64,000 bases of DNA from Terriglobia bacterium (GTDB taxonomy: Bacteria; Acidobacteriota; Terriglobia; Bryobacterales; Bryobacteraceae). Shown piece by piece: positions 1 through 64,000 of this stretch. The notes beneath the pieces were generated by a model, which saw only the letters and a program-made list of their open reading frames with translations, did no database searches and was not told where the DNA came from. Location of the stretch: assembly GCA_020073445.1 (NCBI GenBank), contig JAIQFE010000011.1, positions 1-64,000 on the forward strand, in the 5' to 3' direction. Within the stretch, counting starts at the first letter, position 1; each line of letters opens with the position of its first letter. A program made the translations under genes and the position numbers.

Positions 1-129
1 TGCCAGAAACTCGCGGTAAAGCTGCCTATCGTGCGCCACCCGCAGCGCCTCGCCGGCCTGCCCTTTTTCGTTCACGGCGACGAAGACGGAAAACTTCTTG
101 TGTGCATCACATCCGATAAAATGTTCCAT
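1..129 (-). CDS. IS110-family transposase, N-terminal 43 codons (cut by window edge)
   Basis: The reverse strand translates without interruption from ATG at 129 to the window edge and begins MEHFIGCDAHKKFSVFVAV. The pattern G-x-D-x-H-K followed by a hydrophobic strand is the start of the RuvC-like DEDD catalytic domain of IS110-family transposases, and Asp8 would be the first catalytic acidic residue. A strong Shine-Dalgarno sequence (complement of 140-148, AAGGAGGTG) lies 10 nt upstream, so the start is well supported. Only about a tenth of the usual 300-400 residues is inside the window, so intactness cannot be judged. It belongs to the integrated element that ends at 3445. IS110 elements insert without typical terminal inverted repeats, and none is visible here. 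Confidence 0.8.
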   Translation of the reverse strand, partial: MEHFIGCDAHKKFSVFVAVNEKGQAGEALRVAHDRQLYREFLA

Positions 130-330
130 ATTGCTGCAGCACCTCCTTGTGCTTGGGGTTTCGCTCGCAGTCTACGCGAAGCCCCGCTGCAGCGCTTTCA
201 TAGCATCATTAGCGGAGGCGATATGTCAGCGCGCCATCCTGACTGTCCATAATGGTCACGCTTTCGCAACTTCCGAATCCAGCCGGCAAAGCCCGAACAA
301 TGACTTCTTTTCTGCGCGTTGCGACGCGCT
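130..330 (-). ncRNA. Structured leader of the IS110 transposase, candidate bridge RNA
   Basis: The non-coding DNA just upstream of the transposase contains nested complementarity. GCTGCAGC at 133-140 can pair with GCTGCAGC at 186-193. Inside it, 155-164 pairs with 176-185 over 10 bp with one G-U pair. The Shine-Dalgarno region lies in the unpaired strand between the two stems. A further hairpin, 314-319 with 324-329, lies near the far side. IS110-group elements are known to encode a folded bridge RNA in this position that specifies target and donor. Boundaries and loop identities are not determined here, and the RNA assignment is inference from position and folding. Confidence 0.35.
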
Positions 331-354
331 TCTTGGCTGCCACCACTGCCCGTG

Positions 355-582
355 CTATACACTGTCCCCGAGAGATTGTGGACTCGTCTCTCGGATATTG
401 GAACGGGACTCCGTCACCCTTGATAGGACCAAGCGCATAGCCGTCGCAGTGCCGATCCCCAGCGCCTTCGCGGTTTGGCGCCAGGAAGCTCCTTGACTCC
501 GCAGTTGCTGCACCTGCTCCGGTGTGACGCTGATACGGGGTCGGCCTACTGGATTTTTTGTGCCGGTCTCGGACGGTGTCAT
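355..582 (-). CDS. Small resolvase-type helix-turn-helix protein
   Basis: A 75-residue protein whose centre, from GRPRISVTPEQ to GIGTATAMRLV (about residues 13-51), matches the C-terminal HTH of serine recombinases (HTH_7/Hin-like), with the A-K-x-L-G-I-G turn and following recognition helix. No catalytic resolvase domain is present, so it is a DNA-binding domain only. It starts within the last codons of the integrase gene (4-nt ATGA overlap, 579-582), which indicates translational coupling. It probably helps DNA binding during integration or excision, or represses the operon; neither can be told from sequence. The C-terminal 20 residues are polar and unremarkable. Confidence 0.65.
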   Translation of the reverse strand: MTPSETGTKNPVGRPRISVTPEQVQQLRSQGASWRQTAKALGIGTATAMRLVLSRVTESRSNIRETSPQSLGDSV

Positions 583-1508
583 CGCGACACCTCAACTGTC
601 AGCCCCAGGTGGTCGCACGGTGCGTCCGTGAGATCCTGTCTGACGCCCAGGTACCGTTCCGTGGTCGTGACAGATGCGTGTCCCAAACTCAGTTGAATCT
701 GCTCTAAAGCGGCTTTACCTTTATGCGCCAGCTTGGCAAATGTGCGCCGAAGATCATGAGGAGCAAGATTGGAGACGCCGATCTTCGCCCCGGCGTCGCG
801 GACGATTTCGAAGACGCTGCGCGCCGTCATGCTCTTTCCGATGACGCGCCCGCCTTTGTCCATGCGACGGAAGACTAGGCCGCTACCAATCCCTGACCCT
901 GCCATCCATGCGTCGATAGCGTGTTTAGTCCAACTAGGCATCGGCACGGTGCGAACTCGCCCGCCCTTGCCGATCAGGTCTACGATCACCCAACGAGCAT
1001 CACGCAGCTGAATATGCTCGACGGAAAGACTTGTCACTTCTCGTCGTCGCAAGCCGCAGCCGATCAGGACGGCCAGTAAAGCCTGGTCTCGCGCCCCCTT
1101 CAACGTTGCCGGATTCGGAATAGAGATAAGACGTTCGGCCTGCTCGCGAGTCAGCCACTGGCCGGTACGGATGCCGGCTTGTTTGGCTCCCTTCACCCGC
1201 GAAATCGCCGAGGCTTGCTCGGGTGGCATGAAGCCGTTGTCAGCCGCTTCGATGGCCAGCTTGCGGATGGCTGAGAGTCGCTGGTTGATAGTGGAAGACG
1301 AGAGACGCCGTGCTTCGAGGTTTGCTCGATAGGCGTTCACGGTGGCCTTGGTGAATCCGTCGACCGCTTCCCCACTACACCAGCGCAAGAAATCATCGAG
1401 AGCCTGGCCATATGCCCGCTTACTCTCAGGGGAGGGAAGCGTGTCGAGGACAAGGGCTTTGATCCTCTCAAGCGCCGCAGCCCGCGGAGTTAGAATCGCC
1501 CCGTTCAT
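579..1508 (-). CDS. Tyrosine recombinase / phage-type integrase
   Basis: A 309-residue protein with the two-domain layout of tyrosine recombinases. An N-terminal SAM-like core-binding domain covers roughly residues 15-105, with TINQRLSAIRKLAIEA as a typical helix. The C-terminal catalytic domain carries the expected residues: Arg in CGLRRREV, Lys in the GKGGRVRTV hairpin, HDLRR, GHAS, and the nucleophilic Tyr in TTERYL. It should catalyse site-specific integration and excision, plausibly at the tRNA-Leu attachment site at 3389-3445. ATG at 1508 is preferred over an in-frame TTG at 1553 because it overlaps the stop of the upstream ORF as ATGA and the longer form has no ribosome site. The active site appears intact. 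Confidence 0.9.
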   Translation of the reverse strand: MNGAILTPRAAALERIKALVLDTLPSPESKRAYGQALDDFLRWCSGEAVDGFTKATVNAYRANLEARRLSSSTINQRLSAIRKLAIEAADNGFMPPEQASAISRVKGAKQAGIRTGQWLTREQAERLISIPNPATLKGARDQALLAVLIGCGLRRREVTSLSVEHIQLRDARWVIVDLIGKGGRVRTVPMPSWTKHAIDAWMAGSGIGSGLVFRRMDKGGRVIGKSMTARSVFEIVRDAGAKIGVSNLAPHDLRRTFAKLAHKGKAALEQIQLSLGHASVTTTERYLGVRQDLTDAPCDHLGLTVEVSR

Positions 1509-2221
1509 GACGACCGTCCCGGTGGTCGCCAGCAAATGGCGGAATGGGGACAACCTTGGAAGGAGGCGATGAGAACAGTCCTGTCTGTTCTTTCCGCTGA
1601 CAGTCCGTTCAACGCCTCCCGATGTTCGAACGCAGCGGTGCCTCGCAAGTTCACCTCAGGTACGCGCCGTTTCGCAGGTCGAACTGAGCGGGGTGTGGTC
1701 CGTGATACGCGGCTGCAAGGCAGTTCCCCAACGACAACGGCCCGGCTGTTTTGCGAGAAGGAATCGTCCCCAGGTTGGGTTGTCGGATCAAAAGGCGCTC
1801 GTCCTGTCTGGAATCGAATATAAGAGTCGGGTGAAAAACATGGGCTGGCGTCTTGTTCGGTGTTCACGCGTTGCGGTCGGACAATGCTGTCCCGAACGTC
1901 GAAGACCAAGGCTTGCCCCGTCGTGAGGCTAGCGTTTCGAATGAGCAGTGGTGGAGAGGCTTGAAAGAAGTTGTCTGCGCGTCGGCTGCTGATGTGATCC
2001 TGTGGCTGCTGATGCCAATCGTGAACAAGTTCGGAAAAACTTTGCTGCCGGAGAACGGCGTCCAGCACCGCCCAAAGTGTACTCGCGCACCAGGCGCATT
2101 TCGGGCGGCGCCACAAGGGAATGTAGTCGAACGTCTTGCCCAGGTAGACCGATGAGAGCCTCGGCGGGAAAGCGTGGCAACGGGTTTTGGAAACATGCGG
2201 CTCGACGTGGATATGTTGCAT
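1505..2221 (-). CDS. Unrecognised ORF between excisionase-like gene and integrase
   Basis: A 238-codon open frame that I cannot assign to a family. Support for it being real is that its stop overlaps the integrase ATG as ATGA (1505-1508), its codons at the 5' end look like those of real genes, and it fills an otherwise empty 700-bp space in a same-strand operon. The first 75 residues are rich in Trp, Cys and aromatics (for example KCAWCASTLWAVL) and could be folded. The remainder is rich in Arg, Ser and Pro and may be degraded or disordered. Against it, there is no clear ribosome site at ATG 2221. It may be an accessory integration protein, a decayed gene, or chance. Confidence 0.3.
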   Translation of the reverse strand: MQHIHVEPHVSKTRCHAFPPRLSSVYLGKTFDYIPLWRRPKCAWCASTLWAVLDAVLRQQSFSELVHDWHQQPQDHISSRRADNFFQASPPLLIRNASLTTGQALVFDVRDSIVRPQRVNTEQDASPCFSPDSYIRFQTGRAPFDPTTQPGDDSFSQNSRAVVVGELPCSRVSRTTPRSVRPAKRRVPEVNLRGTAAFEHREALNGLSAERTDRTVLIASFQGCPHSAICWRPPGRSS

Positions 2222-2284
2222 GAAGAAGTCGGTTGCTTCTTGCCCCGAGTGCGCTAAACACTCGGTCCAGTGTTTTGGACGGCC

Positions 2285-2491
2285 TCACCTTTGGGGGGCT
2301 CGCCTCCATCCATCGGGCAAGGGAGCGCCGCCTTCCCGGATAAACGTGGCGAGGCGGTCTCCGTCCACTCGTACTTGTCGCCCGATCTTGACCACTGGAA
2401 TTTGTCCCGTCCGAGCAAGTTCGTAGCAGCGGGCGACTTTCACGCGCAACAACTTTGCCACTTCCGGCACTGTCAAAAGTTCTTGGGGCAT
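2285..2491 (-). CDS. Excisionase/AlpA-like HTH_17 protein
   Basis: A 68-residue winged-helix protein of the excisionase (HTH_17, MerR-like) family: LLTVPEVAKLLRVKVARCYE followed by GQIPVVKIGRQVRVDGDRLATFI, the standard helix-turn-helix plus wing ending in a D-x-L-x-x-F-I helix. ATG at 2491 is chosen because GGAGAGG lies about 9 nt upstream. A GTG at 2509 would place that ribosome site inside the gene. It lies upstream of the integrase in the same orientation, as expected for a recombination directionality factor controlling excision of the element. Its DNA target is not evident. Confidence 0.75.
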   Translation of the reverse strand: MPQELLTVPEVAKLLRVKVARCYELARTGQIPVVKIGRQVRVDGDRLATFIREGGAPLPDGWRRAPQR

Positions 2492-2563
2492 CTCTCGTGA
2501 CCTCTCCACAAGTAGTAGGCCACGAGGCAGAATAAAAATCGAGATGAAAGCAGGTGTAGTTTA

Positions 2564-3250
2564 CTAAGGGTTTGGTGGAGTTTCAGGCGAGCCGGATAGA
2601 AAAGCTTTGCGTATGTAGCGCTCCACTGCGCTCCGATTGTCGCCTTCGGGACGGTGTTTCCCCGCTTCCCACGTTTTAACTGAATCCAAAGAAACCTTCA
2701 TTTCATCCGCAGCGGTTTGCTGTGTGTGACCTCTTCGTTTCCGTGCATCCCTTAAAAGGGCTGGAAGCTCCGTCTCTATGCGTACGTCTACGAGCGTGTC
2801 GGGCGCAATCCTGGAAAGTGCACGTTTGAGGTGGTCGATGTGAAGCGCCAGGGCTCTTACAATCCCTTCTCCCTCAGAAGTGTTCACGTCGGTGGGCCGG
2901 AGCGCCGACAAGAGTCCCGTCGCTTCGTAGATGGAGCAATAGTCTTCGAGTCGTCTTCTCAGTGCCCCGTAACGGTCGAGAAACTCTGACGCCTTTCTTT
3001 GACCCGCAGAGGGACCGTCTCCGAGAACCTGACGGAACGGGTGGTAGAACGGCTTGTGGACTGCCAAGGTGCCATTCCGCTCTCTCCATGCTTCCGTGTC
3101 ACCCTCCTCGGGGAACTCGTCAGGGACCGGAGCGCTAAACTCTCCGAGCGTGTTTGCGTAGAAGGCCTTCAACTGGTAGTAGTCCAGTATGAGGCGCTTG
3201 AGTTCCTCTACAGACTCTGCGGCGCTTTGTACCGTTTTCATGTGTGCCAT
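2564..3250 (-). CDS. XRE-type HTH protein with unknown N-terminal region
   Basis: A 228-residue protein. Residues about 1-155 are predominantly helical and polar and match no family I recognise. Residues about 160-215 form a lambda-repressor-like (XRE/HTH_3) domain: LPALLRDARKRRGHTQQTAA then VSLDSVKTWEAGKHRP, with the usual T-Q-x-x-x-A first helix and S-x-x-x-W-E-x-G recognition helix. It is the first gene of the element next to the attachment site and transcribes away from it, a common position for an element repressor or antitoxin-like regulator. No partner toxin is adjacent. The 138 bp between its start and the tRNA fragment would hold its promoter, but no clear consensus is visible. Confidence 0.65.
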   Translation of the reverse strand: MAHMKTVQSAAESVEELKRLILDYYQLKAFYANTLGEFSAPVPDEFPEEGDTEAWRERNGTLAVHKPFYHPFRQVLGDGPSAGQRKASEFLDRYGALRRRLEDYCSIYEATGLLSALRPTDVNTSEGEGIVRALALHIDHLKRALSRIAPDTLVDVRIETELPALLRDARKRRGHTQQTAADEMKVSLDSVKTWEAGKHRPEGDNRSAVERYIRKAFLSGSPETPPNP

Positions 3251-3388
3251 CTGCGTGCCAACTCCGCCAGCCTGAGCCGATCAACTCACCTTATCTCCGC
3301 CGATAAACGACCGCCTGAGAATAGCTTAGACGACTCTCAGGCAAACTCACGCAATATTTCGTAAGTGATTGATAATGCGTGCGGATGG

Positions 3389-3445
3389 GGATTTAGGTTC
3401 CAGCGGTTAACAGCCATGTGGGTTCGACCCCCACCGTTCGCACCA
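3389..3445 (+). other. 3' half of tRNA-Leu(UAG): attachment-site remnant bounding the element
   Basis: These 57 nt read as the distal half of a class II tRNA. They comprise an anticodon loop TTTAGGT with anticodon TAG at 3394-3396, a 3' anticodon stem TCCAG, a long variable arm with a short GGT/GCC stem, a T arm GTGGG-TTCGACC-CCCAC, a 3' acceptor strand CGTTCGC, and encoded ACCA ending at 3445. The 5' half (acceptor GCGAACG, D arm, most of the 5' anticodon stem) is missing upstream, so it is not a functional gene. A tRNA 3' half facing away from an integrase is the classic product of tyrosine-recombinase integration. It implies an intact tRNA-Leu(UAG) left of the window. Positions 3446-3586 hold no further gene. 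Confidence 0.8.
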
Positions 3446-3586
3446 CACGTTTTCTTATAGATAGCCGCAGCCGACTGCCCTAGCGCGATCGAAGGTACTC
3501 CCCACCTGAGGGACGTACAGTACTTCAGCACGGGATGGGCTTCGCGAAGTCGCGGGGTAGCATTCCTTAGCGGATGTTCTAAGCGA

Positions 3587-6500
3587 ATGTACAACGCATT
3601 TTTTGAATTCGAGGAAAACCCCTTCTCGTCGAGGCCCGATACGGCTTTCTTCTACCGGAGCAAGCAGCACGATACCTCTATCCGCAGCCTGACGTTCGCC
3701 GTGCAGGCCAGGATGGGACTATCGTCGCTCGTCGGCGAAGAAGGCACCGGCAAGACCATGCTGTTGGAGTGCCTGCGCGACACTCTCGAGTCGACCCAGA
3801 TTCACTGCGCGTTCTTGCGCGAGTCGCGCATTTCCACGAACCGCTTCTTCCAGACCGTCGCCTCGGAACTGGAATTGAAGTCTCAGGGAACGTCCCCTTA
3901 CCAGGTGTTTTCGGCGTTGCACCAATTCACGCTCCAGCAAGCCCGAAAAGGGCGCACCGTGGCGTTGATCGTGGATGACGCCCACAACCTCCCCGCGGAC
4001 GTTCTGAACGAAATTCTTCATCTCGCGAGCCTGCACGACGACAAGGTCAAGCTGCTCCAGACCGTCCTGGCCGGCCGCCCCGAGCTGCATTCCACGCTCG
4101 ATGCCCTGAATCTGGAGCGGCTGAAACAGCACGCCATCCTGAGCTGCCATCTGGATCCATTCACGGCCGAGGAAACCGAGCGTTACATCGAATTCCGGCT
4201 GCAGAAGGCCGGCCTGTCCGATCAAACGATTTTCCCTCCAGACGCGATCTCGGAGATCTATGTTCGGTCCCGGGGATTTGCACCCGCGATCCACGCGATT
4301 TGCGAAGGGCTGCTGTTGGCTGCCTTTTCGGCTGGATCCAAAGTCTGCACCTCAGAGATACTCGATCAGGTCTTCAGAAATCCCGGCGCGGAAGAACCAT
4401 CGGTTGTTGCAGTCAGTACGATAGATCTTACCCGTCTCGCGGTTCTGGCCGAACCCGAGCCTCTCGCTGCGCTGACCGCGATGCTGCGGCTCACCTTTGC
4501 CGCAACGAAGACTTTGCCGCCGCCACTTCCGGTGCCAGTGACCGGGCTGCTCGAACCCCAGCGGGTCGCTCTCAGGCTGATGTTCCCGAGCTGGAAGTGT
4601 ACCCTTCGGGTCGGAGAGTTCGTTCAAGGCGCGAAAGAACCAATGCGATGGTCGGACGCCGTCGGAACCGCATGGAGTACTCAGCCCGAGATCCACGCGA
4701 TTCCCAGCGCCGTTACCATTTCGAGACCAGTCCTGTCCAAGCCCGCGCTTCAGGCCGAGCCGCGTCTAGAGAACACGCTGCAACGAATTCGCACCCATAA
4801 CCCGGCGCTCACCGTATCTCGCTCGACAGCTCTCGCGACGCCAATCGACTTCCCGGGCGTTGCTTTGCAGCCCTCGAACTCGGCCATCGATAGCCTCAAG
4901 GCCGCTACAGTACTCCTCACGCCAAAGGGCGTAAAAAAGCTCGCCCGCCTCTCGGGCGAGGTTAAACCCAACTCGGGAATCTTCGGTCAGGTGGACGTCC
5001 CAGCAAGCGCTCTTGACGTCCCCGCATCCCGACCCATGCATCCCGCCGCGAAACTTCAGCCGGCCGGGGCAGGATGGCGACGGACTTCGATGGTGCAGCT
5101 GCCTGCAACGTATCCGCCGCCTGCCAGTTCGACGGGAACGCACAACATCGACGCAACGGCGGCCCCGTTCACTCAGTCTCTTCCGTGCCGTCCGACGATT
5201 TCGGCTGGCGAAGCTTGCCAGGCCGTCGCACCGCTCCCTTCGAACGAGCTCTTTTCCTTGGACTGCTCGATTGCGCCAAGGCCCGGGGTGGCCGGAGTTC
5301 CCGCCGGTGCACAATCCGTCTCCATCTCCATTGCCCGGGCGCCCGCGCCGGCGCATCCCGCTGCGAGCTTACAACCGGCTGGAAACAGTCAGCTGCCGCG
5401 CGTACCGGTCACACCGTTCGGAATCGCCGAATGCGCTCCGCCCGCCCCGAGAACCAGCGGGGATTACCGGAATCACCTAGTGAATCTCCAGAATCCCGTT
5501 GGGCCGCGGATCGGAATGAACCTGGCCTCCGATGAGTTGAATGCTCCGGAACACGATCGTCTCGTCTCTTTGTCCTGCAACGTGGCCCCGAGCGCGCCGC
5601 CGGTGCGGACGTCGATCAAGCCGTTTTTGAGCCTGCTGCAGTCGCTGCGGCCGCTTGGTCCGGTGGCGAACATAGAGCCGGTCAATCCTCGCAATGCCTG
5701 GCTCCTTCTGCCGAGTTGGAAGCCGGCCGCCACCAGTCCTGTTGCTGCGAATCCTGTGGTTGAGAGCCCGGTCGTTGAGAGTCCCGCTGTAGTGCTCGAA
5801 GCCGCACTTGCGAAAACCAAGAAACCAGCCTCTTTCGACCAGAAGTGGCTTCTGACCTTGGCGATTCCGGTTCTCTCCGTCATCGCGCTGTACGGCTTGG
5901 CGCCGAAGATGTTGCCCGCGGCAGGCGCCCTGAACCAAACCTGGCACCGCGCGCACCAGGCAGTGGTCGACCGCGCGGCCATCGCGTTCCGCGAAGATTT
6001 CCGTGCCGGCTGGGATGACTGGATGAATCGCGCGGGCGCCCGTCCTGGCTGGACTTCCGATGCGGCCGGGTTCGCACATCCCAGCTCGCTCGCTCTCTAT
6101 CGCCCTTCCCTGGGCCTGTCCGATTATCAGCTGCAATTCGTGGGAACCATCGACAAGAAGGCTCTGAGCTGGGTGGTGCGCGCTGCCGATTTCAATAACT
6201 ACTACGCCATCCAACTGGCCGTGCTGAAGCCGGGTCCGGTGCCCACCATCGGCGTGACCCGCTACGCCGTGATTAATGGCAAGGCACAAAACCAAGTCAC
6301 GACGCCTCTATTGATGAGCGCTCGTTCCGACACGGTCTACCGCGTGAGCCTGGACGTCGATGGCGATCGCTATCAACTCTCGGTGCAAGACCAGCGTGTC
6401 GATTCCTGGTCCGAGCCGAAGCTGCGGCAAGGCGGCATCGGTTTCTTCTCGGAACCAGACGCAGCAAGCCGGATCGCGGGTCTGCAGGTTAAGGGGCAGG

Positions 6501-6796
6501 ATGACATGCTCGGAAAGCTCTGCGCGTTCCTGGCGCCTTCCGTCACTTCGTACAGGGCATCCCTCAGTGAACGCGCGGCGCTGACCTTGACGTCTCAAAT
6601 GAACGCACGCAGCGGCGGCTACGGCCATCGATTGCCGCACGGCCCGGCGCGACTGGATCCAGCGTTTTGGCAGGTGCCCGAAGTAAACTTGCCGAACGCG
6701 CGGCGTTGCTCGCCCCCGACGAGCCGGCTGGGCGTTGTACGGACGAGGCGTTCCTCGCCCTTCACCGGAGCCTCATCCTCGACGCCGTGCTACTAG
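3587..6796 (+). CDS. ExeA-type AAA ATPase fused to a membrane span and lectin-like domain
   Basis: A 1069-residue protein. Residues 1-270 are an ExeA/GspA-type ATPase of the kind also found with exosortase/polysaccharide loci: start motif MYNAFFEFEENPF, Walker A GEEGTGKT (50-57), Walker B VALIVDDAH (125-133), sensor region LAGRPEL. Residues about 275-750 are long, Ala/Pro-rich and probably disordered. A single membrane helix (WLLTLAIPVLSVIALYGLA) sits near 752-772. Residues about 800-965 form a beta-rich concanavalin-like domain (FREDFRAGWDDW, SLALYRPSLGLSDYQLQF, IGFFSEPDAASRIAGLQV). The ATPase would be cytoplasmic and the lectin-like domain periplasmic, which would couple ATP hydrolysis to envelope polysaccharide or secretion. 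The last 70 residues are Arg/Ser/Pro-rich and look unlike the rest; a 3' frameshift is possible. Confidence 0.8.
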   Translation: MYNAFFEFEENPFSSRPDTAFFYRSKQHDTSIRSLTFAVQARMGLSSLVGEEGTGKTMLLECLRDTLESTQIHCAFLRESRISTNRFFQTVASELELKSQGTSPYQVFSALHQFTLQQARKGRTVALIVDDAHNLPADVLNEILHLASLHDDKVKLLQTVLAGRPELHSTLDALNLERLKQHAILSCHLDPFTAEETERYIEFRLQKAGLSDQTIFPPDAISEIYVRSRGFAPAIHAICEGLLLAAFSAGSKVCTSEILDQVFRNPGAEEPSVVAVSTIDLTRLAVLAEPEPLAALTAMLRLTFAATKTLPPPLPVPVTGLLEPQRVALRLMFPSWKCTLRVGEFVQGAKEPMRWSDAVGTAWSTQPEIHAIPSAVTISRPVLSKPALQAEPRLENTLQRIRTHNPALTVSRSTALATPIDFPGVALQPSNSAIDSLKAATVLLTPKGVKKLARLSGEVKPNSGIFGQVDVPASALDVPASRPMHPAAKLQPAGAGWRRTSMVQLPATYPPPASSTGTHNIDATAAPFTQSLPCRPTISAGEACQAVAPLPSNELFSLDCSIAPRPGVAGVPAGAQSVSISIARAPAPAHPAASLQPAGNSQLPRVPVTPFGIAECAPPAPRTSGDYRNHLVNLQNPVGPRIGMNLASDELNAPEHDRLVSLSCNVAPSAPPVRTSIKPFLSLLQSLRPLGPVANIEPVNPRNAWLLLPSWKPAATSPVAANPVVESPVVESPAVVLEAALAKTKKPASFDQKWLLTLAIPVLSVIALYGLAPKMLPAAGALNQTWHRAHQAVVDRAAIAFREDFRAGWDDWMNRAGARPGWTSDAAGFAHPSSLALYRPSLGLSDYQLQFVGTIDKKALSWVVRAADFNNYYAIQLAVLKPGPVPTIGVTRYAVINGKAQNQVTTPLLMSARSDTVYRVSLDVDGDRYQLSVQDQRVDSWSEPKLRQGGIGFFSEPDAASRIAGLQVKGQDDMLGKLCAFLAPSVTSYRASLSERAALTLTSQMNARSGGYGHRLPHGPARLDPAFWQVPEVNLPNARRCSPPTSRLGVVRTRRSSPFTGASSSTPCY

Positions 6797-7010
6797 TTCG
6801 TCGTCCCGAGGTAGCGCTCGCCAGCGCATTTTGAACCACTCCACTCGCCCTTCCATGAGCAAGCTGCGCGCTTTAGCGCAGGCTTAGAATCGCTCCGCCC
6901 GCCCTTCAAAGCCACAAGCCCTCTGGAATCATAGGTGTGCACTCTGGCGCCGGTGGAGCCTTGAATGCTCCCCAGTTACACGACTGCAGCTGCACACGAA
7001 AGGAGAATCT
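6797..7010. other. Intergenic region with one weak hairpin
   Basis: No gene is seen. A hairpin CTGCGC-GCTTTA-GCGCAG occupies 6864-6881, without a following T-run, so it is at best a weak terminator for the ATPase gene. The ribosome site AAAGGAG for the next gene lies at the right end. Confidence 0.35.
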
Positions 7011-7556
7011 ATGATTCGCAGAACGATAACTTGGGCCGCTCCCGGACTTCTGTTGGCAGGACTCCTCGCGACCCCGCTCGCTTCCAAGGCCGCTGAAACT
7101 CCCGATTCCGAGCAGGTTTCGAAGCTTCTTTCAGAGGCCAAGACGATGGCCTTCGAGCTAAAGGAAGACGCCGTCACCATGGAGAGTTTCACGCGCATGA
7201 ACGTCTCCATGCAAAGCCACGCTGTTGCGATTAACCAGATCAAGGACCACATCAACGCTCTGACACGCCAGACGGCCAAACTTAAGGAAGCAAGAAGCGC
7301 CGGCTCCCCCTGGCAACAAACGGCGATCGATCGGATCACTCCGTTCCTGGACGAGCTCGGCGGATACACCTACGCCGTCATCGAGCACCTCAACGGCGAT
7401 GTGAAACACACGCCGGCTGAATACAAAGACTACCTGCAAGCGAACGCCGATTATGCGACCGACCTGGCCGCGATGATCGCGGACTTCGTGGATTTCGGCA
7501 GAAGCAAGGATCGAATGCAGCACCTTGCCGACAAGCTCGAAATTCCCAAACATTGA
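7011..7556 (+). CDS. Exported helical protein of unknown function
   Basis: A 181-residue protein with a clear Sec signal peptide (IRRTITWAAPGLLLAGLLA, cleavage likely after ASKA near residue 27), preceded by AAAGGAGAATCT before the ATG. The mature part is almost entirely amphipathic helix, from SEQVSKLLSEAKTMAFELKE through INQIKDHINALTRQTAKL, with no cysteine or metal motif, and suggests a small periplasmic helical bundle. It is followed after 33 bp by a TonB-type receptor on the same strand, so the two are probably co-transcribed. I do not recognise a named family and assign no function beyond envelope location. Confidence 0.7.
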   Translation: MIRRTITWAAPGLLLAGLLATPLASKAAETPDSEQVSKLLSEAKTMAFELKEDAVTMESFTRMNVSMQSHAVAINQIKDHINALTRQTAKLKEARSAGSPWQQTAIDRITPFLDELGGYTYAVIEHLNGDVKHTPAEYKDYLQANADYATDLAAMIADFVDFGRSKDRMQHLADKLEIPKH

Positions 7557-7589
7557 ATCAGACCGAGTACGAGTAAAGGACGGTTCACT

Positions 7590-9800
7590 ATGGAACGGTT
7601 CAGACTGCACCTGCTGGTTGGGTTGCTATTCAGCGCCATGATCGCGCAGGCGCAAATCTTCGGAACCGTTCGAGGAACCGTCCTGGATCCTCAGAAGCTG
7701 CCGATCCCCGGGGCAACGGTGACGTTGAAGGCTCGGGGATCGGCTTGGTCGGTGGAAGCCACGACCAACGACGCCGGTGAGTTTAGCGTCCCCACGGTTC
7801 CTGCCGGGTCCTACACGATCGAAATCGATCACATGGGCTTCAAGACGATGAGCGAGTTGCTCAACCTGAGCATCGGCAGTGCTCCGGCCTTGATCTTCTT
7901 CATGGAACTCGGATCGGTCAAGACCGATTTGGAGGTGACGGCGGCGCTCGAAATTACCAACCCCGAAGCTTCCAGCCCGCCGGTCAGTATCTCTGAGCAG
8001 GACATTCTGCACACACCGGGCGCGGATCGCACCAGCAGCATGAACTTTGTCACCGATTACGTGCCGGGCTCGTATATGCTCCACGACCACCTGCACATGC
8101 GGGGCGGGCATGAAGTGACCTGGCTGGTGGATGGCGTGCCCATTCCGAATACGAATATCTCGACCAACGTTGGCCGCCAGATGGATCCCAAGGACATGCA
8201 ATCGGTTGAAGTGTCTCGAGGCGGCTATTCGGCGCGGTACGGCGACCGCACCTATGGGATGGTGAACATCGTCACTCGCTCCGGTTTCGAGTTCGATCGG
8301 GAAGGCGAGCTTAAGGTCGGCTTCGGCAGCCTGAACCAGACCAACGACCAGTTGAGCCTGGGCGGCCACAGCACGAAAATGGCGTATTATGTCAGCCTGA
8401 CCGGCAGCCGGACGGATCTTGGCCTGGAGCCTCCCACCACCTACGTTCTTCACAACAACGGATCCGCGCTGGGCGGATTCACGTCGCTGACTTATAACGC
8501 TGGCCCGAACGATCAGCTGCGATGGAACGCGTCCCTGCGCAACGACCGCTATCAGATCCCCAACACGTACGCGGAGCAGGCCGAGGGGTTTCGCGACATC
8601 GACTCCGAACGTGACTCATTTGTGAACTTCTCCTGGGTGCACACCGTGAATGCGTACACGCTCCTGACGGTATCGCCCTTTTATCACTACAACAACTCTC
8701 AGTACAACGGCGGGCTTGGGGATCCCCTGATCACTACGGCCAACCGTGTCTCGCACTACGGCGGCGGCCAGGTTACGCTCGGCGTCGTCGAAGGGCAGCA
8801 CAATTTCAACGCGGGACTGTATGGATTCCACCAGAGCGATGACAGCCTGTTCCGGTTGGAGCAGACGGGTGTGAATCCGCTCACCGCCAGCGAGCACATC
8901 CAACCCTCCGGAGACGTCGCCACCGTTTTCCTCGACGAGCAATACAAGCCCTGGCGATGGATTACGCTCAACGCCGGCTTGCGCATGACGCACTACGCGG
9001 GCCAAGTGAATGAGAATGCCGCGAACCCGCGCATGGGCGCCGCCCTCGAGATTCCGCGACTCAAGTGGGTCGCGCGCGCCTACTACGGCTACTACTACCA
9101 GCCGCCGCCGCTTTCGACCATCAGTGGTCCGCTGCTGTCCTTTGCGGTTGCGGAGGGGTTCAACTTTCTGCCGCTGCACGGTGAGCGAGATCACCAGAAG
9201 GAAGTCGGGTTAACAATTCCGTACCGCGGCTGGGTGGCGGATTTCGCTCATTTTCAGACCGACGCCTCGAACTTCGCCGACCACGATGTGCTGGGCAACT
9301 CCAACATCACGTTGCCCCTCAGCATCGCGTATGTGCGGGTTCGCGGCTGGGAAGGGACTCTCCGTTCGCCGCAGGTGTGGCGCAGGGTGCGTTTCCACCT
9401 GGCCTACTCCAATCAGGTCGTGAAAGGCGCCGGGTCAATCACTGGCGGCCTGATCAACTTTGTGCCGCCCGCGCAAGGCTTCTTCTACATCGATCACGAC
9501 CAGCGCGATACGCTGAGCACGGGGGGCGAGGCAACTCTGCCGTGGCGCACCTGGATGTCCACCAACATCAACTACGGGTCGGGATTCCTGGATCTCAATG
9601 GTCCGCAACACTTGCCGCCGCACACCACGGCGGACTTCTCGTTGGGCAAGAGCTGGCGCGAGGACTGGACGTTCGGTTTCACCGTGCTGAATATCGCTAA
9701 TTCGCGGTACCTGCTTGGCCGGGATAGCGCGTTTGCGGGTACGCACTACAACGATCCGCGTCAGGTTATGGGGCAGGTCACCTATCGATTCCACTACTAG
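7590..9800 (+). CDS. TonB-dependent receptor with carboxypeptidase-regulatory N-terminal domain
   Basis: A 736-residue outer-membrane receptor. It has a signal peptide (residues 1-22, ending AQAQ), then a beta-sandwich carboxypeptidase-regulatory-like domain at about 24-110 (GTVRGTVLDPQKLPIPGATV, then GEFSVPTVPAGSYTIEI). A plug domain at about 125-235 includes DGVPIPN and VEVSRGGYSARYGDRTYGMVNIVTR. The remaining 500 residues alternate as barrel strands and end VTYRFHY with a terminal aromatic residue. It should import a ligand using TonB energy; the substrate is not evident. Its stop codon overlaps that of the convergent DUF4159 gene at CTAG (9797-9800), so there is no room for a terminator. 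Confidence 0.85.
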   Translation: MERFRLHLLVGLLFSAMIAQAQIFGTVRGTVLDPQKLPIPGATVTLKARGSAWSVEATTNDAGEFSVPTVPAGSYTIEIDHMGFKTMSELLNLSIGSAPALIFFMELGSVKTDLEVTAALEITNPEASSPPVSISEQDILHTPGADRTSSMNFVTDYVPGSYMLHDHLHMRGGHEVTWLVDGVPIPNTNISTNVGRQMDPKDMQSVEVSRGGYSARYGDRTYGMVNIVTRSGFEFDREGELKVGFGSLNQTNDQLSLGGHSTKMAYYVSLTGSRTDLGLEPPTTYVLHNNGSALGGFTSLTYNAGPNDQLRWNASLRNDRYQIPNTYAEQAEGFRDIDSERDSFVNFSWVHTVNAYTLLTVSPFYHYNNSQYNGGLGDPLITTANRVSHYGGGQVTLGVVEGQHNFNAGLYGFHQSDDSLFRLEQTGVNPLTASEHIQPSGDVATVFLDEQYKPWRWITLNAGLRMTHYAGQVNENAANPRMGAALEIPRLKWVARAYYGYYYQPPPLSTISGPLLSFAVAEGFNFLPLHGERDHQKEVGLTIPYRGWVADFAHFQTDASNFADHDVLGNSNITLPLSIAYVRVRGWEGTLRSPQVWRRVRFHLAYSNQVVKGAGSITGGLINFVPPAQGFFYIDHDQRDTLSTGGEATLPWRTWMSTNINYGSGFLDLNGPQHLPPHTTADFSLGKSWREDWTFGFTVLNIANSRYLLGRDSAFAGTHYNDPRQVMGQVTYRFHY

Positions 9801-10627
9801 TGGGTGATCGGGTAGAGGACGTAGTTCACGCCGATTCGTATCCCCAGCGCGGAGAATCGCTCCGGGTAAAGGGGAGCATCCGCGAACTCCCACGAATCGC
9901 CGATATCTGAATTGGCCGTGATGGCCACCATCAGGCGGCCCTTATCGTCGCGCACGCCCATCCACCGCGGAGTGATGCCGCCATCGCGCGGACCGCGCCG
10001 CAGGCCCCATTCGCCCAGGATCTGATACCGGTCATTGAGGTCGTAGACGGTGTGAAATAGCGGCTCTTCGTTACTCAGGTCAACGATATCGCGGTTGGGG
10101 AAAATCTTCTTCATGCCCGCTTCGAACCCGCGCCACTCGTCGGGACCCCAGAAATCGTCGGCGTAAAAGAAGCCGCCGCGCAGCAGGTATTCGCGGATTT
10201 TCGCGGCCTGCTCATCGGTCAGATCCCAGTTGCCGGTCAGGCCGGAATAAAGCCAGGGCCAGTTGTAGATGTCATCCACGTCGTCGGGATTCACGGGTTG
10301 CTCCAGACTGCGGGCATCCACCCGGCTCAAACGGCGCAGCGCGGTCAGGAAATGCCGGTCGGCTCGCGGATAGTCCTCGGTCCAACTGGTTCCACCCTCG
10401 CGCCAGTCTCTGCGCCCGCGGAATTCGAACCGCGCGTAGGGCAGCGACGGGAACATCAATCTGGCGAATACGAACTCGGCCGGCTTTTGCGCGTCGGCCG
10501 GCATGGGGATGTCGTCGTACTGCTCGAGACTCTCGAAGAGCCTCCAGGGGCGCTGATACGCGTACAGACATCCGCATAGCGCGAGACAGCCTACGCTCAG
10601 CCACAACGCGTTTTTCAGCTTAATCAC
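9797..10627 (-). CDS. DUF4159 protein, paralogue 1
   Basis: A 276-residue protein with an N-terminal signal or anchor (LWLSVGCLALCGCLYAY; the Cys could form a lipobox) followed by a single DUF4159 domain. Shared landmarks with the copies at 17471 and 38775 are FVFARLMFP, W-x-x-DYPRADRHFL, R-x-DAR, NWPWLYSG, the LRGGFFYADDFWG-x-x-EW block and the C-terminal NSDIGDSWEFADAPLYPE plus GVNYVLYPITH. The fold resembles class I glutamine amidotransferases but lacks an obvious catalytic Cys, and the biochemical role is unknown. It starts at GTG, 10 nt downstream of the YciI-like gene, so the two form a leftward operon. Confidence 0.8.
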   Translation of the reverse strand: MIKLKNALWLSVGCLALCGCLYAYQRPWRLFESLEQYDDIPMPADAQKPAEFVFARLMFPSLPYARFEFRGRRDWREGGTSWTEDYPRADRHFLTALRRLSRVDARSLEQPVNPDDVDDIYNWPWLYSGLTGNWDLTDEQAAKIREYLLRGGFFYADDFWGPDEWRGFEAGMKKIFPNRDIVDLSNEEPLFHTVYDLNDRYQILGEWGLRRGPRDGGITPRWMGVRDDKGRLMVAITANSDIGDSWEFADAPLYPERFSALGIRIGVNYVLYPITH

Positions 10628-10637
10628 ACGAGTACAC

Positions 10638-10925
10638 TCAAGCCGGCATCAGATCCTGATTCACCCACAGCAGATTCCAGGGGCGAATGGTCCAGGATAC
10701 GAACACGCCGCCTTGTCCAAACGGGTCCTCCCGAATCATCCGCTCGACTTCCTCTTTCGTTTCTGCTTCGTAGATCAGCAGCCCGCCGCTGTCGTCGGTG
10801 AACGGTCCGGCCATGGCCGCTTTGCCGGCCTTCCTGAGACCCATCAGATATTCGCGATGCGGGGGCCGGAATTGGGCGATTTTGCTCTTGTCCGGCGTGT
10901 ATTCGATGACGGCGGCGAATTTCAT
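10638..10925 (-). CDS. YciI-like protein
   Basis: A 95-residue ferredoxin-fold protein of the YciI family: MKFAAVIEYTPDKSKIAQFRP, HREYLMGLRKAGK, then GPFTDDSGGLLIYEAETKEE and DPFGQGGVFVSWTIRPWNLL. The conserved HREYL and GPF motifs, with the D-P-F helix end, support the call. Members are small dimeric proteins with a His/Asp pair in a pocket; most have no proven function. It precedes the DUF4159 gene by 10 nt on the same strand. It is divergent from the U32 peptidase gene with only about 50 bp between, so the two promoters must be crowded. Confidence 0.85.
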   Translation of the reverse strand: MKFAAVIEYTPDKSKIAQFRPPHREYLMGLRKAGKAAMAGPFTDDSGGLLIYEAETKEEVERMIREDPFGQGGVFVSWTIRPWNLLWVNQDLMPA

Positions 10926-10973
10926 AGGATGTTCTAGTGTATCCCCATCTTACCCCCGCTTCTGGCGGCCTCC

Positions 10974-13517
10974 TTGGAGCGGCAGCATACACTGGACATA
11001 GTGGTTCCTTCCCGTACCAAGCCCGAAATCAAGAGCCCGGCCGGCCATTGGCCGCAACTCCACGCCGCCATCGAAGCGGGCGCCGACGCCGTGTACTTCG
11101 GGCTGACACATTTCACCGCTCGCGCCAAGGCTGGATTCACCACGGCCGAGCTGCCGGAAGCCATGCGAACCCTGCATCGACGCGGGGTCAAGGGTTACGT
11201 GACGTTCAATACCTTGGTCTTCGATAGCGAGCTGCAATCCGCGGCTCGGGCCCTGGCGGCGATCGCGGAAGCCGGGGCCGATGCGATTCTGGTTCAGGAC
11301 TGGGCGGCCGTCGCGCTGGCCCGCCGCATCGCGCCCGATCTCGAAATCCACGGCAGCACGCAGATGAGCATCACCAGCGTGGAAGGCGTGAGACACGCTC
11401 TGGGGCTCGGCGTGCGGCGTATGATTCTGGCGCGCGAGCTTTCGCTCGAAGAGATCCGTGCGATCCGGCAGCAGACCGATGCCGAGCTGGAACTTTTCGT
11501 GCACGGCGCGCTGTGTGTCTCCTATTCCGGGCAGTGCTTCTCTTCGGAAGCCTGGGGCGGACGCAGTGCCAATCGCGGCCAGTGCGCGCAAGCCTGCCGG
11601 CTGCCCTATGAAATGCTGGTCGATGGCGTCGCGCAGCCTTTGGGCGATGCGCGCTATCTGCTCTCGCCCGGCGATCTGTACGCGCTGGAGCAAGTGCCGG
11701 AAATCGTGGATATCGGCATCTCCGCGCTCAAGATCGAAGGCCGGTACAAGGACGCGGAGTATGTCGCGCTGACGACGCGTGCGTATCGAAAAGCGGTGGA
11801 CGATGCGTGGGCTCGGCGTGAATCGCGTGTCGATGGAAGTGTGAAGGCCGAGCTGGAACAAGTGTATTCGCGCGGGCTTGGTCCGTTCTTTCTGACCGGG
11901 ACAAATCACCAGGTGGTGGTAAAAGGTCGCGCACCGCGCCATCGCGGACTGCGCGTCGGCCTGGTGAGGAGCGTGTCGCCCACTAGCGTTGTGGTGACTC
12001 CGGAATCCGATCCTACGATTCCGCGCCTGAAGCCCGGCGATGGAATCGTCTTCGATGCCGCCGATTGGCGCAGTCCTGGCGAGCCGGAAGAAGGCGGGCG
12101 CATTTACCAGGTGCTGCCGGTAGCAGGCAATCTGGAACTAGCGTTCGCGAATGGCGCCGTGAACACTTCGCGGATTCGCCCAGGCGATCTGGTGTGGCGC
12201 ACGCATGATCCGGAGATCGACAAATCGGCGCGACCCTACACAACGGCTGCATCCCCCGTGAGCAGGCAGAAGGTGAATGTTCGCGTCGTCGCGCGTGAGG
12301 GCGAGCCTCTGGATCTTGAATGGTCTCTTCCAGCGCGGCCGGAAACCCAGGTGCGCGTCGTTTCTGATGTGCCGCTGGGCGCCGCCCAAAACCGCGGAAT
12401 CACCGCCGAGTTCCTGCGCGAACAACTCGGCCGCCTGGGCAACACGCCGTATGAACTCGGTGAGCTGGATCTGGTGTCCGAAGGTTCGCCGTTCGCGCCC
12501 AGCTCGCTGCTGAATCATTTGCGCCGTCAGGCCGTTCAGAAGCTGGTCGAACTCCAGTCGAAGCTGCGCAAATTGGAGATCCGCGATCCTCTGGACGCAG
12601 TCGCGCAGTTGTTGCCTTCGCCCAGACCGGCCGCCGCGCAGGCGACGCAACTTCATTTTCTGGTCCGCACGGCCGAGCAACTGGATGCCGCACTTGCGAT
12701 AGCCCCCGAACTGGCGCCCGCCAGCATCACGCTCGATTATCTCGACCTGTACGGCCTGCGGCCCTCGCTCGATCGCGTGAAAGCGGCCGGGATAGAGGCG
12801 CGCGTAGCTTCTCCTCGCGTTTTGAAACCAGGGGAACAGAGAATAGCCGATTTTCTGCTGCGCTGCGAGGCTCCGATCCTGGTGCGCTCCGCGGGACTTC
12901 TGGAAACGCTCCGCCCGGCCGGAGTTCGATTAGACGGCGATTTCAGTTTGAACGCCGCCAACGCCATTTCGGCCGACCTGCTGCTCGCCATGGGTCTCAG
13001 CCGCGTAGCGCCCACGCACGATTTGAATGCCGAGCAGATCGCCGAGCTTGCCCGCGGCGTCGATCCGTCGCGTCTCGAAGCCATCGCTTACCACCATCTC
13101 CCCGTGTTTCACACTGAACACTGCGTGTTTTGCCGGTTTCTTTCGACCGGCACCAGTTATCGCGATTGCGGCCGCCCGTGCGAGAAGCACCAAGTGGCTC
13201 TGCGCGATTCCAGCGGTCGTCCGCATCCCGTCATGGCTGATGTCGGTTGCCGCAACACGGTCTTTGGAGCCGAAGCGCAGGAGGCGAGCCTGCATTTGGC
13301 CGACTGGCTTGCGGCGGGAATCCGGCATTTCCGGCTTGAATTTGTCCACGAAACGCCCGATCAGGTTACCCGCGTCGGCCGGGCGTTTTCCGACTTCTTT
13401 GCCGGCCGTTCGACGCCCGAGGAACTGCATCGCGCACTGCGGCGCTGCGCTCCGGAAGGCGTGACCGAGGGCAGCCTTTTCGTTCCTTCGAGCGCGCTAC
13501 TGCCGGTGTTGCAATAA
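10974..13517 (+). CDS. U32-family peptidase / tRNA-rRNA hydroxylation-type protein
   Basis: An 847-residue protein. The N-terminal TIM-barrel is clear from KPEIKSPAGHWPQLHAAIE and GADAVYFGL. The U32 signature LELFVHGALCVSYSGQC is present at about 175-191, followed by further Cys in GQCAQACRLPYE, the set that in relatives binds an iron-sulfur cluster. A C-terminal DUF3656-like region follows and contains another Cys cluster (HTEHCVFCRFL, DCGRPCEKH). Relatives include E. coli RlhA and TrhP, which take part in RNA hydroxylation, so an RNA-modification role is at least as likely as proteolysis. The start is uncertain: TTG at 10974 has no ribosome site, and GTG at 11001 also leaves the full conserved domain. 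Confidence 0.85.
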   Translation: MERQHTLDIVVPSRTKPEIKSPAGHWPQLHAAIEAGADAVYFGLTHFTARAKAGFTTAELPEAMRTLHRRGVKGYVTFNTLVFDSELQSAARALAAIAEAGADAILVQDWAAVALARRIAPDLEIHGSTQMSITSVEGVRHALGLGVRRMILARELSLEEIRAIRQQTDAELELFVHGALCVSYSGQCFSSEAWGGRSANRGQCAQACRLPYEMLVDGVAQPLGDARYLLSPGDLYALEQVPEIVDIGISALKIEGRYKDAEYVALTTRAYRKAVDDAWARRESRVDGSVKAELEQVYSRGLGPFFLTGTNHQVVVKGRAPRHRGLRVGLVRSVSPTSVVVTPESDPTIPRLKPGDGIVFDAADWRSPGEPEEGGRIYQVLPVAGNLELAFANGAVNTSRIRPGDLVWRTHDPEIDKSARPYTTAASPVSRQKVNVRVVAREGEPLDLEWSLPARPETQVRVVSDVPLGAAQNRGITAEFLREQLGRLGNTPYELGELDLVSEGSPFAPSSLLNHLRRQAVQKLVELQSKLRKLEIRDPLDAVAQLLPSPRPAAAQATQLHFLVRTAEQLDAALAIAPELAPASITLDYLDLYGLRPSLDRVKAAGIEARVASPRVLKPGEQRIADFLLRCEAPILVRSAGLLETLRPAGVRLDGDFSLNAANAISADLLLAMGLSRVAPTHDLNAEQIAELARGVDPSRLEAIAYHHLPVFHTEHCVFCRFLSTGTSYRDCGRPCEKHQVALRDSSGRPHPVMADVGCRNTVFGAEAQEASLHLADWLAAGIRHFRLEFVHETPDQVTRVGRAFSDFFAGRSTPEELHRALRRCAPEGVTEGSLFVPSSALLPVLQ

Positions 13518-13541
13518 CTCCAAATTTGATACAGTCGTGCC

Positions 13542-14051
13542 ATGAAACTTCCGCTGGTGCTGTCACTGCTCGCGCTCGCTGTGGGGCCAGCGCTGGCGCA
13601 AAAGATCGACATCGAATTCGACGAGTCCGCCGTTTTCGAACGCTACAAGACCTTTCACATTGTTCAAGGCCAGATCAACGCCAAGGCTGCGGCTCTCAAC
13701 AGCGATCTCACGCGTCGCAAGATCGAAACGGAAATCCGCAAGAGGCTTACCGAGAAGGGGCTGATGGAAGTGGAGAGCAACCCGGATCTGAACGTGCGCT
13801 TCACCCTGGGACAAGCCCGGAGATCGGAAGTGGAGGCTTATCCGGCAGGCTGGCGCGGGCTGGGCACCCGGCGCGTCCGGGTCGCGTATACCGAGGGAAC
13901 GCTAGTCATCAATCTGCGCGATACCAGCCGCAAGGAACTCGTCTGGCGCTCGGTTGCGGTAGAGGATAAGAGCGATCCCATAGAGATCTCCAAGCATCTG
14001 GACGATATGGTCAGGAAATCGATCGAAAAGTACCCGCCGAAGACGAAATAG
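13542..14051 (+). CDS. DUF4136 exported protein
   Basis: A 169-residue protein with a signal peptide (LPLVLSLLALAVGPALAQ). The DUF4136 pattern follows: F-x-x-YKTFHI near the start of the mature region, RRKIETEIRKRLTEKGL, NPDLNVRFTLG, then a strand-rich end EGTLVINLRDTSRKELVWRS and a final helix (HLDDMVRKSIEKYPP). Members are small envelope proteins or lipoproteins; this one lacks a lipobox Cys and is probably free in the periplasm. Function is unknown. It lies 24 bp after the U32 gene on the same strand and could be read with it. Confidence 0.8.
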   Translation: MKLPLVLSLLALAVGPALAQKIDIEFDESAVFERYKTFHIVQGQINAKAAALNSDLTRRKIETEIRKRLTEKGLMEVESNPDLNVRFTLGQARRSEVEAYPAGWRGLGTRRVRVAYTEGTLVINLRDTSRKELVWRSVAVEDKSDPIEISKHLDDMVRKSIEKYPPKTK

Positions 14052-14061
14052 TGGAGAGAAA

Positions 14062-14141
14062 GTGGACAGGCAGCTCTGTCCACTCCCAGGTTCGTGCGCG
14101 AGGTCACAAGTTTGCGGGAGGGGACAGAGTAGCCTGTCCCC
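14062..14141. repeat. Pair of related perfect hairpins in a convergent gap
   Basis: Two 8-bp perfect palindromic stems lie side by side. GTGGACAG-GCAGCT-CTGTCCAC covers 14062-14083 and GGGGACAG-AGTAGC-CTGTCCCC covers 14120-14141. Both have 6-nt loops and share the core GGACAG/CTGTCC. They fill the 100-bp gap between two convergent genes, as REP-like palindromes or bidirectional terminators often do. Neither has a T-run. Confidence 0.6.
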
Positions 14142-14153
14142 ATCTACCACGTT

Positions 14154-14738
14154 CTAATGATCGTGTCCGGCGTCGGGACCAAACGCCGATCGACGGTAGG
14201 GCGCGGCTGGCGTCGACATCTTTTGGTGCTCAGGACCAGTTGCCGGGCGCGGACCCGGATACTTGATCAGATCCCAGCCGGCGAAGTTCTTATTCCCGCC
14301 ATAGTACGGATCGCCGAACATACCTTCGAGCGTCAGCCGGCGCGCGCGATTGAAGAATGCCCGGCCCGTCGGCAGTCCTTCTGCGCGGTTCGTATCGATG
14401 GCGGTGAGCACTTCGTCGCGTTTATCAGCGGAGAGATCCGCCAGGGGCGAGCCGTGCACGCGTCGAGCATAGGCATCCACGGCTTCCAGGCCTGCGATGA
14501 AGGTGTCTTTTTCGCTGCTGAGATATCCCGCCAGCTGCCGATCGATATAATTCTGCGCCCCCGCATCCACCGCTCCCGGACCGTTTTCATCGCGCGGAAT
14601 CAGCCGGTCGATGAACGCCTCCAGAGTGCGAAGCTGCGCGGGCGTCAGGGCGTGCTCTGATGGCTGTCCGGAAGACTTCAGCGCGGCGACCGGAACAAGC
14701 GCCGCGCTAGCGATCAGAGTACGCCGGGAGAACGCCAT
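14154..14738 (-). CDS. Gluconate 2-dehydrogenase subunit 3 family protein
   Basis: A 194-residue protein. It has a Tat-like signal (FSRRTLIASAALVPVAAL) followed by the subunit 3 family core: L-x-T-LEAFIDRLIPRDENGPGA, AGAQNYIDRQLAG, FFNRARRLTLEGMFGDPYYGG, then NFAGWDLIKYPGPRP. This small subunit normally accompanies an exported GMC oxidoreductase and is carried through Tat with it. No GMC gene lies on either side, so it is an orphan here; the partner may be elsewhere. The C-terminal 30 residues are His/Pro-rich and poorly conserved. It is 6 nt downstream of the PEBP gene and shares its operon. Confidence 0.8.
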   Translation of the reverse strand: MAFSRRTLIASAALVPVAALKSSGQPSEHALTPAQLRTLEAFIDRLIPRDENGPGAVDAGAQNYIDRQLAGYLSSEKDTFIAGLEAVDAYARRVHGSPLADLSADKRDEVLTAIDTNRAEGLPTGRAFFNRARRLTLEGMFGDPYYGGNKNFAGWDLIKYPGPRPATGPEHQKMSTPAAPYRRSAFGPDAGHDH

Positions 14739-14743
14739 GGAAT

Positions 14744-15367
14744 CTACTGTTGCCCGAACATGCCGATGTACACGCCCTTGGAAAGGACCTTGCCGTTCAT
14801 GGCGGCCATCAGATCCGCGCGCGACGTGTTGGCAGGCAAGCCGAGCTTCGCACTCAGAGCGTAAATCTCGAACGTGTAGTGATGATCGCCGTGACCGGCC
14901 GGAGGGCAGGGGCCAAAATAGCCGGCTTGTCCGGCGATGTTGTTGGGCTGCTTGGCGCCGCTCGGGAGGTCAGCTGTATTCGGCACGCCCGCGGGAAGAC
15001 TGGTGGCATCGCCCGGAATGTCGAAGATGGCCCAATGCAGCACGTCGTTGGTCGCAGAGCCCGCGAGGACGGGATCGGGATCGTGCAGGATCAGAGCGTA
15101 GCTCATAGTTCCGGCGGGACCCGCGGTCCAGCTGATCGCGGGGGAGGGAACTCCCTGGCCGGCAGCGCATGTGTTCGCAGCGGGAATTCTGCCGCCATCG
15201 ACGAAGCCTGCGATGGTCATCTTGACCATGGGGGGAAGGTTGGGACCGCCTTTACCCTTGCCGTTGCCTTTGCCGCCACCCTTGCCGCCTTTGTCCTGGG
15301 CGATCATGGCGCCCGCGCCGGCCGCAACGATCAGCGCCAGAGCCATCATAAACCGTGTTGCTCGCAT
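14744..15367 (-). CDS. YbhB/YbcL-type phosphatidylethanolamine-binding (PEBP) protein, exported
   Basis: A 207-residue protein. It has a signal peptide (FMMALALIVAAGAGAMIAQ), then an unusual Gly/Lys-rich linker (KGGKGGGKGNGKGKGG), then a PEBP domain. The conserved blocks are CAAGQGVPSPAISWTAGPAG, YALILHDPDPV, VLHWAIFDIPG, GYFGPCPPAGHGDHHYTFEIYAL and the final helix KVLSKGVY. The D-P-D and H-W residues of the anion-binding pocket are present. ATG 15367 is chosen because GAGGAGAA lies 13 nt upstream and the signal peptide starts there; a longer frame to 15424 adds only a charged leader. Bacterial members bind small phosphorylated ligands or inhibit proteases, and the exact role here is unknown. 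Confidence 0.85.
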   Translation of the reverse strand: MRATRFMMALALIVAAGAGAMIAQDKGGKGGGKGNGKGKGGPNLPPMVKMTIAGFVDGGRIPAANTCAAGQGVPSPAISWTAGPAGTMSYALILHDPDPVLAGSATNDVLHWAIFDIPGDATSLPAGVPNTADLPSGAKQPNNIAGQAGYFGPCPPAGHGDHHYTFEIYALSAKLGLPANTSRADLMAAMNGKVLSKGVYIGMFGQQ

Positions 15368-15430
15368 TGTCTGTGTTGTTCTCCTCGTCATTCGAACTCT
15401 ACCAAATTCAAATACCAAATCCACCCAATT

Positions 15431-16624
15431 CTAGCTTCTTTTGACCGCCGCCCGCGTGATGTCTTTGATCGCCGGCGTCCCGCACTGTTGCATAGTCCTT
15501 TGCAATTCGGCGCGCAGAATATCCAGGACCCGCTCAACGCCTTCCTGGCCGAACGCGGTTAGTCCGTAGATGTACGGCCGGCCGATGCCCACCGCACGCG
15601 CGCCGAGCGCCAGAGCCTTGTAGATATCCGTTCCACGCCGGAAGCCCCCATCCACCAGCACCGGAAGCTGGCTGCCCACTGCGTCCACCACCTCCGCCAG
15701 GCTGTCGATCGTGCTCCGCAACGTTTCGGTCGCGCGGCCTCCATGATTCGACACCAGCACTGCATCGGCGCCGTGCTCACGGCACAGGCGGGCATCCTCG
15801 GCGGTGTCGATGCCCTTGATGATCAGTTTCATCTTGCTCGTCATGGTCAATTTGCGCAGCCGGTCCATGTACTTCCAGTCCGCCGCAGACGGGTTGATTC
15901 CGCCCTCGATCCCGTCGAGATTCGGTCGTCCTTTGAGCGATCCGACCCCGCTGGTGTGACACGACAGGCAGTTCCGCGTATCGGTGCGACGCAGCCGTTC
16001 GGCCGTCTCGGTGTTGCGGCCGCCCAGGAGATCGACGGTCCATGCCAGCACAGGACATCCCGCCGCTTCCGCCCGGCGAACCATCTTCTCGGTCCCGTCC
16101 CAGTTGACGGGCATGTAAAGCTGATACCAGAGTGGGCCGCCGAGCGCCCGCGCGACTTCCTCCACCGGAGACGACGACACGGTGGATAGGATCTGGGTGG
16201 CCTTCTTGGCCTTGGCCGCGCGCGCGACCGCGACTTCACCCTCGGGGTTGAACATCTTCTGCCCGCCCACGGGGCACAGGAAGATGGGAGTTTCCCAGGG
16301 AACGCCGAACACTTCCGTGCGCAAGTCGGGCTTGGAAACATCCACCAGCCGCCGTGCGCGAAGCTGGAAGTGCTGAAAGCTCTCGCGATTGAGTTTCAGC
16401 GTGGCATCGTCATCTACGCCGCTGATCAGGTAGCCGAGATGCGCGGGCGGCAGCATGCCACGCGTGAGAGCTTCGAAATCGCTCACGCTCAGGGCGTCGG
16501 CCGCGCGGTTCATAGCCGGCGAATTTTGCTGCGCCCATGCCTTGTTTCCCATAGCGGCGGCCAACGGGCTGGCCGCGAGAAAACGCAAAAAGTCGCGTCG
16601 TTTCGAGGATGTGTGCGATGCCAT
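15431..16624 (-). CDS. Exported FMN-dependent alpha-hydroxy-acid dehydrogenase with CxxCH motif
   Basis: A 397-residue member of the lactate/glycolate/mandelate dehydrogenase family. The FMN TIM-barrel is intact: GYLISGVDDDAT (Tyr65), YQLY (170), Lys270 in LIIKGI, catalytic His294 and Arg297 in SNHGGR, and the phosphate-binding end VDGGFRRGTDIYKALALGA to IGRP. Two features are unusual. A Tat-type signal (KRRDFLRFLAASPLAAAMG) predicts export, since most relatives are cytoplasmic. The loop over the active site carries NCLSCHTSG, a c-type haem attachment motif at 219-223, absent from ordinary members. It would oxidise a 2-hydroxy acid such as lactate in the periplasm, possibly passing electrons to haem. 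ATG 16624 is preferred over GTG 16642. Confidence 0.85.
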   Translation of the reverse strand: MASHTSSKRRDFLRFLAASPLAAAMGNKAWAQQNSPAMNRAADALSVSDFEALTRGMLPPAHLGYLISGVDDDATLKLNRESFQHFQLRARRLVDVSKPDLRTEVFGVPWETPIFLCPVGGQKMFNPEGEVAVARAAKAKKATQILSTVSSSPVEEVARALGGPLWYQLYMPVNWDGTEKMVRRAEAAGCPVLAWTVDLLGGRNTETAERLRRTDTRNCLSCHTSGVGSLKGRPNLDGIEGGINPSAADWKYMDRLRKLTMTSKMKLIIKGIDTAEDARLCREHGADAVLVSNHGGRATETLRSTIDSLAEVVDAVGSQLPVLVDGGFRRGTDIYKALALGARAVGIGRPYIYGLTAFGQEGVERVLDILRAELQRTMQQCGTPAIKDITRAAVKRS

Positions 16625-16663
16625 CGCCGCTGATTCTAGCACTGTGGTAACATTCCGTACATT

Positions 16664-17437
16664 GTGTCAAACGGAGCCAACGCCGCATCGGAAGTCCCTT
16701 CGCAGATTGGGCGCACCGTCCTAAACCTGCGGGAGATGCTTCTGCGCGGCGATTTTCAGCCAGGAGAACGCCTCTCGGAGCTTCCTCTGGTCGCGCGGTT
16801 GGGTGTGTCGCGGACCCCGATCCGACTCGCCCTCGATCGGCTAGCCAACGAAGGTCTCCTCGAAATCGTTCCTACCGGTGGCTTCGTGGTGCGCGCCTTC
16901 ACTCTGACGGATGTGAGCGATGCCATCGACATGCGCGGCCTGCTGGAAGGCGCCGCGGCCCGGCTCGCGGCGGAGCGGTTTCAGGATCCCGCCGAGCTCT
17001 CCGTGCTTCGCGCTCTCCAGGATGAACTCGAAAGGGTGATGCCGCTGGATCCGCAGCTTTATCCCTCCATCGATTCGTTTGCCCACTATCTGGATTTGAA
17101 CGAAGCCTTTCACTCGGCCTTGGTCGACCTTGCAAGGAGTCCGATGCTCCGCAGGACCTTCGATCGCATGCTGTCGCTGCCGTTCGCCTCGCCCAGTGCG
17201 ACGGTGTTCGCGCGCCTCAAATTGCCGAAGGCCAAAGAGCTGTTGACGGTCGCTCACGATCATCACAATGCGATCATCGACGCGATATTGAAACGCCAAG
17301 GGAGCCGTGCGGAGGGTGTGACGCGTGAACACGCGAGTCTCGCGCATCGGAATCTGGACGCCGTTCTGGCTGCCGACAAGCGATTTCTGAATTCCGTTCC
17401 AGGCGCCTCGCTCATCCGCGTGCCGGACGTGGCCTGA
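16664..17437 (+). CDS. GntR-family (FadR/FCD) transcriptional regulator
   Basis: A 257-residue regulator. Residues about 15-80 are a winged helix of GntR type (GRTVLNLREMLLRGDFQPGE, RLSELPLVARLGVSRTPIR, LANEGLLEIVPTGGFVV). Residues about 85-235 are the all-helical FCD ligand domain (DAIDMRGLLEGAAARLAAER, NEAFHSALVDLARSP, HDHHNAIIDAILKRQGSRAE), with the Asp and His residues that bind metal and carboxylate ligands in the family. It is divergent from the hydroxy-acid dehydrogenase with 39 bp between starts and probably senses a related acid, as LldR does for lactate. GTG start at 16664. No palindromic operator is obvious. Confidence 0.85.
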   Translation: MSNGANAASEVPSQIGRTVLNLREMLLRGDFQPGERLSELPLVARLGVSRTPIRLALDRLANEGLLEIVPTGGFVVRAFTLTDVSDAIDMRGLLEGAAARLAAERFQDPAELSVLRALQDELERVMPLDPQLYPSIDSFAHYLDLNEAFHSALVDLARSPMLRRTFDRMLSLPFASPSATVFARLKLPKAKELLTVAHDHHNAIIDAILKRQGSRAEGVTREHASLAHRNLDAVLAADKRFLNSVPGASLIRVPDVA

Positions 17438-17444
17438 GGTGTTT

Positions 17445-17464
17445 GGCAGGCGACACCGCCTGCC
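17445..17464. terminator. Hairpin between convergent genes
   Basis: A perfect 8-bp stem with a tetraloop, GGCAGGCG-ACAC-CGCCTGCC, sits in the 33-bp gap between the convergent GntR and DUF4159 genes. It is strong enough to terminate from both sides, although no T-run follows on either strand. Confidence 0.5.
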
Positions 17465-17470
17465 CCACCG

Positions 17471-18298
17471 TTAGTGCGTCAAAGCGTACATCACATAATT
17501 GACGCCGATGTTAATGGCCAGATGTGAGTACTGCTCGGGATAGCCGGGGTCGTCGGCGTATTCCCACGCGTCGCCTAAATCCGAGTTGGGCGTGATGGCA
17601 GCCTCGATCCTGCCCTTGTCGTCGTAAATGGCGCGCCAGTAGGGAGTGTCGCCGCCATTCTGCGCGCCGCGGCCATAGAGGCCCCACGCGCCCAGAATCT
17701 GGAAGCGGTTGTTCAAGTCGTAGAGGATGTGAAATGCCGTGTCGTCTTCCGGAATATCCACGGGAGTCTTCCCAGGCAGAACGCGCCCCATGCTTTGCAT
17801 GAACACATCCCACTCGTAAGGTCCCCAAAAATCATCGCACCAAAAGAACCCCCCACGAGCGAGGTAATCGCGCATCTTGGCGGCCTGTTTGTCGGTCAGA
17901 TCCCACTCGCCCGGCCGAACGGCGTACAGCATGGGCCAGTTGTAGACGTCGTCTTCGTCGTCCAGGTTTACCGGCTGTTCCACCGGCCGCGCGTCGATGC
18001 GCGTGAGGCGCATCACCGCGGTTAGAAAGTGGCGGTCGGCGCGGGGATAATCCTGGGTCCAGCTGGACATGCCGTTCATCCAGCCGCGACGGCCGGAACG
18101 GTCGAAACGCGCGCCGGGTGCGGGTGGATACATGAGCCTAGCAAACACCCATTCGGACGGCCGCTGAGCGCCCTCGGGCAGCGGGAAGTTGTTGTACTCG
18201 ATGGCGGGATACTCGCGAAACTCACGCTGCCACGCGCACAGGGATCCAACGAAGACGGCACCGCCCGCTAGCAGGAAGAGGATGTATCGACTGCTCAT
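17471..18298 (-). CDS. DUF4159 protein, paralogue 2
   Basis: A 275-residue protein with an N-terminal membrane/signal helix (YILFLLAGGAVFVGSLCAW) and one DUF4159 domain. It is closest to paralogue 1 of the window: WVFARLMYPP, SSWTQDYPRADRHFLTAVMR, YNWPMLYAVRPGEWDLTD, KMRDYLARGGFFWCDDFWG-x-YEW, then NSDLGDAWEYADDPGYPE and GVNYVMYALTH. As in the other copies the mature part is expected outside the cytoplasm. The start is uncertain: ATG 18298 begins the signal sequence directly, and GTG 18328 is also in frame. It stands alone in a convergent position, with no co-directional neighbour close by. Confidence 0.8.
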   Translation of the reverse strand: MSSRYILFLLAGGAVFVGSLCAWQREFREYPAIEYNNFPLPEGAQRPSEWVFARLMYPPAPGARFDRSGRRGWMNGMSSWTQDYPRADRHFLTAVMRLTRIDARPVEQPVNLDDEDDVYNWPMLYAVRPGEWDLTDKQAAKMRDYLARGGFFWCDDFWGPYEWDVFMQSMGRVLPGKTPVDIPEDDTAFHILYDLNNRFQILGAWGLYGRGAQNGGDTPYWRAIYDDKGRIEAAITPNSDLGDAWEYADDPGYPEQYSHLAINIGVNYVMYALTH

Positions 18299-18395
18299 TC
18301 CGCGACCAATCCATTCGGAGGATAGCACCTCTGCATTGGACCGGCCATCCGTGCCCGACTCGCGCTAGCATAGGTATCCGGGAGACTTCCAGGTG

Positions 18396-18767
18396 ATGCC
18401 GGAAAACGCTGCTGCGAAAGCCACTACTCTGTTGACCGTCGCCACATCCACCGAAGACGACGCGACCGGCACGTTTACCAGAGTCCGTTGCACCGGCAAG
18501 CTGGTCACCGGGTCAACCGGTATCCTTCAGACCGAAGTCCGTAGCCTGCTTCCCGGGGCGAAGCGGATCGTGCTCGACCTGACCGATCTCGGCTACATGG
18601 ATAGCAGCGGGCTCGGCTCGATCATCGGGTTATACGTTTCGGTCAAGGGCGCGGGCGGGCGTCTGGAAGTGATCAATCTGAGTGCGCGCGTGCGGCAACT
18701 GTTCAGCATCACTAACGTGCTGAGCTTGTTTGAGGTGTGCGGCGAGCAGAATATTCGACTTCCGTAA
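18396..18767 (+). CDS. STAS-domain protein (anti-sigma factor antagonist type)
   Basis: A 123-residue single-domain STAS protein: FTRVRCTGKLVTGSTGILQ, RIVLDLTDLGYMDSSGLGSI, then GGRLEVINLSARVRQLFSIT and VLSLFEV. The Ser in YMDSSGLG is the residue phosphorylated by anti-sigma kinases in SpoIIAA/RsbV relatives and it is conserved here. It should take part in a partner-switching cascade, but no anti-sigma kinase or PP2C phosphatase is within the window. GTG 18393 directly precedes ATG 18396, and either could be used after GGGAG at about 8-11 nt. The following gene begins 120 bp downstream. Confidence 0.85.
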   Translation: MPENAAAKATTLLTVATSTEDDATGTFTRVRCTGKLVTGSTGILQTEVRSLLPGAKRIVLDLTDLGYMDSSGLGSIIGLYVSVKGAGGRLEVINLSARVRQLFSITNVLSLFEVCGEQNIRLP

Positions 18768-18888
18768 CGGCAGGTTTTTCCGGAATCGGCCCGGCAAAAT
18801 TCCTCCGGTCGAGTCACTTCTCACTGTAATCCAACGATTTAGCGCTGGCATCGCAATTGCAGCGTTAATCGTTCTGGAGGTGTGAGCG

Positions 18889-19710
18889 ATGGAATCTGCC
18901 GATCGACCTGTACATGATTCGAGCCGCCCGAGTTGGCCGGTCTACCTGTTGATGGCCGTACTCGCGGGTTCGGCGCTAATCACTTCTGCGTACCTGTATC
19001 GCGAGAAGAAGCAGACCCAGGAACTAACCGCGGCCAATCAGAATCTCAGCACTACGTTGACGCAGCTCCAGAGCCGGATACAGGATCTGACGCAGCGTGT
19101 GGACGAATTCAAAAGCTCGCCCGTAGTGGCGGCCCCAGTCGTGCGGGCCCAGCCTGCCAAGCCTCGCCCGGCGAAAGTATCCAAGACGGCCGCGCCGCGG
19201 ACACCCCGCGACGATGCGCGTTTCAAGGAACTGCAGGGTCAGCTATCGGATCAACAAAAGCAGCTTGCCAGCACCAGAGAGGATCTGGACAAAACCCGCG
19301 ACGATCTGAACGGCGCGCTGAACAGCACTAAAGACGAGCTTTCAGGTTCGATCGCGAAGACGCATGACGAGCTGGTGGCGCTCCAGAAGCGCGGCGAGCG
19401 AAACTACTACGAATTCGAACTGAACAAATCCAAGCAGTTCGAGCGGGTGGGCCCGCTGCGGCTCTCCCTTCGCAAGGCCGACACCAAGCACAAGCGCTTC
19501 GACGTGAACATGCTGGTGGATGACAATCAGCTGCAGAAGAAGGGCGTGAATCTTTACGAGACGATCTGGATCAACACGGGTGACCGCCCGCAGCCGATGG
19601 AGCTGGTGGTGAACCAGATCGGCAAGGATCACATCCAGGGGTACCTGAGCGAACCGAAGTACAAGAAGTCGGAGCTGAGCCAGACGGCGGATACAGCGGC
19701 TCGGCCTTAA
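18889..19710 (+). CDS. Membrane-anchored coiled-coil protein of unknown function
   Basis: A 273-residue protein with a strong ribosome site (GGAGGTGTGAGCG before ATG). A single membrane helix near residues 17-35 (VYLLMAVLAGSALITSAYL) is followed by coiled coil at about 42-75, a Pro/Ala/Lys hinge (AAPVVRAQPAKPRPAK), a second coiled coil at about 108-160 (GQLSDQQKQLASTREDLDKT) and a beta-rich C-terminal domain at about 165-255 (NYYEFELNKSKQFERVGPLRL, then FDVNMLVDDNQLQKKGV). The topology suggests an N-in periplasmic protein that spans the envelope. The family is not one I can name; similar proteins are common in Acidobacteriota. Confidence 0.7.
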   Translation: MESADRPVHDSSRPSWPVYLLMAVLAGSALITSAYLYREKKQTQELTAANQNLSTTLTQLQSRIQDLTQRVDEFKSSPVVAAPVVRAQPAKPRPAKVSKTAAPRTPRDDARFKELQGQLSDQQKQLASTREDLDKTRDDLNGALNSTKDELSGSIAKTHDELVALQKRGERNYYEFELNKSKQFERVGPLRLSLRKADTKHKRFDVNMLVDDNQLQKKGVNLYETIWINTGDRPQPMELVVNQIGKDHIQGYLSEPKYKKSELSQTADTAARP

Positions 19711-19714
19711 GGAC

Positions 19715-20257
19715 TCAGACGTCGAAGATCCGGTCGACGAATACCGAGCCTTCGAACAATCGGACCGGAATGGCATCTCCAGCGGCGTAGGTTTTAGCAC
19801 CCGCCGGGTCCGTCACCAGCACGGTGCGTTTCTCCGGATCGACCACCCAAAACTCCAGTGTTCCTGCCGACATGGCCACGATCCGTTGCCGGCTGATCTT
19901 GGCAGGCGTGTTCGACGGTGACAGAACCTCGACGATCAACGCTGGCGCGTAGACCGGGTAGTCATTGGGAGGCATCGCGTCCCAATCGGCGCGCGGAATA
20001 TAGGCAACATCCGCGAACCAGTACTGGAGATTAGGAGCCGGACGGTACGGGAATTCAATGGTAACAACGCCACGCTCGGCGGCGAGGCCTTCCAGCAGAT
20101 GCTCGATCCGCTTCTGCAGTTTGATGTGGAGAGGGCGCGCCGGAGGCACTAGCACGACCTCGCCATCGTGCAGTTCATGTCGTTTTCCTGTTTCGGGGCG
20201 CTCGGGCAGCCGCAAGAAGTCGGCCCAGGTGACCGGAGAGTGTGCGTGGCTGCTCAT
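19715..20257 (-). CDS. Uma2-family (DUF820) restriction-endonuclease-fold protein
   Basis: A 180-residue Uma2 protein: TWADFLRLPERPETGKRHEL, DGEVVLVPPARPLHIKLQ, FADVAYIPRADWD, ALIVEVLSPSNTPAKISRQ, EFWVVDPEKRTVLV. The PD-(D/E)xK-type core is visible as the E in RHELHDGE, the D in FADVAY and the E in IVEVLSPS, with the usual Lys (here in AKISRQ). The biological role of the family, which is abundant in cyanobacteria and Acidobacteriota, is unsettled. It is convergent with the coiled-coil gene with a 4-bp gap and precedes an unknown gene of the same orientation by about 40 bp. Confidence 0.85.
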   Translation of the reverse strand: MSSHAHSPVTWADFLRLPERPETGKRHELHDGEVVLVPPARPLHIKLQKRIEHLLEGLAAERGVVTIEFPYRPAPNLQYWFADVAYIPRADWDAMPPNDYPVYAPALIVEVLSPSNTPAKISRQRIVAMSAGTLEFWVVDPEKRTVLVTDPAGAKTYAAGDAIPVRLFEGSVFVDRIFDV

Positions 20258-20298
20258 GAGCTAGCTCGATTATAACTGTGGATCACTATAGTCCGTTA

Positions 20299-20982
20299 TT
20301 ATGTCGGGAGCACCTGTAATTCTTGCTCGCTTGGCACCATCGGATTCAGTGTGCCGGACTGGAAATCCCAGAATTGCTCGAAGCTGCTCCTTAGCACAGT
20401 TTCGGCAGGATCGTGTAGCTTAGCGAGGTAAAGTTCGAAGGCTGTAACGACGTCCTCGACTAGCTTCTCTGGACAAATGAAGATGCTGAATTTGTCGCCA
20501 GTCGAGCGGATGCGGATCGATCGCTCTCTGTTTCCCCAGATCACAACCCTGTTTTTCGTGATGGCTTCGTGGAATAGTCCGCAACGAACCTGGTCGTAAA
20601 TGTCACTTGCAATTTCTTCCTTCGGTGCGCCATTGTCCATCTGGAAAGTTGCAAGGAATCCCTGCTTGAAGAACTCTTTTGATCGACCATCGCTCCCTTT
20701 CCCTTGCTGGTATTGCGCCAACATCTCGAAATAAGGAAAGATGACAGCGAGCGCCGCCATGCCGGCGTGCCTAGCGTCTGGCTTGCCCGATTCAAAGAGT
20801 GCTCTGGCTTGGTTTAGCATCCAGCCTTTGACGCGGTCTTCAAAAACATCGATCTTATCGGTGATATTTCCAGAAGAAAGCTTTGTCGCTGTGAACTTCG
20901 GACTGAGATAAACATCCACGATATATATCGTAATTGACGGATCGAATGCGCCCAGGAAGCTGCTAGTACTCCAGATTGGCAT
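20299..20982 (-). CDS. Unknown protein with HEPN-like R-x4-H motif
   Basis: A 227-residue predicted cytoplasmic protein with no signal peptide and noticeably less GC-rich codons than its neighbours, suggesting recent acquisition. Helices dominate. The segment IYDQVRCGLFHEAITKNRVV contains R-x4-H, which is the catalytic signature of HEPN ribonucleases, and it lies after helices (YFEMLAQYQQGKG, SKEFFKQGFLATFQMDNG) as expected for that fold. The family assignment is inference from one motif. The gene sits upstream of the Uma2 gene on the same strand, and the pair might be a small defence or toxin-type module, but nothing else supports that. Confidence 0.55.
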   Translation of the reverse strand: MPIWSTSSFLGAFDPSITIYIVDVYLSPKFTATKLSSGNITDKIDVFEDRVKGWMLNQARALFESGKPDARHAGMAALAVIFPYFEMLAQYQQGKGSDGRSKEFFKQGFLATFQMDNGAPKEEIASDIYDQVRCGLFHEAITKNRVVIWGNRERSIRIRSTGDKFSIFICPEKLVEDVVTAFELYLAKLHDPAETVLRSSFEQFWDFQSGTLNPMVPSEQELQVLPT

Positions 20983-21035
20983 TCATGACAACGCCCGCCG
21001 TTGACCCCTGGTTTCCTCCCCGATACACTCGTGGG

Positions 21036-21899
21036 GTGAAACTCGCGAGCTCGCTGCTTCTGTTGGCTGTGTCTGTGGCAGCCCAGAGTCCTTACCAGGA
21101 CCGGTTCATCACCGTCAACGGCCTGCGGTTGCACTATCTCGACTGGGGCTCGCCCGATAAGCAGCCCTTCATCATGCTGCACGGGATCGGGCGGGTCGCC
21201 CATTCCTTTGACCACATCGCGCCGCGGTTCGACAAGGACTATCACGTCATCGCGATCGACATGCGAGGTCACGGCGACTCGGCGTGGTCGCCGGAGGGCG
21301 CTTATCTGGTGGAGGATTACGCCAAGGATCTGGCGGCTTTCATCGAGCAGCTGAACCTGCGCAACGTGGTCCTGCTGGGAAATTCCACCGGCGGACGCGT
21401 GGTGCAGTTCTACGCCGGGACGCATCCCGAGCGCGTGGCGAAGCTGGTGGTCGAAGACGTGGGGCCGGAGCGGACGAATGAAATCGCCTCGGCGTTCGCT
21501 CGCAGAGTCGAGCAGGAAGATAAAGGCTGGGCGTCCGAAGACGAGCTGGTTGCATCGTTAATGCGCGGCGGCAGTACGGTTGCCGAGCAACTGCAACGGA
21601 ATTACGCCCACTTCGGAAGTAAGCGGCGCGAGGATGGCCGCATCGTGTGGAAGCGCGATCCGAATCTGGTCAAGGGGTTCGTTCCCACCGAACTCTGGGC
21701 GCAAGTTCTCAAGATCACTTGCCCCACCATCTACATCCTGGGCGGCGCCAGCACCATTGTGCCGGCGGAAACGCAGAAGAAATTGAAGGAGAGTCTGCCG
21801 GCGGTGCAGATCGTGACGATGCCCAAGCTGGGGCACTACCCACATCAGGAAGCGCCGGAGGACTACATCCGCATCGTGCAGACATTTCTTGCCCGGTGA
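21036..21899 (+). CDS. Exported alpha/beta-hydrolase
   Basis: A 287-residue alpha/beta-hydrolase after a signal peptide (LASSLLLLAVSVAAQS). It has the oxyanion region MLHGIGRVAHSFDHI, the IDMRGHGDSAWSPEG block, the nucleophile elbow GNSTGG with Ser, and the catalytic His in LGHYPHQEAPEDY. The usual acid position reads GGASTIVP rather than G-x-D-S, so the Asp may be displaced to another strand. A lipase, esterase or haloalkane-dehalogenase-type activity is possible, but the substrate is unknown. GTG at 21036 is chosen because it starts the signal peptide; the frame stays open back to 20976 with an uncharacteristic leader. It ends 25 bp before the outer-membrane barrel gene. Confidence 0.8.
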   Translation: MKLASSLLLLAVSVAAQSPYQDRFITVNGLRLHYLDWGSPDKQPFIMLHGIGRVAHSFDHIAPRFDKDYHVIAIDMRGHGDSAWSPEGAYLVEDYAKDLAAFIEQLNLRNVVLLGNSTGGRVVQFYAGTHPERVAKLVVEDVGPERTNEIASAFARRVEQEDKGWASEDELVASLMRGGSTVAEQLQRNYAHFGSKRREDGRIVWKRDPNLVKGFVPTELWAQVLKITCPTIYILGGASTIVPAETQKKLKESLPAVQIVTMPKLGHYPHQEAPEDYIRIVQTFLAR

Positions 21900-21924
21900 C
21901 CACGCTTCGTGTTACCTATAGGCC

Positions 21925-23982
21925 TTGATTCGCTGGTTGCGAGGGATCGTATGGATATGCGCTGCCGCTGCTTTTGCGCAGGACCAGCGCCTCCCGCGCC
22001 AGACTCCCTCCCAGACCGCGGCGGTTCAGGGAATCCTGCGGGATCCATCGGGGCTCGGACTCGGCGGCGCTGCCGTCACACTAAGGAATCTGGGAAACGA
22101 GCAGACCTTCTCCACGATGACGTTGGGCGACGGCGTGTTCCGATTCCTGAACTTGACTCCGGGCCGCTACACGCTGCAAGCTACGCTGGATGGATTTCAG
22201 CGAATCGATCGAACCTTTACCGTACTCAGTGGGGTCGACACGTTCGCGCTGGAATTAATCATGACTCCCGTTCCAGCGGCTCCGCATCCCGTTCCGCCGG
22301 AGGCTCCACCGCAGCCGCCATACCGAACGCTTCCGCAACCGCCTCCAGAAGGGCTGCCGGAAGTCCTTCCTCCTCAAATCATCCCTCCGCGCGGCCGCGT
22401 GTTCACGCCTCTGCCGAACCGCTGGAAGTTCGACTGGCCAGACTACAAGCGTTACGGGCCGATAGACGAAAAAGCCGAAGTGCCTTATGTGAAAGGACAC
22501 TGGTACGATCCGTTCAATCGCAACAAGCTGAAAGGCGACTACCCGATTCTCGGGCAGAGCACGTTCTTGAATATTAGCCTGGTGAGCGATACCGCGGTCA
22601 CGGGCCGCAAGTTGCCGGTCCCGAGCGGTGTGGGCTCCGACGATCCCGACAGTTCCGACTTTTTCGGTCGCATGGGCCAGTTCGCTCTCAGCCAGAATTT
22701 CTCGTTCTCGGCGACTCTGTTCCACGGCGACACGGCGTACCGTCCGGTGGATTGGCAGATCCGGTTCACGCCGGAAGTGAACGTCAACTACCTCAAGGTC
22801 CGGGAGAACGGGATCGTGAGTCCCGATGTACGGGCGGGAACCACGCGCCTGGATGCACACCTCGGGCTCCAGGAAGCGTTCGTGGAGGCGAAGATCGCGG
22901 ATCTGAGCTCATCGTTCGATTTCGTCTCCGCTCGCGCGGGTATCCAAACCTTCAACAGTGATTTCCGCGGGTTTGTATTTTTCGATCAAGAACCGGGGCT
23001 GCGCCTGTTCGGTACGCTCGATTCCAACCGCTATCAGTTCAACGCGGCGTACTTTTCCATGCTCGAAAAGGACACCAACAGCGGGCTGAACAGCATGGCG
23101 TACCGCAACCAGCAGGTGCTGGTGGGGAACTTGTACCGGCAGGATTTCCTGAAGCCCGGATACAACATCCAGGCGAGCTTTCATTACGACAAAGACGACG
23201 CGGCGCTGCAGTACGACACCAACGGCTTCCTGGTGCGGCCTGCGGCGGTCGGCTTGGCCAGACCGCACAAAGTGCGGTCGTACTATTACGGGCTGACTGG
23301 AGCCGGGCACATCGGCCGGCTGAACCTGACGCACGCGTTTTACCAGGTGCTGGGGCACGATTCGCTGAATCCGATTGCCGGTAGGCGTACGGATATCAAC
23401 GCGCAGATGGCCGCGGCCGAGCTTTCCTGGGACCGCGACTGGATCCGTTTCCGCGCCTCGATATTCTGGTCGTCGGGCGACGACAATCCGCGGGACGGGA
23501 CGGCTCGCGGGTTCGATGCCATCCTCGACAATTCGAATTTCGCGGGCGGTTTCTTCAGCTTCTGGAATCGGGAGGGCATCCGGTTGACGGGTTCCGGGGT
23601 AAGCTTGGTTTCGCCCGGGAGCCTGATCCCATCCCTGCGCTCGAGCAAAGCCGAAGGGCAGGCGAATTTCGTGAATCCCGGAATCTTCATTTACAATGCC
23701 GGGGCCGATGTGGAGATCACGCCCAAGCTTCGCGGCGTCCTGAACCTGAACGTGATCCGGTTCCAGGACACCGAACCGCTGGAGCTGATTCTGTTGCAGG
23801 CGCCCATCCACCACGGCGTAGGTGTCGATTCCGGCTTGGGCGTGACATATCGTCCTCCGCTAACAGAGAACATGGTGATTACGGGCGCATTCAACGCATT
23901 TTCCCCGGCGCAGGGATTCCGCGATATCTTTACTGACAAGACTTTATTTTCCGCGGCTGCTAATGTCCGTTTCCGTTTCTAA
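21925..23982 (+). CDS. Outer-membrane barrel protein with carboxypeptidase-regulatory domain
   Basis: A 685-residue protein: signal peptide ([12 protein letters not shown]), carboxypeptidase-regulatory-like beta-sandwich at about 30-110 ([37 protein letters not shown]), Pro-rich linker at about 113-160, then some 500 residues of alternating strand pattern typical of a large beta-barrel, ending ANVRFRF with a C-terminal Phe. No TonB plug signature is visible, so it looks more like a porin than a receptor. The next gene, a decaheme cytochrome, starts inside its last codons (20-nt overlap). This coupling is reminiscent of porin-cytochrome conduits that wire the periplasm to the surface, although there is no evident homology to MtrB or OmbB. 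TTG start. Confidence 0.75.
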
Positions 23983-26900
23983 AAGTATTTCGATCGCGGC
24001 TGTCGCCGGCGGAGTGACTCTATTCGCTGCCCTGGCGCTGCTGCCGGCACAATCTCCCGGCGAGACGGAGCGAAACAGCGCAGGGTGCATCTCTTGTCAC
24101 GGATTGACCGAGGCTCCCAGCATGCACACCACGGGAACCGTGCAGCTAGGCTGCATCGATTGCCACGGCGGCAAGGGCGATGTGACGCGTCCGGCGGGAT
24201 CGGATATGCGCGCCTATGAGCGTGCCAAGCATGAGGCGCATCCGAAGTCCAGGAATTCCGCATATGCCGATTCGTCGGCGAATCCGGTCCGCCCGTACAC
24301 GGACTGGCTGAAAGAGGATAAGGAATATATCCGCTTCATCAATCCCGGCGATCTGCGGGTGGTGGATGAAACCTGCGGGAATTGCCACGCCCGCGAGGCT
24401 CGCGCCGTTCAGACCAGCATGATGACTCACGGCGGCATGCTGTGGCAGGCGGCTCTCTACAACAACGGTGGTTATCCGTACAAGAACGCTCGCTTCGGCG
24501 AAAGTTATTCGCCCGATGGGCTGCCGCAGCGGGTCACGATGCCTGAGGCGCCGAGCAACGAGCTGACCAGGACCAAAGGGATCCTGCCTTACCTGGATCC
24601 CCTGAATCGCTGGGAAGTGTCGCAGCCGGGAAACATCCTCCGCGTCTTCGAGCGAGGTGGCGAGGCGCGTGCCGAGGCCGGCAATCCGAATGGCGGGTCC
24701 CGGCCGGGGCTGCCCGATGACAAGCTAAGCGACCGCGGCCTAGGCACGTTGTTGCGCACGGATCCGGTGTTTCTGGGCTTGCAGAAAACGCGTCTGCTGG
24801 ATCCGCTGCTGTCGTTGCCCGGAACCAACGATCATCCCGGCGATTATCGCCACAGCGGCTGCACGGCGTGCCACGTGATCTACGCGAACGATCGGAACCC
24901 GGCTCATTCCGGGCCGTATGCCGCGTACGGTAATCAAGGACGCAGCGCGCAGATGGATCCGACGATTCCGAAGAACGAACCGGGCCACCCCATCAAGCAT
25001 GAGTTAACTCGCGCGATTCCAACCAGTCAATGTATCGTGTGCCACATTCATCCCGGCACGAACATGGTCGCGTCGTATCTCGGCTATATCTGGTGGGATT
25101 CGGAGACGGACGGCGCGAAGATGTATCCGGCCAAGCAGCACGATCCGACGGATTCGGAGCGGCTGGAATCCTGGATGAAGAATCCGCAGAACGCGGCGGC
25201 GCGCGGTTTGTGGGGCGATCTGGATTTTCTGGAAAAGACCGGTACTCCGGAATTCAACGCGCAGCTCCAGAACACGCAGTTCGCCGATTTCCACGGTCAC
25301 GGCTGGGTGTTTCGTGCAGTGTACAAACGCGACCGGAAAGGGAATCTGCTCGACGCTGAGGACCGCGTCGTTCCTCCAGACGATAAGAACAAGTTCCAGG
25401 ACGCCGTGCACCTCAAGGACATCCATCTTGAAAAAGGGATGCACTGCACGGACTGCCACTTCGAGCGCGATAGCCACGGCAACGGGAATTTGTATGGCGA
25501 AACTCGCAACGCGGTGGAGATCGATTGCGTGGATTGCCACGGGACGGTCAAGTCCAAGGCGAATCTGCGGACTTCCGCGGCTGCGGCACCAACCGGAGGG
25601 ACAGATCTTTCGCTGTTGCGAACAGCGTCGGGACAGCGGCGATTCTATCAACAGGACGGCAAGATCTATCAGCGATCCAATTTAGATCCGGCCAAGTCTT
25701 GGGAAGTGGTGCAGGTGGTCGATAGCATCACTCCTGGGAATCCGCACTACAGTGAGGCGTCGCGCCTGGCCAAGACTCTGCTGAAGGACGGCAACACTTG
25801 GGGATCGGCTCCCGGCGACGAGAAGCAACTCGCGCACGGGAACGATCGGATGACCTGCTATGCGTGCCACTCGTCCTGGACCACGAGCTGTTTCGGCTGC
25901 CATCTTCCGATGCGGGCGAACGCGAAATCGGCGGCCTTGCACAACGAAGGGACGCAAACACGCAACTACACCTCGTACAATTTCGAGGTCCTGCGCGATG
26001 ACATTTACATGTTGGGCGTGGACGGCACCGTTACAGGCAATCGCATCGCGCCGACGCGTTCCACCTGCGCGGTGGTGGTCAGCTCTCAGAACGCCAATCG
26101 CGACTGGACCTACTACCAGCAGCAAACGATTTCCGCGGAAGGTTTCAGCGGGTTCGGTTTCAGTTCCTACTATCCGCACACAGTGCGCGCCAAGGAGACC
26201 AAGACCTGCACCAGCTGCCATATCTCGCGCGATGGCGACAATAACGCCTGGATGGCGCAGCTTCTGATGCAAGGAACGAATCTGGTGAACATGATGGGGC
26301 GTTACGCCTACGTCGCCGAAGGCTCCAAAGGCTTTGACGCGGTGACCGTGGCCGAGCACGACGATCCCCCCGCGGTTTTCGGCAGCGATCTGCAGAAGAT
26401 CGCGTACCCGGCGGATTTTGCCAAGGTCGAAAAACACGGCCGCGAGATTGAAGAAGCGGACCATCATGCGGGTAACGTGCTCGACCTGCAGTTGCGTGGA
26501 GAATATCTGTACGCCGCGCTGGGCAAGGGCGGCTTCCGCATTTACGACGTCGCCAACATCGACAACAAGAACTTTTCCGAGAAGATGACCACCGCGCCCG
26601 TTTCGCCGGTGGGCCAGGGGTTCTACTTGAAGACGAAGTACGCGACCGCAGTGGCTTCGCCTTCGACGCTGGCCGTGGATCCGCTTCGCGCGCACATTCC
26701 AGAAAATGAAGAACAGCCCGCAGCGTTGATGTACGGATTCCTCTACGTGGCGGATCGCGAAGAGGGCCTGATCGTGGTGGGCGATCCGGACCTGAAGAGC
26801 CGCAGTCCGGGTGTCCTGACGTTGCTCGACGGCAATCCGCGTAACAATTTCCTGAAGCGCGCGGCGACCTTTAATCCGGGCGGCGTGCTGACGGGCGCCC

Positions 26901-27640
26901 GGCGGATTACGATTGCGGGGACGTTTGCCTACATCCTGACGGATCGAGGGCTTGTCGTCGTAGATATTGCGAATCCGGGGCAGCCGAAGGTGACGGCGCA
27001 GATCGGCGCACCGGATTTGGTCGATCCGCGAGGCGTCGCCGTGCAGTTTCGATACGCGTTCGTTGTGGATCGCGAGGGGCTGAAGGTGCTCGACGTGACG
27101 TCGCTGGCGAATCCGCGGATTGTGCGAGGAGCGAAGCTCGCGTTAAGTGACGCGCGCAATCTCTACATCGCGCGAACGTATGCCTATGTGGCCGGTGGCA
27201 GCCAAGGCTTGGTGATCGTGGACGTGGAGAGGCCTGAGAAACCCGTCATCGACCAGGTGTTCAACGCGGGTGGGGCGATTCACGACACCAACGATGTAAA
27301 GCTCGGCATGACCGCGGCGAGCGCGTTCGCTTATCTGGCGGATGGCTCTGGAGGCATGCGCATAATTCAGCTCTTCGCGCCGAGCGACAATCCCAATTAC
27401 CTCGGGTTCAGCCCGCGGCCCACGCCGAAGTTGATTGCAACGTATCGCACCCGCGGGCCGGCGTTGGCGATTTCGAAAGGCGTCGATCGCGATCGAGCGG
27501 TGGATGAAAGCGGCAATCAAGTGGCGGTGTTCAATCGCAGAGGGTCTCGGCCACTGAACAAGCAGGAAGCCGAGCGGCTCTTCTTGCGCAACGGCCAGGT
27601 TTATACGGTGACGAACGCGCCGCCGACTCCACCCCGTTAA
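23963..27640 (+). CDS. Decaheme c-type cytochrome with C-terminal LVIVD beta-propeller
   Basis: A 1225-residue exported protein. A signal peptide ([20 protein letters not shown]) lacks a lipobox. Ten CxxCH haem motifs begin at Cys 42, 64, 138, 300, 357, 495, 522, 632, 643 and 749, with many additional His as distal ligands. Residues about 790-1170 hold at least six LVIVD-type repeats, for example [34 protein letters not shown] and [17 protein letters not shown], which form a beta-propeller. Haem module and propeller suggest a surface or periplasmic electron-transfer protein with a binding face. It is translationally coupled to the barrel gene upstream. Its TAA overlaps that of the convergent periplasmic decaheme gene at TTAA (27637-27640). 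The electron acceptor or donor is unknown. Confidence 0.85.
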
Positions 27641-28785
27641 CGAACGAAGTCCAAGATCGTATGCACGCTCGAGGCCGGCTTCGCTTTCGACCAGTCGTGA
27701 TAGTCGTGGCACTCCGAGCAACGCGTATCTGCTGCTGTACGTCCGCCGCTGTGGCATTTCTGGCAGGTCGCGATGCCGGGCAGCAGCACGTCGGCAGTGT
27801 AGTTACTGGTTTTGGCTTGAGCGTGACACTCGGTACAGGTCACTAGCTGGTGTGCATTGTGATCGAACTTGGCGTGGGTCATCCATCGGACCAGGATCGC
27901 CGATTTCAGAATGTCCGGACGAGCCTCCGGAGCCGGGTACGTCAGCACGTGGCATTCCTTACAGGTTTTCTGCCACAGGAGGCGCTCGGCTTCCTCCACA
28001 CTCTGCGCGAGCATTCCTTGATTGCGAACTACAAAATCGTGGACGGTTTTGGTGTCCTGATGCGGCGCAGGCTGGGCGAAGCGGCTATCAAACACCAGTG
28101 GATGGCAGCTGGCGCAGTGCTGCGCATAGGTGACCGGGGCCATCGGCGCATTGGGTGAGTGCGAAACCGGCTGGTGGCAATCCACACATTGAAGCTGCCG
28201 CACGGTCCCGTTGGGACCCTTGAGATCGGGCTTCATGTGCACCTGGTGGCTGAGCTTGATCGTTCCAGGATCGGCTGCGTGCCCCGGCCGCACTGCGGCG
28301 AACTCCGGATGTCCGTTGTTAAATGACGATATGCCGGCGGCGAATTGGGTTTTCCCGTCGGCGGTTTTGAGGCTGCGGTGGCACTGGGTGCACGATGCCT
28401 GGCTGGTATCGGCCAATCGGAAAGCCCCCTGATGTTCGATGTGGCAGGACGTGCAAGCCGGCGTGAAGGTTTGCTTGGCTTGATGGATCGGCGCATTGTG
28501 GCAGGACTGGCATGCGGTCTCGGTCACTTTGGTTCCGAAACCGCCCGAGGGCACGTGGCAGGACGAGCAATTGCTTGTCAGGATCAAGTGCCCGTGAGCC
28601 AGAGGGCCTGCGTTGAACGCGCTTTGCTTACCAGTAAGGGCTCCCCAGCCTAGCCAAGCGACCCCTATGCTCACAGCGGCAATGCTTAGTGTGCGCTTCC
28701 AGCGGGGAATGGGATACGTCCGCTTGAAGTAATTCAAGTCGATGCGCTGAGCGAGCTTTTTGGTAGTTCTGGTTCGTCCCGCCAT
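27637..28785 (-). CDS. Membrane-anchored decaheme c-type cytochrome
   Basis: A 382-residue cytochrome. The N-terminus is cytoplasmic and basic, then one uncleaved membrane helix ([19 protein letters not shown], about 32-50), then a periplasmic domain with ten CxxCH motifs starting at Cys 73, 92, 111, 132, 200, 224, 275, 317, 341 and 356. The tight spacing and the extra His (HQVHMKP, FDHNAHQ) resemble class III/c3-type cytochromes with bis-His haems. It is the last gene of a four-gene operon, 3 nt after the haem-b-like membrane gene. This points to a role as periplasmic acceptor of electrons leaving the membrane, perhaps relaying them to the second decaheme protein encoded tail-to-tail with it. 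Confidence 0.88.
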
Positions 28786-28788
28786 GCA

Positions 28789-29586
28789 TCAGTACCTCAG
28801 CGCCATGACGGCATGGATCCCGCCGAGGACCAACAATGCGATCGAGAGCGGGACGTGCACCAGCAGCCACGCATGCAGCCAGTGATACATGCGCCGCTGG
28901 CGGCTAAGCTGGCGCTCCTCTTCGCAGATATTCTCCAGATCCTCCAAAGCTGGATGTAACGCTATTGGAATGTTCCGGCGCAGCGATTCGAAGACCGGCG
29001 ACTCCATAGTCTCGGGAGCTTCGAGAAATGGGCGTATGGAACTCGCGTAGGTTTCGCGAAATCGAACTTTGTCATCGTGCTCGGCTTCGACTGCGAGGGT
29101 GCCCACCAGCTGTTCCGCTTCCTCGCGAAGCTGCGCGCGCACGTGCGGAATTTCTTCATAAATCGTCTCCATCGGAACGCGCGTGGTGATCATTCGCGGA
29201 AGATAGTGTTGGAGAATCGCTCCCAGGATGCCGCTCGCGACGACAATGAGCAGAAGCACCATCAGCACGGCTGTAAGCGCACCGCGATAAGCAAAGCCTG
29301 AATGGAATAGGATCAGCGGCAACGTGAGCACCCCCAGCCACAGATGCCCGCGCATCCACGTCGACGCGCGACCGAGTCGCCATACTGGCACTTTCTTGCG
29401 CACGCCGAGCAGTCCCTCGAACAGCATCACCGCATAGCCGGCGATTCCGAACGCCAGGCCGATCACAGTGCCGCCGCGCGGCCCGCCAGGTGTTCGCAGG
29501 GCGTACGCCACGTAGATGATCGACGTCGCCAGGAACGCTACGATGGTCCCTGCCAGCCACGGCCGATGTGTGCGGTCAATGCGCAT
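28789..29586 (-). CDS. Haem-b-type integral membrane protein of the redox operon
   Basis: A 265-residue membrane protein with about five hydrophobic helices: LAGTIVAFLATSIIYVAYAL, VIGLAFGIAGYAVMLFEGLL, HLWLGVLTLPLILFHSGF, ALTAVLMVLLLIVVASGILG and, after a 110-residue hydrophilic loop, WLHAWLLVHVPLSIALLVLGG. Several His sit in or at the ends of helices (H-L-W-L, L-F-H-S, H-W-L-H, V-H-V-P, GGIHAVMAL), as in diheme cytochromes b that exchange electrons with quinol. I assign haem b from this pattern, not from a named family. It is flanked within 3-4 nt by the iron-sulfur gene upstream and the decaheme gene downstream, so it is the likely membrane link between them. Confidence 0.75.
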   Translation of the reverse strand: MRIDRTHRPWLAGTIVAFLATSIIYVAYALRTPGGPRGGTVIGLAFGIAGYAVMLFEGLLGVRKKVPVWRLGRASTWMRGHLWLGVLTLPLILFHSGFAYRGALTAVLMVLLLIVVASGILGAILQHYLPRMITTRVPMETIYEEIPHVRAQLREEAEQLVGTLAVEAEHDDKVRFRETYASSIRPFLEAPETMESPVFESLRRNIPIALHPALEDLENICEEERQLSRQRRMYHWLHAWLLVHVPLSIALLVLGGIHAVMALRY

Positions 29587-29590
29587 CTCG

Positions 29591-31732
29591 TTATCCGGAA
29601 ATTACGTGCTTGAAGAACTGATTCGGGTCCACGCGATGCGCCGCGTCGTGCGGGCAGGCGTACACGCAGCTCGGTTCGGCGTGATCAGTACAGAGATCGC
29701 AGGAAGTTGCCTTCTGCTTGGTCACCACGGCTCGTTTGCCAGGTGCGTCGGGATTCTCGATGTTCACTTCGAACGGATGGAGCGTAATGTTGCCATAGGG
29801 GCAGTTCTTGGCGCACAGTCCGCAACCGATGCACCAGTCTTCGATGATGACTTCGAGCGACTGGCGGCGTCGAATAGAGCCCACCGGACATCCCACCATG
29901 CACAGCGGGTCGCGGCACTGACGGCAGGAGGTCGCCACCAGATAGTTCTCAAACCGCAGGCCTTCGCGGATGAGGCGCGTGACGCCGTCATGTGCATCGG
30001 CGCACGCGCGCACGCACGAATCGCAACGTGTGCACTTTTCGAGATCCAAAACCAGGAGGCTCTGCGCTTCCATGAGCCCCTGGGCCAGAAAACGATCAAG
30101 TGGGATATCGGTCGATTGCTTCAAGCGCTGGCGATTCTGCTCCAGATGCTCTGCGGCGACCTCTTCCAGGCTGCGGCGGATATCTGGGAACGAGTCCATC
30201 ATGCGCTGGAAGTCCTGAGCTTCGATGCGGACCACCTCCACGTGATCGAGCGCCGAACACGTGGCCGTACGGCGTCCGCCGCCCCCTGCGTCCATCCCCA
30301 GCAGGCCGATCTCGCCGAAATAGCCACCGCGACCCAGGTAGTTGAGCACCAACTCACCCTGCGGATGGTCCTCGGCTACCTTCACGAAGCCGATGCGAAT
30401 CAGATAGAAGCTGTCGGCGATGTCGCCCTGGCGGCAGATGATGTCGCCCTTTCCGAATCGTACGAGCTCCACGCGATCGCGCAAAGAATCGATGAACTCG
30501 GGCGTCAGCGAAGCGAACAGCGGGACGTTCTTGAGATGATCTTCGAGCGCGCGTCGTTTGTAATTCTCATCCAGGCGACCTTTGATGTTCTTGTTGCGCT
30601 GCATGATATCGAGCACGTTCCGCAACATTTCGTACATGGTGCAGTCCGTCGCCGCGCGCACCGTAGCCGAGCGCGGATATAGACTCATGCAGGTCATCTC
30701 GCCGAACAGATCGCCGGGGCCAAGCTCGGCGACCGGATTGTCGTACGGCAGATCCACGGAGGCATCAATCGGAATGGTGCGACGGTTGACCTCTCCCTCA
30801 CGTCGATCCTGTTTCCGGCCCAGCAGCTTGCTGCCCAGGCGCTGGAAGAATCCCGAAGCGCCGCCTTCGGTGTGAACGTGCGCGATTGGCGTCGAGAGAA
30901 ATACCTGAGCTGTGCCGTCCAAAATGTAGAACGCCGTGGATCCGTACTCGCCTTCGCGGCAGATGATGTCGCCTGCGCGAAAAGTGCGCTTGACCACGGC
31001 GTTCCGGTTAAGTTCCAGGAACGTCCCCGAAACCTTCTGGAAGTAGGGGAGCTTGAGCAGGTCCTCGACCTCGGCTGGTTCACCGCCGAGCTCTGTCTGC
31101 ACCACGAACTTGTTGGTGAGCGCGCCAGTGGGGCAGGAGACCACGCACTCGCCACAGGAAACGCAGGTCGAGTTGCCCATCGGTTTATTCAGATCGAAGG
31201 CGATTCCCGCGTTGAAACCCTTGCCGCGCCGGCCCAGCACGAAGTTGTTGCGGATCTCGCCGCAGCCGCGAATGCAGCGGTCGCAGAGAATGCAAGCCTC
31301 GTGATCCACGGCGATAGCGAGCGACGAATCGTCCTGCCCGCGCGGCGAGAGGCGCTTTGAGAATCGTGACCCGCTCAGGCCTTCCTGGCGCGCCAGCGTT
31401 TCGAGCTCGCAATCGCCCGACTGGCTCTGGCGAGCGCACGGCGAAGGATGATCGGCCATCAGCAGTTCGAGCAGAGTGCGCCGTACGTTGCGCACCTTGT
31501 CGGAGTTCGTGGCGACGGTCATGCCTTCTTCGGCGGGCCGAATGCAGGACGCACTCAGGACGCGTCCGCCCGCTTCCACAACGCACAGGCGGCAGACACC
31601 CACGGGTGTTTCGTTCTGTTGATGGCACAGAGTGGGAATGGCAATGCCCTGGAGACGCGCTGCGTCGAACACCGTCGTCCCGCTGGGAACGGTGACCGCC
31701 TGCCCGTCGATGGTTAAGTGAAGATCACCCAT
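29591..31732 (-). CDS. NuoG-N/DmsB-like iron-sulfur protein with two cNMP-binding domains
   Basis: A 713-residue cytoplasmic protein with a composite layout. Residues 1-80 are a plant-type [2Fe-2S] domain (Cys 36, 47, 50, 63), and 85-115 a NuoG-type His-Cys3 cluster segment. Residues 145-205 hold two [4Fe-4S] clusters (CILCDRCIRGC, CVSCGECVVSCPTG). Residues about 248-385 and 405-530 are two CRP/PKA-type cyclic-nucleotide-binding domains; the phosphate-binding cassettes read FGEMTCMSLYPRSATVRA and FGEIGLLG...RRTATC, with Gly, Glu and Arg kept. Residues 564-700 are a DmsB-like domain with four Cys clusters. It should carry electrons from the NuoEF protein to the membrane partner, with nucleotide-binding domains placed exactly between the two iron-sulfur halves. 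Confidence 0.88.
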   Translation of the reverse strand: MGDLHLTIDGQAVTVPSGTTVFDAARLQGIAIPTLCHQQNETPVGVCRLCVVEAGGRVLSASCIRPAEEGMTVATNSDKVRNVRRTLLELLMADHPSPCARQSQSGDCELETLARQEGLSGSRFSKRLSPRGQDDSSLAIAVDHEACILCDRCIRGCGEIRNNFVLGRRGKGFNAGIAFDLNKPMGNSTCVSCGECVVSCPTGALTNKFVVQTELGGEPAEVEDLLKLPYFQKVSGTFLELNRNAVVKRTFRAGDIICREGEYGSTAFYILDGTAQVFLSTPIAHVHTEGGASGFFQRLGSKLLGRKQDRREGEVNRRTIPIDASVDLPYDNPVAELGPGDLFGEMTCMSLYPRSATVRAATDCTMYEMLRNVLDIMQRNKNIKGRLDENYKRRALEDHLKNVPLFASLTPEFIDSLRDRVELVRFGKGDIICRQGDIADSFYLIRIGFVKVAEDHPQGELVLNYLGRGGYFGEIGLLGMDAGGGGRRTATCSALDHVEVVRIEAQDFQRMMDSFPDIRRSLEEVAAEHLEQNRQRLKQSTDIPLDRFLAQGLMEAQSLLVLDLEKCTRCDSCVRACADAHDGVTRLIREGLRFENYLVATSCRQCRDPLCMVGCPVGSIRRRQSLEVIIEDWCIGCGLCAKNCPYGNITLHPFEVNIENPDAPGKRAVVTKQKATSCDLCTDHAEPSCVYACPHDAAHRVDPNQFFKHVISG

Positions 31733-31741
31733 ATACAGATC

Positions 31742-33448
31742 TCACGCGACCTCTCGCATGGGGCACACACCCTCCGGACAGCGATGCTCCAGAATGTGGG
31801 CTTCTACTTCCGGCCTGAAGTGCTTGATCACCGAAGTGATCGGCGAATGCGCAAACTGTCCCAGGCCACAAATGGACGCGAGCTTCATCGCTTCCGACAA
31901 CTCGTCCAGCAAGACCATGTCGGCGGCGGTCCCCTTGCCCTGGGTCCAGCCGATGAGGATGTCGGTCATCTTCTGCGAGCCGTTGCGGCAAGGGACACAC
32001 TTCCCGCAGGATTCGTTGCGAAAGAAACGAACCGCGTTCAGCGCCATATCGAGCATGCAGCGACCCTCGGCGCAAACTACGATGGCAGCCGATCCCATCA
32101 TCGAGCCCGCAGCCGCCAACGACTTGAAATCGATGTGGACGTCCACCATCGACGCAGGCAGATAGCCTGACGACGGACCAGACGGAGCGAACGCCTTCAG
32201 ACGTTTACCACCATCGATGCCGCCGCCGTGCTGAAAGATCACCTCTTCCATCGGCGTTCCCATCGGGATCAGATAGACGCCCGGTTTCTGGACATCGCCG
32301 CTCACGCCGACGAATTTCAGTCCGGCGCATCCGTTCACGCCCTGCGACTTGTACCAGTCGATTCCATTCACCAGGATTTGCGGCACATTGGCAAAAGTCT
32401 CCACATTGTTGAGAGCCGTGGGCTTGCCCCACAGGCCTTCGTAAACCGGAAACGGCGGCTTATTGCGCGGCTCGGCGCGCTTGCCTTCGATGGCTTCCAT
32501 CAGCGCGGTCTCTTCGCCGCAGATGTATCCGCCGGGGCTGACGAAAAGTTCAAGATCGAACGGAAGATCCGTACCGCACACGCGCGGTCCGAGCAGGCCA
32601 TTTTCATAACAATGGCGAATCTCTTCCGCGATGAGATGTTCCTGCGGTTCGTATTCGTGGCGGATGTAGAGAATCCCTTTGCGAGCCCCGGTCACCAGCC
32701 CGGCGAGAATCATGCCTTCGATCGCCAGGTGCGTCAGATGTCCCAGGATGAAGCGGTCTTTGATCGTGCCGGGCTCGCTTTCATCGGCATTGCAGATGAC
32801 GTACTTTTCGGTCGCGGGCGTCTTGCGCACGGCTTCCCATTTGACGCCGGTGGGGAATCCCGCACCGCCCAAGCCGGATAACCCGGCAGTTTTGAGCTGC
32901 GCGATCACGCCGTCAAAGTCGCGTGTCTCAGCAACCGTCCGCAGCGCTCCGTACCGTTCCGTGTTCTGGTAGGGATCCGCTGCCAATCCTGTCTTCCGCG
33001 GTTCTGGCGAAACCGCCGGAGGCTGACTGCCGCCCAGCGCGCTGATTGCGATCGCCTCGGCTTGCGGAGCGCTTACATGCCGAAACGAGTGATCGTTGAT
33101 GCGTACCGCGGGAGCGCCGTCGCATTGACCCAGGCAGGAGACATCGGTGATGGCGATATCACGATCGCTCATGGAACCGAACCGGCGCGACAGTTCTCCC
33201 CGCAGTTCGTCAGCGCCGCGCAGATGACACGACATATCCGCGCACACCTGAACCGTCACACGGGGCGGAGGGGAAAGATGGAAGTGAGGAAAGAAATCGG
33301 CGACGCCGTGAATGTGCGGCAACGAAATCTGCGAACGGCGCGAGAGAGCCTCCAGTTGATCGGCAGGCAGATAGCCGTACTGGCGCTGAATCTCCCTCAA
33401 GTCGTCGAAGAGCAAACCGTAATTATATCGGCAGAACCCCCCGATCAT
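31742..33448 (-). CDS. NuoE-NuoF fusion, NADH-oxidising diaphorase subunit
   Basis: A 568-residue fusion. Residues 1-120 are a NuoE-type thioredoxin-like [2Fe-2S] domain with Cys 69, 74, 105 and 109 (VQVCADMSC, SCLGQC). From about 150 it is NuoF: Gly-rich NADH loop SGLGGAGFPTGVKW, FMN region NADESEPGTIKDR, GGYICGEETALMEAIEG, and the [4Fe-4S] ligands in ESCGKCVPCRNG plus a later Cys. It would oxidise NAD(P)H via FMN, or run in reverse. The layout resembles HoxF/HydB-type diaphorases rather than complex I. ATG 33448 is chosen because the NuoE domain starts there; the frame runs on to 33676 but overlaps the divergent cytochrome. It is first of a four-gene operon with 3-9 nt spacings. Confidence 0.9.
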   Translation of the reverse strand: MIGGFCRYNYGLLFDDLREIQRQYGYLPADQLEALSRRSQISLPHIHGVADFFPHFHLSPPPRVTVQVCADMSCHLRGADELRGELSRRFGSMSDRDIAITDVSCLGQCDGAPAVRINDHSFRHVSAPQAEAIAISALGGSQPPAVSPEPRKTGLAADPYQNTERYGALRTVAETRDFDGVIAQLKTAGLSGLGGAGFPTGVKWEAVRKTPATEKYVICNADESEPGTIKDRFILGHLTHLAIEGMILAGLVTGARKGILYIRHEYEPQEHLIAEEIRHCYENGLLGPRVCGTDLPFDLELFVSPGGYICGEETALMEAIEGKRAEPRNKPPFPVYEGLWGKPTALNNVETFANVPQILVNGIDWYKSQGVNGCAGLKFVGVSGDVQKPGVYLIPMGTPMEEVIFQHGGGIDGGKRLKAFAPSGPSSGYLPASMVDVHIDFKSLAAAGSMMGSAAIVVCAEGRCMLDMALNAVRFFRNESCGKCVPCRNGSQKMTDILIGWTQGKGTAADMVLLDELSEAMKLASICGLGQFAHSPITSVIKHFRPEVEAHILEHRCPEGVCPMREVA

Positions 33449-33487
33449 TGTACTGAGGGCCGGGCATCGAGTATCGTGAGAGGAAAC

Positions 33488-34804
33488 ATGCGTGTTGCCG
33501 TTTGTTTGGTGCTCGGGTCCGGTGTGCTCTTTGCGCAGGCCGGGGAAACACCCAAATACACCGGCCCTGGATCGTGCGCTTCGCCCAGCTGCCATGGCGG
33601 GGTGCAGGTTCGAACCACCACTTCCGTGCAACAAAACGAGTACAGCACCTGGGTGGTCAAGGACAAACATGCGCACGCATTCGCGGTGCTGACCAATCCC
33701 GTGGCCACCCGAATGGCCAAGATTCTGGGGCCAGATAAGCTAGGATCGGCCAAGGCGGACACCGCTCCGAAATGCCTCGCTTGTCACGCCCTCAGCGTGC
33801 CTGAGGCGGACCGGGCCAGAACGTTCGATTCCACCGACGGCGTGAGTTGCGAATCCTGCCACGGACCGGCTTCGAACTGGCTGGGTCCGCATACCACCAA
33901 AGGCTGGACGCACGAACGTTCCGTCGCGGCGGGGATGCGCGATCTGCGGGATCCCGTGCATCGCGCCGAGAATTGCCTGACGTGCCACTTGGGCACTGCG
34001 GACAAAGCGGTGGATCACGAGATGATCGCCGCAGGACATCCGGATTTGTACTTCGAGCTCGCGTCGTTCACCGCAGCGATGCCGCGACACTGGATAGAGC
34101 ACGCTGCCGACGATCGCACGAAAGAGGATCCGTTCGCGGATGTTCGCATGCTCGCGGCCGGGCAGGCCGTGCAACTGCGCGAACAGTTGCAACGCGTCGC
34201 ACGCAACGCACAAGGCAACTCTTGGCCCGAATTTGCCGACCTGGACTGCTTTGCCTGCCACCACAGTCTGACTAACGCCGAGAATAGCTGGCGGCAGGAG
34301 CTGGGCTACGCCGGGCGCCGCGCGGGCAATCCGCCCTGGAATGTGTCGCGATACGCCGTGCTTCGCCAGATCGTGAACGAGATGGATCGCGAGAACGGAC
34401 GCCGGTTGGAGACGGAGGTCGACAAGCTCTACGCGATCATGAGCTCGGGAAACCCGGATCGCAATCAGGCCGCGGCACAGGCGCGGACCACGGCCGATGT
34501 CGCTGGCCGCATCGCGCAACAAATGTCGACTGCAGCGTTCGATCAGGCGCGCACTCAGCGTTTGCTCAAGGCCATTGCGGGCGACGGCGATTATATTTCG
34601 CGTCAGGGCGAGCGTGCCGCGGAGCAGGTGACGATGGCCCTTCAGTCCTTGTATCTGGCCTATTCCGCCCAGGCGCATCCGAACAACGATACGCAGATCC
34701 GCGCCGCGATCAAAGCTCTGTTTCAGCAAGTCGAAAATCCGTCAGCTTACAACGCTGCCAAGTTCGCAGAGCAAATGCGCGCACTCAAGCAGGTATTGCC
34801 GTGA
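33488..34804 (+). CDS. c554-like multihaem cytochrome
   Basis: A 438-residue exported cytochrome: signal peptide (RVAVCLVLGSGVLFAQAG), one C-x4-CH motif (C30-ASPS-CH) and four CxxCH motifs at Cys 96, 121, 163 and 254. The arrangement and the surrounding DKHAHAF, CESCHGPASNWL and AAGHPDLYFEL segments are those of the cytochrome c554/hydroxylamine-oxidoreductase-related family. The C-terminal 180 residues are helical and lack haem motifs. It is probably a periplasmic electron carrier, and may accept electrons from or donate to the decaheme proteins. ATG 33488 follows GAGAGGAAAC; a longer open frame from 33062 is antisense to NuoEF and rejected. It is divergent from the NuoEF operon (39 bp apart) and overlaps the next gene by 4 nt. 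Confidence 0.85.
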   Translation: MRVAVCLVLGSGVLFAQAGETPKYTGPGSCASPSCHGGVQVRTTTSVQQNEYSTWVVKDKHAHAFAVLTNPVATRMAKILGPDKLGSAKADTAPKCLACHALSVPEADRARTFDSTDGVSCESCHGPASNWLGPHTTKGWTHERSVAAGMRDLRDPVHRAENCLTCHLGTADKAVDHEMIAAGHPDLYFELASFTAAMPRHWIEHAADDRTKEDPFADVRMLAAGQAVQLREQLQRVARNAQGNSWPEFADLDCFACHHSLTNAENSWRQELGYAGRRAGNPPWNVSRYAVLRQIVNEMDRENGRRLETEVDKLYAIMSSGNPDRNQAAAQARTTADVAGRIAQQMSTAAFDQARTQRLLKAIAGDGDYISRQGERAAEQVTMALQSLYLAYSAQAHPNNDTQIRAAIKALFQQVENPSAYNAAKFAEQMRALKQVLP

Positions 34805-36258
34805 AGCATACATTGTTCGTGGCCGCGCTCCTGGCCGCTCGGGCCTTTGGCCAGGAGCTAACTGCCGATGAGGTTCGCTCGGTTGCGCAGCATGCGGCAT
34901 CCTCGATCGGCTCGCGGGGAGTGGCGATTGCGGTCACGAATCGCCAGGGCGATATATTGGCACTGTTCCGAACTCCGGGTGCGCCCGATACCTCTATCGG
35001 TAATTTCGGTGCGAGCGTCGACACTAACGAATTAGCAGTGGCCCTGGCGCGGACGGCATCTTTCTTCAGCAACAATCAGGCGCCGCTCTCCAGCCGCACG
35101 GTCCGCTTCATCAGTGGCGTGCACTTTCCGCCCGGAATTAGCTTCACGCCGAACGCGGCGCTGTACGGGATCGAAAACACGAATCGCGGATGCGGATTCA
35201 ATACGACATTCGTTGTGGCCAAGGAGGTTCCGCCGGCGCGATCGATCGATGGGACGCAGCCTGGCCTCGGAATCCAGACCGGCAAAGCGGATCTGACCGA
35301 CAGCAATCCCGACGCGGTGAATCCCGGCGGCGTTCCGCTTTTCAGGAACGGTGTGGTGGTCGGCGGAGTCGGTGTTGCTGGTTCGTCGGCGGCGGTGGAT
35401 GAGTATGCGGCCTTCAGCGGAGCCATCGGTGCAGGATTCGTTCCGACCCCCGCGGCTCCCGGTGTGATCTTCATCGATGGAATCGAGCTGCCCTTCGTGA
35501 ATCAGACAACCGCGCCCGACGGCGTCGCATCGGGCGATGTTCGGGGCGACTTCCTGATAGGGCCGCTCGACAGTCCTGGGCCAGCGCCAGACGGTGACCT
35601 GGTCGCGCCGCAAGACGGATCCAAGTTGTCGGCGACGGATGTCCGGCAGCTCCTGGACCGGGCGATCGCCACGGCCAACCAGACCCGAGCGATCATTCGC
35701 CTTCCGATCGGCTCGCGTGCGCGCATGGTGATCGCGGTGACGGATATCGATGGTACCGTGCTCGGTTTGCACCGCATGCCGGATGCGACCTTCTTCAGTA
35801 TCGACGTGGCCGTGGCCAAGGCGCGCAACATGGTTTATTTCAGCGGCGCCGGCGGTTCCGTCGATCTGCCTGGAATTCCCGACCGTACGGCCGTCACGAA
35901 TCGGACGATTGGTTTCAGTGCGCAGCCGTTCTTTCCGCCCGGAATCGACGGTTCCGGTCAGGGGCCGTTCTTCGACTTATACGTGCAGGACACGAAGAAT
36001 CCGTGCACACAGGGATCGCAGCCGGTCAACTCGAATCAGAACGGAATCGTGTTCTTCCCTGGCGCGTTGCCACTGTATCGAAACGGCGTTTTGGTGGGCG
36101 GACTCGGCGTGAGCGGCGACGGCGTGGAGCAGGACGATTACGTGACGTCGGGCGCCGCTGTGGGTTTTGAAGCACCTGCCAATGCTCGCGCCGACCGCGT
36201 GTTCATCGACGGTGTACGGATGCCGTACTTGAAATTCCCACGCAATCCGACCAAATAA
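34801..36258 (+). CDS. Tandem GlcG/HbpS (DUF336) haem-binding-type protein, exported
   Basis: A 485-residue protein with a signal peptide (LFVAALLAARAFGQ) and two GlcG/HbpS-like halves at about 20-240 and 275-475. Each half begins with a helix (LTADEVRSVAQHAASSI; LSATDVRQLLDRAIATA) followed by VAIAVTNRQGDILALFR or MVIAVTDIDGTVLGLHR, and each ends with a Gly-rich PLFRNGVVVGGVGVAGS or PLYRNGVLVGGLGVSGD. HbpS relatives bind haem and corrin cofactors. A tandem, Cys-poor exported form next to a cytochrome could bind or deliver haem or protect from peroxide, which is inference. GTG start overlaps the cytochrome stop (GTGA), so they are co-translated. Confidence 0.8.
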   Translation: MKHTLFVAALLAARAFGQELTADEVRSVAQHAASSIGSRGVAIAVTNRQGDILALFRTPGAPDTSIGNFGASVDTNELAVALARTASFFSNNQAPLSSRTVRFISGVHFPPGISFTPNAALYGIENTNRGCGFNTTFVVAKEVPPARSIDGTQPGLGIQTGKADLTDSNPDAVNPGGVPLFRNGVVVGGVGVAGSSAAVDEYAAFSGAIGAGFVPTPAAPGVIFIDGIELPFVNQTTAPDGVASGDVRGDFLIGPLDSPGPAPDGDLVAPQDGSKLSATDVRQLLDRAIATANQTRAIIRLPIGSRARMVIAVTDIDGTVLGLHRMPDATFFSIDVAVAKARNMVYFSGAGGSVDLPGIPDRTAVTNRTIGFSAQPFFPPGIDGSGQGPFFDLYVQDTKNPCTQGSQPVNSNQNGIVFFPGALPLYRNGVLVGGLGVSGDGVEQDDYVTSGAAVGFEAPANARADRVFIDGVRMPYLKFPRNPTK

Positions 36259-37101
36259 TCACAGCAGGACCACCAATCCCTCGCGTGCGGCGCACGCTTC
36301 GTCGAACTCTGCCGCAGCCAGCCGCTCCGATTCCGCCACCCGGGCGTCGGTATGCGCTGGATCGAAATGAAACAGGAACAGCTTCCCGACGTCTGCGTCC
36401 CGTGCGACGCTGGTCGCCTCGCGCCAGGTACTGTGCCCCCATCCTCGATGCGAGGCGTATTCTTCGTCGTTGTACTGCGCGTCGTAAATCAGCACATCGG
36501 CTCCCGCGGCATGATCCCGCAAGATCTGGTCAAGGTGTCCGTCGCCGTGCTCCAGATCCGTCGCATAGACGATGCTCTTGCCATCGGCCTCAATGCGATA
36601 TCCGTAAGCGCCCTGTGGATGATTTAGCGGGAAGGATTCCACGGAGACATCGCCGATCTTCACGCGCTCGGATTTCAATTGGGCGAAGCTCGTTCGCGCA
36701 CCGGCATCCGCCAGATTCAGCGGAAAGTTCGGAATGTTCATTTGAGCCTCCAGGACGCGCCGGGTCTGCTGGTCCGAAGTCCAGGAGTGCACGTTGAGTC
36801 GCGTGGACGGCGAGAAGAGCGGCTGGAAATACGGAATGCCTTGAATATGATCCCAGTGGAAATGCGTAAGAAACAGGTTCAGCGAGAGCTCACGCCCGGC
36901 GAACTCGGTAGCCAGATGCTGTCCGAGTGCGCGAATCCCCGACCCTCCATCGAATATCAGGACCTGATTGGATGCCGTGCGGATCTCCACGCACGGAGTG
37001 TTGCCGCCGTACACCAGCGTGTCCTTGCCGGGCGCGGGAGTGGACCCGCGAACGCCCCAGAATCGCATCTGCAATTTGTGCCCGGTCTCCATAGGACTCA
37101 C
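36259..37101 (-). CDS. MBL-fold metallohydrolase
   Basis: A 280-residue metallo-beta-lactamase-fold protein without signal peptide. The start MRFWGVRGSTPAPG and YGGNTPCVEIRT are typical of a widespread PhnP/cyclic-phosphodiesterase-like subgroup. The metal site is seen in THFHWDHIQG, the second His in FPLNHPQGAYGY, the Asp in YATDLEHG and the last His in FHFDPAHTD. It overlaps the cyclase gene by 4 nt (ATGA, 37098-37101), so the two are translated together. Relatives hydrolyse phosphodiesters, including cyclic ones, so breakdown of the nucleotide made by the cyclase is a reasonable hypothesis, not a demonstrated activity. Its stop abuts the convergent tandem HbpS gene with zero spacing. Confidence 0.85.
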   Translation of the reverse strand: MSPMETGHKLQMRFWGVRGSTPAPGKDTLVYGGNTPCVEIRTASNQVLIFDGGSGIRALGQHLATEFAGRELSLNLFLTHFHWDHIQGIPYFQPLFSPSTRLNVHSWTSDQQTRRVLEAQMNIPNFPLNLADAGARTSFAQLKSERVKIGDVSVESFPLNHPQGAYGYRIEADGKSIVYATDLEHGDGHLDQILRDHAAGADVLIYDAQYNDEEYASHRGWGHSTWREATSVARDADVGKLFLFHFDPAHTDARVAESERLAAAEFDEACAAREGLVVLL

Positions 37102-38726
37102 GAAGCGGGACTGGCTGCCGGAGTACTTTGTACGATACGTTGCCAGTCGACCGAGTAAACCCGCACCTGCGCGTCGCGCCCTTTGACGCTGACCTGCCCG
37201 AGGTCGTGAAACAGATCGCTGCCGCCCGCGGCCTTATACATCGCTTCCGAAACCAGAATCTGACCCGGTTCCGCACGGCTCACCAGCCTTGCCGCGATGT
37301 TCACGGTATCGCCAATGGCGGTGTATTGCATCCGTTCCGCCGATCCGATGTTGCCGACCACCGCCGGGCCGTGGTGCAGCCCAATGCCGATCCGGATGGG
37401 CGCCAGCCCGCGCTGGACCCGCTCCTCGCCCAGCCGCGCGACTTGCTGCTGCATCCGAACGGCGGCCACCAGCGCGTTTCTGGGACTGCGTTCGGAAGGA
37501 ATCGGAGCGCCGAACAATGCCATCACGCAATCGCCGATGAATTTGTCGAGCGTGCCCTGCGACTGAAAGATCGCGGCCGTCATCACTCCAAAAAAGTCGT
37601 TCAGCAGGTCCACTACTTCGCGTGCGTCCATCTGCTCGGAAAGGGGCGTGAAGCCGCGGATGTCCGCGAACAGGACGGTCACGGGCTGCAATACGCCGCC
37701 TAGTTCCACTGACCCGCCCTTCGAACAAATCAAATCGACCACTTGTGGCGGCAGGTATCGGCTGAGGTTCGCGCGTTCCACTTCCTGGCGCGAAATCTCT
37801 TCCCGGGCCAGGCTATTCGCCAGCGCCATGCCCGCCTGCGCCGCGATGATGGTGAAGGTCTGGAAATCTTCTTCCGAGAATGCGTCGGAGCGCATCACGT
37901 TATCCGCGTAGAGCACTCCCAGCATGCGCCCCTGCGACGTCACCGGGGAGCAAAACGCAGCTTGGATCCCGGCGCGGACGATGCTTTTCGAAAGGTTATA
38001 CTCCGACGATTTGATATCGCGGATCAGCAGCGGACGGTTGTCCTTCCGCACTTGATTCAGAATGGTGCTGCTGAGGACCAGATTCTGCGGATCGAACATC
38101 GGGGCCGCAAGCTGATCGAGCCCGGCGCGCGTCTCCAGAGGCATCTGATGAAAGCAGCGTTCTTTCTCGTCCCAGGGCCATAGCGTGGCGCGCTGCACGC
38201 CTTCGATCCTGAAGAGCAACTGAATGGATTCTTTCACCACCTCCGAAGGCGTATGCGTCCCGGCCAGCTTTAAGCCGACCTCATTCAACAGTTCGAGGGC
38301 CTTGAGGCGCGGCGCTTCAGGAGCCTTTACTTCCGATTTGAATGCTTCGGGCTGTTGCGGCTTCTGGAGTGCAGTGAGGTCAACTGCGCCAGATTGGATC
38401 TTCCACGGCAACCCGCCCGCCTTCTCTTCCCGAAACACGATCTCATGCGGGCCGATGGTGATCACATCGCCGCCGTGCAGAGCGACGGGTGCCGTGACTC
38501 GTTGCTTATTCACGAAGGTGCCGTTCACGGCGCCTCCATCGCGAAGCGTGGCGCCCCGTTCGGGATCCCATTCGATCACGGCATGGCGCCGGGAGACACG
38601 CAGTTCGCTGTCGGTGAGAACTACGTCATTCTCTTGGGACCGTCCCAGCGACAGGGTCGGCCGCTCGATCGGCACCACTCGCTTCTTGCCGTCGGGTTGT
38701 TTAATGACTAAGGAACAGGCGCCCAT
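37098..38726 (-). CDS. FHA-GAF-class III adenylate/guanylate cyclase
   Basis: A 542-residue cytoplasmic signalling enzyme. An FHA domain covers 1-100 (PTLSLGRSQENDVVL, VSRRHAVI, NGTFVNKQRV), a GAF domain about 145-310 (LFRIEGVQRATLWPW to GVLYADN), a short linker helix follows (SLAREEISRQEVERANLSRYLP), and a class III cyclase domain covers about 340-530. The cyclase has the first metal Asp in VLFADIRGFTPLSE, the second in KFIGDCVMALFG, and the transition-state Asn/Arg block AIGDTVNIAARLVSRA. It should make cAMP or cGMP in response to a small-molecule or redox signal at the GAF domain and phosphopeptide binding at the FHA. It lies 6 kb from a protein with two cNMP-binding domains. Confidence 0.88.
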   Translation of the reverse strand: MGACSLVIKQPDGKKRVVPIERPTLSLGRSQENDVVLTDSELRVSRRHAVIEWDPERGATLRDGGAVNGTFVNKQRVTAPVALHGGDVITIGPHEIVFREEKAGGLPWKIQSGAVDLTALQKPQQPEAFKSEVKAPEAPRLKALELLNEVGLKLAGTHTPSEVVKESIQLLFRIEGVQRATLWPWDEKERCFHQMPLETRAGLDQLAAPMFDPQNLVLSSTILNQVRKDNRPLLIRDIKSSEYNLSKSIVRAGIQAAFCSPVTSQGRMLGVLYADNVMRSDAFSEEDFQTFTIIAAQAGMALANSLAREEISRQEVERANLSRYLPPQVVDLICSKGGSVELGGVLQPVTVLFADIRGFTPLSEQMDAREVVDLLNDFFGVMTAAIFQSQGTLDKFIGDCVMALFGAPIPSERSPRNALVAAVRMQQQVARLGEERVQRGLAPIRIGIGLHHGPAVVGNIGSAERMQYTAIGDTVNIAARLVSRAEPGQILVSEAMYKAAGGSDLFHDLGQVSVKGRDAQVRVYSVDWQRIVQSTPAASPAS

Positions 38727-38774
38727 GTCGCGGTAACCGGATTATCGGATGCCCCCGGCTTTTCAAACAGGAGC

Positions 38775-39617
38775 CTAGTGCGTAATAGAGTACATCAAGT
38801 AGTTGATGCCGTAGCGGTACGCCAGCGTGGTCATCCCCTCGGGATAATACGGCACGTCGGCGAATTCCCAGGCGTCGCCAATATCCGTGTCGAAATTGAC
38901 GGAGACTACCATGCGGCCCTTCGGGTCGTACATGGCGCGCCACGCGGACTTGGTGCCCGGCGGTTGATATACCCTTCCGTCGCGACCCAGATGGCGCGAC
39001 CCCGGAATGAACATCAGATCTTTCGCCTGGATGTCGTACAGAACGTGCATGACCGAATCATCCAGTCCGATATCGGTGATGGGCTGGCCGGGAAACACGC
39101 GGTTCATGGCTTCCGTGAATACTTCCCACTCCTGCGGCCCGTTCTGATCCCAGAAATCGTCGGTCATGATGAACCCGCCGCGCAGAAGGTATTCCCTAAG
39201 GCGCGAAGTTTCTTCGTCGGATAGCTCCCAGTAGCCGGTTTGCGTTGCGTAGATCCACGGATATTCGAAGATCTTGTCGTCCCTCAGGGACACGTGTTGA
39301 GGATTCCCTGCGTCGATACGTGTCAGCCTTTGCACGCCTTTGGTGAAGTGTTCGTCGGCGTCCGGCCAATCCTGCCCCCACCAGCCTGACGCTCTGCCCC
39401 GGCGCGAGCCGAACCCGAAGCCGCGGTTTCCGCCGGCGTCGGTATATTCCATGCGCAGAAAGTGGAATTCGGCATTCGAGGGAAACTCGGATTCTGGCGG
39501 TTCTGACGTAAAACCACCGCCTCGAAAGCCACCACCGAAGCGCTGAGAAAAGGCCACTGCGGCCAGCCCCAGAAGGCCGGCGGCAATGAGGGCAGCTCGG
39601 ATACGACCGATTCTCAT
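38775..39617 (-). CDS. DUF4159 protein, paralogue 3
   Basis: A 280-residue DUF4159 protein with a signal peptide (AALIAAGLLGLAAVAFSQ) and a Gly/Phe/Arg-rich start of the mature part. It is more diverged than the other two copies but keeps HFLRMEYT, WWGQDWPDADEHFTKG, RIDAGNPQ, YPWIYATQTGYWELSD, RLREYLLRGGFIMTDDFWD-x-x-GPQEW, FDTDIGDAWEFADVPYYPE and GINYLMYSITH. The strong conservation of the L-x-RGGF-x-x-DDFW block across three copies indicates the functional core. It follows the cyclase gene on the same strand after about 50 bp but is transcribed before it; an operon is possible. Confidence 0.8.
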   Translation of the reverse strand: MRIGRIRAALIAAGLLGLAAVAFSQRFGGGFRGGGFTSEPPESEFPSNAEFHFLRMEYTDAGGNRGFGFGSRRGRASGWWGQDWPDADEHFTKGVQRLTRIDAGNPQHVSLRDDKIFEYPWIYATQTGYWELSDEETSRLREYLLRGGFIMTDDFWDQNGPQEWEVFTEAMNRVFPGQPITDIGLDDSVMHVLYDIQAKDLMFIPGSRHLGRDGRVYQPPGTKSAWRAMYDPKGRMVVSVNFDTDIGDAWEFADVPYYPEGMTTLAYRYGINYLMYSITH

Positions 39618-39681
39618 CTCGTGTCCTACATTGTAGCCCCAGCGGCGCCGGCGGCTGTCGTGACGCGGGTATTCTGAAGAA

Positions 39682-40185
39682 ATGGAGACACGGCGCTTAG
39701 CGGAACGCGATGTCGAAGCGCTTTGGAAGCTGAGGCTGCAAGCTCTGGAATCCGTACCGGAAGCTTTCGGTGAGTCGGCCGAGGAGCATCGCCAAACGTC
39801 GCTGGAGGCAATCGCAAACAGGCTCCGCGATGGCGGAGACGAGAATTTCGTGATTGGCGCTTTTGCCGGTTCCGATCTGGTAGGGATGGTCGGATTCTAT
39901 CGGGAACTGCGATTGAAGCGGCGGCACACCGGCGGCATCTGGGGGATGTTCGTCGCGCCTTCTTGCCGTGGTCAGGGCGTAGGAGCGGTACTGCTCCAGG
40001 AAGCTTTGACCAGGGCCAGAGCCATCCCCGGCCTGCGCAGTGTTCACCTCTCGGTTACCGCGAATCAGGCAGCCGCTCGCAGACTGTACTTAAGCGCGGG
40101 GTTCCGATCCTACGGAACGAAGCCGGAAGCGTTGATGGTTGGGGATCGGTACATCGATGAGGAACACATGATCCTCAAGTTTTGA
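39682..40185 (+). CDS. GNAT-family N-acetyltransferase
   Basis: A 167-residue single-domain GNAT enzyme. The acetyl-CoA binding motif is GMFVAPSCRGQGVGAVLLQEAL, with the R-G-x-G-x-G/A P-loop equivalent, followed by SVHLSVTANQAAARRLYLSAGF, the usual C-terminal N-x-x-A-x-x-L-Y-x-x-x-GF motif. The acceptor substrate cannot be inferred. It lies between two oppositely transcribed genes with its own short upstream region. Confidence 0.9.
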   Translation: METRRLAERDVEALWKLRLQALESVPEAFGESAEEHRQTSLEAIANRLRDGGDENFVIGAFAGSDLVGMVGFYRELRLKRRHTGGIWGMFVAPSCRGQGVGAVLLQEALTRARAIPGLRSVHLSVTANQAAARRLYLSAGFRSYGTKPEALMVGDRYIDEEHMILKF

Positions 40186-40204
40186 TCCCGCGATTACGGA
40201 AGCC

Positions 40205-41077
40205 TTATGCGGGTTCCTCAGCAGCGGGAATGCTAAATCCCGGCGGCGTTCGGCGCAACGTTTGCCAAAGCGTGGTGAAGAGCCCCACCGCCAACCCGCA
40301 TCCGAGCCCTATGAGCCCAACGAAGGATGGTGGCGTGTCGGGTTCCTGCGGCAGAATCGGTTCGTCCAGCTGTTCGAGCCTCACGTCCTGCCCTCTGCTC
40401 GCCAAGTCTTTTAACATTTCGGCGGTTCCCAGCTTTTGCGCCGCGGATTCGTACTCTTTGCGTTTCTGGTCACGAGCGAGCAGGAGGAGTTCATAGCGTG
40501 GGTCAGAGGCGGGTGTGGTTTTCACGCTGCTGCTCAACTCCAACCAGGATTTGCTAAGCTGATCGACTTCGTATTGAAAGAACCCTACGCTCTGAACTGA
40601 CAAATTGGCCCTCTCGGTGAGCATTTGGGCGATGATCCGGCTGACCAGATCTCGGGTAACCTTGTTCGCAAGACCAGGTTCGGGATAGGTGAAGGCGACG
40701 TGGATGAGCTTCTCCCCGGAAGAATCGATACGAACAACTTTCCGGAATTCCTCGATGACGTCTTCCATCGGCTCACGTTTTCGTTCGCCGGGATAGAGGT
40801 CGAGGTTATTGATGATCGTCATGATCACATTGCGGGAAAGCACTATCGGCTTGACGAGCTCCAGCAGACGGCCGACATCGACTGTGTCGTGCGGCACCAA
40901 GTCCTGGGAAACTATAGCGGGCACCAGGCGCAAGGTCGCTTCGGAGGTATAGCGCGCGGGCAGGAGGAATGATATGAGGAAGCCGGCAGCAAGGCCGACA
41001 AGGGCCCAACCACCTATTCGTATCCACCATCGTTCCGCAGTGGGAAATCTGCCGAGCTGGCGGAAGAATGAAAGCAT
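40205..41077 (-). CDS. Wzz/GumC-type chain-length-determinant protein
   Basis: A 290-residue inner-membrane protein with a membrane helix near each end (IGGWALVGLAAGFLISFLL at about 21-40 and SFVGLIGLGCGLAVGLFTTLW at about 250-270). Between them lies a periplasmic alpha-beta region starting with the Wzz hallmark ARYTSEATLRLVP and containing helices rich in Glu/Lys. No cytoplasmic tyrosine kinase domain follows. Such proteins set the length of exported polysaccharides, but no Wzx/Wzy or glycosyltransferase genes are near. It is 9 nt after the binding-protein gene on the same strand, so co-transcription with the catabolic operon is likely, although the functional link is unclear. Confidence 0.75.
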   Translation of the reverse strand: MLSFFRQLGRFPTAERWWIRIGGWALVGLAAGFLISFLLPARYTSEATLRLVPAIVSQDLVPHDTVDVGRLLELVKPIVLSRNVIMTIINNLDLYPGERKREPMEDVIEEFRKVVRIDSSGEKLIHVAFTYPEPGLANKVTRDLVSRIIAQMLTERANLSVQSVGFFQYEVDQLSKSWLELSSSVKTTPASDPRYELLLLARDQKRKEYESAAQKLGTAEMLKDLASRGQDVRLEQLDEPILPQEPDTPPSFVGLIGLGCGLAVGLFTTLWQTLRRTPPGFSIPAAEEPA

Positions 41078-41086
41078 GGTGTCCTC

Positions 41087-42133
41087 CTAACGGAACGCGA
41101 GTTTGGCCTTGCGATCTTCTTCAGCCTTGATTCCAGGGCCGAACAGGCTCTCGAAGAAGCCCTCTTTCACCAGACGGTCCACCAGGCTGTTATCGATCAC
41201 CTTGTGAAAATCGTACGCGCGCATCTGCGCGGCGATCTGCGGATCGGCCACGTGCTCCAGGATGTACTTGACCGCGGCCGCCGGAAGATAGGGCACGCGT
41301 TCGTAGGTGTTGACTTCCTTGTAGTGATCGTAGGTGCGCTCGAGCTCGGCCGGATCCTGCTTGTCCCATGCCTGATACGCCTTGAGCGCGAAGGCCTTGT
41401 CGTCGTAGAAACGCTTGATGGCTTCCGCGTGGGCCTTCATCAGCAGCTCGGGTAGTTTCGGATTCGCGGCGATGGTCGCCTTGCGGAACAGGTATACGGA
41501 AGGTGCGTAGATGTCTTCGTAATCGCTGATGTTGCCGAGGTTGGTATAGCCTTGCTGCTCGAGCTTGAAGTACACCGGAGCGGTGAGCATGGTGGCGTCG
41601 ACCCGCCCGCTGAGCAGCGCCGTTGCGCGGGTGGTGACGTCGCCGCCGGTCGGAACCCACTGCACATCGCGAGGCTTCAGGCCGGCCTTGGCGATCAGCC
41701 CGTTGGTGTAGTTATAGGGTGCATCGCCCACCTGGCTCACACCGATGCGCTTGCCCTTGAGATCCTGAACGCGCTTGATATCCTTGGTCGCCATGAGGGC
41801 GAAGAGGCTCTTCTTGAACGGAGTCCCCAGAATGCTCAGCGATCCGTCCTTGTAGGCGGCCGTCATGGACTGTTCCAGCGTGTAAGGAGTCATCACGGCT
41901 TCGCCGCTGACCACCATCGCGATGCCGGCGGGGTGAATGGCGAAAACGAGATTCGCGTCCAGACCGTATTTCTGGTAGTAGCCGCCTTCTTTGGCGATGT
42001 ACAGCGGCCAGACTTGGCCGGTACGGGTGGCGTAGTTGATGGTGATCTTCTGGAGTTGCTGCGCGGGCGCGGTGTGAGGCGCCAGGACGATAGCCAACGA
42101 GAGGATCGCCAACAATGCGATACGCCGTTTCAT
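41087..42133 (-). CDS. NMT1/SsuA-type periplasmic substrate-binding protein
   Basis: A 348-residue protein with a signal peptide (IALLAILSLAIVLAPHTAPAQ) and the NitT/TauT-type binding fold: ITINYATRTGQVWPLYIAKEGG, then YYQKYGLDANLVFA, LKGKRIGVSQVGD, GRVDATMLTAPV and HAEAIKRFYDDK. It binds a small organic ligand outside the membrane. No permease or ATPase is adjacent, so it is an orphan component or works with a distant transporter. It lies 32 bp downstream of the extradiol dioxygenase gene in the same direction, which suggests its ligand is the aromatic or organic-acid substrate of the operon. Confidence 0.85.
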   Translation of the reverse strand: MKRRIALLAILSLAIVLAPHTAPAQQLQKITINYATRTGQVWPLYIAKEGGYYQKYGLDANLVFAIHPAGIAMVVSGEAVMTPYTLEQSMTAAYKDGSLSILGTPFKKSLFALMATKDIKRVQDLKGKRIGVSQVGDAPYNYTNGLIAKAGLKPRDVQWVPTGGDVTTRATALLSGRVDATMLTAPVYFKLEQQGYTNLGNISDYEDIYAPSVYLFRKATIAANPKLPELLMKAHAEAIKRFYDDKAFALKAYQAWDKQDPAELERTYDHYKEVNTYERVPYLPAAAVKYILEHVADPQIAAQMRAYDFHKVIDNSLVDRLVKEGFFESLFGPGIKAEEDRKAKLAFR

Positions 42134-42165
42134 AAGAGCAATACTAAGCTATAACAACTTACGTT

Positions 42166-43173
42166 TTAGCACCACCGTGCGAAGCCCATGGCGCTGCCGG
42201 TGCCGGCTTCGGATCGATAGCAGGGCACGTAGTCGACCAGGTTCATCTTGAGGCCCGCTTCCGCCATGACCCCAGCCACTACGATCCAGTTCTTGATCTC
42301 GGAAGTCCCTGCCTGGAACATGTTTTCCGGAATGCTGGCTAGTTTAGCCGCATCGCCTGCCTGCATCGCGTCGAGTAATTCCTGATCGAAGGATTCGTCG
42401 AGCACAAAATGCGTCATTCCGCCAGATGCAATGAAAGCCACTTTAATATCCGCTGGCCACGACGTGACCGCACGTGCGAGCGCACGGCCGAACTGGAAGC
42501 AGCGTCCCGCGGGAGGTTGGTTGGGCGGATAGAACGTGTTCACCAGCACCGGCACTTGCAGCGGCACTTTGTCGCGCATAATGCGGCGATACACGAATCC
42601 GTACGCGTGCGGTACGGCGTTCGATCCGATTTCGCCGGTCGGCAGCTTGGTCAGTTGCGAGACGTCGAAACCGTCCGTGATCACGCTCTGGATAACGTGC
42701 TTGCCGAGCTCGGGTGAGCAAGGATAATCCGTGTGAACCGACGGCGTGCGATCGGCCTCCGCGCGAGCCACTGCCGGATTCAGCTTCGCCAGAAATTCGG
42801 GCGACCGGGGATGTCCCTCGACGTGATCGCCCCAGAAGACTGCGAGCGCGGGGACGTGCTGGTCGGTGAAAATCTCCATCTGGTCGTTGCCGACGACGAC
42901 AGCGATATCCGGGCGGTGCTGATCGAAATAGTCGGCGAGCTGGCGGATCGCACTCTGATTGCGATTGTGCCGTTCCAGCATGACTTCAGGCGTGATCTGA
43001 TCGGCCAGGTGCGCGTCTTTGCGAAGGGCGACCATCTCGTCGAACGTGTAGGTCTTGCCCCGGTAGAAATGCCGGGCTTGGCGATCGAATGAGACGCGAT
43101 CCTGCCAGTACTCGGGCGGAATCGAGAGCATGGGGCCGTGCGACGTTCCGAGTCCGAAAGTGATCTTAGCCAT
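42166..43173 (-). CDS. LigB-type class III extradiol ring-cleavage dioxygenase
   Basis: A 335-residue LigB-superfamily protein. It has the N-terminal metal His in GTSHGPMLS, mid-protein PDIAVVVGNDQMEIF and AVFWGDHVEGHPRS, and PHAYGFVYRRIM, VPVLVNTFYPPNQPP, FIASGGMTHFVLDESFDQEL near the C-terminus, the pattern of protocatechuate 4,5- and gallate-type dioxygenases with a His2-Glu non-haem iron site. No separate small LigA subunit is adjacent. It should cleave a catechol- or gallate-like ring next to the hydroxyls. It is 4 nt downstream of a LigJ-like hydratase, which acts on the product of that pathway, so substrates such as protocatechuate or gallate are likely. Confidence 0.85.
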   Translation of the reverse strand: MAKITFGLGTSHGPMLSIPPEYWQDRVSFDRQARHFYRGKTYTFDEMVALRKDAHLADQITPEVMLERHNRNQSAIRQLADYFDQHRPDIAVVVGNDQMEIFTDQHVPALAVFWGDHVEGHPRSPEFLAKLNPAVARAEADRTPSVHTDYPCSPELGKHVIQSVITDGFDVSQLTKLPTGEIGSNAVPHAYGFVYRRIMRDKVPLQVPVLVNTFYPPNQPPAGRCFQFGRALARAVTSWPADIKVAFIASGGMTHFVLDESFDQELLDAMQAGDAAKLASIPENMFQAGTSEIKNWIVVAGVMAEAGLKMNLVDYVPCYRSEAGTGSAMGFARWC

Positions 43174-43177
43174 GTGG

Positions 43178-44212
43178 TTACCTTGAGACGGTCTGAGCCG
43201 CGTCTTGAGACCGCGGGATCTGCAGCCGGGAGAACAGCCGGCGGGCGTTGTCCTCGAAGATATTGCGGCGGTCCTGGTCGGTCAACGTTTGAATGGCATC
43301 GATCAGCGGCTTGATGTCGTCAAAAGGCTTGCCGGTTTCGGGATTGGGGGCCGATCCCGAGCCTGGATTCTCGGTTCCGAACATCACGTGCTCGCTGCCG
43401 GCAATGCCCAGCAGCAGCTCAAGCGACTTGCGCGCGTGCAGGCAGGTATCGAAGTACAGCATGCTCAGGCGGCGATTGAATTCGTCCACGGTGCCGCCGC
43501 CCTTGAGGACGTAATCGGCCTGCCAGCGACCGATCTGATACGGCACCGATCCGCCGCCGTGCGAAACAATGATCTTGAGCTTCGGGAAATCCTGCAGCAC
43601 GCGCGAATTAACGATCGAAAGAATGGCCAGGCTCTCCTCGGTGATGAAGTGCTGGCTATAGTTTTCGCGGCCGTGCTTGCAGCCGGTGGAATGAATGAGC
43701 CCGGGGAGGTCCAACTGCACCATCTTTTCCCACAGCGGATACCAGTATTCGTCGCCGAGCGTGGGCGTGCTGTTGTCGCCCTCCCCAGGGTCGGTATCGA
43801 TCAGAAGTCCGATGAATCCGAGATCCTTGACGCAGCGGTCGATTTCCGGAAAGCCGAGAGTGATGGGTACGCCCGGAGCTTGCGGGATCGCGCACACGCC
43901 CTGAAAGCGGTTCGGGAACGCCTTCACTTGCTGGGCGATGTAATCGTGATTGGCGATGGCCCACGACTCCATGAGTTTGACGGGTTTCTCGGCGTGCATG
44001 AGCTGAAAAGGCCGGGGTGATAGAAACTGCACGTCGGTTCCGACCGTGTCCATGACGCGCAGATTGCGCTTGGTATCCGGATGATCGCGCACCCACTCGT
44101 CGGGGAATTTCTTGGGAGCGAAACCGTGAGCCCCGCGCGCCGACATCTGGTTCGCTTTCCATTGGTAGAGCTCCGGAGCAGCGCATACATGGGCGTGAAT
44201 GTCGATGATCAT
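43178..44212 (-). CDS. LigJ-like 4-oxalomesaconate hydratase (amidohydrolase family)
   Basis: A 344-residue cytoplasmic amidohydrolase-2 protein. The N-terminal metal pair is His6/His8 (DIHAHV), another likely ligand is His174 (GLIHSTG), and IIVSHGGGSVPYQIGRW carries a further His. The position usually held by Asp is Glu281 (FGTENPGSG). Glu there, with HxH at 6/8, is what I recall for LigJ hydratases as opposed to ACMSD-type decarboxylases. The enzyme would hydrate oxalomesaconate in the 4,5-cleavage branch of protocatechuate or gallate breakdown. It sits between an ankyrin gene (2 nt upstream) and LigB-like dioxygenase (4 nt downstream). ACMSD-type decarboxylase remains the alternative. Confidence 0.8.
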   Translation of the reverse strand: MIIDIHAHVCAAPELYQWKANQMSARGAHGFAPKKFPDEWVRDHPDTKRNLRVMDTVGTDVQFLSPRPFQLMHAEKPVKLMESWAIANHDYIAQQVKAFPNRFQGVCAIPQAPGVPITLGFPEIDRCVKDLGFIGLLIDTDPGEGDNSTPTLGDEYWYPLWEKMVQLDLPGLIHSTGCKHGRENYSQHFITEESLAILSIVNSRVLQDFPKLKIIVSHGGGSVPYQIGRWQADYVLKGGGTVDEFNRRLSMLYFDTCLHARKSLELLLGIAGSEHVMFGTENPGSGSAPNPETGKPFDDIKPLIDAIQTLTDQDRRNIFEDNARRLFSRLQIPRSQDAAQTVSR

Positions 44213-44214
44213 TC

Positions 44215-45492
44215 CTAATTCTCCTTCAATCCATGCCGGCGCAGGACCTCTTGCAGTGCGTCGGTGCCTCCCAGCCTATCGGGCAGGCGCGCTCCCGCGT
44301 CGAGCAGGACTTTGACCGTTGCGGGGTAATCGCCCGCTTCCCGGTACCATCCGTTCTGAGACCCGTGGATAGCCCAGTTCAGAGGCGTAACCCGGTAGTC
44401 ATTGTCGGAATTTTCGATCGGCGGCTTATGAGTCAGGATCAGACGAACCAGTTCGGCATTTCCGTGCCACGCTGCCCAATGCAGGGGCGTCGCATGATGC
44501 TGACCGAAGCTCTCCACAGGCAGGCCGGCAACCAACATCAGGCTGGCGGCTACCGGGTCATTGTTTCGGGCGGCGTGCGCCAGCTGGCGCCGGCCCTCGG
44601 CGGGCAGGCTGGCAGCGAGATCGGGATTCGCAGCAAGCAGCGTCTTCACTAATGCTTCATCATGCAGCCAACAGGCGTTGAGCAGACTCTCGTCGGCAGG
44701 GCATCGTTCCATGAGCAGATCGAGTACTTCAGCATGACCGAACTTTTTGGCCACCTGACAGGCGGAAACATGCCATCCCAGCTCCCATTGATAGATGGTG
44801 CCGCCGGAGTGGAAGTTGGCCTTGGGGAAATGCTGATCGTTGACGCGCATGCGAATGCATTCCGGGTCGGCTTGCAGATGCCTCTCAATCAAGGCAAGAT
44901 CGCCCAGCGCGGCAGCCATCAGGATGTCCGATTTCGCGCCGCGCTGGATCAAGAACTGCGCGATTTCCGGGCGCGACCGGACCATGTATTGCGCCGGAGT
45001 CGACTCGTGGTCGACGTCACGGGCGTTGATATCCGCGCCATGATCGAGCAGGTATCCGGCGATCTCGATGGTCGAGGCGAAGTGGAGCGGCGTCTGTCCG
45101 TCTCCGCCCTGCGCGTGAACCAAAGCAGGATCCGCCTCAATCAATTCCTTGAGCCGATCGATCATGCCCAGCCGCGCCGCCGCATGGACGGTGATTACCG
45201 CCCCGCCTTGGATCGCGCTGGCAGCAACGTCGGGGCTGGCTTGGTCCAGCAGCCCGAATCCCCCGGCCCACCATTTGCTGCGGGCATTGATATCCGCACC
45301 GGCCTCAAGCAATGCCGCAAGCATCGCCTCGCTACGGACCCACAGGATCAACGGCGACTTGAAATGGGAAATCGGCTCGTTGATACCGGTTCGCAGTTCC
45401 GGACATTGGTCCAGCAACTGCCTGAAACCCGCGACATCGTCGTCTTGTAATGCCTTATTGGCCAGCGGCACGGCTTCGGCTAAGGAAACCAT
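44215..45492 (-). CDS. Cytoplasmic ankyrin-repeat protein within the catabolic operon
   Basis: A 425-residue protein without signal peptide, made of about eight degenerate ankyrin repeats: PLILWVRSEAMLAALLEAGA, ITVHAAARLGMIDRLKELIE, TPLHFASTIEIAGYLLDHGA, TPAQYMVRSRPEIAQFLIQR, ILMAAALGDLALIERHL, TPLHWAAWHGNAELVRLILT and TPLNWAIHG. It should be a protein-interaction scaffold. It is unusual for such a gene to sit inside a ring-cleavage operon; spacings of 10 nt to RidA and 2 nt to the hydratase make co-expression certain. What it binds is unknown; assembling or sequestering the operon's enzymes is speculation. Confidence 0.8.
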   Translation of the reverse strand: MVSLAEAVPLANKALQDDDVAGFRQLLDQCPELRTGINEPISHFKSPLILWVRSEAMLAALLEAGADINARSKWWAGGFGLLDQASPDVAASAIQGGAVITVHAAARLGMIDRLKELIEADPALVHAQGGDGQTPLHFASTIEIAGYLLDHGADINARDVDHESTPAQYMVRSRPEIAQFLIQRGAKSDILMAAALGDLALIERHLQADPECIRMRVNDQHFPKANFHSGGTIYQWELGWHVSACQVAKKFGHAEVLDLLMERCPADESLLNACWLHDEALVKTLLAANPDLAASLPAEGRRQLAHAARNNDPVAASLMLVAGLPVESFGQHHATPLHWAAWHGNAELVRLILTHKPPIENSDNDYRVTPLNWAIHGSQNGWYREAGDYPATVKVLLDAGARLPDRLGGTDALQEVLRRHGLKEN

Positions 45493-45502
45493 CGCTTGGA
45501 TC

Positions 45503-45889
45503 TCAGCCGACGAAAGCGATCACTTCGCATTGCACCAGCATTCCCGGCGGCAGATCGGGCGCTGGAAACGTGTGCCGAGCCGGGCGCGAGTGCGGATCGG
45601 GAAACATCGCCAGCCATTCCTTGTTGACGTGCGGGCGGAGAGCGCGATCCTTGATCCACACATTGATCTTGGCGATGTCCTCGGGCGTCGCCCCCGCGAC
45701 TTTCAGAATCTCGCGGATCGACGCGAACATCTGGGCGCACTGCGCTTCGATGCCGTCGGGATATTTGCCCGTGAAAGGCTCCTTGCCTGACACGCCGCTG
45801 GTGATCAGAAAGGGCCCGACGCGGCACGCGGCTGGAATAGGATTATCGTGCTCGAACCCCGGTATTTCGATGCTGACGCGTCTGCTCAT
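45503..45889 (-). CDS. RidA/YjgF-family protein
   Basis: A 128-residue RidA-fold protein: GFEHDNPIPAACRVGPFLIT, SGVSGKEPFTGKYPDGIE, QCAQMFASIREILKVAGATP, IAKINVWIKD, RPARHTFPAPDLPPGMLVQC. Canonical RidA hydrolyses reactive enamines/imines using an Arg that follows the hydrophobic core; here RPARH holds Arg near the expected place. Members in aromatic-degradation operons often act on pathway intermediates such as 2-aminomuconate-type compounds or hydroxy-enoates. First gene of the leftward catabolic operon. ATG 45889 starts the conserved fold; an upstream extension overlaps the divergent CoA-transferase and is rejected. Confidence 0.85.
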   Translation of the reverse strand: MSRRVSIEIPGFEHDNPIPAACRVGPFLITSGVSGKEPFTGKYPDGIEAQCAQMFASIREILKVAGATPEDIAKINVWIKDRALRPHVNKEWLAMFPDPHSRPARHTFPAPDLPPGMLVQCEVIAFVG

Positions 45890-45919
45890 ATGTTTGCGAC
45901 CCTTTATAATAGCCGAAGC
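45890..45919. promoter_or_regulatory. 30-bp divergent promoter spacer with TTTATAAT
   Basis: Only 30 bp separate the start codons of RidA (leftward) and the CoA-transferase (rightward). The centre holds TATAAT at 45905-45910, an exact -10 consensus for the rightward gene, and its complement offers TATAAA for the leftward one. Initiation from these would give transcripts with almost no leader. No good -35 box is visible on either side. Confidence 0.45.
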
Positions 45920-47095
45920 ATGGGACCACTCGCCTCCATTCGCGTGCTCGATCTGACGCGCGTGCGTTCCGGGCCGACCGCGGTGCGCCAACTGGCCGAT
46001 TGGGGCGCCGACGTGATCAAGATCGAACAGCCCGCGCAGGACGATGTCGATCCCTTCGGAGGCGGCGAACGCCATAGTCCGGATTTCCAGAACCTGCACC
46101 GCAACAAGCGTAGCCTTACGCTAAATCTCAAAACACCCGAGGGTGTCGCGATTCTGAAACGCCTCGCGAAAGACGCCGATGTGATGATCGAAAACTATCG
46201 GCCAGATGTGAAGCGGCGGTTGGGTATCGATTACCCCGCCATGCGCGAGGTCAACAAGCGCCTGGTCTACGCCAGTATTTCCGGATTCGGCGAAGACGGC
46301 CCCTATCGAGATCGCCCGGGGTTCGATCAGATCGCGCAAGGCATGGGCGGATTCATGTCGGTGACGGGGCTGCCTGGGCAGGGTCCGGTGCGCGCGGGCA
46401 TCCCGATTGCCGATCTCTGTGCGGGCATCCTGTGCGCGCAGGGCGTTCTGCTTGCGTTGATCGAGCGGCAGACCTCGGGAGAGGGGCAGTGGGTTACTAC
46501 GTCGCTGCTGGCCGCGCAAATCTTCATGCTGGATTTTCAGGCATCGCGCTGGCTGAACGCAGGCGAGGTGCCGAAGCAGGCGGGCAACAATCATCCGCTG
46601 TACATTCCGACGGGAGCGTTCAAGACCGCCGACGGCCACATCAACATCGGAGCCAGCGGCCAGAAGATTTGGGAGCGGCTGGCCCCCGCGATCGGCGCGC
46701 CGGAGTTACTCGATGATCCGCGATATACGAATGCCGACAAGCGTTCCGCGAATCGCGATGTGCTGACGGCGGAGATCGAGCGGCATCTGGCGTCGGCTGA
46801 TAGCGCCACTTGGATCGACCGTCTGAACGCCGCCGGTGTGCCGTGCGGACGGATTTATTCGGTGGATCAGGTTTTCGCCGATCCGCAGGTGGAGCACTTG
46901 AAGATGGTGGACGAGATCGAATCGCCGTTTTATCACCCGCTGAAGGTGGTCGCGCAGGCGGTGCGGCTGTCGCGTACGCCGCATGAGCTGCGACGGCGGC
47001 CGCCGGAACCCGGTGAGCATACGGATGAGATTCTCGGATCGCTGGGGCTCGCGCCCGCGGAAATCGCCGATCTGCGGAGCAGGGAAATCGTTTAA
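45920..47095 (+). CDS. CaiB/BaiF-family (family III) CoA-transferase
   Basis: A 391-residue family III CoA-transferase. It opens GPLASIRVLDLTRVRSGP, then LADWGADVIKIEQP, RNKRSLTLNLKTPEGV, ADVMIENYRPDVKRRLGI and VYASISGFGEDGPYRDRPGFD. The catalytic Asp is the one in FDQIAQGMGG/VTGLPGQGPVRAGIPIADLCAG. It should move CoA between acids, activating a carboxylate such as a dicarboxylic or aryl acid. It is followed by a crotonase with 3 nt between them and then a quinone oxidoreductase, giving a beta-oxidation-like set. ATG 45920 matches the family start; an upstream ATG at 45848 overlaps RidA. Confidence 0.9.
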   Translation: MGPLASIRVLDLTRVRSGPTAVRQLADWGADVIKIEQPAQDDVDPFGGGERHSPDFQNLHRNKRSLTLNLKTPEGVAILKRLAKDADVMIENYRPDVKRRLGIDYPAMREVNKRLVYASISGFGEDGPYRDRPGFDQIAQGMGGFMSVTGLPGQGPVRAGIPIADLCAGILCAQGVLLALIERQTSGEGQWVTTSLLAAQIFMLDFQASRWLNAGEVPKQAGNNHPLYIPTGAFKTADGHINIGASGQKIWERLAPAIGAPELLDDPRYTNADKRSANRDVLTAEIERHLASADSATWIDRLNAAGVPCGRIYSVDQVFADPQVEHLKMVDEIESPFYHPLKVVAQAVRLSRTPHELRRRPPEPGEHTDEILGSLGLAPAEIADLRSREIV

Positions 47096-47098
47096 ATC

Positions 47099-47875
47099 GT
47101 GGACAAAATACTTTCCAGCGTTGATGGCGCGATCGGGACGCTCACGTTCAACCAGCCCGAGCGGCATAACGCGATGTCGCTCGACATGTGGCGGGCCGCG
47201 ACTGTTGTATTGCAGCAGTTTGAGCAAGATCCGGCCGTGCGCGTGATCGTGCTCACGGGCGCGGGCGGCAAGGCGTTCGTCTCCGGGGCCGATATTTCCA
47301 AATTCGAGAGCGAACGCGCCACGGTGGACGCCGTGCTCGAATACAACGCGGCGGTGGACCGCTTCGGTCAGGTGCTGGGCGAGTGTTCGAAGCCGACCAT
47401 TGCCATGATCCGCGGGTACTGCCTGGGCGGAGGTGTCGGAATCGCGGTGTGCTGCGATCTGCGCATCGCCAATGACGCCGCGCGCTTCGCCGTTCCCGCG
47501 GCCAAGCTCGGCCTGGGCTATGGATACGCGAATGTTCGGCGGATCATGGATCTGGTGGGTCCTCAGTTCACGACGGAAATGCTCCTCACCGCGAGCCAGT
47601 TCGATGCTGCTCAAGCCGAGCGAACGGGCCTGGTGAGTCACGTGGTGCCGGACGCCGAAATCGAGAGCTATGTGCGCGACTTGGCGGAGACCATTGCAGG
47701 CAACGCTCCCTTGACGATCCGCGCGGTGAAACGCATCGTTCGTGAACTGCGCCGCGAAGATCCCGATATCGCCGCCTGTGACGCGCTGGTCCGGCAGTGT
47801 TTCGAGAGCGCCGATTATCGCGAGGGGCGCAAGGCGTTTCTCGAAAAGCGCAAACCTGTGTTTCGCGGAGTCTAA
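47099..47875 (+). CDS. Enoyl-CoA hydratase/isomerase family protein
   Basis: A 258-residue crotonase. The oxyanion-hole segments are SGADISKFES and GYCLGGGVGIAVCCDLRIA, and the substrate-side block PAAKLGLGYGYANVRRIMDL follows. The typical Glu of hydratases at the second catalytic position is not obvious (GYGYANVRR in place of the usual G-E-x-x-P), so isomerase, hydrolase or decarboxylase chemistry should not be excluded. GTG start 3 nt after the CoA-transferase. Its stop overlaps an ATG of the following gene (TAATG). Confidence 0.85.
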   Translation: MDKILSSVDGAIGTLTFNQPERHNAMSLDMWRAATVVLQQFEQDPAVRVIVLTGAGGKAFVSGADISKFESERATVDAVLEYNAAVDRFGQVLGECSKPTIAMIRGYCLGGGVGIAVCCDLRIANDAARFAVPAAKLGLGYGYANVRRIMDLVGPQFTTEMLLTASQFDAAQAERTGLVSHVVPDAEIESYVRDLAETIAGNAPLTIRAVKRIVRELRREDPDIAACDALVRQCFESADYREGRKAFLEKRKPVFRGV

Positions 47876-47895
47876 TGCCTCATGGGGTTGATGGA

Positions 47896-48858
47896 ATGAA
47901 GGCCGTATACATCGAACAAACCGGCGGGCCCGAGGTCATGCGCCTCGGCGATCGCCCCACGCCCGAATTGCAGAAAGACGAAGTGCTGGTGAAAGTCGCC
48001 GTCTCGGGCGTCAATTTCACCGACCTCAACCAGCGCAGCGGCATCAACAAGATTCCAGTTCCGGCGGTCCTGGGGTCGGAAGGCGCGGGGACCGTGGAAC
48101 GGTCGAACTCGGAAGCTTTTAAACCCAGCGACCGCGTGGCCTGGTGCATGGTGCGCGGGTCTTACGCCGAATACGCAGCGGTTCCGGCGAAGATGCTGGT
48201 GCGCATCCCAGATGGCATCGACTTTCGCACGGCGGCGGCCGCGATGCTCCAGGGCATGACCGCGCATTACCTGTCGCACTCGACCTTCCCCCTTAAGAGC
48301 GGCCACACCGCGCTGATTCACGCGGCTGCGGGCGGCACCGGCAGGCTGCTGGTGCAGATTGCCGCGATGCTCGGAGCGCGCGCGATCGGTACGGCGGGGA
48401 CTCCGGCCAAAGCTCAGCTGGCCCGTGACGCGGGCGCGAGCGAGGTGATTCTCTACGACCAGGTAGACTGGGTGGCTGAGGTGAAGAGGCTGACCGACGG
48501 CAAGGGCGTCGACGTGGTCTACGATTCCGTCGGCCAAGCGACCTTCCTGAAGGGTCTCGACTGCCTGAAGCCGCGCGGCATGATGGTCCACTTCGGCGTT
48601 TCGAGCGGGCAGATCGAACCGTTCGACACCCGAGGGCTAACCACCCGGGGTTCACTGTTTCTGGCGCGTCCTACGTTGAACACGCATATCTCGGACCCGA
48701 AGGAACTGGCCTGGCGTTCGGGCGATATCTTCCGGTGGATCACGGAAGGAAAGCTAAAATTGAGGATCGATCGCGAGTATCCGCTTGCTGACGCGGCTCA
48801 GGCGCATCGCGACCTGGAAGCCCGCCAGACTAGCGGAAAAGTTTTACTGCAGATCTGA
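47896..48858 (+). CDS. NADPH:quinone oxidoreductase (zeta-crystallin-like MDR)
   Basis: A 320-residue zinc-free medium-chain dehydrogenase: KAVYIEQTGGPEVMRLGD, VAVSGVNFTDLNQRSG, PAVLGSEGAGTVE, MLQGMTAHYLSHSTFPL, Rossmann motif HAAAGGTGRLLVQIA, IGTAGTPAKAQLARDAGA. No catalytic or structural zinc Cys set is present, which fits the QOR subfamily. It reduces quinones or alpha,beta-unsaturated carbonyls with NADPH. ATG 47896 matches the family start; ATG 47875, overlapping the crotonase stop as TAATG, is also possible. Last gene of the rightward operon, converging on the ankyrin gene with 6 bp left. Confidence 0.88.
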   Translation: MKAVYIEQTGGPEVMRLGDRPTPELQKDEVLVKVAVSGVNFTDLNQRSGINKIPVPAVLGSEGAGTVERSNSEAFKPSDRVAWCMVRGSYAEYAAVPAKMLVRIPDGIDFRTAAAAMLQGMTAHYLSHSTFPLKSGHTALIHAAAGGTGRLLVQIAAMLGARAIGTAGTPAKAQLARDAGASEVILYDQVDWVAEVKRLTDGKGVDVVYDSVGQATFLKGLDCLKPRGMMVHFGVSSGQIEPFDTRGLTTRGSLFLARPTLNTHISDPKELAWRSGDIFRWITEGKLKLRIDREYPLADAAQAHRDLEARQTSGKVLLQI

Positions 48859-48864
48859 AAACGG

Positions 48865-50679
48865 CTACTGGCAGCCGTTCACGCCCTTCGTCAGGCAGAT
48901 CGAGGACGTAATGTCGGCCGGGATCGGAAGACCCTTGTCCGCCATCAGCTTCTTGATGAACGCGGTGGTCTCCGGATGCGCGATCGCCGATTGCACGCCC
49001 ACGCGAACCAGCCCTTCGGAGTAGTGCACCGGGATCCAGGTTACGCCCTTCATGGCGCCGTTCACCGTGTCGCGGCTGCCGTTGTCGTGAGCTTCGAGAT
49101 CGGCGCCGTGGTCCACCAGCAGCTGCACGATCTCGTTGCGGCCCTTGTGCGCGGCGCCGTGCAGAGAGGTGCGGCCGTCTTCGTCGTGGATGTTGGGATC
49201 GAGACCGAGATCCAGCAGCATCTTGACCGTCTCGACGTTCTGTTCACGCGACCATTCGTAGGTGACGCCTTCCACCCAGGCGATTCCCGAGGCGACAGCC
49301 AGAGCGGTGACGTTGCGCTGCGTCTGAATCTTGGGATCGGCGCCTTTGGCCAGCAACAGCTTCATGAGTTCGACGTCGCTCGATTGCGCGGCGCGCAGGA
49401 AGGGCGTCGCGCCGTCCTCGTTGAGCCACTGCATGGTGAAATTGGTACGGGTTTCGGTGCTGTCCCCTACGCAGTTCGTGGGCGTCGATTGCGTCCCGCA
49501 CACGCGGACGTTCACGTCGGCGTTCTTGGCGAGCAGCAGTTTGATGAAGTCCAGATGGTCCATGTCGGGCTTGCGGACCGGATAGTCGCCGCCCTCGATG
49601 TTACGGTTATCGGTGGACAGGTACAGAGGCGACCAGCCGCCGTTATTCTTGATATTCGGATTGGCGCCGTGATCCAGCAGATACGCGCCGATCTTGTAAT
49701 GCCGGTTCTGGGTAGCCGTTAACAGCGCGGTCCAGCCGTAGTGCGTCTGCTGATTGACGTCCGCGCCGGCTTCGACCAATTCCTTCACGCACTCCATACA
49801 GTTCTGCCGCGCGGCGAAGACCAGAGGGGTGATTCCGCCGCCATCGGTGTCGCGCGTGCGGCCGAACGCAAATTCGGCGGCTGCCGCGTCGAGGGCCGCC
49901 ACTTGATCTTCTTCCGCGGCAGTGCCTTCGCCAGCCTTGGCCTGCTTGCCTTGCTTGCCCTGTCCTGCACCGCGTCCGCCGGCCTTTGCCTGGCCCGCGC
50001 CGGCGCGTCCTCCCTGCTTGCCTTGGCCGAAGCCTCCGGCGCCCTGCGCCGATTCAGCTCTCTGGCGGACGGTCGGAGCCAGATAGGCACGATTGCCTTT
50101 GGTATCGAACGCGGACGCGGCTTTATAATCCGCGCCACTCGCGAGAAGCAGTTTGATCGCCTCAGGATGCGATTGCTCGGCGGCCCACATCAGCGGCGTG
50201 GTGCCACGCAGCTTTTCCTTCGCGTTCACGTTGGCCTTCTGATCGATCAGAACCTTGATGGCCTCCGGGTTGCCGTTGCGAGCCGCGAACATCAGCGGAG
50301 TCTCACCGTTCGGGCTGACCTCATTCGCGTCCGCGCCGGCCTTGAGCAGCTTCTGGATCATGGGCGCGCTGCCGTTGATGCTGGCCAGGCGCAGAGGGGT
50401 TGCCCCATCGTGATTCGGTTTCTTCACATCCGCCCCGGCGGCGATCAGCAGGTCGGCGATGTCGGTATCGTTGCGGTAGGCCGCCCATTGGATCGCGGTG
50501 GCGCCGTCGGCTTGCGGCAGGTTCACATCCGCCTTCTGCTTGAGCAGCGTCTGTACCGCGGCTTTGTCGCCCTTCATGGCGGCGTCGGCCACCGGGCTGT
50601 CAGCGGCGTTTAGAACCGTAAGATAAATGGCCGGAACCAAGACCACGGCGGCGGCCGCCACGGCGTGTCGGATGCGCAT
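48865..50679 (-). CDS. Exported ankyrin-repeat protein
   Basis: A 604-residue protein with a signal peptide (AVAAAAVVLVPAIYLTVLNA) and two blocks of ankyrin repeats. Residues about 30-200 and 290-560 carry motifs such as TAIQWAAYRNDTDIADLLIA, TPLMFAARNGNPEAIKVLID, TALLTATQNRHYKIGAYLLD and TSLHGAAHKGRNEIVQLLVD. They are separated by a Gly/Gln/Lys-rich low-complexity stretch at about 215-260 (many GQGKQG and KAG units). It ends with two Cys near the C-terminus. AGGAG lies 9 nt before ATG 50679. In this group such periplasmic ankyrin proteins occur beside DUF1552 and DUF1592 genes, as here, so it may scaffold that exported system. Confidence 0.85.
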   Translation of the reverse strand: MRIRHAVAAAAVVLVPAIYLTVLNAADSPVADAAMKGDKAAVQTLLKQKADVNLPQADGATAIQWAAYRNDTDIADLLIAAGADVKKPNHDGATPLRLASINGSAPMIQKLLKAGADANEVSPNGETPLMFAARNGNPEAIKVLIDQKANVNAKEKLRGTTPLMWAAEQSHPEAIKLLLASGADYKAASAFDTKGNRAYLAPTVRQRAESAQGAGGFGQGKQGGRAGAGQAKAGGRGAGQGKQGKQAKAGEGTAAEEDQVAALDAAAAEFAFGRTRDTDGGGITPLVFAARQNCMECVKELVEAGADVNQQTHYGWTALLTATQNRHYKIGAYLLDHGANPNIKNNGGWSPLYLSTDNRNIEGGDYPVRKPDMDHLDFIKLLLAKNADVNVRVCGTQSTPTNCVGDSTETRTNFTMQWLNEDGATPFLRAAQSSDVELMKLLLAKGADPKIQTQRNVTALAVASGIAWVEGVTYEWSREQNVETVKMLLDLGLDPNIHDEDGRTSLHGAAHKGRNEIVQLLVDHGADLEAHDNGSRDTVNGAMKGVTWIPVHYSEGLVRVGVQSAIAHPETTAFIKKLMADKGLPIPADITSSICLTKGVNGCQ

Positions 50680-50727
50680 CGTCGATGTTCTCCTGAGCAT
50701 GAGCAATGAAAATGTTAAACGAGACGA

Positions 50728-52095
50728 TTAAACCGCGAGTCCGGCGAGCCGGCCCGTGCTATCGTCTCCGATCTTGTCCTGGTTTACGCCGAACATATCG
50801 AGTACGCTCAGCAGCAGATTGGATGTGGTGACCGTCTTGGTCGGGAAGTTGAGATGCCGGCCGCCCTTGAGCTTGCCGCCCGCGCCGCCCGCCAGAATGT
50901 AGGGTACGTCGTAGTGCAGGTGCTGGTTGGAATCTCCCATGTTGGTGCCGTAGAGGACCAGGGTGTGATCCAGCAGGTTGCCGTCGCCGTCGGGGATGCT
51001 CTTCAGCTTGCCCAGGAAGTAGGCCAGGCACAGCACGTGATACCGGTTGATCTTCGAATAGTCGAGGATCCGGTCCGGATTCTCGGCGTGGTGCGAGCCG
51101 CCATGGAAGCTGGTGTTCGTGCCGCTGGCCGGGAAGCTGCGGCCGGTCAGGTCGCGAGCGTAGAGCAGCGTCGAAACGCGGGTGATGTCTCCCTGATAGG
51201 CCAGAGCCTGCAGGTCGAACTGCAGCTTGATGTGTTCGTCGAACGAGTCTGGCACTCCGGCCGGGACCACGATGCCTTCCCGGGTCTCCATGGTGCCGCT
51301 GGCCTTCTTGGCGATCTCCAGCCGCCGCTCGATCTCACGCACGCTATCGGCGTAATCATCCACGCGCCGCTGGTCGCTGGCCGGAAGAGTCTTCTTGAAG
51401 GCCGACAACGTGCCGGTAATCGAATCCAGAATGCTGCGATCCTGCTCGCGGCGCGCCGCCCGCTCTTCGGTGGTCTTGGCCTGCACGTCGCCGAACAAGC
51501 GCTCGAACACCACCTGAGGGTTCAGTTCCATGGGCAGCGGAAGGTTGGTGGCAGCCCATGAAATGGAGTTCGTATAAGCGCAGCTGTAGCCTTCGCCGCA
51601 GTTGCTCGAATTGGCGCCGGGATCTTCGATGGCCTGTTGCAGGGAAGGCAGCAGGGACTCCTGGCCGATGTGATTGGCGATGATCTGGTCGATCGTCACG
51701 CCGTTGTGAATGTCCGAACCCGTCGCTTTCTTGGGCTTCTCGCCCGCCAGGAAGGCTGCTGCCACCCAGTGGTCCGCGCCGGTGACTCCCGGAGGCGGTT
51801 CGGCCGATTTCGACCACAGACCGCTGATGATTACGCTCTGGTCCACGTAAGGCGCCAGAGGCTCCATGATGGATGGAAGCTTGTTGGGGTTGAGGACCGG
51901 TCCTTCGGGGATCCAGTAGCCTGGGGCCATCCCATGCGGGACGAAAATGCCCGTGAAACGGGTCTTGCCGGCTGCCGCGGTCTTGGCCAACGGCGTCTGT
52001 GCCGGAATCATGGATTCCAGCAACGGCAACGCCAGCGTCACGCCTGCGCCACGCAGGAACGTCCGCCGCGGTATGTGCTTCTTAGTAAGGAACAT
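50728..52095 (-). CDS. DUF1552 protein, Tat-exported
   Basis: A 455-residue DUF1552 protein. The twin-arginine signal is IPRRTFLRGAGVTLALPLLE. The domain includes FTGIFVPHGMAPGYWIPEG, IISGLWSK, GADHWVAAAFLAGEKPK, SIDQ-like VTIDQIIANHIG, and, at the end, LVLYGTNMGDSNQHLHYDVPYILAGGAGG in two overlapping parts (NMGDSNQHLHYD; ILAGGAGGKL). The family is sulfatase/phosphatase-like in overall fold and has no proven activity. A clear ribosome site (AAGGAGAG) lies 9 nt before the ATG. It follows the DUF1592 gene on the same strand and precedes the ankyrin gene: a standard gene set in Acidobacteriota and Planctomycetota. Confidence 0.9.
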   Translation of the reverse strand: MFLTKKHIPRRTFLRGAGVTLALPLLESMIPAQTPLAKTAAAGKTRFTGIFVPHGMAPGYWIPEGPVLNPNKLPSIMEPLAPYVDQSVIISGLWSKSAEPPPGVTGADHWVAAAFLAGEKPKKATGSDIHNGVTIDQIIANHIGQESLLPSLQQAIEDPGANSSNCGEGYSCAYTNSISWAATNLPLPMELNPQVVFERLFGDVQAKTTEERAARREQDRSILDSITGTLSAFKKTLPASDQRRVDDYADSVREIERRLEIAKKASGTMETREGIVVPAGVPDSFDEHIKLQFDLQALAYQGDITRVSTLLYARDLTGRSFPASGTNTSFHGGSHHAENPDRILDYSKINRYHVLCLAYFLGKLKSIPDGDGNLLDHTLVLYGTNMGDSNQHLHYDVPYILAGGAGGKLKGGRHLNFPTKTVTTSNLLLSVLDMFGVNQDKIGDDSTGRLAGLAV

Positions 52096-52151
52096 TATTT
52101 CAGCTCTCCTTCTTAATTCTATGATTTCTCAAGGTCATTGCCTATCGCTGC

Positions 52152-54575
52152 TTAACGGGAGGCGCGCTCCTGCCCATTACCGCTCGATTCCAGCTTCTGA
52201 TTCATCTGGAACGGCTGGCTCTTCACTACTCCAATGACCAGAGAAGAGAACTTGTACTTGTCCTTTTCCGCCGAGTGCACGATGCTGCGCACCAGCGGCA
52301 TATCGTAATATTCCGTGCCGCGGCCCAGCGAGTAGATCAGCAGCTTCTCGGTGACCACCCGCACGAACTGCGGTGAGTACTTGACCAATGCTCCGCGCAA
52401 GTCATTGATACCGTTCAGCTTGGTACCGTCCACCAGCACCCCCGCGGCGTTGATCGGGGTCCCGTCGTCCAGCGCGCGGAATTGTCCGATTCCGTCGAAG
52501 TTCTCGAGCGTCAACCCGATGGGATCCATGATCTTGTGGCAGCTGAAGCAGGGCTCCGACTTGCGGTGCATTTCCATCTGATCGCGCATCGTGGGCTTCA
52601 TGCCCCCATGGGTGTTGTTACCGGGCACGAGATTGACCTCTACGTTCGGCGGCGGCGCGGGAGGATCCACACCCAGGAAGATCTGCAGAGTGAACTTGCC
52701 CCGGTTCACAGGCGAAGTCCGGTTGGGGACTGAGGACACCGTGAGGAAGGAAGCCTTGCCGATCAACCCGCGGCGAATATCGAATGCGGGCGGCAGCTCC
52801 ACTCGGCGGAAATTGCTCCCGTAGATACCGGGGATTCCGTAGTGTGTGGCCAGCCGCTCATTCAGGAACGTGTAGTTGGCATCCAGAAGATCCGTCACCG
52901 GGCGGTCTTCCTGAACCACGCTGTTCACGAACAGTTCGGTTTCCTTGCGCATGGCCTGGCGCAGAACGTCGTCGAAGTCGGGATACTCCGAGGGCACCGG
53001 AGTCTGCGACTGCAGGGCACGCAGGCTGAGCCACTGCCCTGCGAAATTCTGAACCAATTGCGAGGAGCGCGGATCCTTGAGCATGCGGCGGACCTGCTGT
53101 TCCAGAACCGTGTTGTCGTGCAGCTTGTTCTGGCTGGCCAGGGTTAGCAGCTCGTCGTCGGGGATGCTGCTCCAGATGAAGAACGACAAGCGCGAGGCCA
53201 GCTCGAGATCGCTGATCCGGTAGGTCTGGCCGGCGGCGAGAGTGGCCGGCTCCGCTTCGCGGCGGAACACGAACTCGGGATCGGCCAGGATGCGGCGAAG
53301 CGCCATTTCGATCCCGTTATCGAACGTCCCGGCATTGCGTCCGCGCTGGTAGAAGCCCATCAGGATTTCGGTATCGGCGTCCTTCAGCGGGCGGCGATAC
53401 GCCTTGCGAGCCAGAGCGGTGATGATCCGCCGCGCACAGGCCGTTTCCTGGCCCGTGCTGGCCGGCTTACATACGAAAATTTTGCGGCGGGCGGCTGTAT
53501 CGGTCGCACCCTTGGCATCGTAGGGGCCGTCGATCACGAACTTGCCGACGTGCGGGAAGAAGCGGTATCCAGGAAGTCCGCCGGTTTCGATGGTGCTGCG
53601 CAGGAAGTGCTCGTTCAGGTCGGTTCCCGGCGCGTAATTCGTCGCCAGGAACGTGACCACCACGGTGTGGCGTCCAGCCTTGGCCGGGAACTTGAAATCG
53701 TACGTGCCGTCGCCGCGCTCGCGATCCTTGTCCCACTCGAAGACATGCAGGCGTTCGCCATCGAGAAGCACTTCCAGCTTTTCGCCGGGGATTTCACCGA
53801 ACGGGTTGGTGTTGCCCATGTTGCCCTTGCTGATGGGCGTGACCTTGATGCTGTATTCGCCGTCGGCCGGGAACTCGTGCTGCGCGATCATGCCGCCGCG
53901 GGTTCCGAAGGGCATTCCCTCGACGTGATAGTCCTGATCGGTGTCTTCCGCTACCCGAAACGTCGTCTGCGTGGGGGTGCTCACGTCGCCTAGCGCCAGG
54001 CGGCTGATCTTTCCGGCGGCGGACACATAGCCTTCCAGAAGGGTCGGGGAGATGCCTAGCGCGCCCGCCACGTTATCGAAGCCACGGGTGGAATCGTCGG
54101 AGGGCAGGAACTTGGTGGCGTCGATCTGGATGTCCAGAAGATCCCGGATCGCATTCGCGTACTCGGTGCGGTTCATGCGGTGCAGGCCGGGGGGCGGGAT
54201 ATGGAGCTTGGCCGTGCGGTCTAACTCGTTCTCCATGAATACGATGGCGGATTCGAGGACCTCCGGTTTCGGCCGCGGCATGCCCGAAGGCGGCATCATG
54301 CCGGCGCGAAGCTTGCGGACCACCTTCTCGAACGTCTCCGGGTTGTTCTCCACGTGCGCGGGATCGAGTTGATCGAGCGTGAGTCGCAGGGCCGATTCCA
54401 CGCCACGCGTTTTCGCGGCCTGGTTGTGACACCCGTAGCAGTACTGGCTAAAGAAGGTCTTTTCCGCCTCAGCCGACGTGATCGTCGCGGGGGCGGCTGG
54501 CTTCGTAGCCTGGCCCGACATCCCAATGACGCCCAGTACGACGGCAGCGCAGCCTACCAGGATTTTTGTTCGCAT
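52152..54575 (-). CDS. DUF1587/1592/1588/1585 multi-domain di-haem protein
   Basis: An 807-residue exported protein with a signal peptide. In order it has an N-terminal cytochrome-like segment with CYGCHNQAAKTRG (about residue 46), DUF1587 (GLHRMNRTEYANAIRDLL), a carbohydrate-binding-type region (about 200-340, GRHTVVVTFLATNYAPG), DUF1595 and DUF1592 (ISDLELASRLSFFIWSSIPD, QNFAGQWLSLRAL), DUF1588 (RRGLIGKASFLTVSS), a second CFSCHKIMDPIGL haem segment near 690, and DUF1585 at the C-terminus (VRVVTEKLLIYSLGRG). It is probably periplasmic and redox-active, but its substrate is unknown; polymer breakdown is often suggested. It lies upstream of DUF1552. Confidence 0.9.
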   Translation of the reverse strand: MRTKILVGCAAVVLGVIGMSGQATKPAAPATITSAEAEKTFFSQYCYGCHNQAAKTRGVESALRLTLDQLDPAHVENNPETFEKVVRKLRAGMMPPSGMPRPKPEVLESAIVFMENELDRTAKLHIPPPGLHRMNRTEYANAIRDLLDIQIDATKFLPSDDSTRGFDNVAGALGISPTLLEGYVSAAGKISRLALGDVSTPTQTTFRVAEDTDQDYHVEGMPFGTRGGMIAQHEFPADGEYSIKVTPISKGNMGNTNPFGEIPGEKLEVLLDGERLHVFEWDKDRERGDGTYDFKFPAKAGRHTVVVTFLATNYAPGTDLNEHFLRSTIETGGLPGYRFFPHVGKFVIDGPYDAKGATDTAARRKIFVCKPASTGQETACARRIITALARKAYRRPLKDADTEILMGFYQRGRNAGTFDNGIEMALRRILADPEFVFRREAEPATLAAGQTYRISDLELASRLSFFIWSSIPDDELLTLASQNKLHDNTVLEQQVRRMLKDPRSSQLVQNFAGQWLSLRALQSQTPVPSEYPDFDDVLRQAMRKETELFVNSVVQEDRPVTDLLDANYTFLNERLATHYGIPGIYGSNFRRVELPPAFDIRRGLIGKASFLTVSSVPNRTSPVNRGKFTLQIFLGVDPPAPPPNVEVNLVPGNNTHGGMKPTMRDQMEMHRKSEPCFSCHKIMDPIGLTLENFDGIGQFRALDDGTPINAAGVLVDGTKLNGINDLRGALVKYSPQFVRVVTEKLLIYSLGRGTEYYDMPLVRSIVHSAEKDKYKFSSLVIGVVKSQPFQMNQKLESSGNGQERASR

Positions 54576-54995
54576 GATTTCTTTAACCCTTCAATAAATC
54601 GCGACGTAACTTGCACCAGAACTATGACGTTGCAGGCTACTCAAAACTTCCCTGAGATTAGGGCAACGGTTCGTGTTCCGCGTCTGCCCTCAGTATACAC
54701 CAACTTGTTGAAAATGTGGGGCCTACTCGGTACTAGCCGCTCGGTAAGCATAGCACTGGAAACCAAAGTATCCATAGCACTCGGCGTGCCGGAAGGTTCT
54801 CAGGTTACAGATCAACAGATTAGCGTCCAACCCGGCGGTACCAATCGTGTCCTTGGGGGATTTCGCCTGGGATCAGTGCGCCATTTGGCGCGCTAGAGTT
54901 GAGACCTCGCAGACTCCTGCGAAGGTCGCGAAGACTTCTGCGAAGATATGGAAGGGATTAGCAAGGTGGCGCGTCGAATGCGTATATAGAATCGT
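54576..54995. promoter_or_regulatory. 420-bp divergent region with tandem direct repeat
   Basis: No gene is seen between the divergent DUF1592 and mono-haem genes. The notable feature is AGACTCCTGCGAAG (54911-54924) followed by AGACTTCTGCGAAG (54932-54945): 13 of 14 positions match and the period is 21 bp, two helical turns, as for tandem operator sites. TATATA at 54983-54988 is a possible -10 box only 8 nt before the next ATG. Confidence 0.4.
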
Positions 54996-56276
54996 ATGTG
55001 GACTGGACGATCTTTGACTGCGCGATGGCTGGTTTTGGGATGTGCCGTGGCTGGCTGGGCTACCGGGCAAGGGGTCGGCGAAACCTCGATGCTTCCCATC
55101 GATCACCCAGCGATTCAATACGATACGCGGCCCCTGGATGATCGGATCACGCGCCTCGGACGCGATCTGATTGAGGGGAAAGTTCACCTGAAAACCGGCG
55201 AGGACGGGTATCTCTCGAGTCTGCTTCAGGCACTGAGGGTGAATCCCGATTCCCAGACCCTGGTGTTTTCGAAAACCAGCTTCCAGGCGGCCCGGATCGA
55301 ACCGCGGAATCCGCGGGCTCTGTATTTCAACGATGACGTCATGGTTGGACACGTCCGAGGCAGCGACCTGCTGGAGGTGGCGGCGCTCGACCCCAAGGAG
55401 GGCATGGTTTTTTACAGTTTCAACGGCGCGTCCGATCCCCCGAGCTTCGATCGCCGGGATGCCTGTCTGCAGTGCCACCTCAGTCCCGGCACGTTGGGCG
55501 TGCCCGGGCTGCTGATCGCTTCCTCCTACACCGACGCATCCGGGATGCCCGCATTCCGCGGCGCGCAGCGCATGACCGACCATCGCACCCCCTTCCAGGA
55601 CCGCTGGGGTGGTTGGTACGTCACCGGGACGCACGCGGACATGCGCCACATCGGGAACGCGGTAGGGCACGATTCGGCTCATCCCGAGCTGCTGGACCTG
55701 CATGATAGCCAGAACCTCACGAGCCTGGCGAAGAAATTCGATTCCACCGGCTACCTCAGTGGATTGAGCGATATCGTGGCTCTCATGACGCTGGAACATC
55801 AGACTCGCATGACCAATCTGATGATTCGAACGGGCTGGGAAGCCCGCATGGCAGAAACGCCCGGAGTGGATCCGTCTATCAAGACGCAGCTCGACACCGA
55901 TCTCGAGTCGCTGGTGACGTATATGCTGTTTGCCGACGAGGCGACGCTCCGTGGACCGGTGGTCGGCGTCTCGACGTTTACCAAGACCTTTGCCGCACGT
56001 GGACCGCGCGACCATCAGGGCCGCTCCTTGCGGGATTTTGATTTGCAGCACCGGATGTTCCGCTATCCCTTGAGCTACATGATTTACAGCGAGACGTTCG
56101 ACGCTATTCCGAATCAGGTGAAGGATCGTATCTACCGGCGCCTCTACGATGTCCTTAGCGGAAGCGACCAGAGCGACAAGTTCAAGCGCTTATCCGCGGA
56201 CGATCGCCGGGCGGTGTTGGAAATCCTGCGGGAGACTAAATCGGGGCTGCCCGAGTATTTCAAGACTGGCGCTTGA
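54996..56276 (+). CDS. Exported mono-haem protein of unknown function
   Basis: A 426-residue protein with a signal peptide (LTARWLVLGCAVAGWATG). It has a single c-type haem motif ACLQCHLSPGTLGVPG at 157-161, set within conserved-looking surroundings: RALYFNDDVMVGHVRG, GMVFYSFNG, and WGGWYVTGTHADMRHIGN. The C-terminal third is helical. Proteins of this build occur in Acidobacteriota and Planctomycetota without known function. The large, well-ordered part around one haem suggests an enzyme or sensor rather than a plain electron carrier. It transcribes away from the DUF1592 gene and might share regulation through the direct repeats upstream. Confidence 0.75.
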   Translation: MWTGRSLTARWLVLGCAVAGWATGQGVGETSMLPIDHPAIQYDTRPLDDRITRLGRDLIEGKVHLKTGEDGYLSSLLQALRVNPDSQTLVFSKTSFQAARIEPRNPRALYFNDDVMVGHVRGSDLLEVAALDPKEGMVFYSFNGASDPPSFDRRDACLQCHLSPGTLGVPGLLIASSYTDASGMPAFRGAQRMTDHRTPFQDRWGGWYVTGTHADMRHIGNAVGHDSAHPELLDLHDSQNLTSLAKKFDSTGYLSGLSDIVALMTLEHQTRMTNLMIRTGWEARMAETPGVDPSIKTQLDTDLESLVTYMLFADEATLRGPVVGVSTFTKTFAARGPRDHQGRSLRDFDLQHRMFRYPLSYMIYSETFDAIPNQVKDRIYRRLYDVLSGSDQSDKFKRLSADDRRAVLEILRETKSGLPEYFKTGA

Positions 56277-56330
56277 ACGGCGGCCACCGGGAATGGGTGA
56301 CCACCGTCCAGGCTTGCGGGCGAAACGCTA

Positions 56331-57926
56331 TTAGTGGCTCCCGTGCTCCGAATCTTCGTGATCTGATTCGTGCGGCGAGACCACGACTCCACTCGAAGGA
56401 TCCAGAATCAGGCGCGGCGGACCATCGCCCCTCTTAGAGAAGTCGAACATCGGAAGAAGCGAACCTGCAAGCTCGTCCGTTGAAGAATTGCCGATTCGGC
56501 CGAGGTTCCAGTTGTCTTCGATAAACCGCAGGATCGAAGACTGGTCCGTAACGCTGTGGTCCACGAAGTTCTGCTTCGCGAACGGAGAGATCACCAGCAG
56601 GGGCAGGCGCGGCCCGTATCCGCAGCGATCTGGAAACGGCGCGGTGCCGCCATCGCCGCACATGCCGGCGCCGGTCAGAAAGTCGTTCGCGACGTCACTG
56701 GACTGGTTGACGATCGGTCCCATCACGTGGTCGTAGAACCCATCGGAGTCGTCGTAGGAGATGATGATCGCCGTGGAGTTCCAAAAAGGCGACTTCATGA
56801 TCTCGTTGATCGTGTTCACCAGGAAAGTCTGCTCGTCGATGGGGTCGGAGTATCCGGCATGCCCATCCTGGTACGCAGCAGCCTTAAGGTAACTCACCGC
56901 GGGCATGTTGCCGGCATGCAAGGCATTGAAGAAATCGGTCAAGTCATATTGATGGTTGGCCTGATCGCTGTGTCCGATTTTGGCGACCGAAGTCGGCGGC
57001 AGATGGTGCGGATTCGAGGTCTGCGGATAATACTGGAATCCCGCGTGGTGCGGGATGTAGTCTGTGCCGGCCGAAGCGCCTGACACGTTATTGTGCGAAG
57101 TGGCGCATGTAGCCTTGCCCGCGGTAACGGAACTGGGCTTGAAGCCGCCCTGGAACCATCCCCACGTCAATCCCTTCGCGTTGAGCAGATCGCCGACGTT
57201 CGTGCCGGACATGGTGATGAGAGTCTTGGTCGGGATGGTGCAGTCATCCAGCGCGACGGACGGCCGGGGATCGCCGATCACCGACGAATTGGACACATTG
57301 CCGGCGGGATTTCCGGAGGTCACGGTTGCCCCGTGCGTCTGGCCGGCGATGAGATTCAATACGCCCGGAGTGGAGGGACCGAAGGTGGTGCCGAACGAAT
57401 TGTCACTCATCGCAAAGTGCTGAGCGTAATTCCAGAGCGCGGTAACGGTGTTGCCATCGTAGTAACTCATCACGATGCCCTTCCCCTTGCCGGCTACGTC
57501 GCAACTTGCGCTGGTCGAGCCGACAGACTCGACGAACTTGTTCATCAGTCCCGAGTTGAAGGCTTTTTGCTCATCGTTGTAGTTGTGGTCCTGATCGCAG
57601 GTCACCGCTTGCTGCCGCGTTAGCCGGAAAGGCTGAACCGAATTGGGGTTATGCGTGAGCAGCGAGCCGTTAAACCCATTGACCGACGGCGTGCCCGGCA
57701 GGGCGTGAAATGCCGGCTCGGAAGCCGAGTTATTCGCCGCCACGGGATAGGTGGCGAAGTAATGATCGAAAGACACGTTTTCCTGGAAGATGACGACGGC
57801 ATGCTGAATCGGCGTGGCCGGATCGGCGGCATGCGCCAGCGGCACGACAGCCGATAATCCGGCGAGCCAAACGGGAAGCGCGAAGGCCAACTTCCGGTGG
57901 CGAATACAGAACGAGTCTTGGGACAT
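56331..57926 (-). CDS. Exported phosphoesterase (acid phosphatase/phospholipase C-like)
   Basis: A 531-residue protein of the phosphoesterase family (alkaline-phosphatase fold, AcpA/PLC type). Signal peptide LAFALPVWLAGLSAVVPLAHA. Key parts are HAVVIFQENVSFDHYFATYP with the metal Glu/Asn, YDGNTVTALWNYAQHFAMSD, TFGPSTPGVLNLIAGQ, and the metal block ISYDDSDGFYDHVMGPI; SPFAKQNFVDHSVTDQSSIL follows with the last His/Asp. It would hydrolyse phosphate esters outside the membrane, perhaps phospholipids. ATG 57926 is preceded by GAGG at 7 nt; the frame continues upstream without a ribosome site. The tail is His/Glu/Asp-rich. The 177 bp before the gene hold nothing recognisable. Confidence 0.85.
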   Translation of the reverse strand: MSQDSFCIRHRKLAFALPVWLAGLSAVVPLAHAADPATPIQHAVVIFQENVSFDHYFATYPVAANNSASEPAFHALPGTPSVNGFNGSLLTHNPNSVQPFRLTRQQAVTCDQDHNYNDEQKAFNSGLMNKFVESVGSTSASCDVAGKGKGIVMSYYDGNTVTALWNYAQHFAMSDNSFGTTFGPSTPGVLNLIAGQTHGATVTSGNPAGNVSNSSVIGDPRPSVALDDCTIPTKTLITMSGTNVGDLLNAKGLTWGWFQGGFKPSSVTAGKATCATSHNNVSGASAGTDYIPHHAGFQYYPQTSNPHHLPPTSVAKIGHSDQANHQYDLTDFFNALHAGNMPAVSYLKAAAYQDGHAGYSDPIDEQTFLVNTINEIMKSPFWNSTAIIISYDDSDGFYDHVMGPIVNQSSDVANDFLTGAGMCGDGGTAPFPDRCGYGPRLPLLVISPFAKQNFVDHSVTDQSSILRFIEDNWNLGRIGNSSTDELAGSLLPMFDFSKRGDGPPRLILDPSSGVVVSPHESDHEDSEHGSH

Positions 57927-58103
57927 AAATATCCTCAGGTATCCTTTCTTTTCTTGAACGCGGCATAGTCCGGCTGTGGTTCGCCGTGCCGGATTTAACA
58001 TCTCATTGGCCGGTTACGGGACGTTGACGTGCAGGTTAAAAAATCGTCGAAGAAGTAAACAGTGAAGCTCTCGAAGCTCGGCGCGACAAGTGCGGAAGGG
58101 CTT

Positions 58104-58949
58104 CTAGGACCAGGGGCTGATTTCTTGCAGGAATGAGCCCACGCCTTTCGGGAATGTGGAGCCGGTTCGCCGATTCGCCCGGCGCCACGCTTCCCAAATA
58201 TTTCCCGCGAGCACTCCCGCCAGCAGGTAATAAACCACGCCCGCCCATTCGAAAAACGCAAAGCTGACCACGGCGACAATCAGGCCGCACACGATCTGGT
58301 CGGGATACTTCGCGGGCGACGTCGGCGGATCGGTCAGGATGATGAACGCGAAGTATAGCGCCGCCTCTGCGTCGGGAGTCCGGAATATTTCGGCCACCGC
58401 GAGCGGATTGCTGACGAAGGCCGTCACCGTGAACAGCAGGAAGTAGGCTCCCAGGAACGTCAGCACCAGAGGCAGCTTGTTGACCCTATCGGTGATGAAC
58501 ACGCCCGCCGCGAGCAGAATTACTTTCGCCACCGGCGCAACGTCGGTCAGCGCGCCCCACCAGCTCTGGCCGGTGTGGAAAACGAAGTAGCTAGCGACAA
58601 TAGCCAGTGCCGCAGGATTGAACACGTTCGCCGACCGGGTCCGGAAGAGATACTTGCTGAGAACCGCCGCCACCGAAGTGATGGTGGTGACGTACCAGGG
58701 CTCCTGCGCCCGCAGCACCATCGCCACGATCATGGCGGTGAGCACGGCCCCGCTGGGAAACTCCCAGACTTTCTTTCTTGCTCGAAGAATCAGCAAGTCC
58801 ACCAGGCCGGCGGCCACGGTCGCGCTCGCCAGTCCGGCCCCGACCATGCGGAAACCCTGCCCCGGCGCCGCCATCGCGATGAGGATCACAAGAATGATCG
58901 TCACCAGGCCCTTGGGCGTTTTGAAGAAGTTCCTGATCTTACGCAGCAC
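58104..58949 (-). CDS. RnfD/NqrB-family membrane protein
   Basis: A 281-residue membrane protein with about eight helices. Family landmarks are EFPSGAVLTAMIVAMVL, SKYLFRTRSANVFNPAALAI, the FIILTDPPTSPAKYPDQI segment (equivalent to the D-P-x-T-x-P block of RnfD/NqrB) and FFEWAGVVYYLLAGVLAGN. No S/T-G-A-T flavinylation site is visible, so it may lack covalent FMN. The other Rnf or Nqr subunits (A, B, C, E) are absent here. It overlaps the ApbE gene by 11 nt and is the last gene of the FMN-binding/ApbE/RnfD-like operon, so it probably passes electrons across the membrane to the flavinylated partner. Confidence 0.85.
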   Translation of the reverse strand: MLRKIRNFFKTPKGLVTIILVILIAMAAPGQGFRMVGAGLASATVAAGLVDLLILRARKKVWEFPSGAVLTAMIVAMVLRAQEPWYVTTITSVAAVLSKYLFRTRSANVFNPAALAIVASYFVFHTGQSWWGALTDVAPVAKVILLAAGVFITDRVNKLPLVLTFLGAYFLLFTVTAFVSNPLAVAEIFRTPDAEAALYFAFIILTDPPTSPAKYPDQIVCGLIVAVVSFAFFEWAGVVYYLLAGVLAGNIWEAWRRANRRTGSTFPKGVGSFLQEISPWS

Positions 58950-59832
58950 GGCACAGGCCTCTGGTTTCGTAGCGTTTCAGGTCCGGAGTGACGATCAAAC
59001 CCTCCACGCCGAGCCGCGTAAGAAACGGAATGCCTTCTTCGGGGCCGAGCACAAACGCGGCGGTGGCGAGAGCGTCCGCGAGCATGGCGCTGGGAGCAAC
59101 TACCGTCGCGCTGGCTACCCTATCGGACGTTGTCTTGGTGCGCGGATCGAGAATGTGGGTCCGCCGTTCATAATCGCCGGAGGTGCACACGGCCTGGTTC
59201 GAAACGCGCAAGCTGTCGATCAGCGCCTGATCTTGCTCGTCAACAGGACGTGGGTGGCGGATCCCGATAGTCCACGATACGCCCTGCGGGTTCGATCCGC
59301 CCAGATACAGGTCGCCGCCGGCATCGATGGCGAAATTCTCAAACGGTTCCAGCTCGCGCGCGGCCGTATCGACGGCGAGTCCCTTGGCCACGCCGCCGAG
59401 GTCGAGCGTCAGAGGGCGAAGCAGCGTGATGGTCTTTCGATCCGGATCGAGTTCCACGTCCCGATAGCTGACGTCGTTATCGGGCGTAATTGTGGTGTGG
59501 ACGATTTCGCCGGTGCGGTGCTCGCGGTTGAATCCGCGCGCTTCCATGCGGTGGCCGACAGTCGGGTCGAAGGCGCCGACGCTCTCGTCCGCGACCATCA
59601 ACGCGAACCGCACAGCTTCGTAGAGGATTGCGCTCGCGGGAACCGGCATGCCGGCCCGTGCCGTAAGTTGCATCAGTTCACTCTGCGGGCTGAACCGAGT
59701 GCAGCGTGCCTCGATCTCGTGAAACCATCCGAAGGCGCGGTCGATTGCTGGATCAACTTCAGGGTCAAGGCGCACGACGTGAATGGTGACAAGTGTCCCC
59801 ATCACCGCCTCGGTTCGGACGCGACCAATCAC
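58939..59832 (-). CDS. apbE: FAD:protein FMN transferase (ApbE)
   Basis: A 297-residue ApbE. It has an opening MGTLVTIHV, GAFDPTVGHRMEARGF, LDLGGVAKGLAVD, the AIDAGGDLYLGG motif, HILDPRT, and the metal/flavin end PSAMLADALATAAFVLG, all conserved. It attaches FMN to a Thr in target proteins, and the target is probably the FMN-binding protein encoded just upstream, since the genes overlap by 4 nt (ATGA, 59829-59832). No signal peptide or lipobox can be seen at this start, whereas typical ApbE enzymes are exported, so either the start is wrong or this enzyme acts before export. Confidence 0.92.
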   Translation of the reverse strand: MIGRVRTEAVMGTLVTIHVVRLDPEVDPAIDRAFGWFHEIEARCTRFSPQSELMQLTARAGMPVPASAILYEAVRFALMVADESVGAFDPTVGHRMEARGFNREHRTGEIVHTTITPDNDVSYRDVELDPDRKTITLLRPLTLDLGGVAKGLAVDTAARELEPFENFAIDAGGDLYLGGSNPQGVSWTIGIRHPRPVDEQDQALIDSLRVSNQAVCTSGDYERRTHILDPRTKTTSDRVASATVVAPSAMLADALATAAFVLGPEEGIPFLTRLGVEGLIVTPDLKRYETRGLCRAA

Positions 59833-60581
59833 TTGGCCTTGCTGAGCGCTTCGAAGACTGCTCCGTAGAAAGCGTCCGCACTTTCGGTCGCGCCGGAGAC
59901 GTAATCGACCTCGGGACTTTGGCGCTGGGCCACCTGCGGGATGATTCTATCGATCACGTCGCAGGAATAGCGCGTCCGGCATTGCGTGATGTTTGCAGAC
60001 AGGATGCGCCCGCCCTCGATCACGACTGCCGCCTCGATATTGCCGTGGCGGGAATAGCCCCATCCCGTGTAGGTCCCGTCTTTCCACGCCGGCTTGGCCG
60101 GAACAGTAGAAGGAGAGGGAGAAGGAGAAGGTGCAGGCGCAGGAACGGGCAGTACGGCAGGAGTCGGCGCGATCGCGACGGCCGGCGCAGCGGTCACAAC
60201 TTGTGCCGGCGGAGGTGGCGGCTCGGGCGTCTCGATGTGAGCCGGCTCCGCAACGCTGGCCGGAACGTCGACTTTCTTTTCTCCTTGTCCCGGTACCCGC
60301 GCCGTCTCAACTTTCGCGCTCGGGACTACATTTCGAGTTCGCTCAGCGGCGGGTGGCAGGAACCGGTCGGGAAGTGGCGCGGTCGATGGACGCGCAGGGC
60401 CTTGAAATACGACTCGTTCGCGCGCGGGAACCGCTGCCCTTCGCTCGGCCACTTGCGCCGCAAGCCGATTGGCCGCGGACTGGGTGCGGGCATACCCAGC
60501 GGTGTACACCGCTAGCACAGCCGCAAAACTGCCGGCCACCAGCTTGCTCCCGACTTTGCTGTTCGAGCCGCCCTGCGCCAT
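59829..60581 (-). CDS. Anchored FMN-binding-domain protein (RnfG/NqrC-like C-terminus)
   Basis: A 250-residue protein: one N-terminal membrane helix (KLVAGSFAAVLAVYTAGYA), a helical stretch, a long Pro/Ala/Val-rich linker (about 115-165) and a C-terminal FMN_bind domain with DGTYTGWGYSRHGNIEAAVV and the flavinylation motif VSGATESADAF, where Thr232 is the predicted FMN site. It should present an FMN in the periplasm at the end of a flexible tether. It is first in a three-gene operon with ApbE and an RnfD-like protein, a complete small set for making and reducing a covalent extracytoplasmic flavoprotein. Confidence 0.88.
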   Translation of the reverse strand: MAQGGSNSKVGSKLVAGSFAAVLAVYTAGYARTQSAANRLAAQVAERRAAVPARERVVFQGPARPSTAPLPDRFLPPAAERTRNVVPSAKVETARVPGQGEKKVDVPASVAEPAHIETPEPPPPPAQVVTAAPAVAIAPTPAVLPVPAPAPSPSPSPSTVPAKPAWKDGTYTGWGYSRHGNIEAAVVIEGGRILSANITQCRTRYSCDVIDRIIPQVAQRQSPEVDYVSGATESADAFYGAVFEALSKAK

Positions 60582-60613
60582 TGCACAATTATAGACAAGG
60601 GCGCGAGGTGTTT

Positions 60614-61615
60614 ATGCCGACGACCTATCGGGCGGTGATGTTGACGAAGAAAGGCGGCCCCGAAGTGCTCCAGGTCGTCGAGTTGCCGGTCGAACCACCT
60701 GGTCCAGGGCAACTGCGCATTCGCGTGCGTGCGGCCGGCGTGGGCGCAACCGAACTGATCATGCTGACGGGCGGCTATCTATACGCGCCGAAGATCCCAT
60801 TCGTGCCTGGATATGAGGTAGCCGGCGTGGTGGACGCGATCGGCGCTGGTGTCGCCGGATTCGAGGTGGGGCAGCGCGTGGCAGCGCTCACGGTTTATGG
60901 CAGCTTCGCAGAGTTTCTCGTTCGTGAGGCCGAACATTTTCTGCCGATCCCAGGCGGCGTCTCCGATCGCGACGCGGCTGCTGTGATCCTGAACTACGTG
61001 ACTGCCTGGCAAATGATTCATCGCGTCGCAAAAGTGCAGCGGGGCCAGACAGCTTTGGTCACGGGTGCGGCAGGAGGTGTCGGAACGGCGGCTTTGCAAC
61101 TGCTGCAACTGGCCGGAGTGAAGACGTATGGCGCGGCGTCCGCGTCGAAACACGGCCTCCTGCGTTCTCTCGGCGCGACGCCGATCGACTATCGGGCGGG
61201 GCGCCTCGATCGGCTCGCCCGCGCTCTCGAACCCCAAGGCGTCGATTACGCGTTCGACGCCGTCGGCGGGAGCAATATCGGCCTGTGCATTAGTGCGGTC
61301 CGGCGGGGCGGCACGGTGGTCGGTTTTGGTTTCGTTGGCGCCGAGAGTGCGCTTTCCAAGCTCGCCATGTTCGCCAATCTATTTATCGGAGCCCGCCTGC
61401 GAGGCCGGCGCGGGACGTTTTACGGCATCACCGCACTGTACCGGAAGGATCCGAAGCCGCTGCGCGAGGATTTGCCGAAGATCTTCGCGCTCCTCGCGGA
61501 GAAGAAGATCAACCCGCTGGTTAGCCACACGTTCGGTCTTCTTGAGGCAAGACAAGCTATCGAGCTCCTGGCAAAGGGTAAGGTGGAAGGCAAAATAGTA
61601 CTGGTGAGTAGCTGA
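60614..61615 (+). CDS. Quinone oxidoreductase-type MDR protein
   Basis: A 333-residue zinc-free medium-chain dehydrogenase: YRAVMLTKKGGPEVLQVVEL, VRAAGVGATELIMLTGGYLY, PFVPGYEVAGVVDAIG, Rossmann segment VTGAAGGVGTAALQLLQLAG, and a C-terminal LVSHTFGLLEARQAIELLAK. It would reduce quinones or enones with NADPH. It is a second member of the same broad family as the protein at 47896. ATG 60614 has GAGG 6 nt upstream; the frame is open far upstream but that part is antisense to the FMN-binding gene. It is divergent from the flavin operon with 32 bp between starts. Confidence 0.88.
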   Translation: MPTTYRAVMLTKKGGPEVLQVVELPVEPPGPGQLRIRVRAAGVGATELIMLTGGYLYAPKIPFVPGYEVAGVVDAIGAGVAGFEVGQRVAALTVYGSFAEFLVREAEHFLPIPGGVSDRDAAAVILNYVTAWQMIHRVAKVQRGQTALVTGAAGGVGTAALQLLQLAGVKTYGAASASKHGLLRSLGATPIDYRAGRLDRLARALEPQGVDYAFDAVGGSNIGLCISAVRRGGTVVGFGFVGAESALSKLAMFANLFIGARLRGRRGTFYGITALYRKDPKPLREDLPKIFALLAEKKINPLVSHTFGLLEARQAIELLAKGKVEGKIVLVSS

Positions 61616-61636
61616 CGTGCCACAGTATCCTGGAGA

Positions 61637-62170
61637 ATGCATCAGGGATTCACGGTATGGTTCACCGGCATGTCCGGCGCGGGGAAGAGCACGGTCTCGA
61701 CTCTGCTTGCCCAGCGGCTGTGCGCGGCGGGCGCCAAGGTGGAATTGCTCGATGGCGATATCGTGCGCACGCATCTTTCCAAGGGCCTGGGTTATAGCCG
61801 CGAGGATCGTGACGAAAACATCCGCCGCATCGGCTTCGTCTGCGAACTGCTCTCCCGCAATGGCGTGATCGCGATTGCCGCGGCCATCTCGCCCTATCGC
61901 GAAGTGCGCCGGAGCGTCCGGGCGCGCATTCCCAACTTCGTCGAAGTCTACATGGAATGCCCCATGGATGTGCTGATCGAACGCGATGCCAAGGGTCTCT
62001 ACAAGAAGGCTCTGGCCGGCGAGATCGACCACTTCACCGGCATCTCCGATCCATACGAATCTCCGGAAGCGGCCGAGCTGATCATTCATTCCTCCGTGGA
62101 GACTCCCGAGCAAAGCGCCGATAGAGTCTGGCATACACTCAAGAGCTTGGGACTGATCGCTTATGCCTGA
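61637..62170 (+). CDS. cysC: Adenylylsulfate (APS) kinase
   Basis: A 177-residue APS kinase. It has [20 protein letters not shown] (Walker A GMSGAGKS), the [18 protein letters not shown] block with the DGD metal residue, [14 protein letters not shown], the conserved [10 protein letters not shown], and [17 protein letters not shown], then [18 protein letters not shown] for the lid. It phosphorylates APS to PAPS in sulfate assimilation or sulfation. No ATP sulfurylase or PAPS reductase is adjacent. The gene follows the oxidoreductase by about 20 bp on the same strand. Confidence 0.92.
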
Positions 62171-62179
62171 TTCTTGCTT

Positions 62180-63475
62180 ATGATCGATTTGCACTCGCAC
62201 ACCACCGCGTCGGACGGGACTTTTTCGCCGGCGCAGCTGGTGGATGAGGCGGGACGCACCGGTGTCCGCATCCTGGGAATCACCGATCACGATACGTTTT
62301 CCGGATATGACCAGGCTTTGCCGCTGGCCCGGCAGACGGGGCTGGAACTGGTCTGCGGGATCGAGCTATCCACCAAGCTGCACGGGCATTCGGTGCACCT
62401 GCTGGGCTATTTCCTCAACCCATCCCTCAACCCAGACGGCTTAGGCGATTTTCGAACGTGGATCGGCGACTTGCAGGCGTCGCGCCGCGATCGCAACGTC
62501 CGGTTAATCGCGCGGCTCCGCGAGCTTGGCGTGAACATCACGCTCGAGGAGGTGCAGGCGCGCGGCGGCGGGATGACGGGCCGTCCCCACTTCGCCAAGT
62601 TGCTGCTCGAGAAAGGCTACGTGAGCAGCATGCAACAGGCCTTCGATGATTATCTGGACGAATCCGCCAAGGGCTACGTGACGCGGCGCGAGCCTCAGTT
62701 TGCCGAAGCCGTGCAGCACATTCGGGACGCGGGCGGAATCGCGTCATTGGCTCACCCGATCCGGATTCGCGAGGACGTCGCTGCTGTCCTTTCGGAGTTG
62801 CGCGCCGCGGGGCTGAACGCGATCGAGGCCTATCACAGCGATCACAGCCCGGAGCAGACCAAGTTATATCTGGAGCTTGCCGGGCAGCACGGTCTGCTGA
62901 TCACCGGCGGCTCGGATTTCCATGGCGCGGTTAAGCCGGAGATCCAGCTGGGCACGGGCCGTGGCGGGAATCTCCGGGTTCCAGATGATTTAGTCGATCG
63001 CCAGCGGTGTCAGATCGCTCACCTGGTTTTGATCCAGGTACAAGCCCCGCCATGCGGTGAGACTGGTCAGCGGCGAAAGGTCAGCCACGCGATTCTGTTT
63101 GATGCTCAACGTCTGCAGCGACTTGAGGCTGGCCAGCGGCTTGAGGTCGCTAATCTGGTTGCCATCCAGGTACAGAGATTGGAGCGCGGCCATGCCTTGC
63201 AGCGGGCCCAACTGCACAATCGCATTGCTAGAAAGCTTCAGCGTCTGCAGGTCCTTGAGGTTGGCGAGCGGCGTGAGATCGGAGATTTGATTCAGCGACA
63301 GGTCCAGATAACGCAGATGCGTGAGACCGGCCAACGGCGTCAGATCCTTGATCTTGCTCGCCGCAATGGTGAGCTGCTCAAGGTTGGTGAGTTTGCTGAG
63401 GGGACTAAGGTCAGAGACCTGCGATCCCGTCAGAAAGATGGTGTTGAGATTAGGACAGTTCTCCAAACCGGCTAG
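62180..63475 (+). CDS. PHP-domain phosphoesterase with antisense-overlapping tail
   Basis: A 431-codon frame. Residues 1-270 form a PHP domain of the RNase AM/YciV type: DLHSHTTASDGTFSP, GITDHDTFSGY, CGIELSTKLHGHSVHLLGYF, TGRPHFAKLL, SLAHPIRIR, GGSDFHGAVKP, all metal ligands present. Relatives remove phosphate from 3',5'-bisphosphonucleotides, including pAp, which is produced from PAPS; an APS kinase just upstream fits this well. The family normally ends near GRGGNLRVPDD (about 62990). Here the frame has no stop and runs another 160 codons antisense through the leucine-rich-repeat gene, a tail rich in Gln/Arg/Leu that is probably not functional. ATG 62180 is favoured over TTG 62174. Confidence 0.85.
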   Translation: MIDLHSHTTASDGTFSPAQLVDEAGRTGVRILGITDHDTFSGYDQALPLARQTGLELVCGIELSTKLHGHSVHLLGYFLNPSLNPDGLGDFRTWIGDLQASRRDRNVRLIARLRELGVNITLEEVQARGGGMTGRPHFAKLLLEKGYVSSMQQAFDDYLDESAKGYVTRREPQFAEAVQHIRDAGGIASLAHPIRIREDVAAVLSELRAAGLNAIEAYHSDHSPEQTKLYLELAGQHGLLITGGSDFHGAVKPEIQLGTGRGGNLRVPDDLVDRQRCQIAHLVLIQVQAPPCGETGQRRKVSHAILFDAQRLQRLEAGQRLEVANLVAIQVQRLERGHALQRAQLHNRIARKLQRLQVLEVGERREIGDLIQRQVQITQMRETGQRRQILDLARRNGELLKVGEFAEGTKVRDLRSRQKDGVEIRTVLQTG

Positions 63476-63673
63476 ATCTCGGATCGGCTGGTTCGAAGCG
63501 GAGACCAGGTACACATGGCTCAACTGGTCTTGCGTCAGGGGCTTGGATGGGTCCGCGCCATGGATGAAATTCCTGACGTTCGCCTCGAGGCTCGAATCTT
63601 TGAAGACCGCCGGGTTGTCGGCGGCGAATGCGATCAGGCTCGTCGAAAGAACCATCCGGATGATCGGTTTCAT
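62990..63673 (-). CDS. Exported leucine-rich-repeat protein
   Basis: A 227-residue protein with a signal-like start (IRMVLSTSLIAFAAD) and, from about residue 75, six internalin/SDS22-type 22-residue repeats of form L-x-x-L-x-x-L-x-L-x-x-N-x-I-x-D-L-x-P-L: LTNLEQLTIAASKIKDLTPL, LTHLRYLDLSLNQISDLTPL, LKDLQTLKLSSNAIVQLGPL, MAALQSLYLDGNQISDLKPL, LKSLQTLSIKQNRVADLSPL. It should be a curved solenoid used for protein binding outside the cytoplasm. The gene overlaps the PHP frame for 486 nt on the opposite strand, with its own codon usage being the natural one in that stretch. Confidence 0.85.
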   Translation of the reverse strand: MKPIIRMVLSTSLIAFAADNPAVFKDSSLEANVRNFIHGADPSKPLTQDQLSHVYLVSASNQPIRDLAGLENCPNLNTIFLTGSQVSDLSPLSKLTNLEQLTIAASKIKDLTPLAGLTHLRYLDLSLNQISDLTPLANLKDLQTLKLSSNAIVQLGPLQGMAALQSLYLDGNQISDLKPLASLKSLQTLSIKQNRVADLSPLTSLTAWRGLYLDQNQVSDLTPLAID

Positions 63674-63758
63674 CGGATGCTACCTCCGGAAAGATTGATT
63701 TTACATGTCCATTATATTTCGAGACGAAACGCGGCTACAATGCTAAAGACGAAGAATC

Positions 63759-64000
63759 ATGTCTAGACGGTATGATCCCTACGATGACCGCACCCAGCTG
63801 GCGCGCTACATCGACCGCTACCCGCTTAGCTTTAAGCGGACGCCCCTTGCGCCCTTGGTTCCGCGGCCGCTGACGCTCTCGGAGCAAACGGGACCCGTGG
63901 CGGCCGACTTGTTCACGCTCGGGCCAATGGATCTTTCCAAGACTTCTGCGGACGGGCCTCGGGCCACGGGTCAGCTCATCCAGATCAGCGGGCGCGTCAC
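63759..64000 (+). CDS. Intradiol dioxygenase, PcaH-like (cut by window edge)
   Basis: The open frame from ATG 63759 runs to the window edge (80 codons). It reads PLSFKRTPLAPLVPRPLTLS then EQTGP, GQLIQISGRV, which corresponds to the N-terminal region of protocatechuate 3,4-dioxygenase beta chains, just before the G-R-V-x-D-E-x-G-x-P barrel start. The Fe(III)-binding Tyr/His residues lie further on and are not visible. The enzyme would cleave protocatechuate between the hydroxyls, a different route from the LigB-like enzyme at 42166. TACAAT at 63736-63741 could be its -10 box. Confidence 0.7.
   Translation, partial: MSRRYDPYDDRTQLARYIDRYPLSFKRTPLAPLVPRPLTLSEQTGPVAADLFTLGPMDLSKTSADGPRATGQLIQISGRV

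Follow-up and report, generated by a model that had tools for sequence, protein, structure and literature searches.

How might electrons from NADH be passed out of the cytoplasm by the products of a few adjoining genes, and could such a path be controlled from within? A leftward operon of Terriglobia bacterium (assembly GCA_020073445.1, contig JAIQFE010000011.1), a member of the Acidobacteriota, raises this question. Acidobacteriota are an abundant and poorly cultured phylum of soil bacteria. All positions below refer to the window, the whole 64,000-nt stretch of the contig that was analysed (Table 1). ORF analysis places NuoEF, the iron-sulfur (FeS) protein, the membrane cytochrome b (CytB), and the decahaem cytochrome in this order of transcription at 27637-33448 on the reverse strand. 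The intergenic gaps of 9, 4, and 3 nt (NuoEF/FeS, FeS/CytB, and CytB/decahaem) match the original prediction exactly. That prediction proposed an electron chain from NADH to the decahaem cytochrome, which our results support with nothing contradicting it, the direction of flow being inferred. It made no mention of the tandem cNMP-binding domains, the cyclase nearby, the pattern of two haems in CytB, or the exchange of input modules among relatives.

Table 1. Features of the operon and its surroundings, in order of position
Feature	Position	Strand	Description
LVIVD-repeat cytochrome	23963..27640	+	Convergent; 10 CXXCH; 4-nt overlap with decahaem gene; conserved neighbour
Decahaem cytochrome c	27637..28785	-	382 aa; 10 CXXCH; N-terminally anchored
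CytB	28789..29586	-	265 aa; predicted membrane cytochrome b
FeS protein	29591..31732	-	713 aa; NuoG-N/HoxU-like half, cNMP tandem, 16-Cys DmsB/HydN-like ferredoxin
C-terminal ferredoxin domain of FeS	29603..30070	-	Residues 555-710; 16 Cys; four 4Fe-4S sites
Tandem cNMP-binding domains of FeS	30098..31057	-	Residues 226-545
NuoG-N-like half of FeS	31097..31732	-	Residues 1-212
NuoE-NuoF fusion	31742..33448	-	568 aa from ATG; NADH/FMN input; longer GTG frame to 33676
Cytochrome c554-family gene	33488..34804	+	Divergent from operon; four CXXCH; conserved neighbour
HbpS-like protein	34801..36258	+	Conserved neighbour
Metallo-beta-lactamase-fold hydrolase	36259..37101	-	4-nt overlap with cyclase
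FHA-GAF-adenylate/guanylate cyclase	37098..38726	-	PF00211

The four genes form a conserved unit

We identified 44 related loci by short CytB peptide patterns, an approach that favours close relatives and requires CytB. After exclusion of two loci cut at a contig end (L061 and L072), 37 loci encode an FeS protein with the NuoG-N half (N-type) and five one without it. By tblastn, NuoEF lies upstream in all 37 N-type loci and in none of the five assessable loci lacking the half; it is also absent from five short-form loci (L078-L082, L079 having only about 0.5 kb upstream). The gene order is therefore not accidental, because NuoEF and the NuoG-N half occur together. The homologous genes are not scattered: all four are contiguous and in the same order in the N-type loci, even though the operon itself is patchy, with a near full-length FeS protein in 5 of 396 Acidobacteriota genomes. 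At the thresholds used, the same-genus genome G289 has neither a cNMP-bearing FeS protein nor CytB. The only loci analysed here that carry a label from outside Acidobacteriota are L074 (Methylomirabilota) and L075 (Gemmataceae). The NuoEF gene of L035 was missed by simple gene calling and detected by other searches, that of L074 is truncated by the contig beside a decahaem gene with nine CXXCH, L077 ends within CytB, and the decahaem gene of L040 is split over two frames; L045, L005, and L107 represent one genome.

Compared with locus L034, dN/dS is 0.037-0.068 over all four genes (dS 0.8-1.4); compared with the more distant L036, it is 0.12-0.21, with dS near saturation. The low dN/dS and the order kept in 37/37 N-type loci confirm that the four genes are a real, conserved unit beyond chance.

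NADH input module and iron-sulfur protein

The predicted NuoE-NuoF fusion is borne out by its Pfam domains (2Fe-2S_thioredx, Complex1_51K, SLBB, and NADH_4Fe-4S), which provide one 2Fe-2S (N1a-type) and one 4Fe-4S (N3-type) site. It contains the motifs GLGGAGFPTGVKW, ESEPGTIKDR, and SCGKCVPC, which we take to be marks of an NADH/FMN and Fe-S input module. Among solved structures, the NuoF side best matches HydB and NiFe-hydrogenase subunit B, with formate dehydrogenase beta lower. Because the match to HydB stops at residue 563 of 568, the HydB-type C-terminal ferredoxin extension (the last 60 residues of HydB) has no counterpart; besides a bifurcating flavin site, this extension characterises the electron-bifurcating HydABC/Bfu family.

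Both ends of the FeS protein proved to be NuoG-N- and DmsB-like as proposed, and Pfam assigns Fer2_4, NADH-G_4Fe-4S_3, several Fer4 domains, and cNMP_binding (PF00027, 1.6e-37). In the NuoG-N half, the Cys sets for one 2Fe-2S and two 4Fe-4S clusters are kept in all 31 aligned rows with this half. The N5-type site retains His95, Cys99, and Cys108 and has Gln, Glu, or His, not Cys, at position 102; the cluster may be absent because one Cys of the site is missing. Of the 41 N-type FeS proteins, 39-41 keep any given one of the 16 Cys residues of the ferredoxin domain, as do 26-27 of the 27 others, and the HydN and DMSO_dmsB models match this domain below their cut-offs. The AlphaFold2 model of the protein (pLDDT 61) is too poor for inter-cluster distances.

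Between these modules lies a predicted CNB fold with the pocket Glu and Arg residues, for which the PKA regulatory and PKG tandems are the best solved-structure matches. In both domains of the N-type proteins, Glu is kept in 41/41 and Arg in 40/41. The FeS proteins that are not N-type number 27; Arg is present in the first pocket of 18 of them, whereas in the second pocket 22 have Glu and 13 have Arg. These pocket and Cys counts cover FeS proteins longer than 480 aa, excluding the short copies L005-L008 and L023-L025 and with L045 dropped. The second pocket is often degenerate in divergent relatives, so ligand binding would not be universal.

Membrane and periplasmic cytochromes

The original prediction of a haem-b-like membrane protein is strengthened by four His residues forming two H-x13-H pairs (His81/His95 and His244/His258), present in 65, 65, 65, and 64 of the 65 rows of an alignment that contains one genome twice (L005 and L045). 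Two such pairs are presumably the pattern of a two-haem-b protein, making CytB a putative two-haem-b protein with bis-His pairs. The AlphaFold2 model has five long membrane helices, as against four by hydropathy scan, with an inserted helical segment after helix 4 and before helix 5. The window CytB has no Pfam match at 0.01, and none of 36 CytB members matches NrfD/DmsC up to E 1. Foldseek returned nothing at E 0.001 or better, VIA-align gave middling Z-scores with unrelated helical bundles on top, and a profile search of the PDB found no credible sequence relative. With ferric reductase/b561-type profiles, the window CytB scores under every cut-off, and there are equally weak matches to unrelated families, Bac_rhodopsin among them.

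The decahaem cytochrome has the ten CXXCH motifs and the N-terminal membrane segment expected of it, although the predicted helix (residues 32-50) is barely over the hydropathy threshold. Pfam assigns Cytochrome_C7 and Paired_CXXCH, and the PDB offers a single weak match. Among the 57 family members of at least 350 aa, 55 have ten CXXCH and 42 a predicted N-terminal TM helix. An anchored multihaem cytochrome thus appears to be encoded beside a putative membrane electron donor, as in export conduits. The neighbouring LVIVD-repeat cytochrome is ExtM-like, far under the cut-off of that family, and is a candidate extracellular terminal acceptor.

Exchange of input modules among relatives

Elsewhere in Acidobacteriota, a Pyr_redox flavoprotein replaces NuoEF on the same core. 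It is fused to the cNMP-ferredoxin part in L093 (by Pfam) and in L094 and L095 (by family and length), or encoded separately with two FHA domains in L085 (by Pfam) and, as family k10, in five further loci. The cNMP-ferredoxin part and CytB are one protein with both H-x13-H pairs in L098 (Pfam and BLAST) and L099-L101 (BLAST), and L098 has a second fusion, FHA-TM-7 CXXCH-TM-Fer4-Pyr_redox, in a single protein. These exchanged flavoprotein modules and fusions support electron flow from NAD(P)H to the periplasm. L090 has FeS and flavoprotein genes with no CytB or decahaem gene called alongside. The loci with short FeS proteins have no adjoining NAD(P)H module, and NuoF homologues are present elsewhere in their genomes (one in G417, two each in G427 and G433); their electrons may come from a different donor or from a partner encoded at a distance.

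A regular hydrogenase or formate dehydrogenase partner was not found. Relatives of the NuoG-N half are fused to molybdopterin subunits in L027 and L097. A molybdopterin query against 78 loci (the window and L034-L110) matched L097 alone, a locus with no cNMP protein, and none of the genes called in these loci has the simple NiFe/FeFe motifs.

A cyclase linked to the operon

The cyclase gene, 3.6 kb from the operon, is the sole PF00211 (class III) match in the genome (assembly 95.8% complete). The adjoining hydrolase, which has no PDEase_II match, is a possible phosphodiesterase by its position. Cyclase searches covered 39 of the 44 loci, excluding L061, L065, L068, L072, and L077. A cyclase lies within 15 kb of CytB in 14 of these 39 related genomes (0.55 expected), compared with 1 of 67 control NuoF loci; it is missing within this distance in 25, some of them on short contigs. 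In 56 further, more distant CytB-bearing genomes, four such cases, one a weak match, were counted by eye from search tables with computed gaps (0.75 expected). Five distinct cyclase arrangements were observed, and in L098 both PDEase_II and an FHA-GAF-cyclase adjoin the redox genes. Because related genomes are not independent, the computed P values overstate the significance.

Possible mechanism and alternative explanations

The operon probably encodes a membrane-bound NADH:multihaem-cytochrome c oxidoreductase that assembles from the four proteins, does not need quinone, and contains the cNMP tandem within its cytoplasmic wire. Electrons from NADH would pass through FMN and the Fe-S clusters of NuoEF to those of the NuoG-N half, and on to the four 4Fe-4S clusters of the DmsB-like end. 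The latter would reduce the haems b of CytB, on the cytosolic side and then on the periplasmic side, from which electrons would reach the ten haems of the anchored cytochrome and, via the c554 and LVIVD cytochromes, a putative periplasmic or extracellular acceptor. Binding of cAMP or cGMP, produced by the linked cyclase, to the tandem might change how the two flanking Fe-S halves line up and thereby open or close the wire.

We tentatively propose that this could be the first cyclic-nucleotide-gated electron wire, in which cAMP/cGMP from a co-located cyclase directly switches, on a PKA-like tandem, a quinone-bypassing export of NADH electrons via a two-haem-b cytochrome to periplasmic decahaems, and whose core has acquired different NAD(P)H modules on several occasions within Acidobacteriota. 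If true, respiring soil bacteria would have a quinone-free way to pass NADH electrons beyond the inner membrane, with second-messenger allosteric control sited inside the electron-transfer chain itself. It would also offer a testable overflow or extracellular electron-transfer route in Acidobacteriota, and a bioelectronic wire that can be switched could be modelled on it. The literature searched holds no description of the operon or of a cyclic-nucleotide-responsive oxidoreductase of this make-up, which is weak evidence as most subscription journals and bioRxiv were outside reach. The terms "cyclic nucleotide", "NuoE", and "NADH" do not occur in the accessible part of PMC8100337, and the parts available of PMC4758615, PMC6315138, PMC11267869, and PMC3306737 do not describe the operon.

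The same chain might operate with the tandem as a structural spacer, a dimerisation unit, or a sensor of another ligand. The degenerate pockets of many other FeS proteins and the lack of a cyclase within 15 kb in 25/39 genomes and in 52/56 further ones make this a possibility to be taken seriously, if still a doubtful one: the N-type proteins keep Glu and Arg almost without exception in both pockets, the best solved matches are the PKA/PKG tandems, and the cyclase enrichment as well as L098, with its cyclase and PDEase_II, speak for a gate. Quinone-reactive complexes usually pair a DmsB-like FeS subunit with a membrane partner, which is the layout found here. CytB might accordingly react with menaquinone, the complex being an NADH:quinone or quinol:decahaem oxidoreductase akin to CISM-type assemblies; FeS/NrfD/multihaem complexes of MBNT15 and Melioribacter are proposed to be quinol:acceptor reductases in the part of PMC9386147 available to us. 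We regard this as unlikely, as none of the 36 CytB members has an NrfD Pfam match, the two predicted b-haem sites and the decahaem would already span the membrane as a full path, and NAD(P)H flavoproteins are repeatedly paired with the core.

Reverse flow, with periplasmic electrons entering through the haems and reducing NAD+, would draw on components that are reversible in principle and on the several exported cytochromes among the neighbours. It seems rather improbable, since electrons passing inward to NAD+ move uphill and against the membrane potential, and no periplasmic dehydrogenase was recognised among the scanned neighbours (most singleton neighbours lay outside the scan). That four unrelated genes adjoin by chance is ruled out for practical purposes by the conserved order in 37/37 loci, the coupling of NuoEF with NuoG-N, the fusions in relatives, and purifying selection (dN/dS below 0.07 against L034); the pairwise distances of the four proteins also correlate (r 0.76-0.91), as common ancestry alone would lead one to expect.

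Comparison with known systems

The proposed NADH-to-decahaem oxidoreductase has the same NADH module as complex I (NuoEFG). Domain scans agree with the original prediction that the operon lacks the complex I membrane arm, a hydrogenase, and a molybdenum subunit, and NuoBCDI and the proton-pumping arm are absent from the four genes and the flanking genes in the window. A complex I remnant was rejected, as contig C59 of this genome carries NuoE-, NuoF-, and NuoG-like genes as a set of their own. The NuoEF and NuoG-N/HoxU-like input module is shared with HydABC-type hydrogenases, HoxEFU, and NAD-dependent formate dehydrogenases; its best solved matches are HydB and HydA1, followed by NiFe-hydrogenase subunits and by the alpha and beta subunits of formate dehydrogenase. 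Unlike these enzymes, the operon has no H-cluster, NiFe, or Mo subunit, and NuoG-N continues into the cNMP domains. A hydrogenase or formate dehydrogenase identity was dismissed because none of the four proteins has a catalytic domain.

CytB differs from ferric reductase/NOX/STEAP and prokaryotic b561 proteins in having no flavin domain on the protein. MtrCAB and Geobacter Cbc-type export systems likewise relay electrons outward from the inner membrane through multiple haems, whereas they draw electrons from quinol and, to our knowledge, have no NADH module or cNMP domain. The CISM and FeS/NrfD/multihaem reductases, as far as the available part of PMC9386147 describes them, have a 16-Cys DmsB-like subunit, a membrane partner, and a multihaem cytochrome in common with the operon, which adds the NADH module and the cNMP tandem and whose CytB, with its two H-x13-H pairs, does not match NrfD. 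With the PKA regulatory subunit and PKG, the FeS protein shares two tandem CNB domains with Glu/Arg pockets, whereas here the tandem, with no kinase, is placed between Fe-S modules.

Domain composition of the operon

The Fe-S protein encoded by the second gene of the operon carries a feature that the original prediction had overlooked: two cyclic-nucleotide-binding domains (PF00027, 1.6e-37) at residues ~226–545, flanked by two Fe-S halves. Among solved structures, this tandem best matches the paired domains found in PKA regulatory subunits and in PKG. We scored a Glu and an Arg in each domain, which we take to be markers of the nucleotide pocket. Among 41 N-type Fe-S proteins, those with a NuoG-N half, Glu is present in 41 and Arg in 40, each figure applying to both domains. 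In 27 other Fe-S proteins, the first domain has Glu in all 27 and Arg in 18, and the second has them in 22 and 13, respectively.

The four open reading frames lie where they had been predicted, with intergenic gaps of 9, 4, and 3 nt, and both the NuoE-NuoF fusion (NuoEF; Pfam, NCBIfam) and the multihaem cytochrome with ten CXXCH motifs in the fourth protein (decahaem) were borne out. The Fe-S protein resembles NuoG-N, HoxU, and HydA in its N-terminal half and HydN and DmsB at its C-terminal end, with NCBIfam matches below the family cut-offs; the likeness to NuoG-N and DmsB is that originally predicted. The membrane cytochrome b (CytB) is the only operon protein without a Pfam or NCBIfam match at 0.01; its closest relatives in the species collection are the loci L034 (labelled Terriglobia, 91%) and L035 (labelled Bryobacterales, 88%), so that a bryobacterial acidobacterium is the most likely source.

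Features by position
Feature	Locus	Position	Content
Four-gene operon	window	27637–33448 (minus)	
N5-type cluster site	window	31406–31432	Fe-S protein residues 101–109; Gln replaces second Cys
Cyclase	window	37098–38726 (minus)	FHA and GAF domains; overlapped by a metallo-hydrolase gene
Ankyrin-repeat locus	window	48865–54575	genes for an ankyrin-repeat protein and for DUF1552/DUF1592-family members; one has two CXXCH
Possible second flavin-based redox unit	window	58104–60581	NQR2/RnfD-like membrane protein, ApbE flavin transferase, FMN-binding protein, consecutive
TIR fusion	L070	3403–5919	838-aa fusion of a TIR domain with NuoEF and a NuoG-N half, immediately 5' of a complete four-gene operon
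L098 cluster	L098	4277–12585	cNMP-ferredoxin-cytochrome b fusion, FHA-haem-flavoprotein fusion, PDEase_II, FHA-GAF-cyclase

Linkage to nucleotide cyclases

The genome (assembly 95.8% complete) yielded a single PF00211 cyclase, which lies 3.6 kb from NuoEF. A cyclase occurs within 15 kb of CytB in 14 of 39 genomes (0.55 expected, with 85 cyclases in the 39 genomes), compared with 1/67 NuoF loci of the same genomes that do not adjoin CytB. An FHA-GAF cyclase lies upstream in the window, with the same family in L034 and L035, and another occurs together with PDEase_II in L098. A CHASE2 cyclase sits between c554 and NuoEF in L039, 3' of the decahaem gene in L049 (same family in L057, L063, and L066), and upstream with a metallo-hydrolase in L109. 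In 56 further CytB-bearing genomes, however, only four have a cyclase within this distance, against 0.75 expected: G023 and G359, both N-type, G259, and G015, where the match is weak. The linkage is therefore strong for the NuoEF-type clade and does not hold generally.

Conservation and distribution

The NuoG-N half is present in the Fe-S protein of 37/44 loci; L061 and L072, cut by contig ends, were left out of the with/without count. By tblastn, NuoEF was found in all 37 N-type loci, adjoining the Fe-S gene in 35, plus L035 and the truncated L074, and was absent from all five loci whose Fe-S protein is without that half (L055, L065, L067, L068, and L075, the last having its Fe-S gene after the decahaem gene). 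NuoEF is also absent from five short-form genome loci (L078–L082), of which L079 has little upstream sequence. CytB lies downstream in 37/37 N-type loci (partial in L077), and decahaem is present in all 36 with enough sequence. Pairwise distances among the four proteins correlate (r 0.76–0.91, 34 loci including the window), as common descent alone could yield; dN/dS of the four genes against L034 is 0.037–0.068.

The distribution among Acidobacteriota is patchy. The CytB profile matches 58/396 genomes (E 1e-8), and the Fe-S protein is near full length in five (G000, G187, G348, G023, and G359); in the same-genus G289, neither CytB at that threshold nor a near full-length Fe-S protein was matched. 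The MAG contig CALQCC020000010.1 (L045), titled Bordetella parapertussis, holds an acidobacterial four-gene operon, and its title is probably wrong.

Cofactor sites and a possible electron path

The N-terminal half of the Fe-S protein has Cys sets for one 2Fe-2S and two 4Fe-4S clusters, kept in 31/31 rows having that half, and 16 Cys are kept in the C-terminal half with few gaps or single changes (32-row alignment; 68 proteins in a second count). At the N5-type site, His95, Cys99, and Cys108 are present, and the cluster may be lost or unusual because position 102 is Gln in 28/31, Glu in 2/31, and His in 1/31. The corresponding residue is Glu in the molybdopterin relative L097 and Cys in a complex I-like NuoG on another contig of this genome (C59).

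CytB has two H-x13-H pairs, invariant except in one of 65 rows. Its model (pLDDT 87.7, pTM 0.79) has five long helices, versus only four segments flagged by a plain hydropathy scan, and places one pair on helix 74–96 and the other on helix 208–264, which would fit one haem b close to each membrane face.

The natural donor of the NuoEF module is NADH. Carriers might then follow outward in a plausibly unbroken series, from the predicted Fe-S sets through two predicted haem b sites to ten haems c. Candidate downstream partners are the neighbouring c554, LVIVD, and HbpS-like proteins, whose families occur in 41, 29, and 31 of 74 clustered loci, respectively. Ligand-driven movement of the tandem between the two Fe-S halves could change cluster spacing.

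Input modules and comparison with known systems

The input module is exchangeable among relatives. Two cNMP domains and the ferredoxin are preceded, within one L093 protein, by a Pyr_redox flavoprotein; L094 and L095 agree with it in family, length, and order. L085 has Pyr_redox and two FHA domains on a separate gene, a family found in five more loci (L086, L087, L090, L091, and L092); no CytB or decahaem is among the called genes of L090. In L098–L101, cNMP-ferredoxin and CytB form a single protein with both H-x13-H pairs kept (Pfam for L098, BLAST for L099–L101). The next gene in L098 encodes one chain ordered FHA–TM–seven CXXCH–TM–Fer4–Pyr_redox; L100 resembles it with one predicted TM, and L099 and L101 have the haem and flavoprotein parts on separate genes. 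These fusions join an NAD(P)H-type flavoprotein, cNMP-ferredoxin, cytochrome b, and exported haems as one system, a link that does not rest on the window alone. CytB relatives in L102–L105 adjoin proteins with 19–39 CXXCH, possible giant electron-export conduits, and in L102, L104, and L105 they adjoin Pyr_redox flavoproteins as well.

No description of the four-gene system was found in an open-access literature search. Its component parts belong to known families. The composition nevertheless misses defining features of complex I, of NAD-linked hydrogenases and formate dehydrogenases, and of NrfD-based CISM complexes. We regard the operon as a new form of modular redox complex, whose control principle might also be new.
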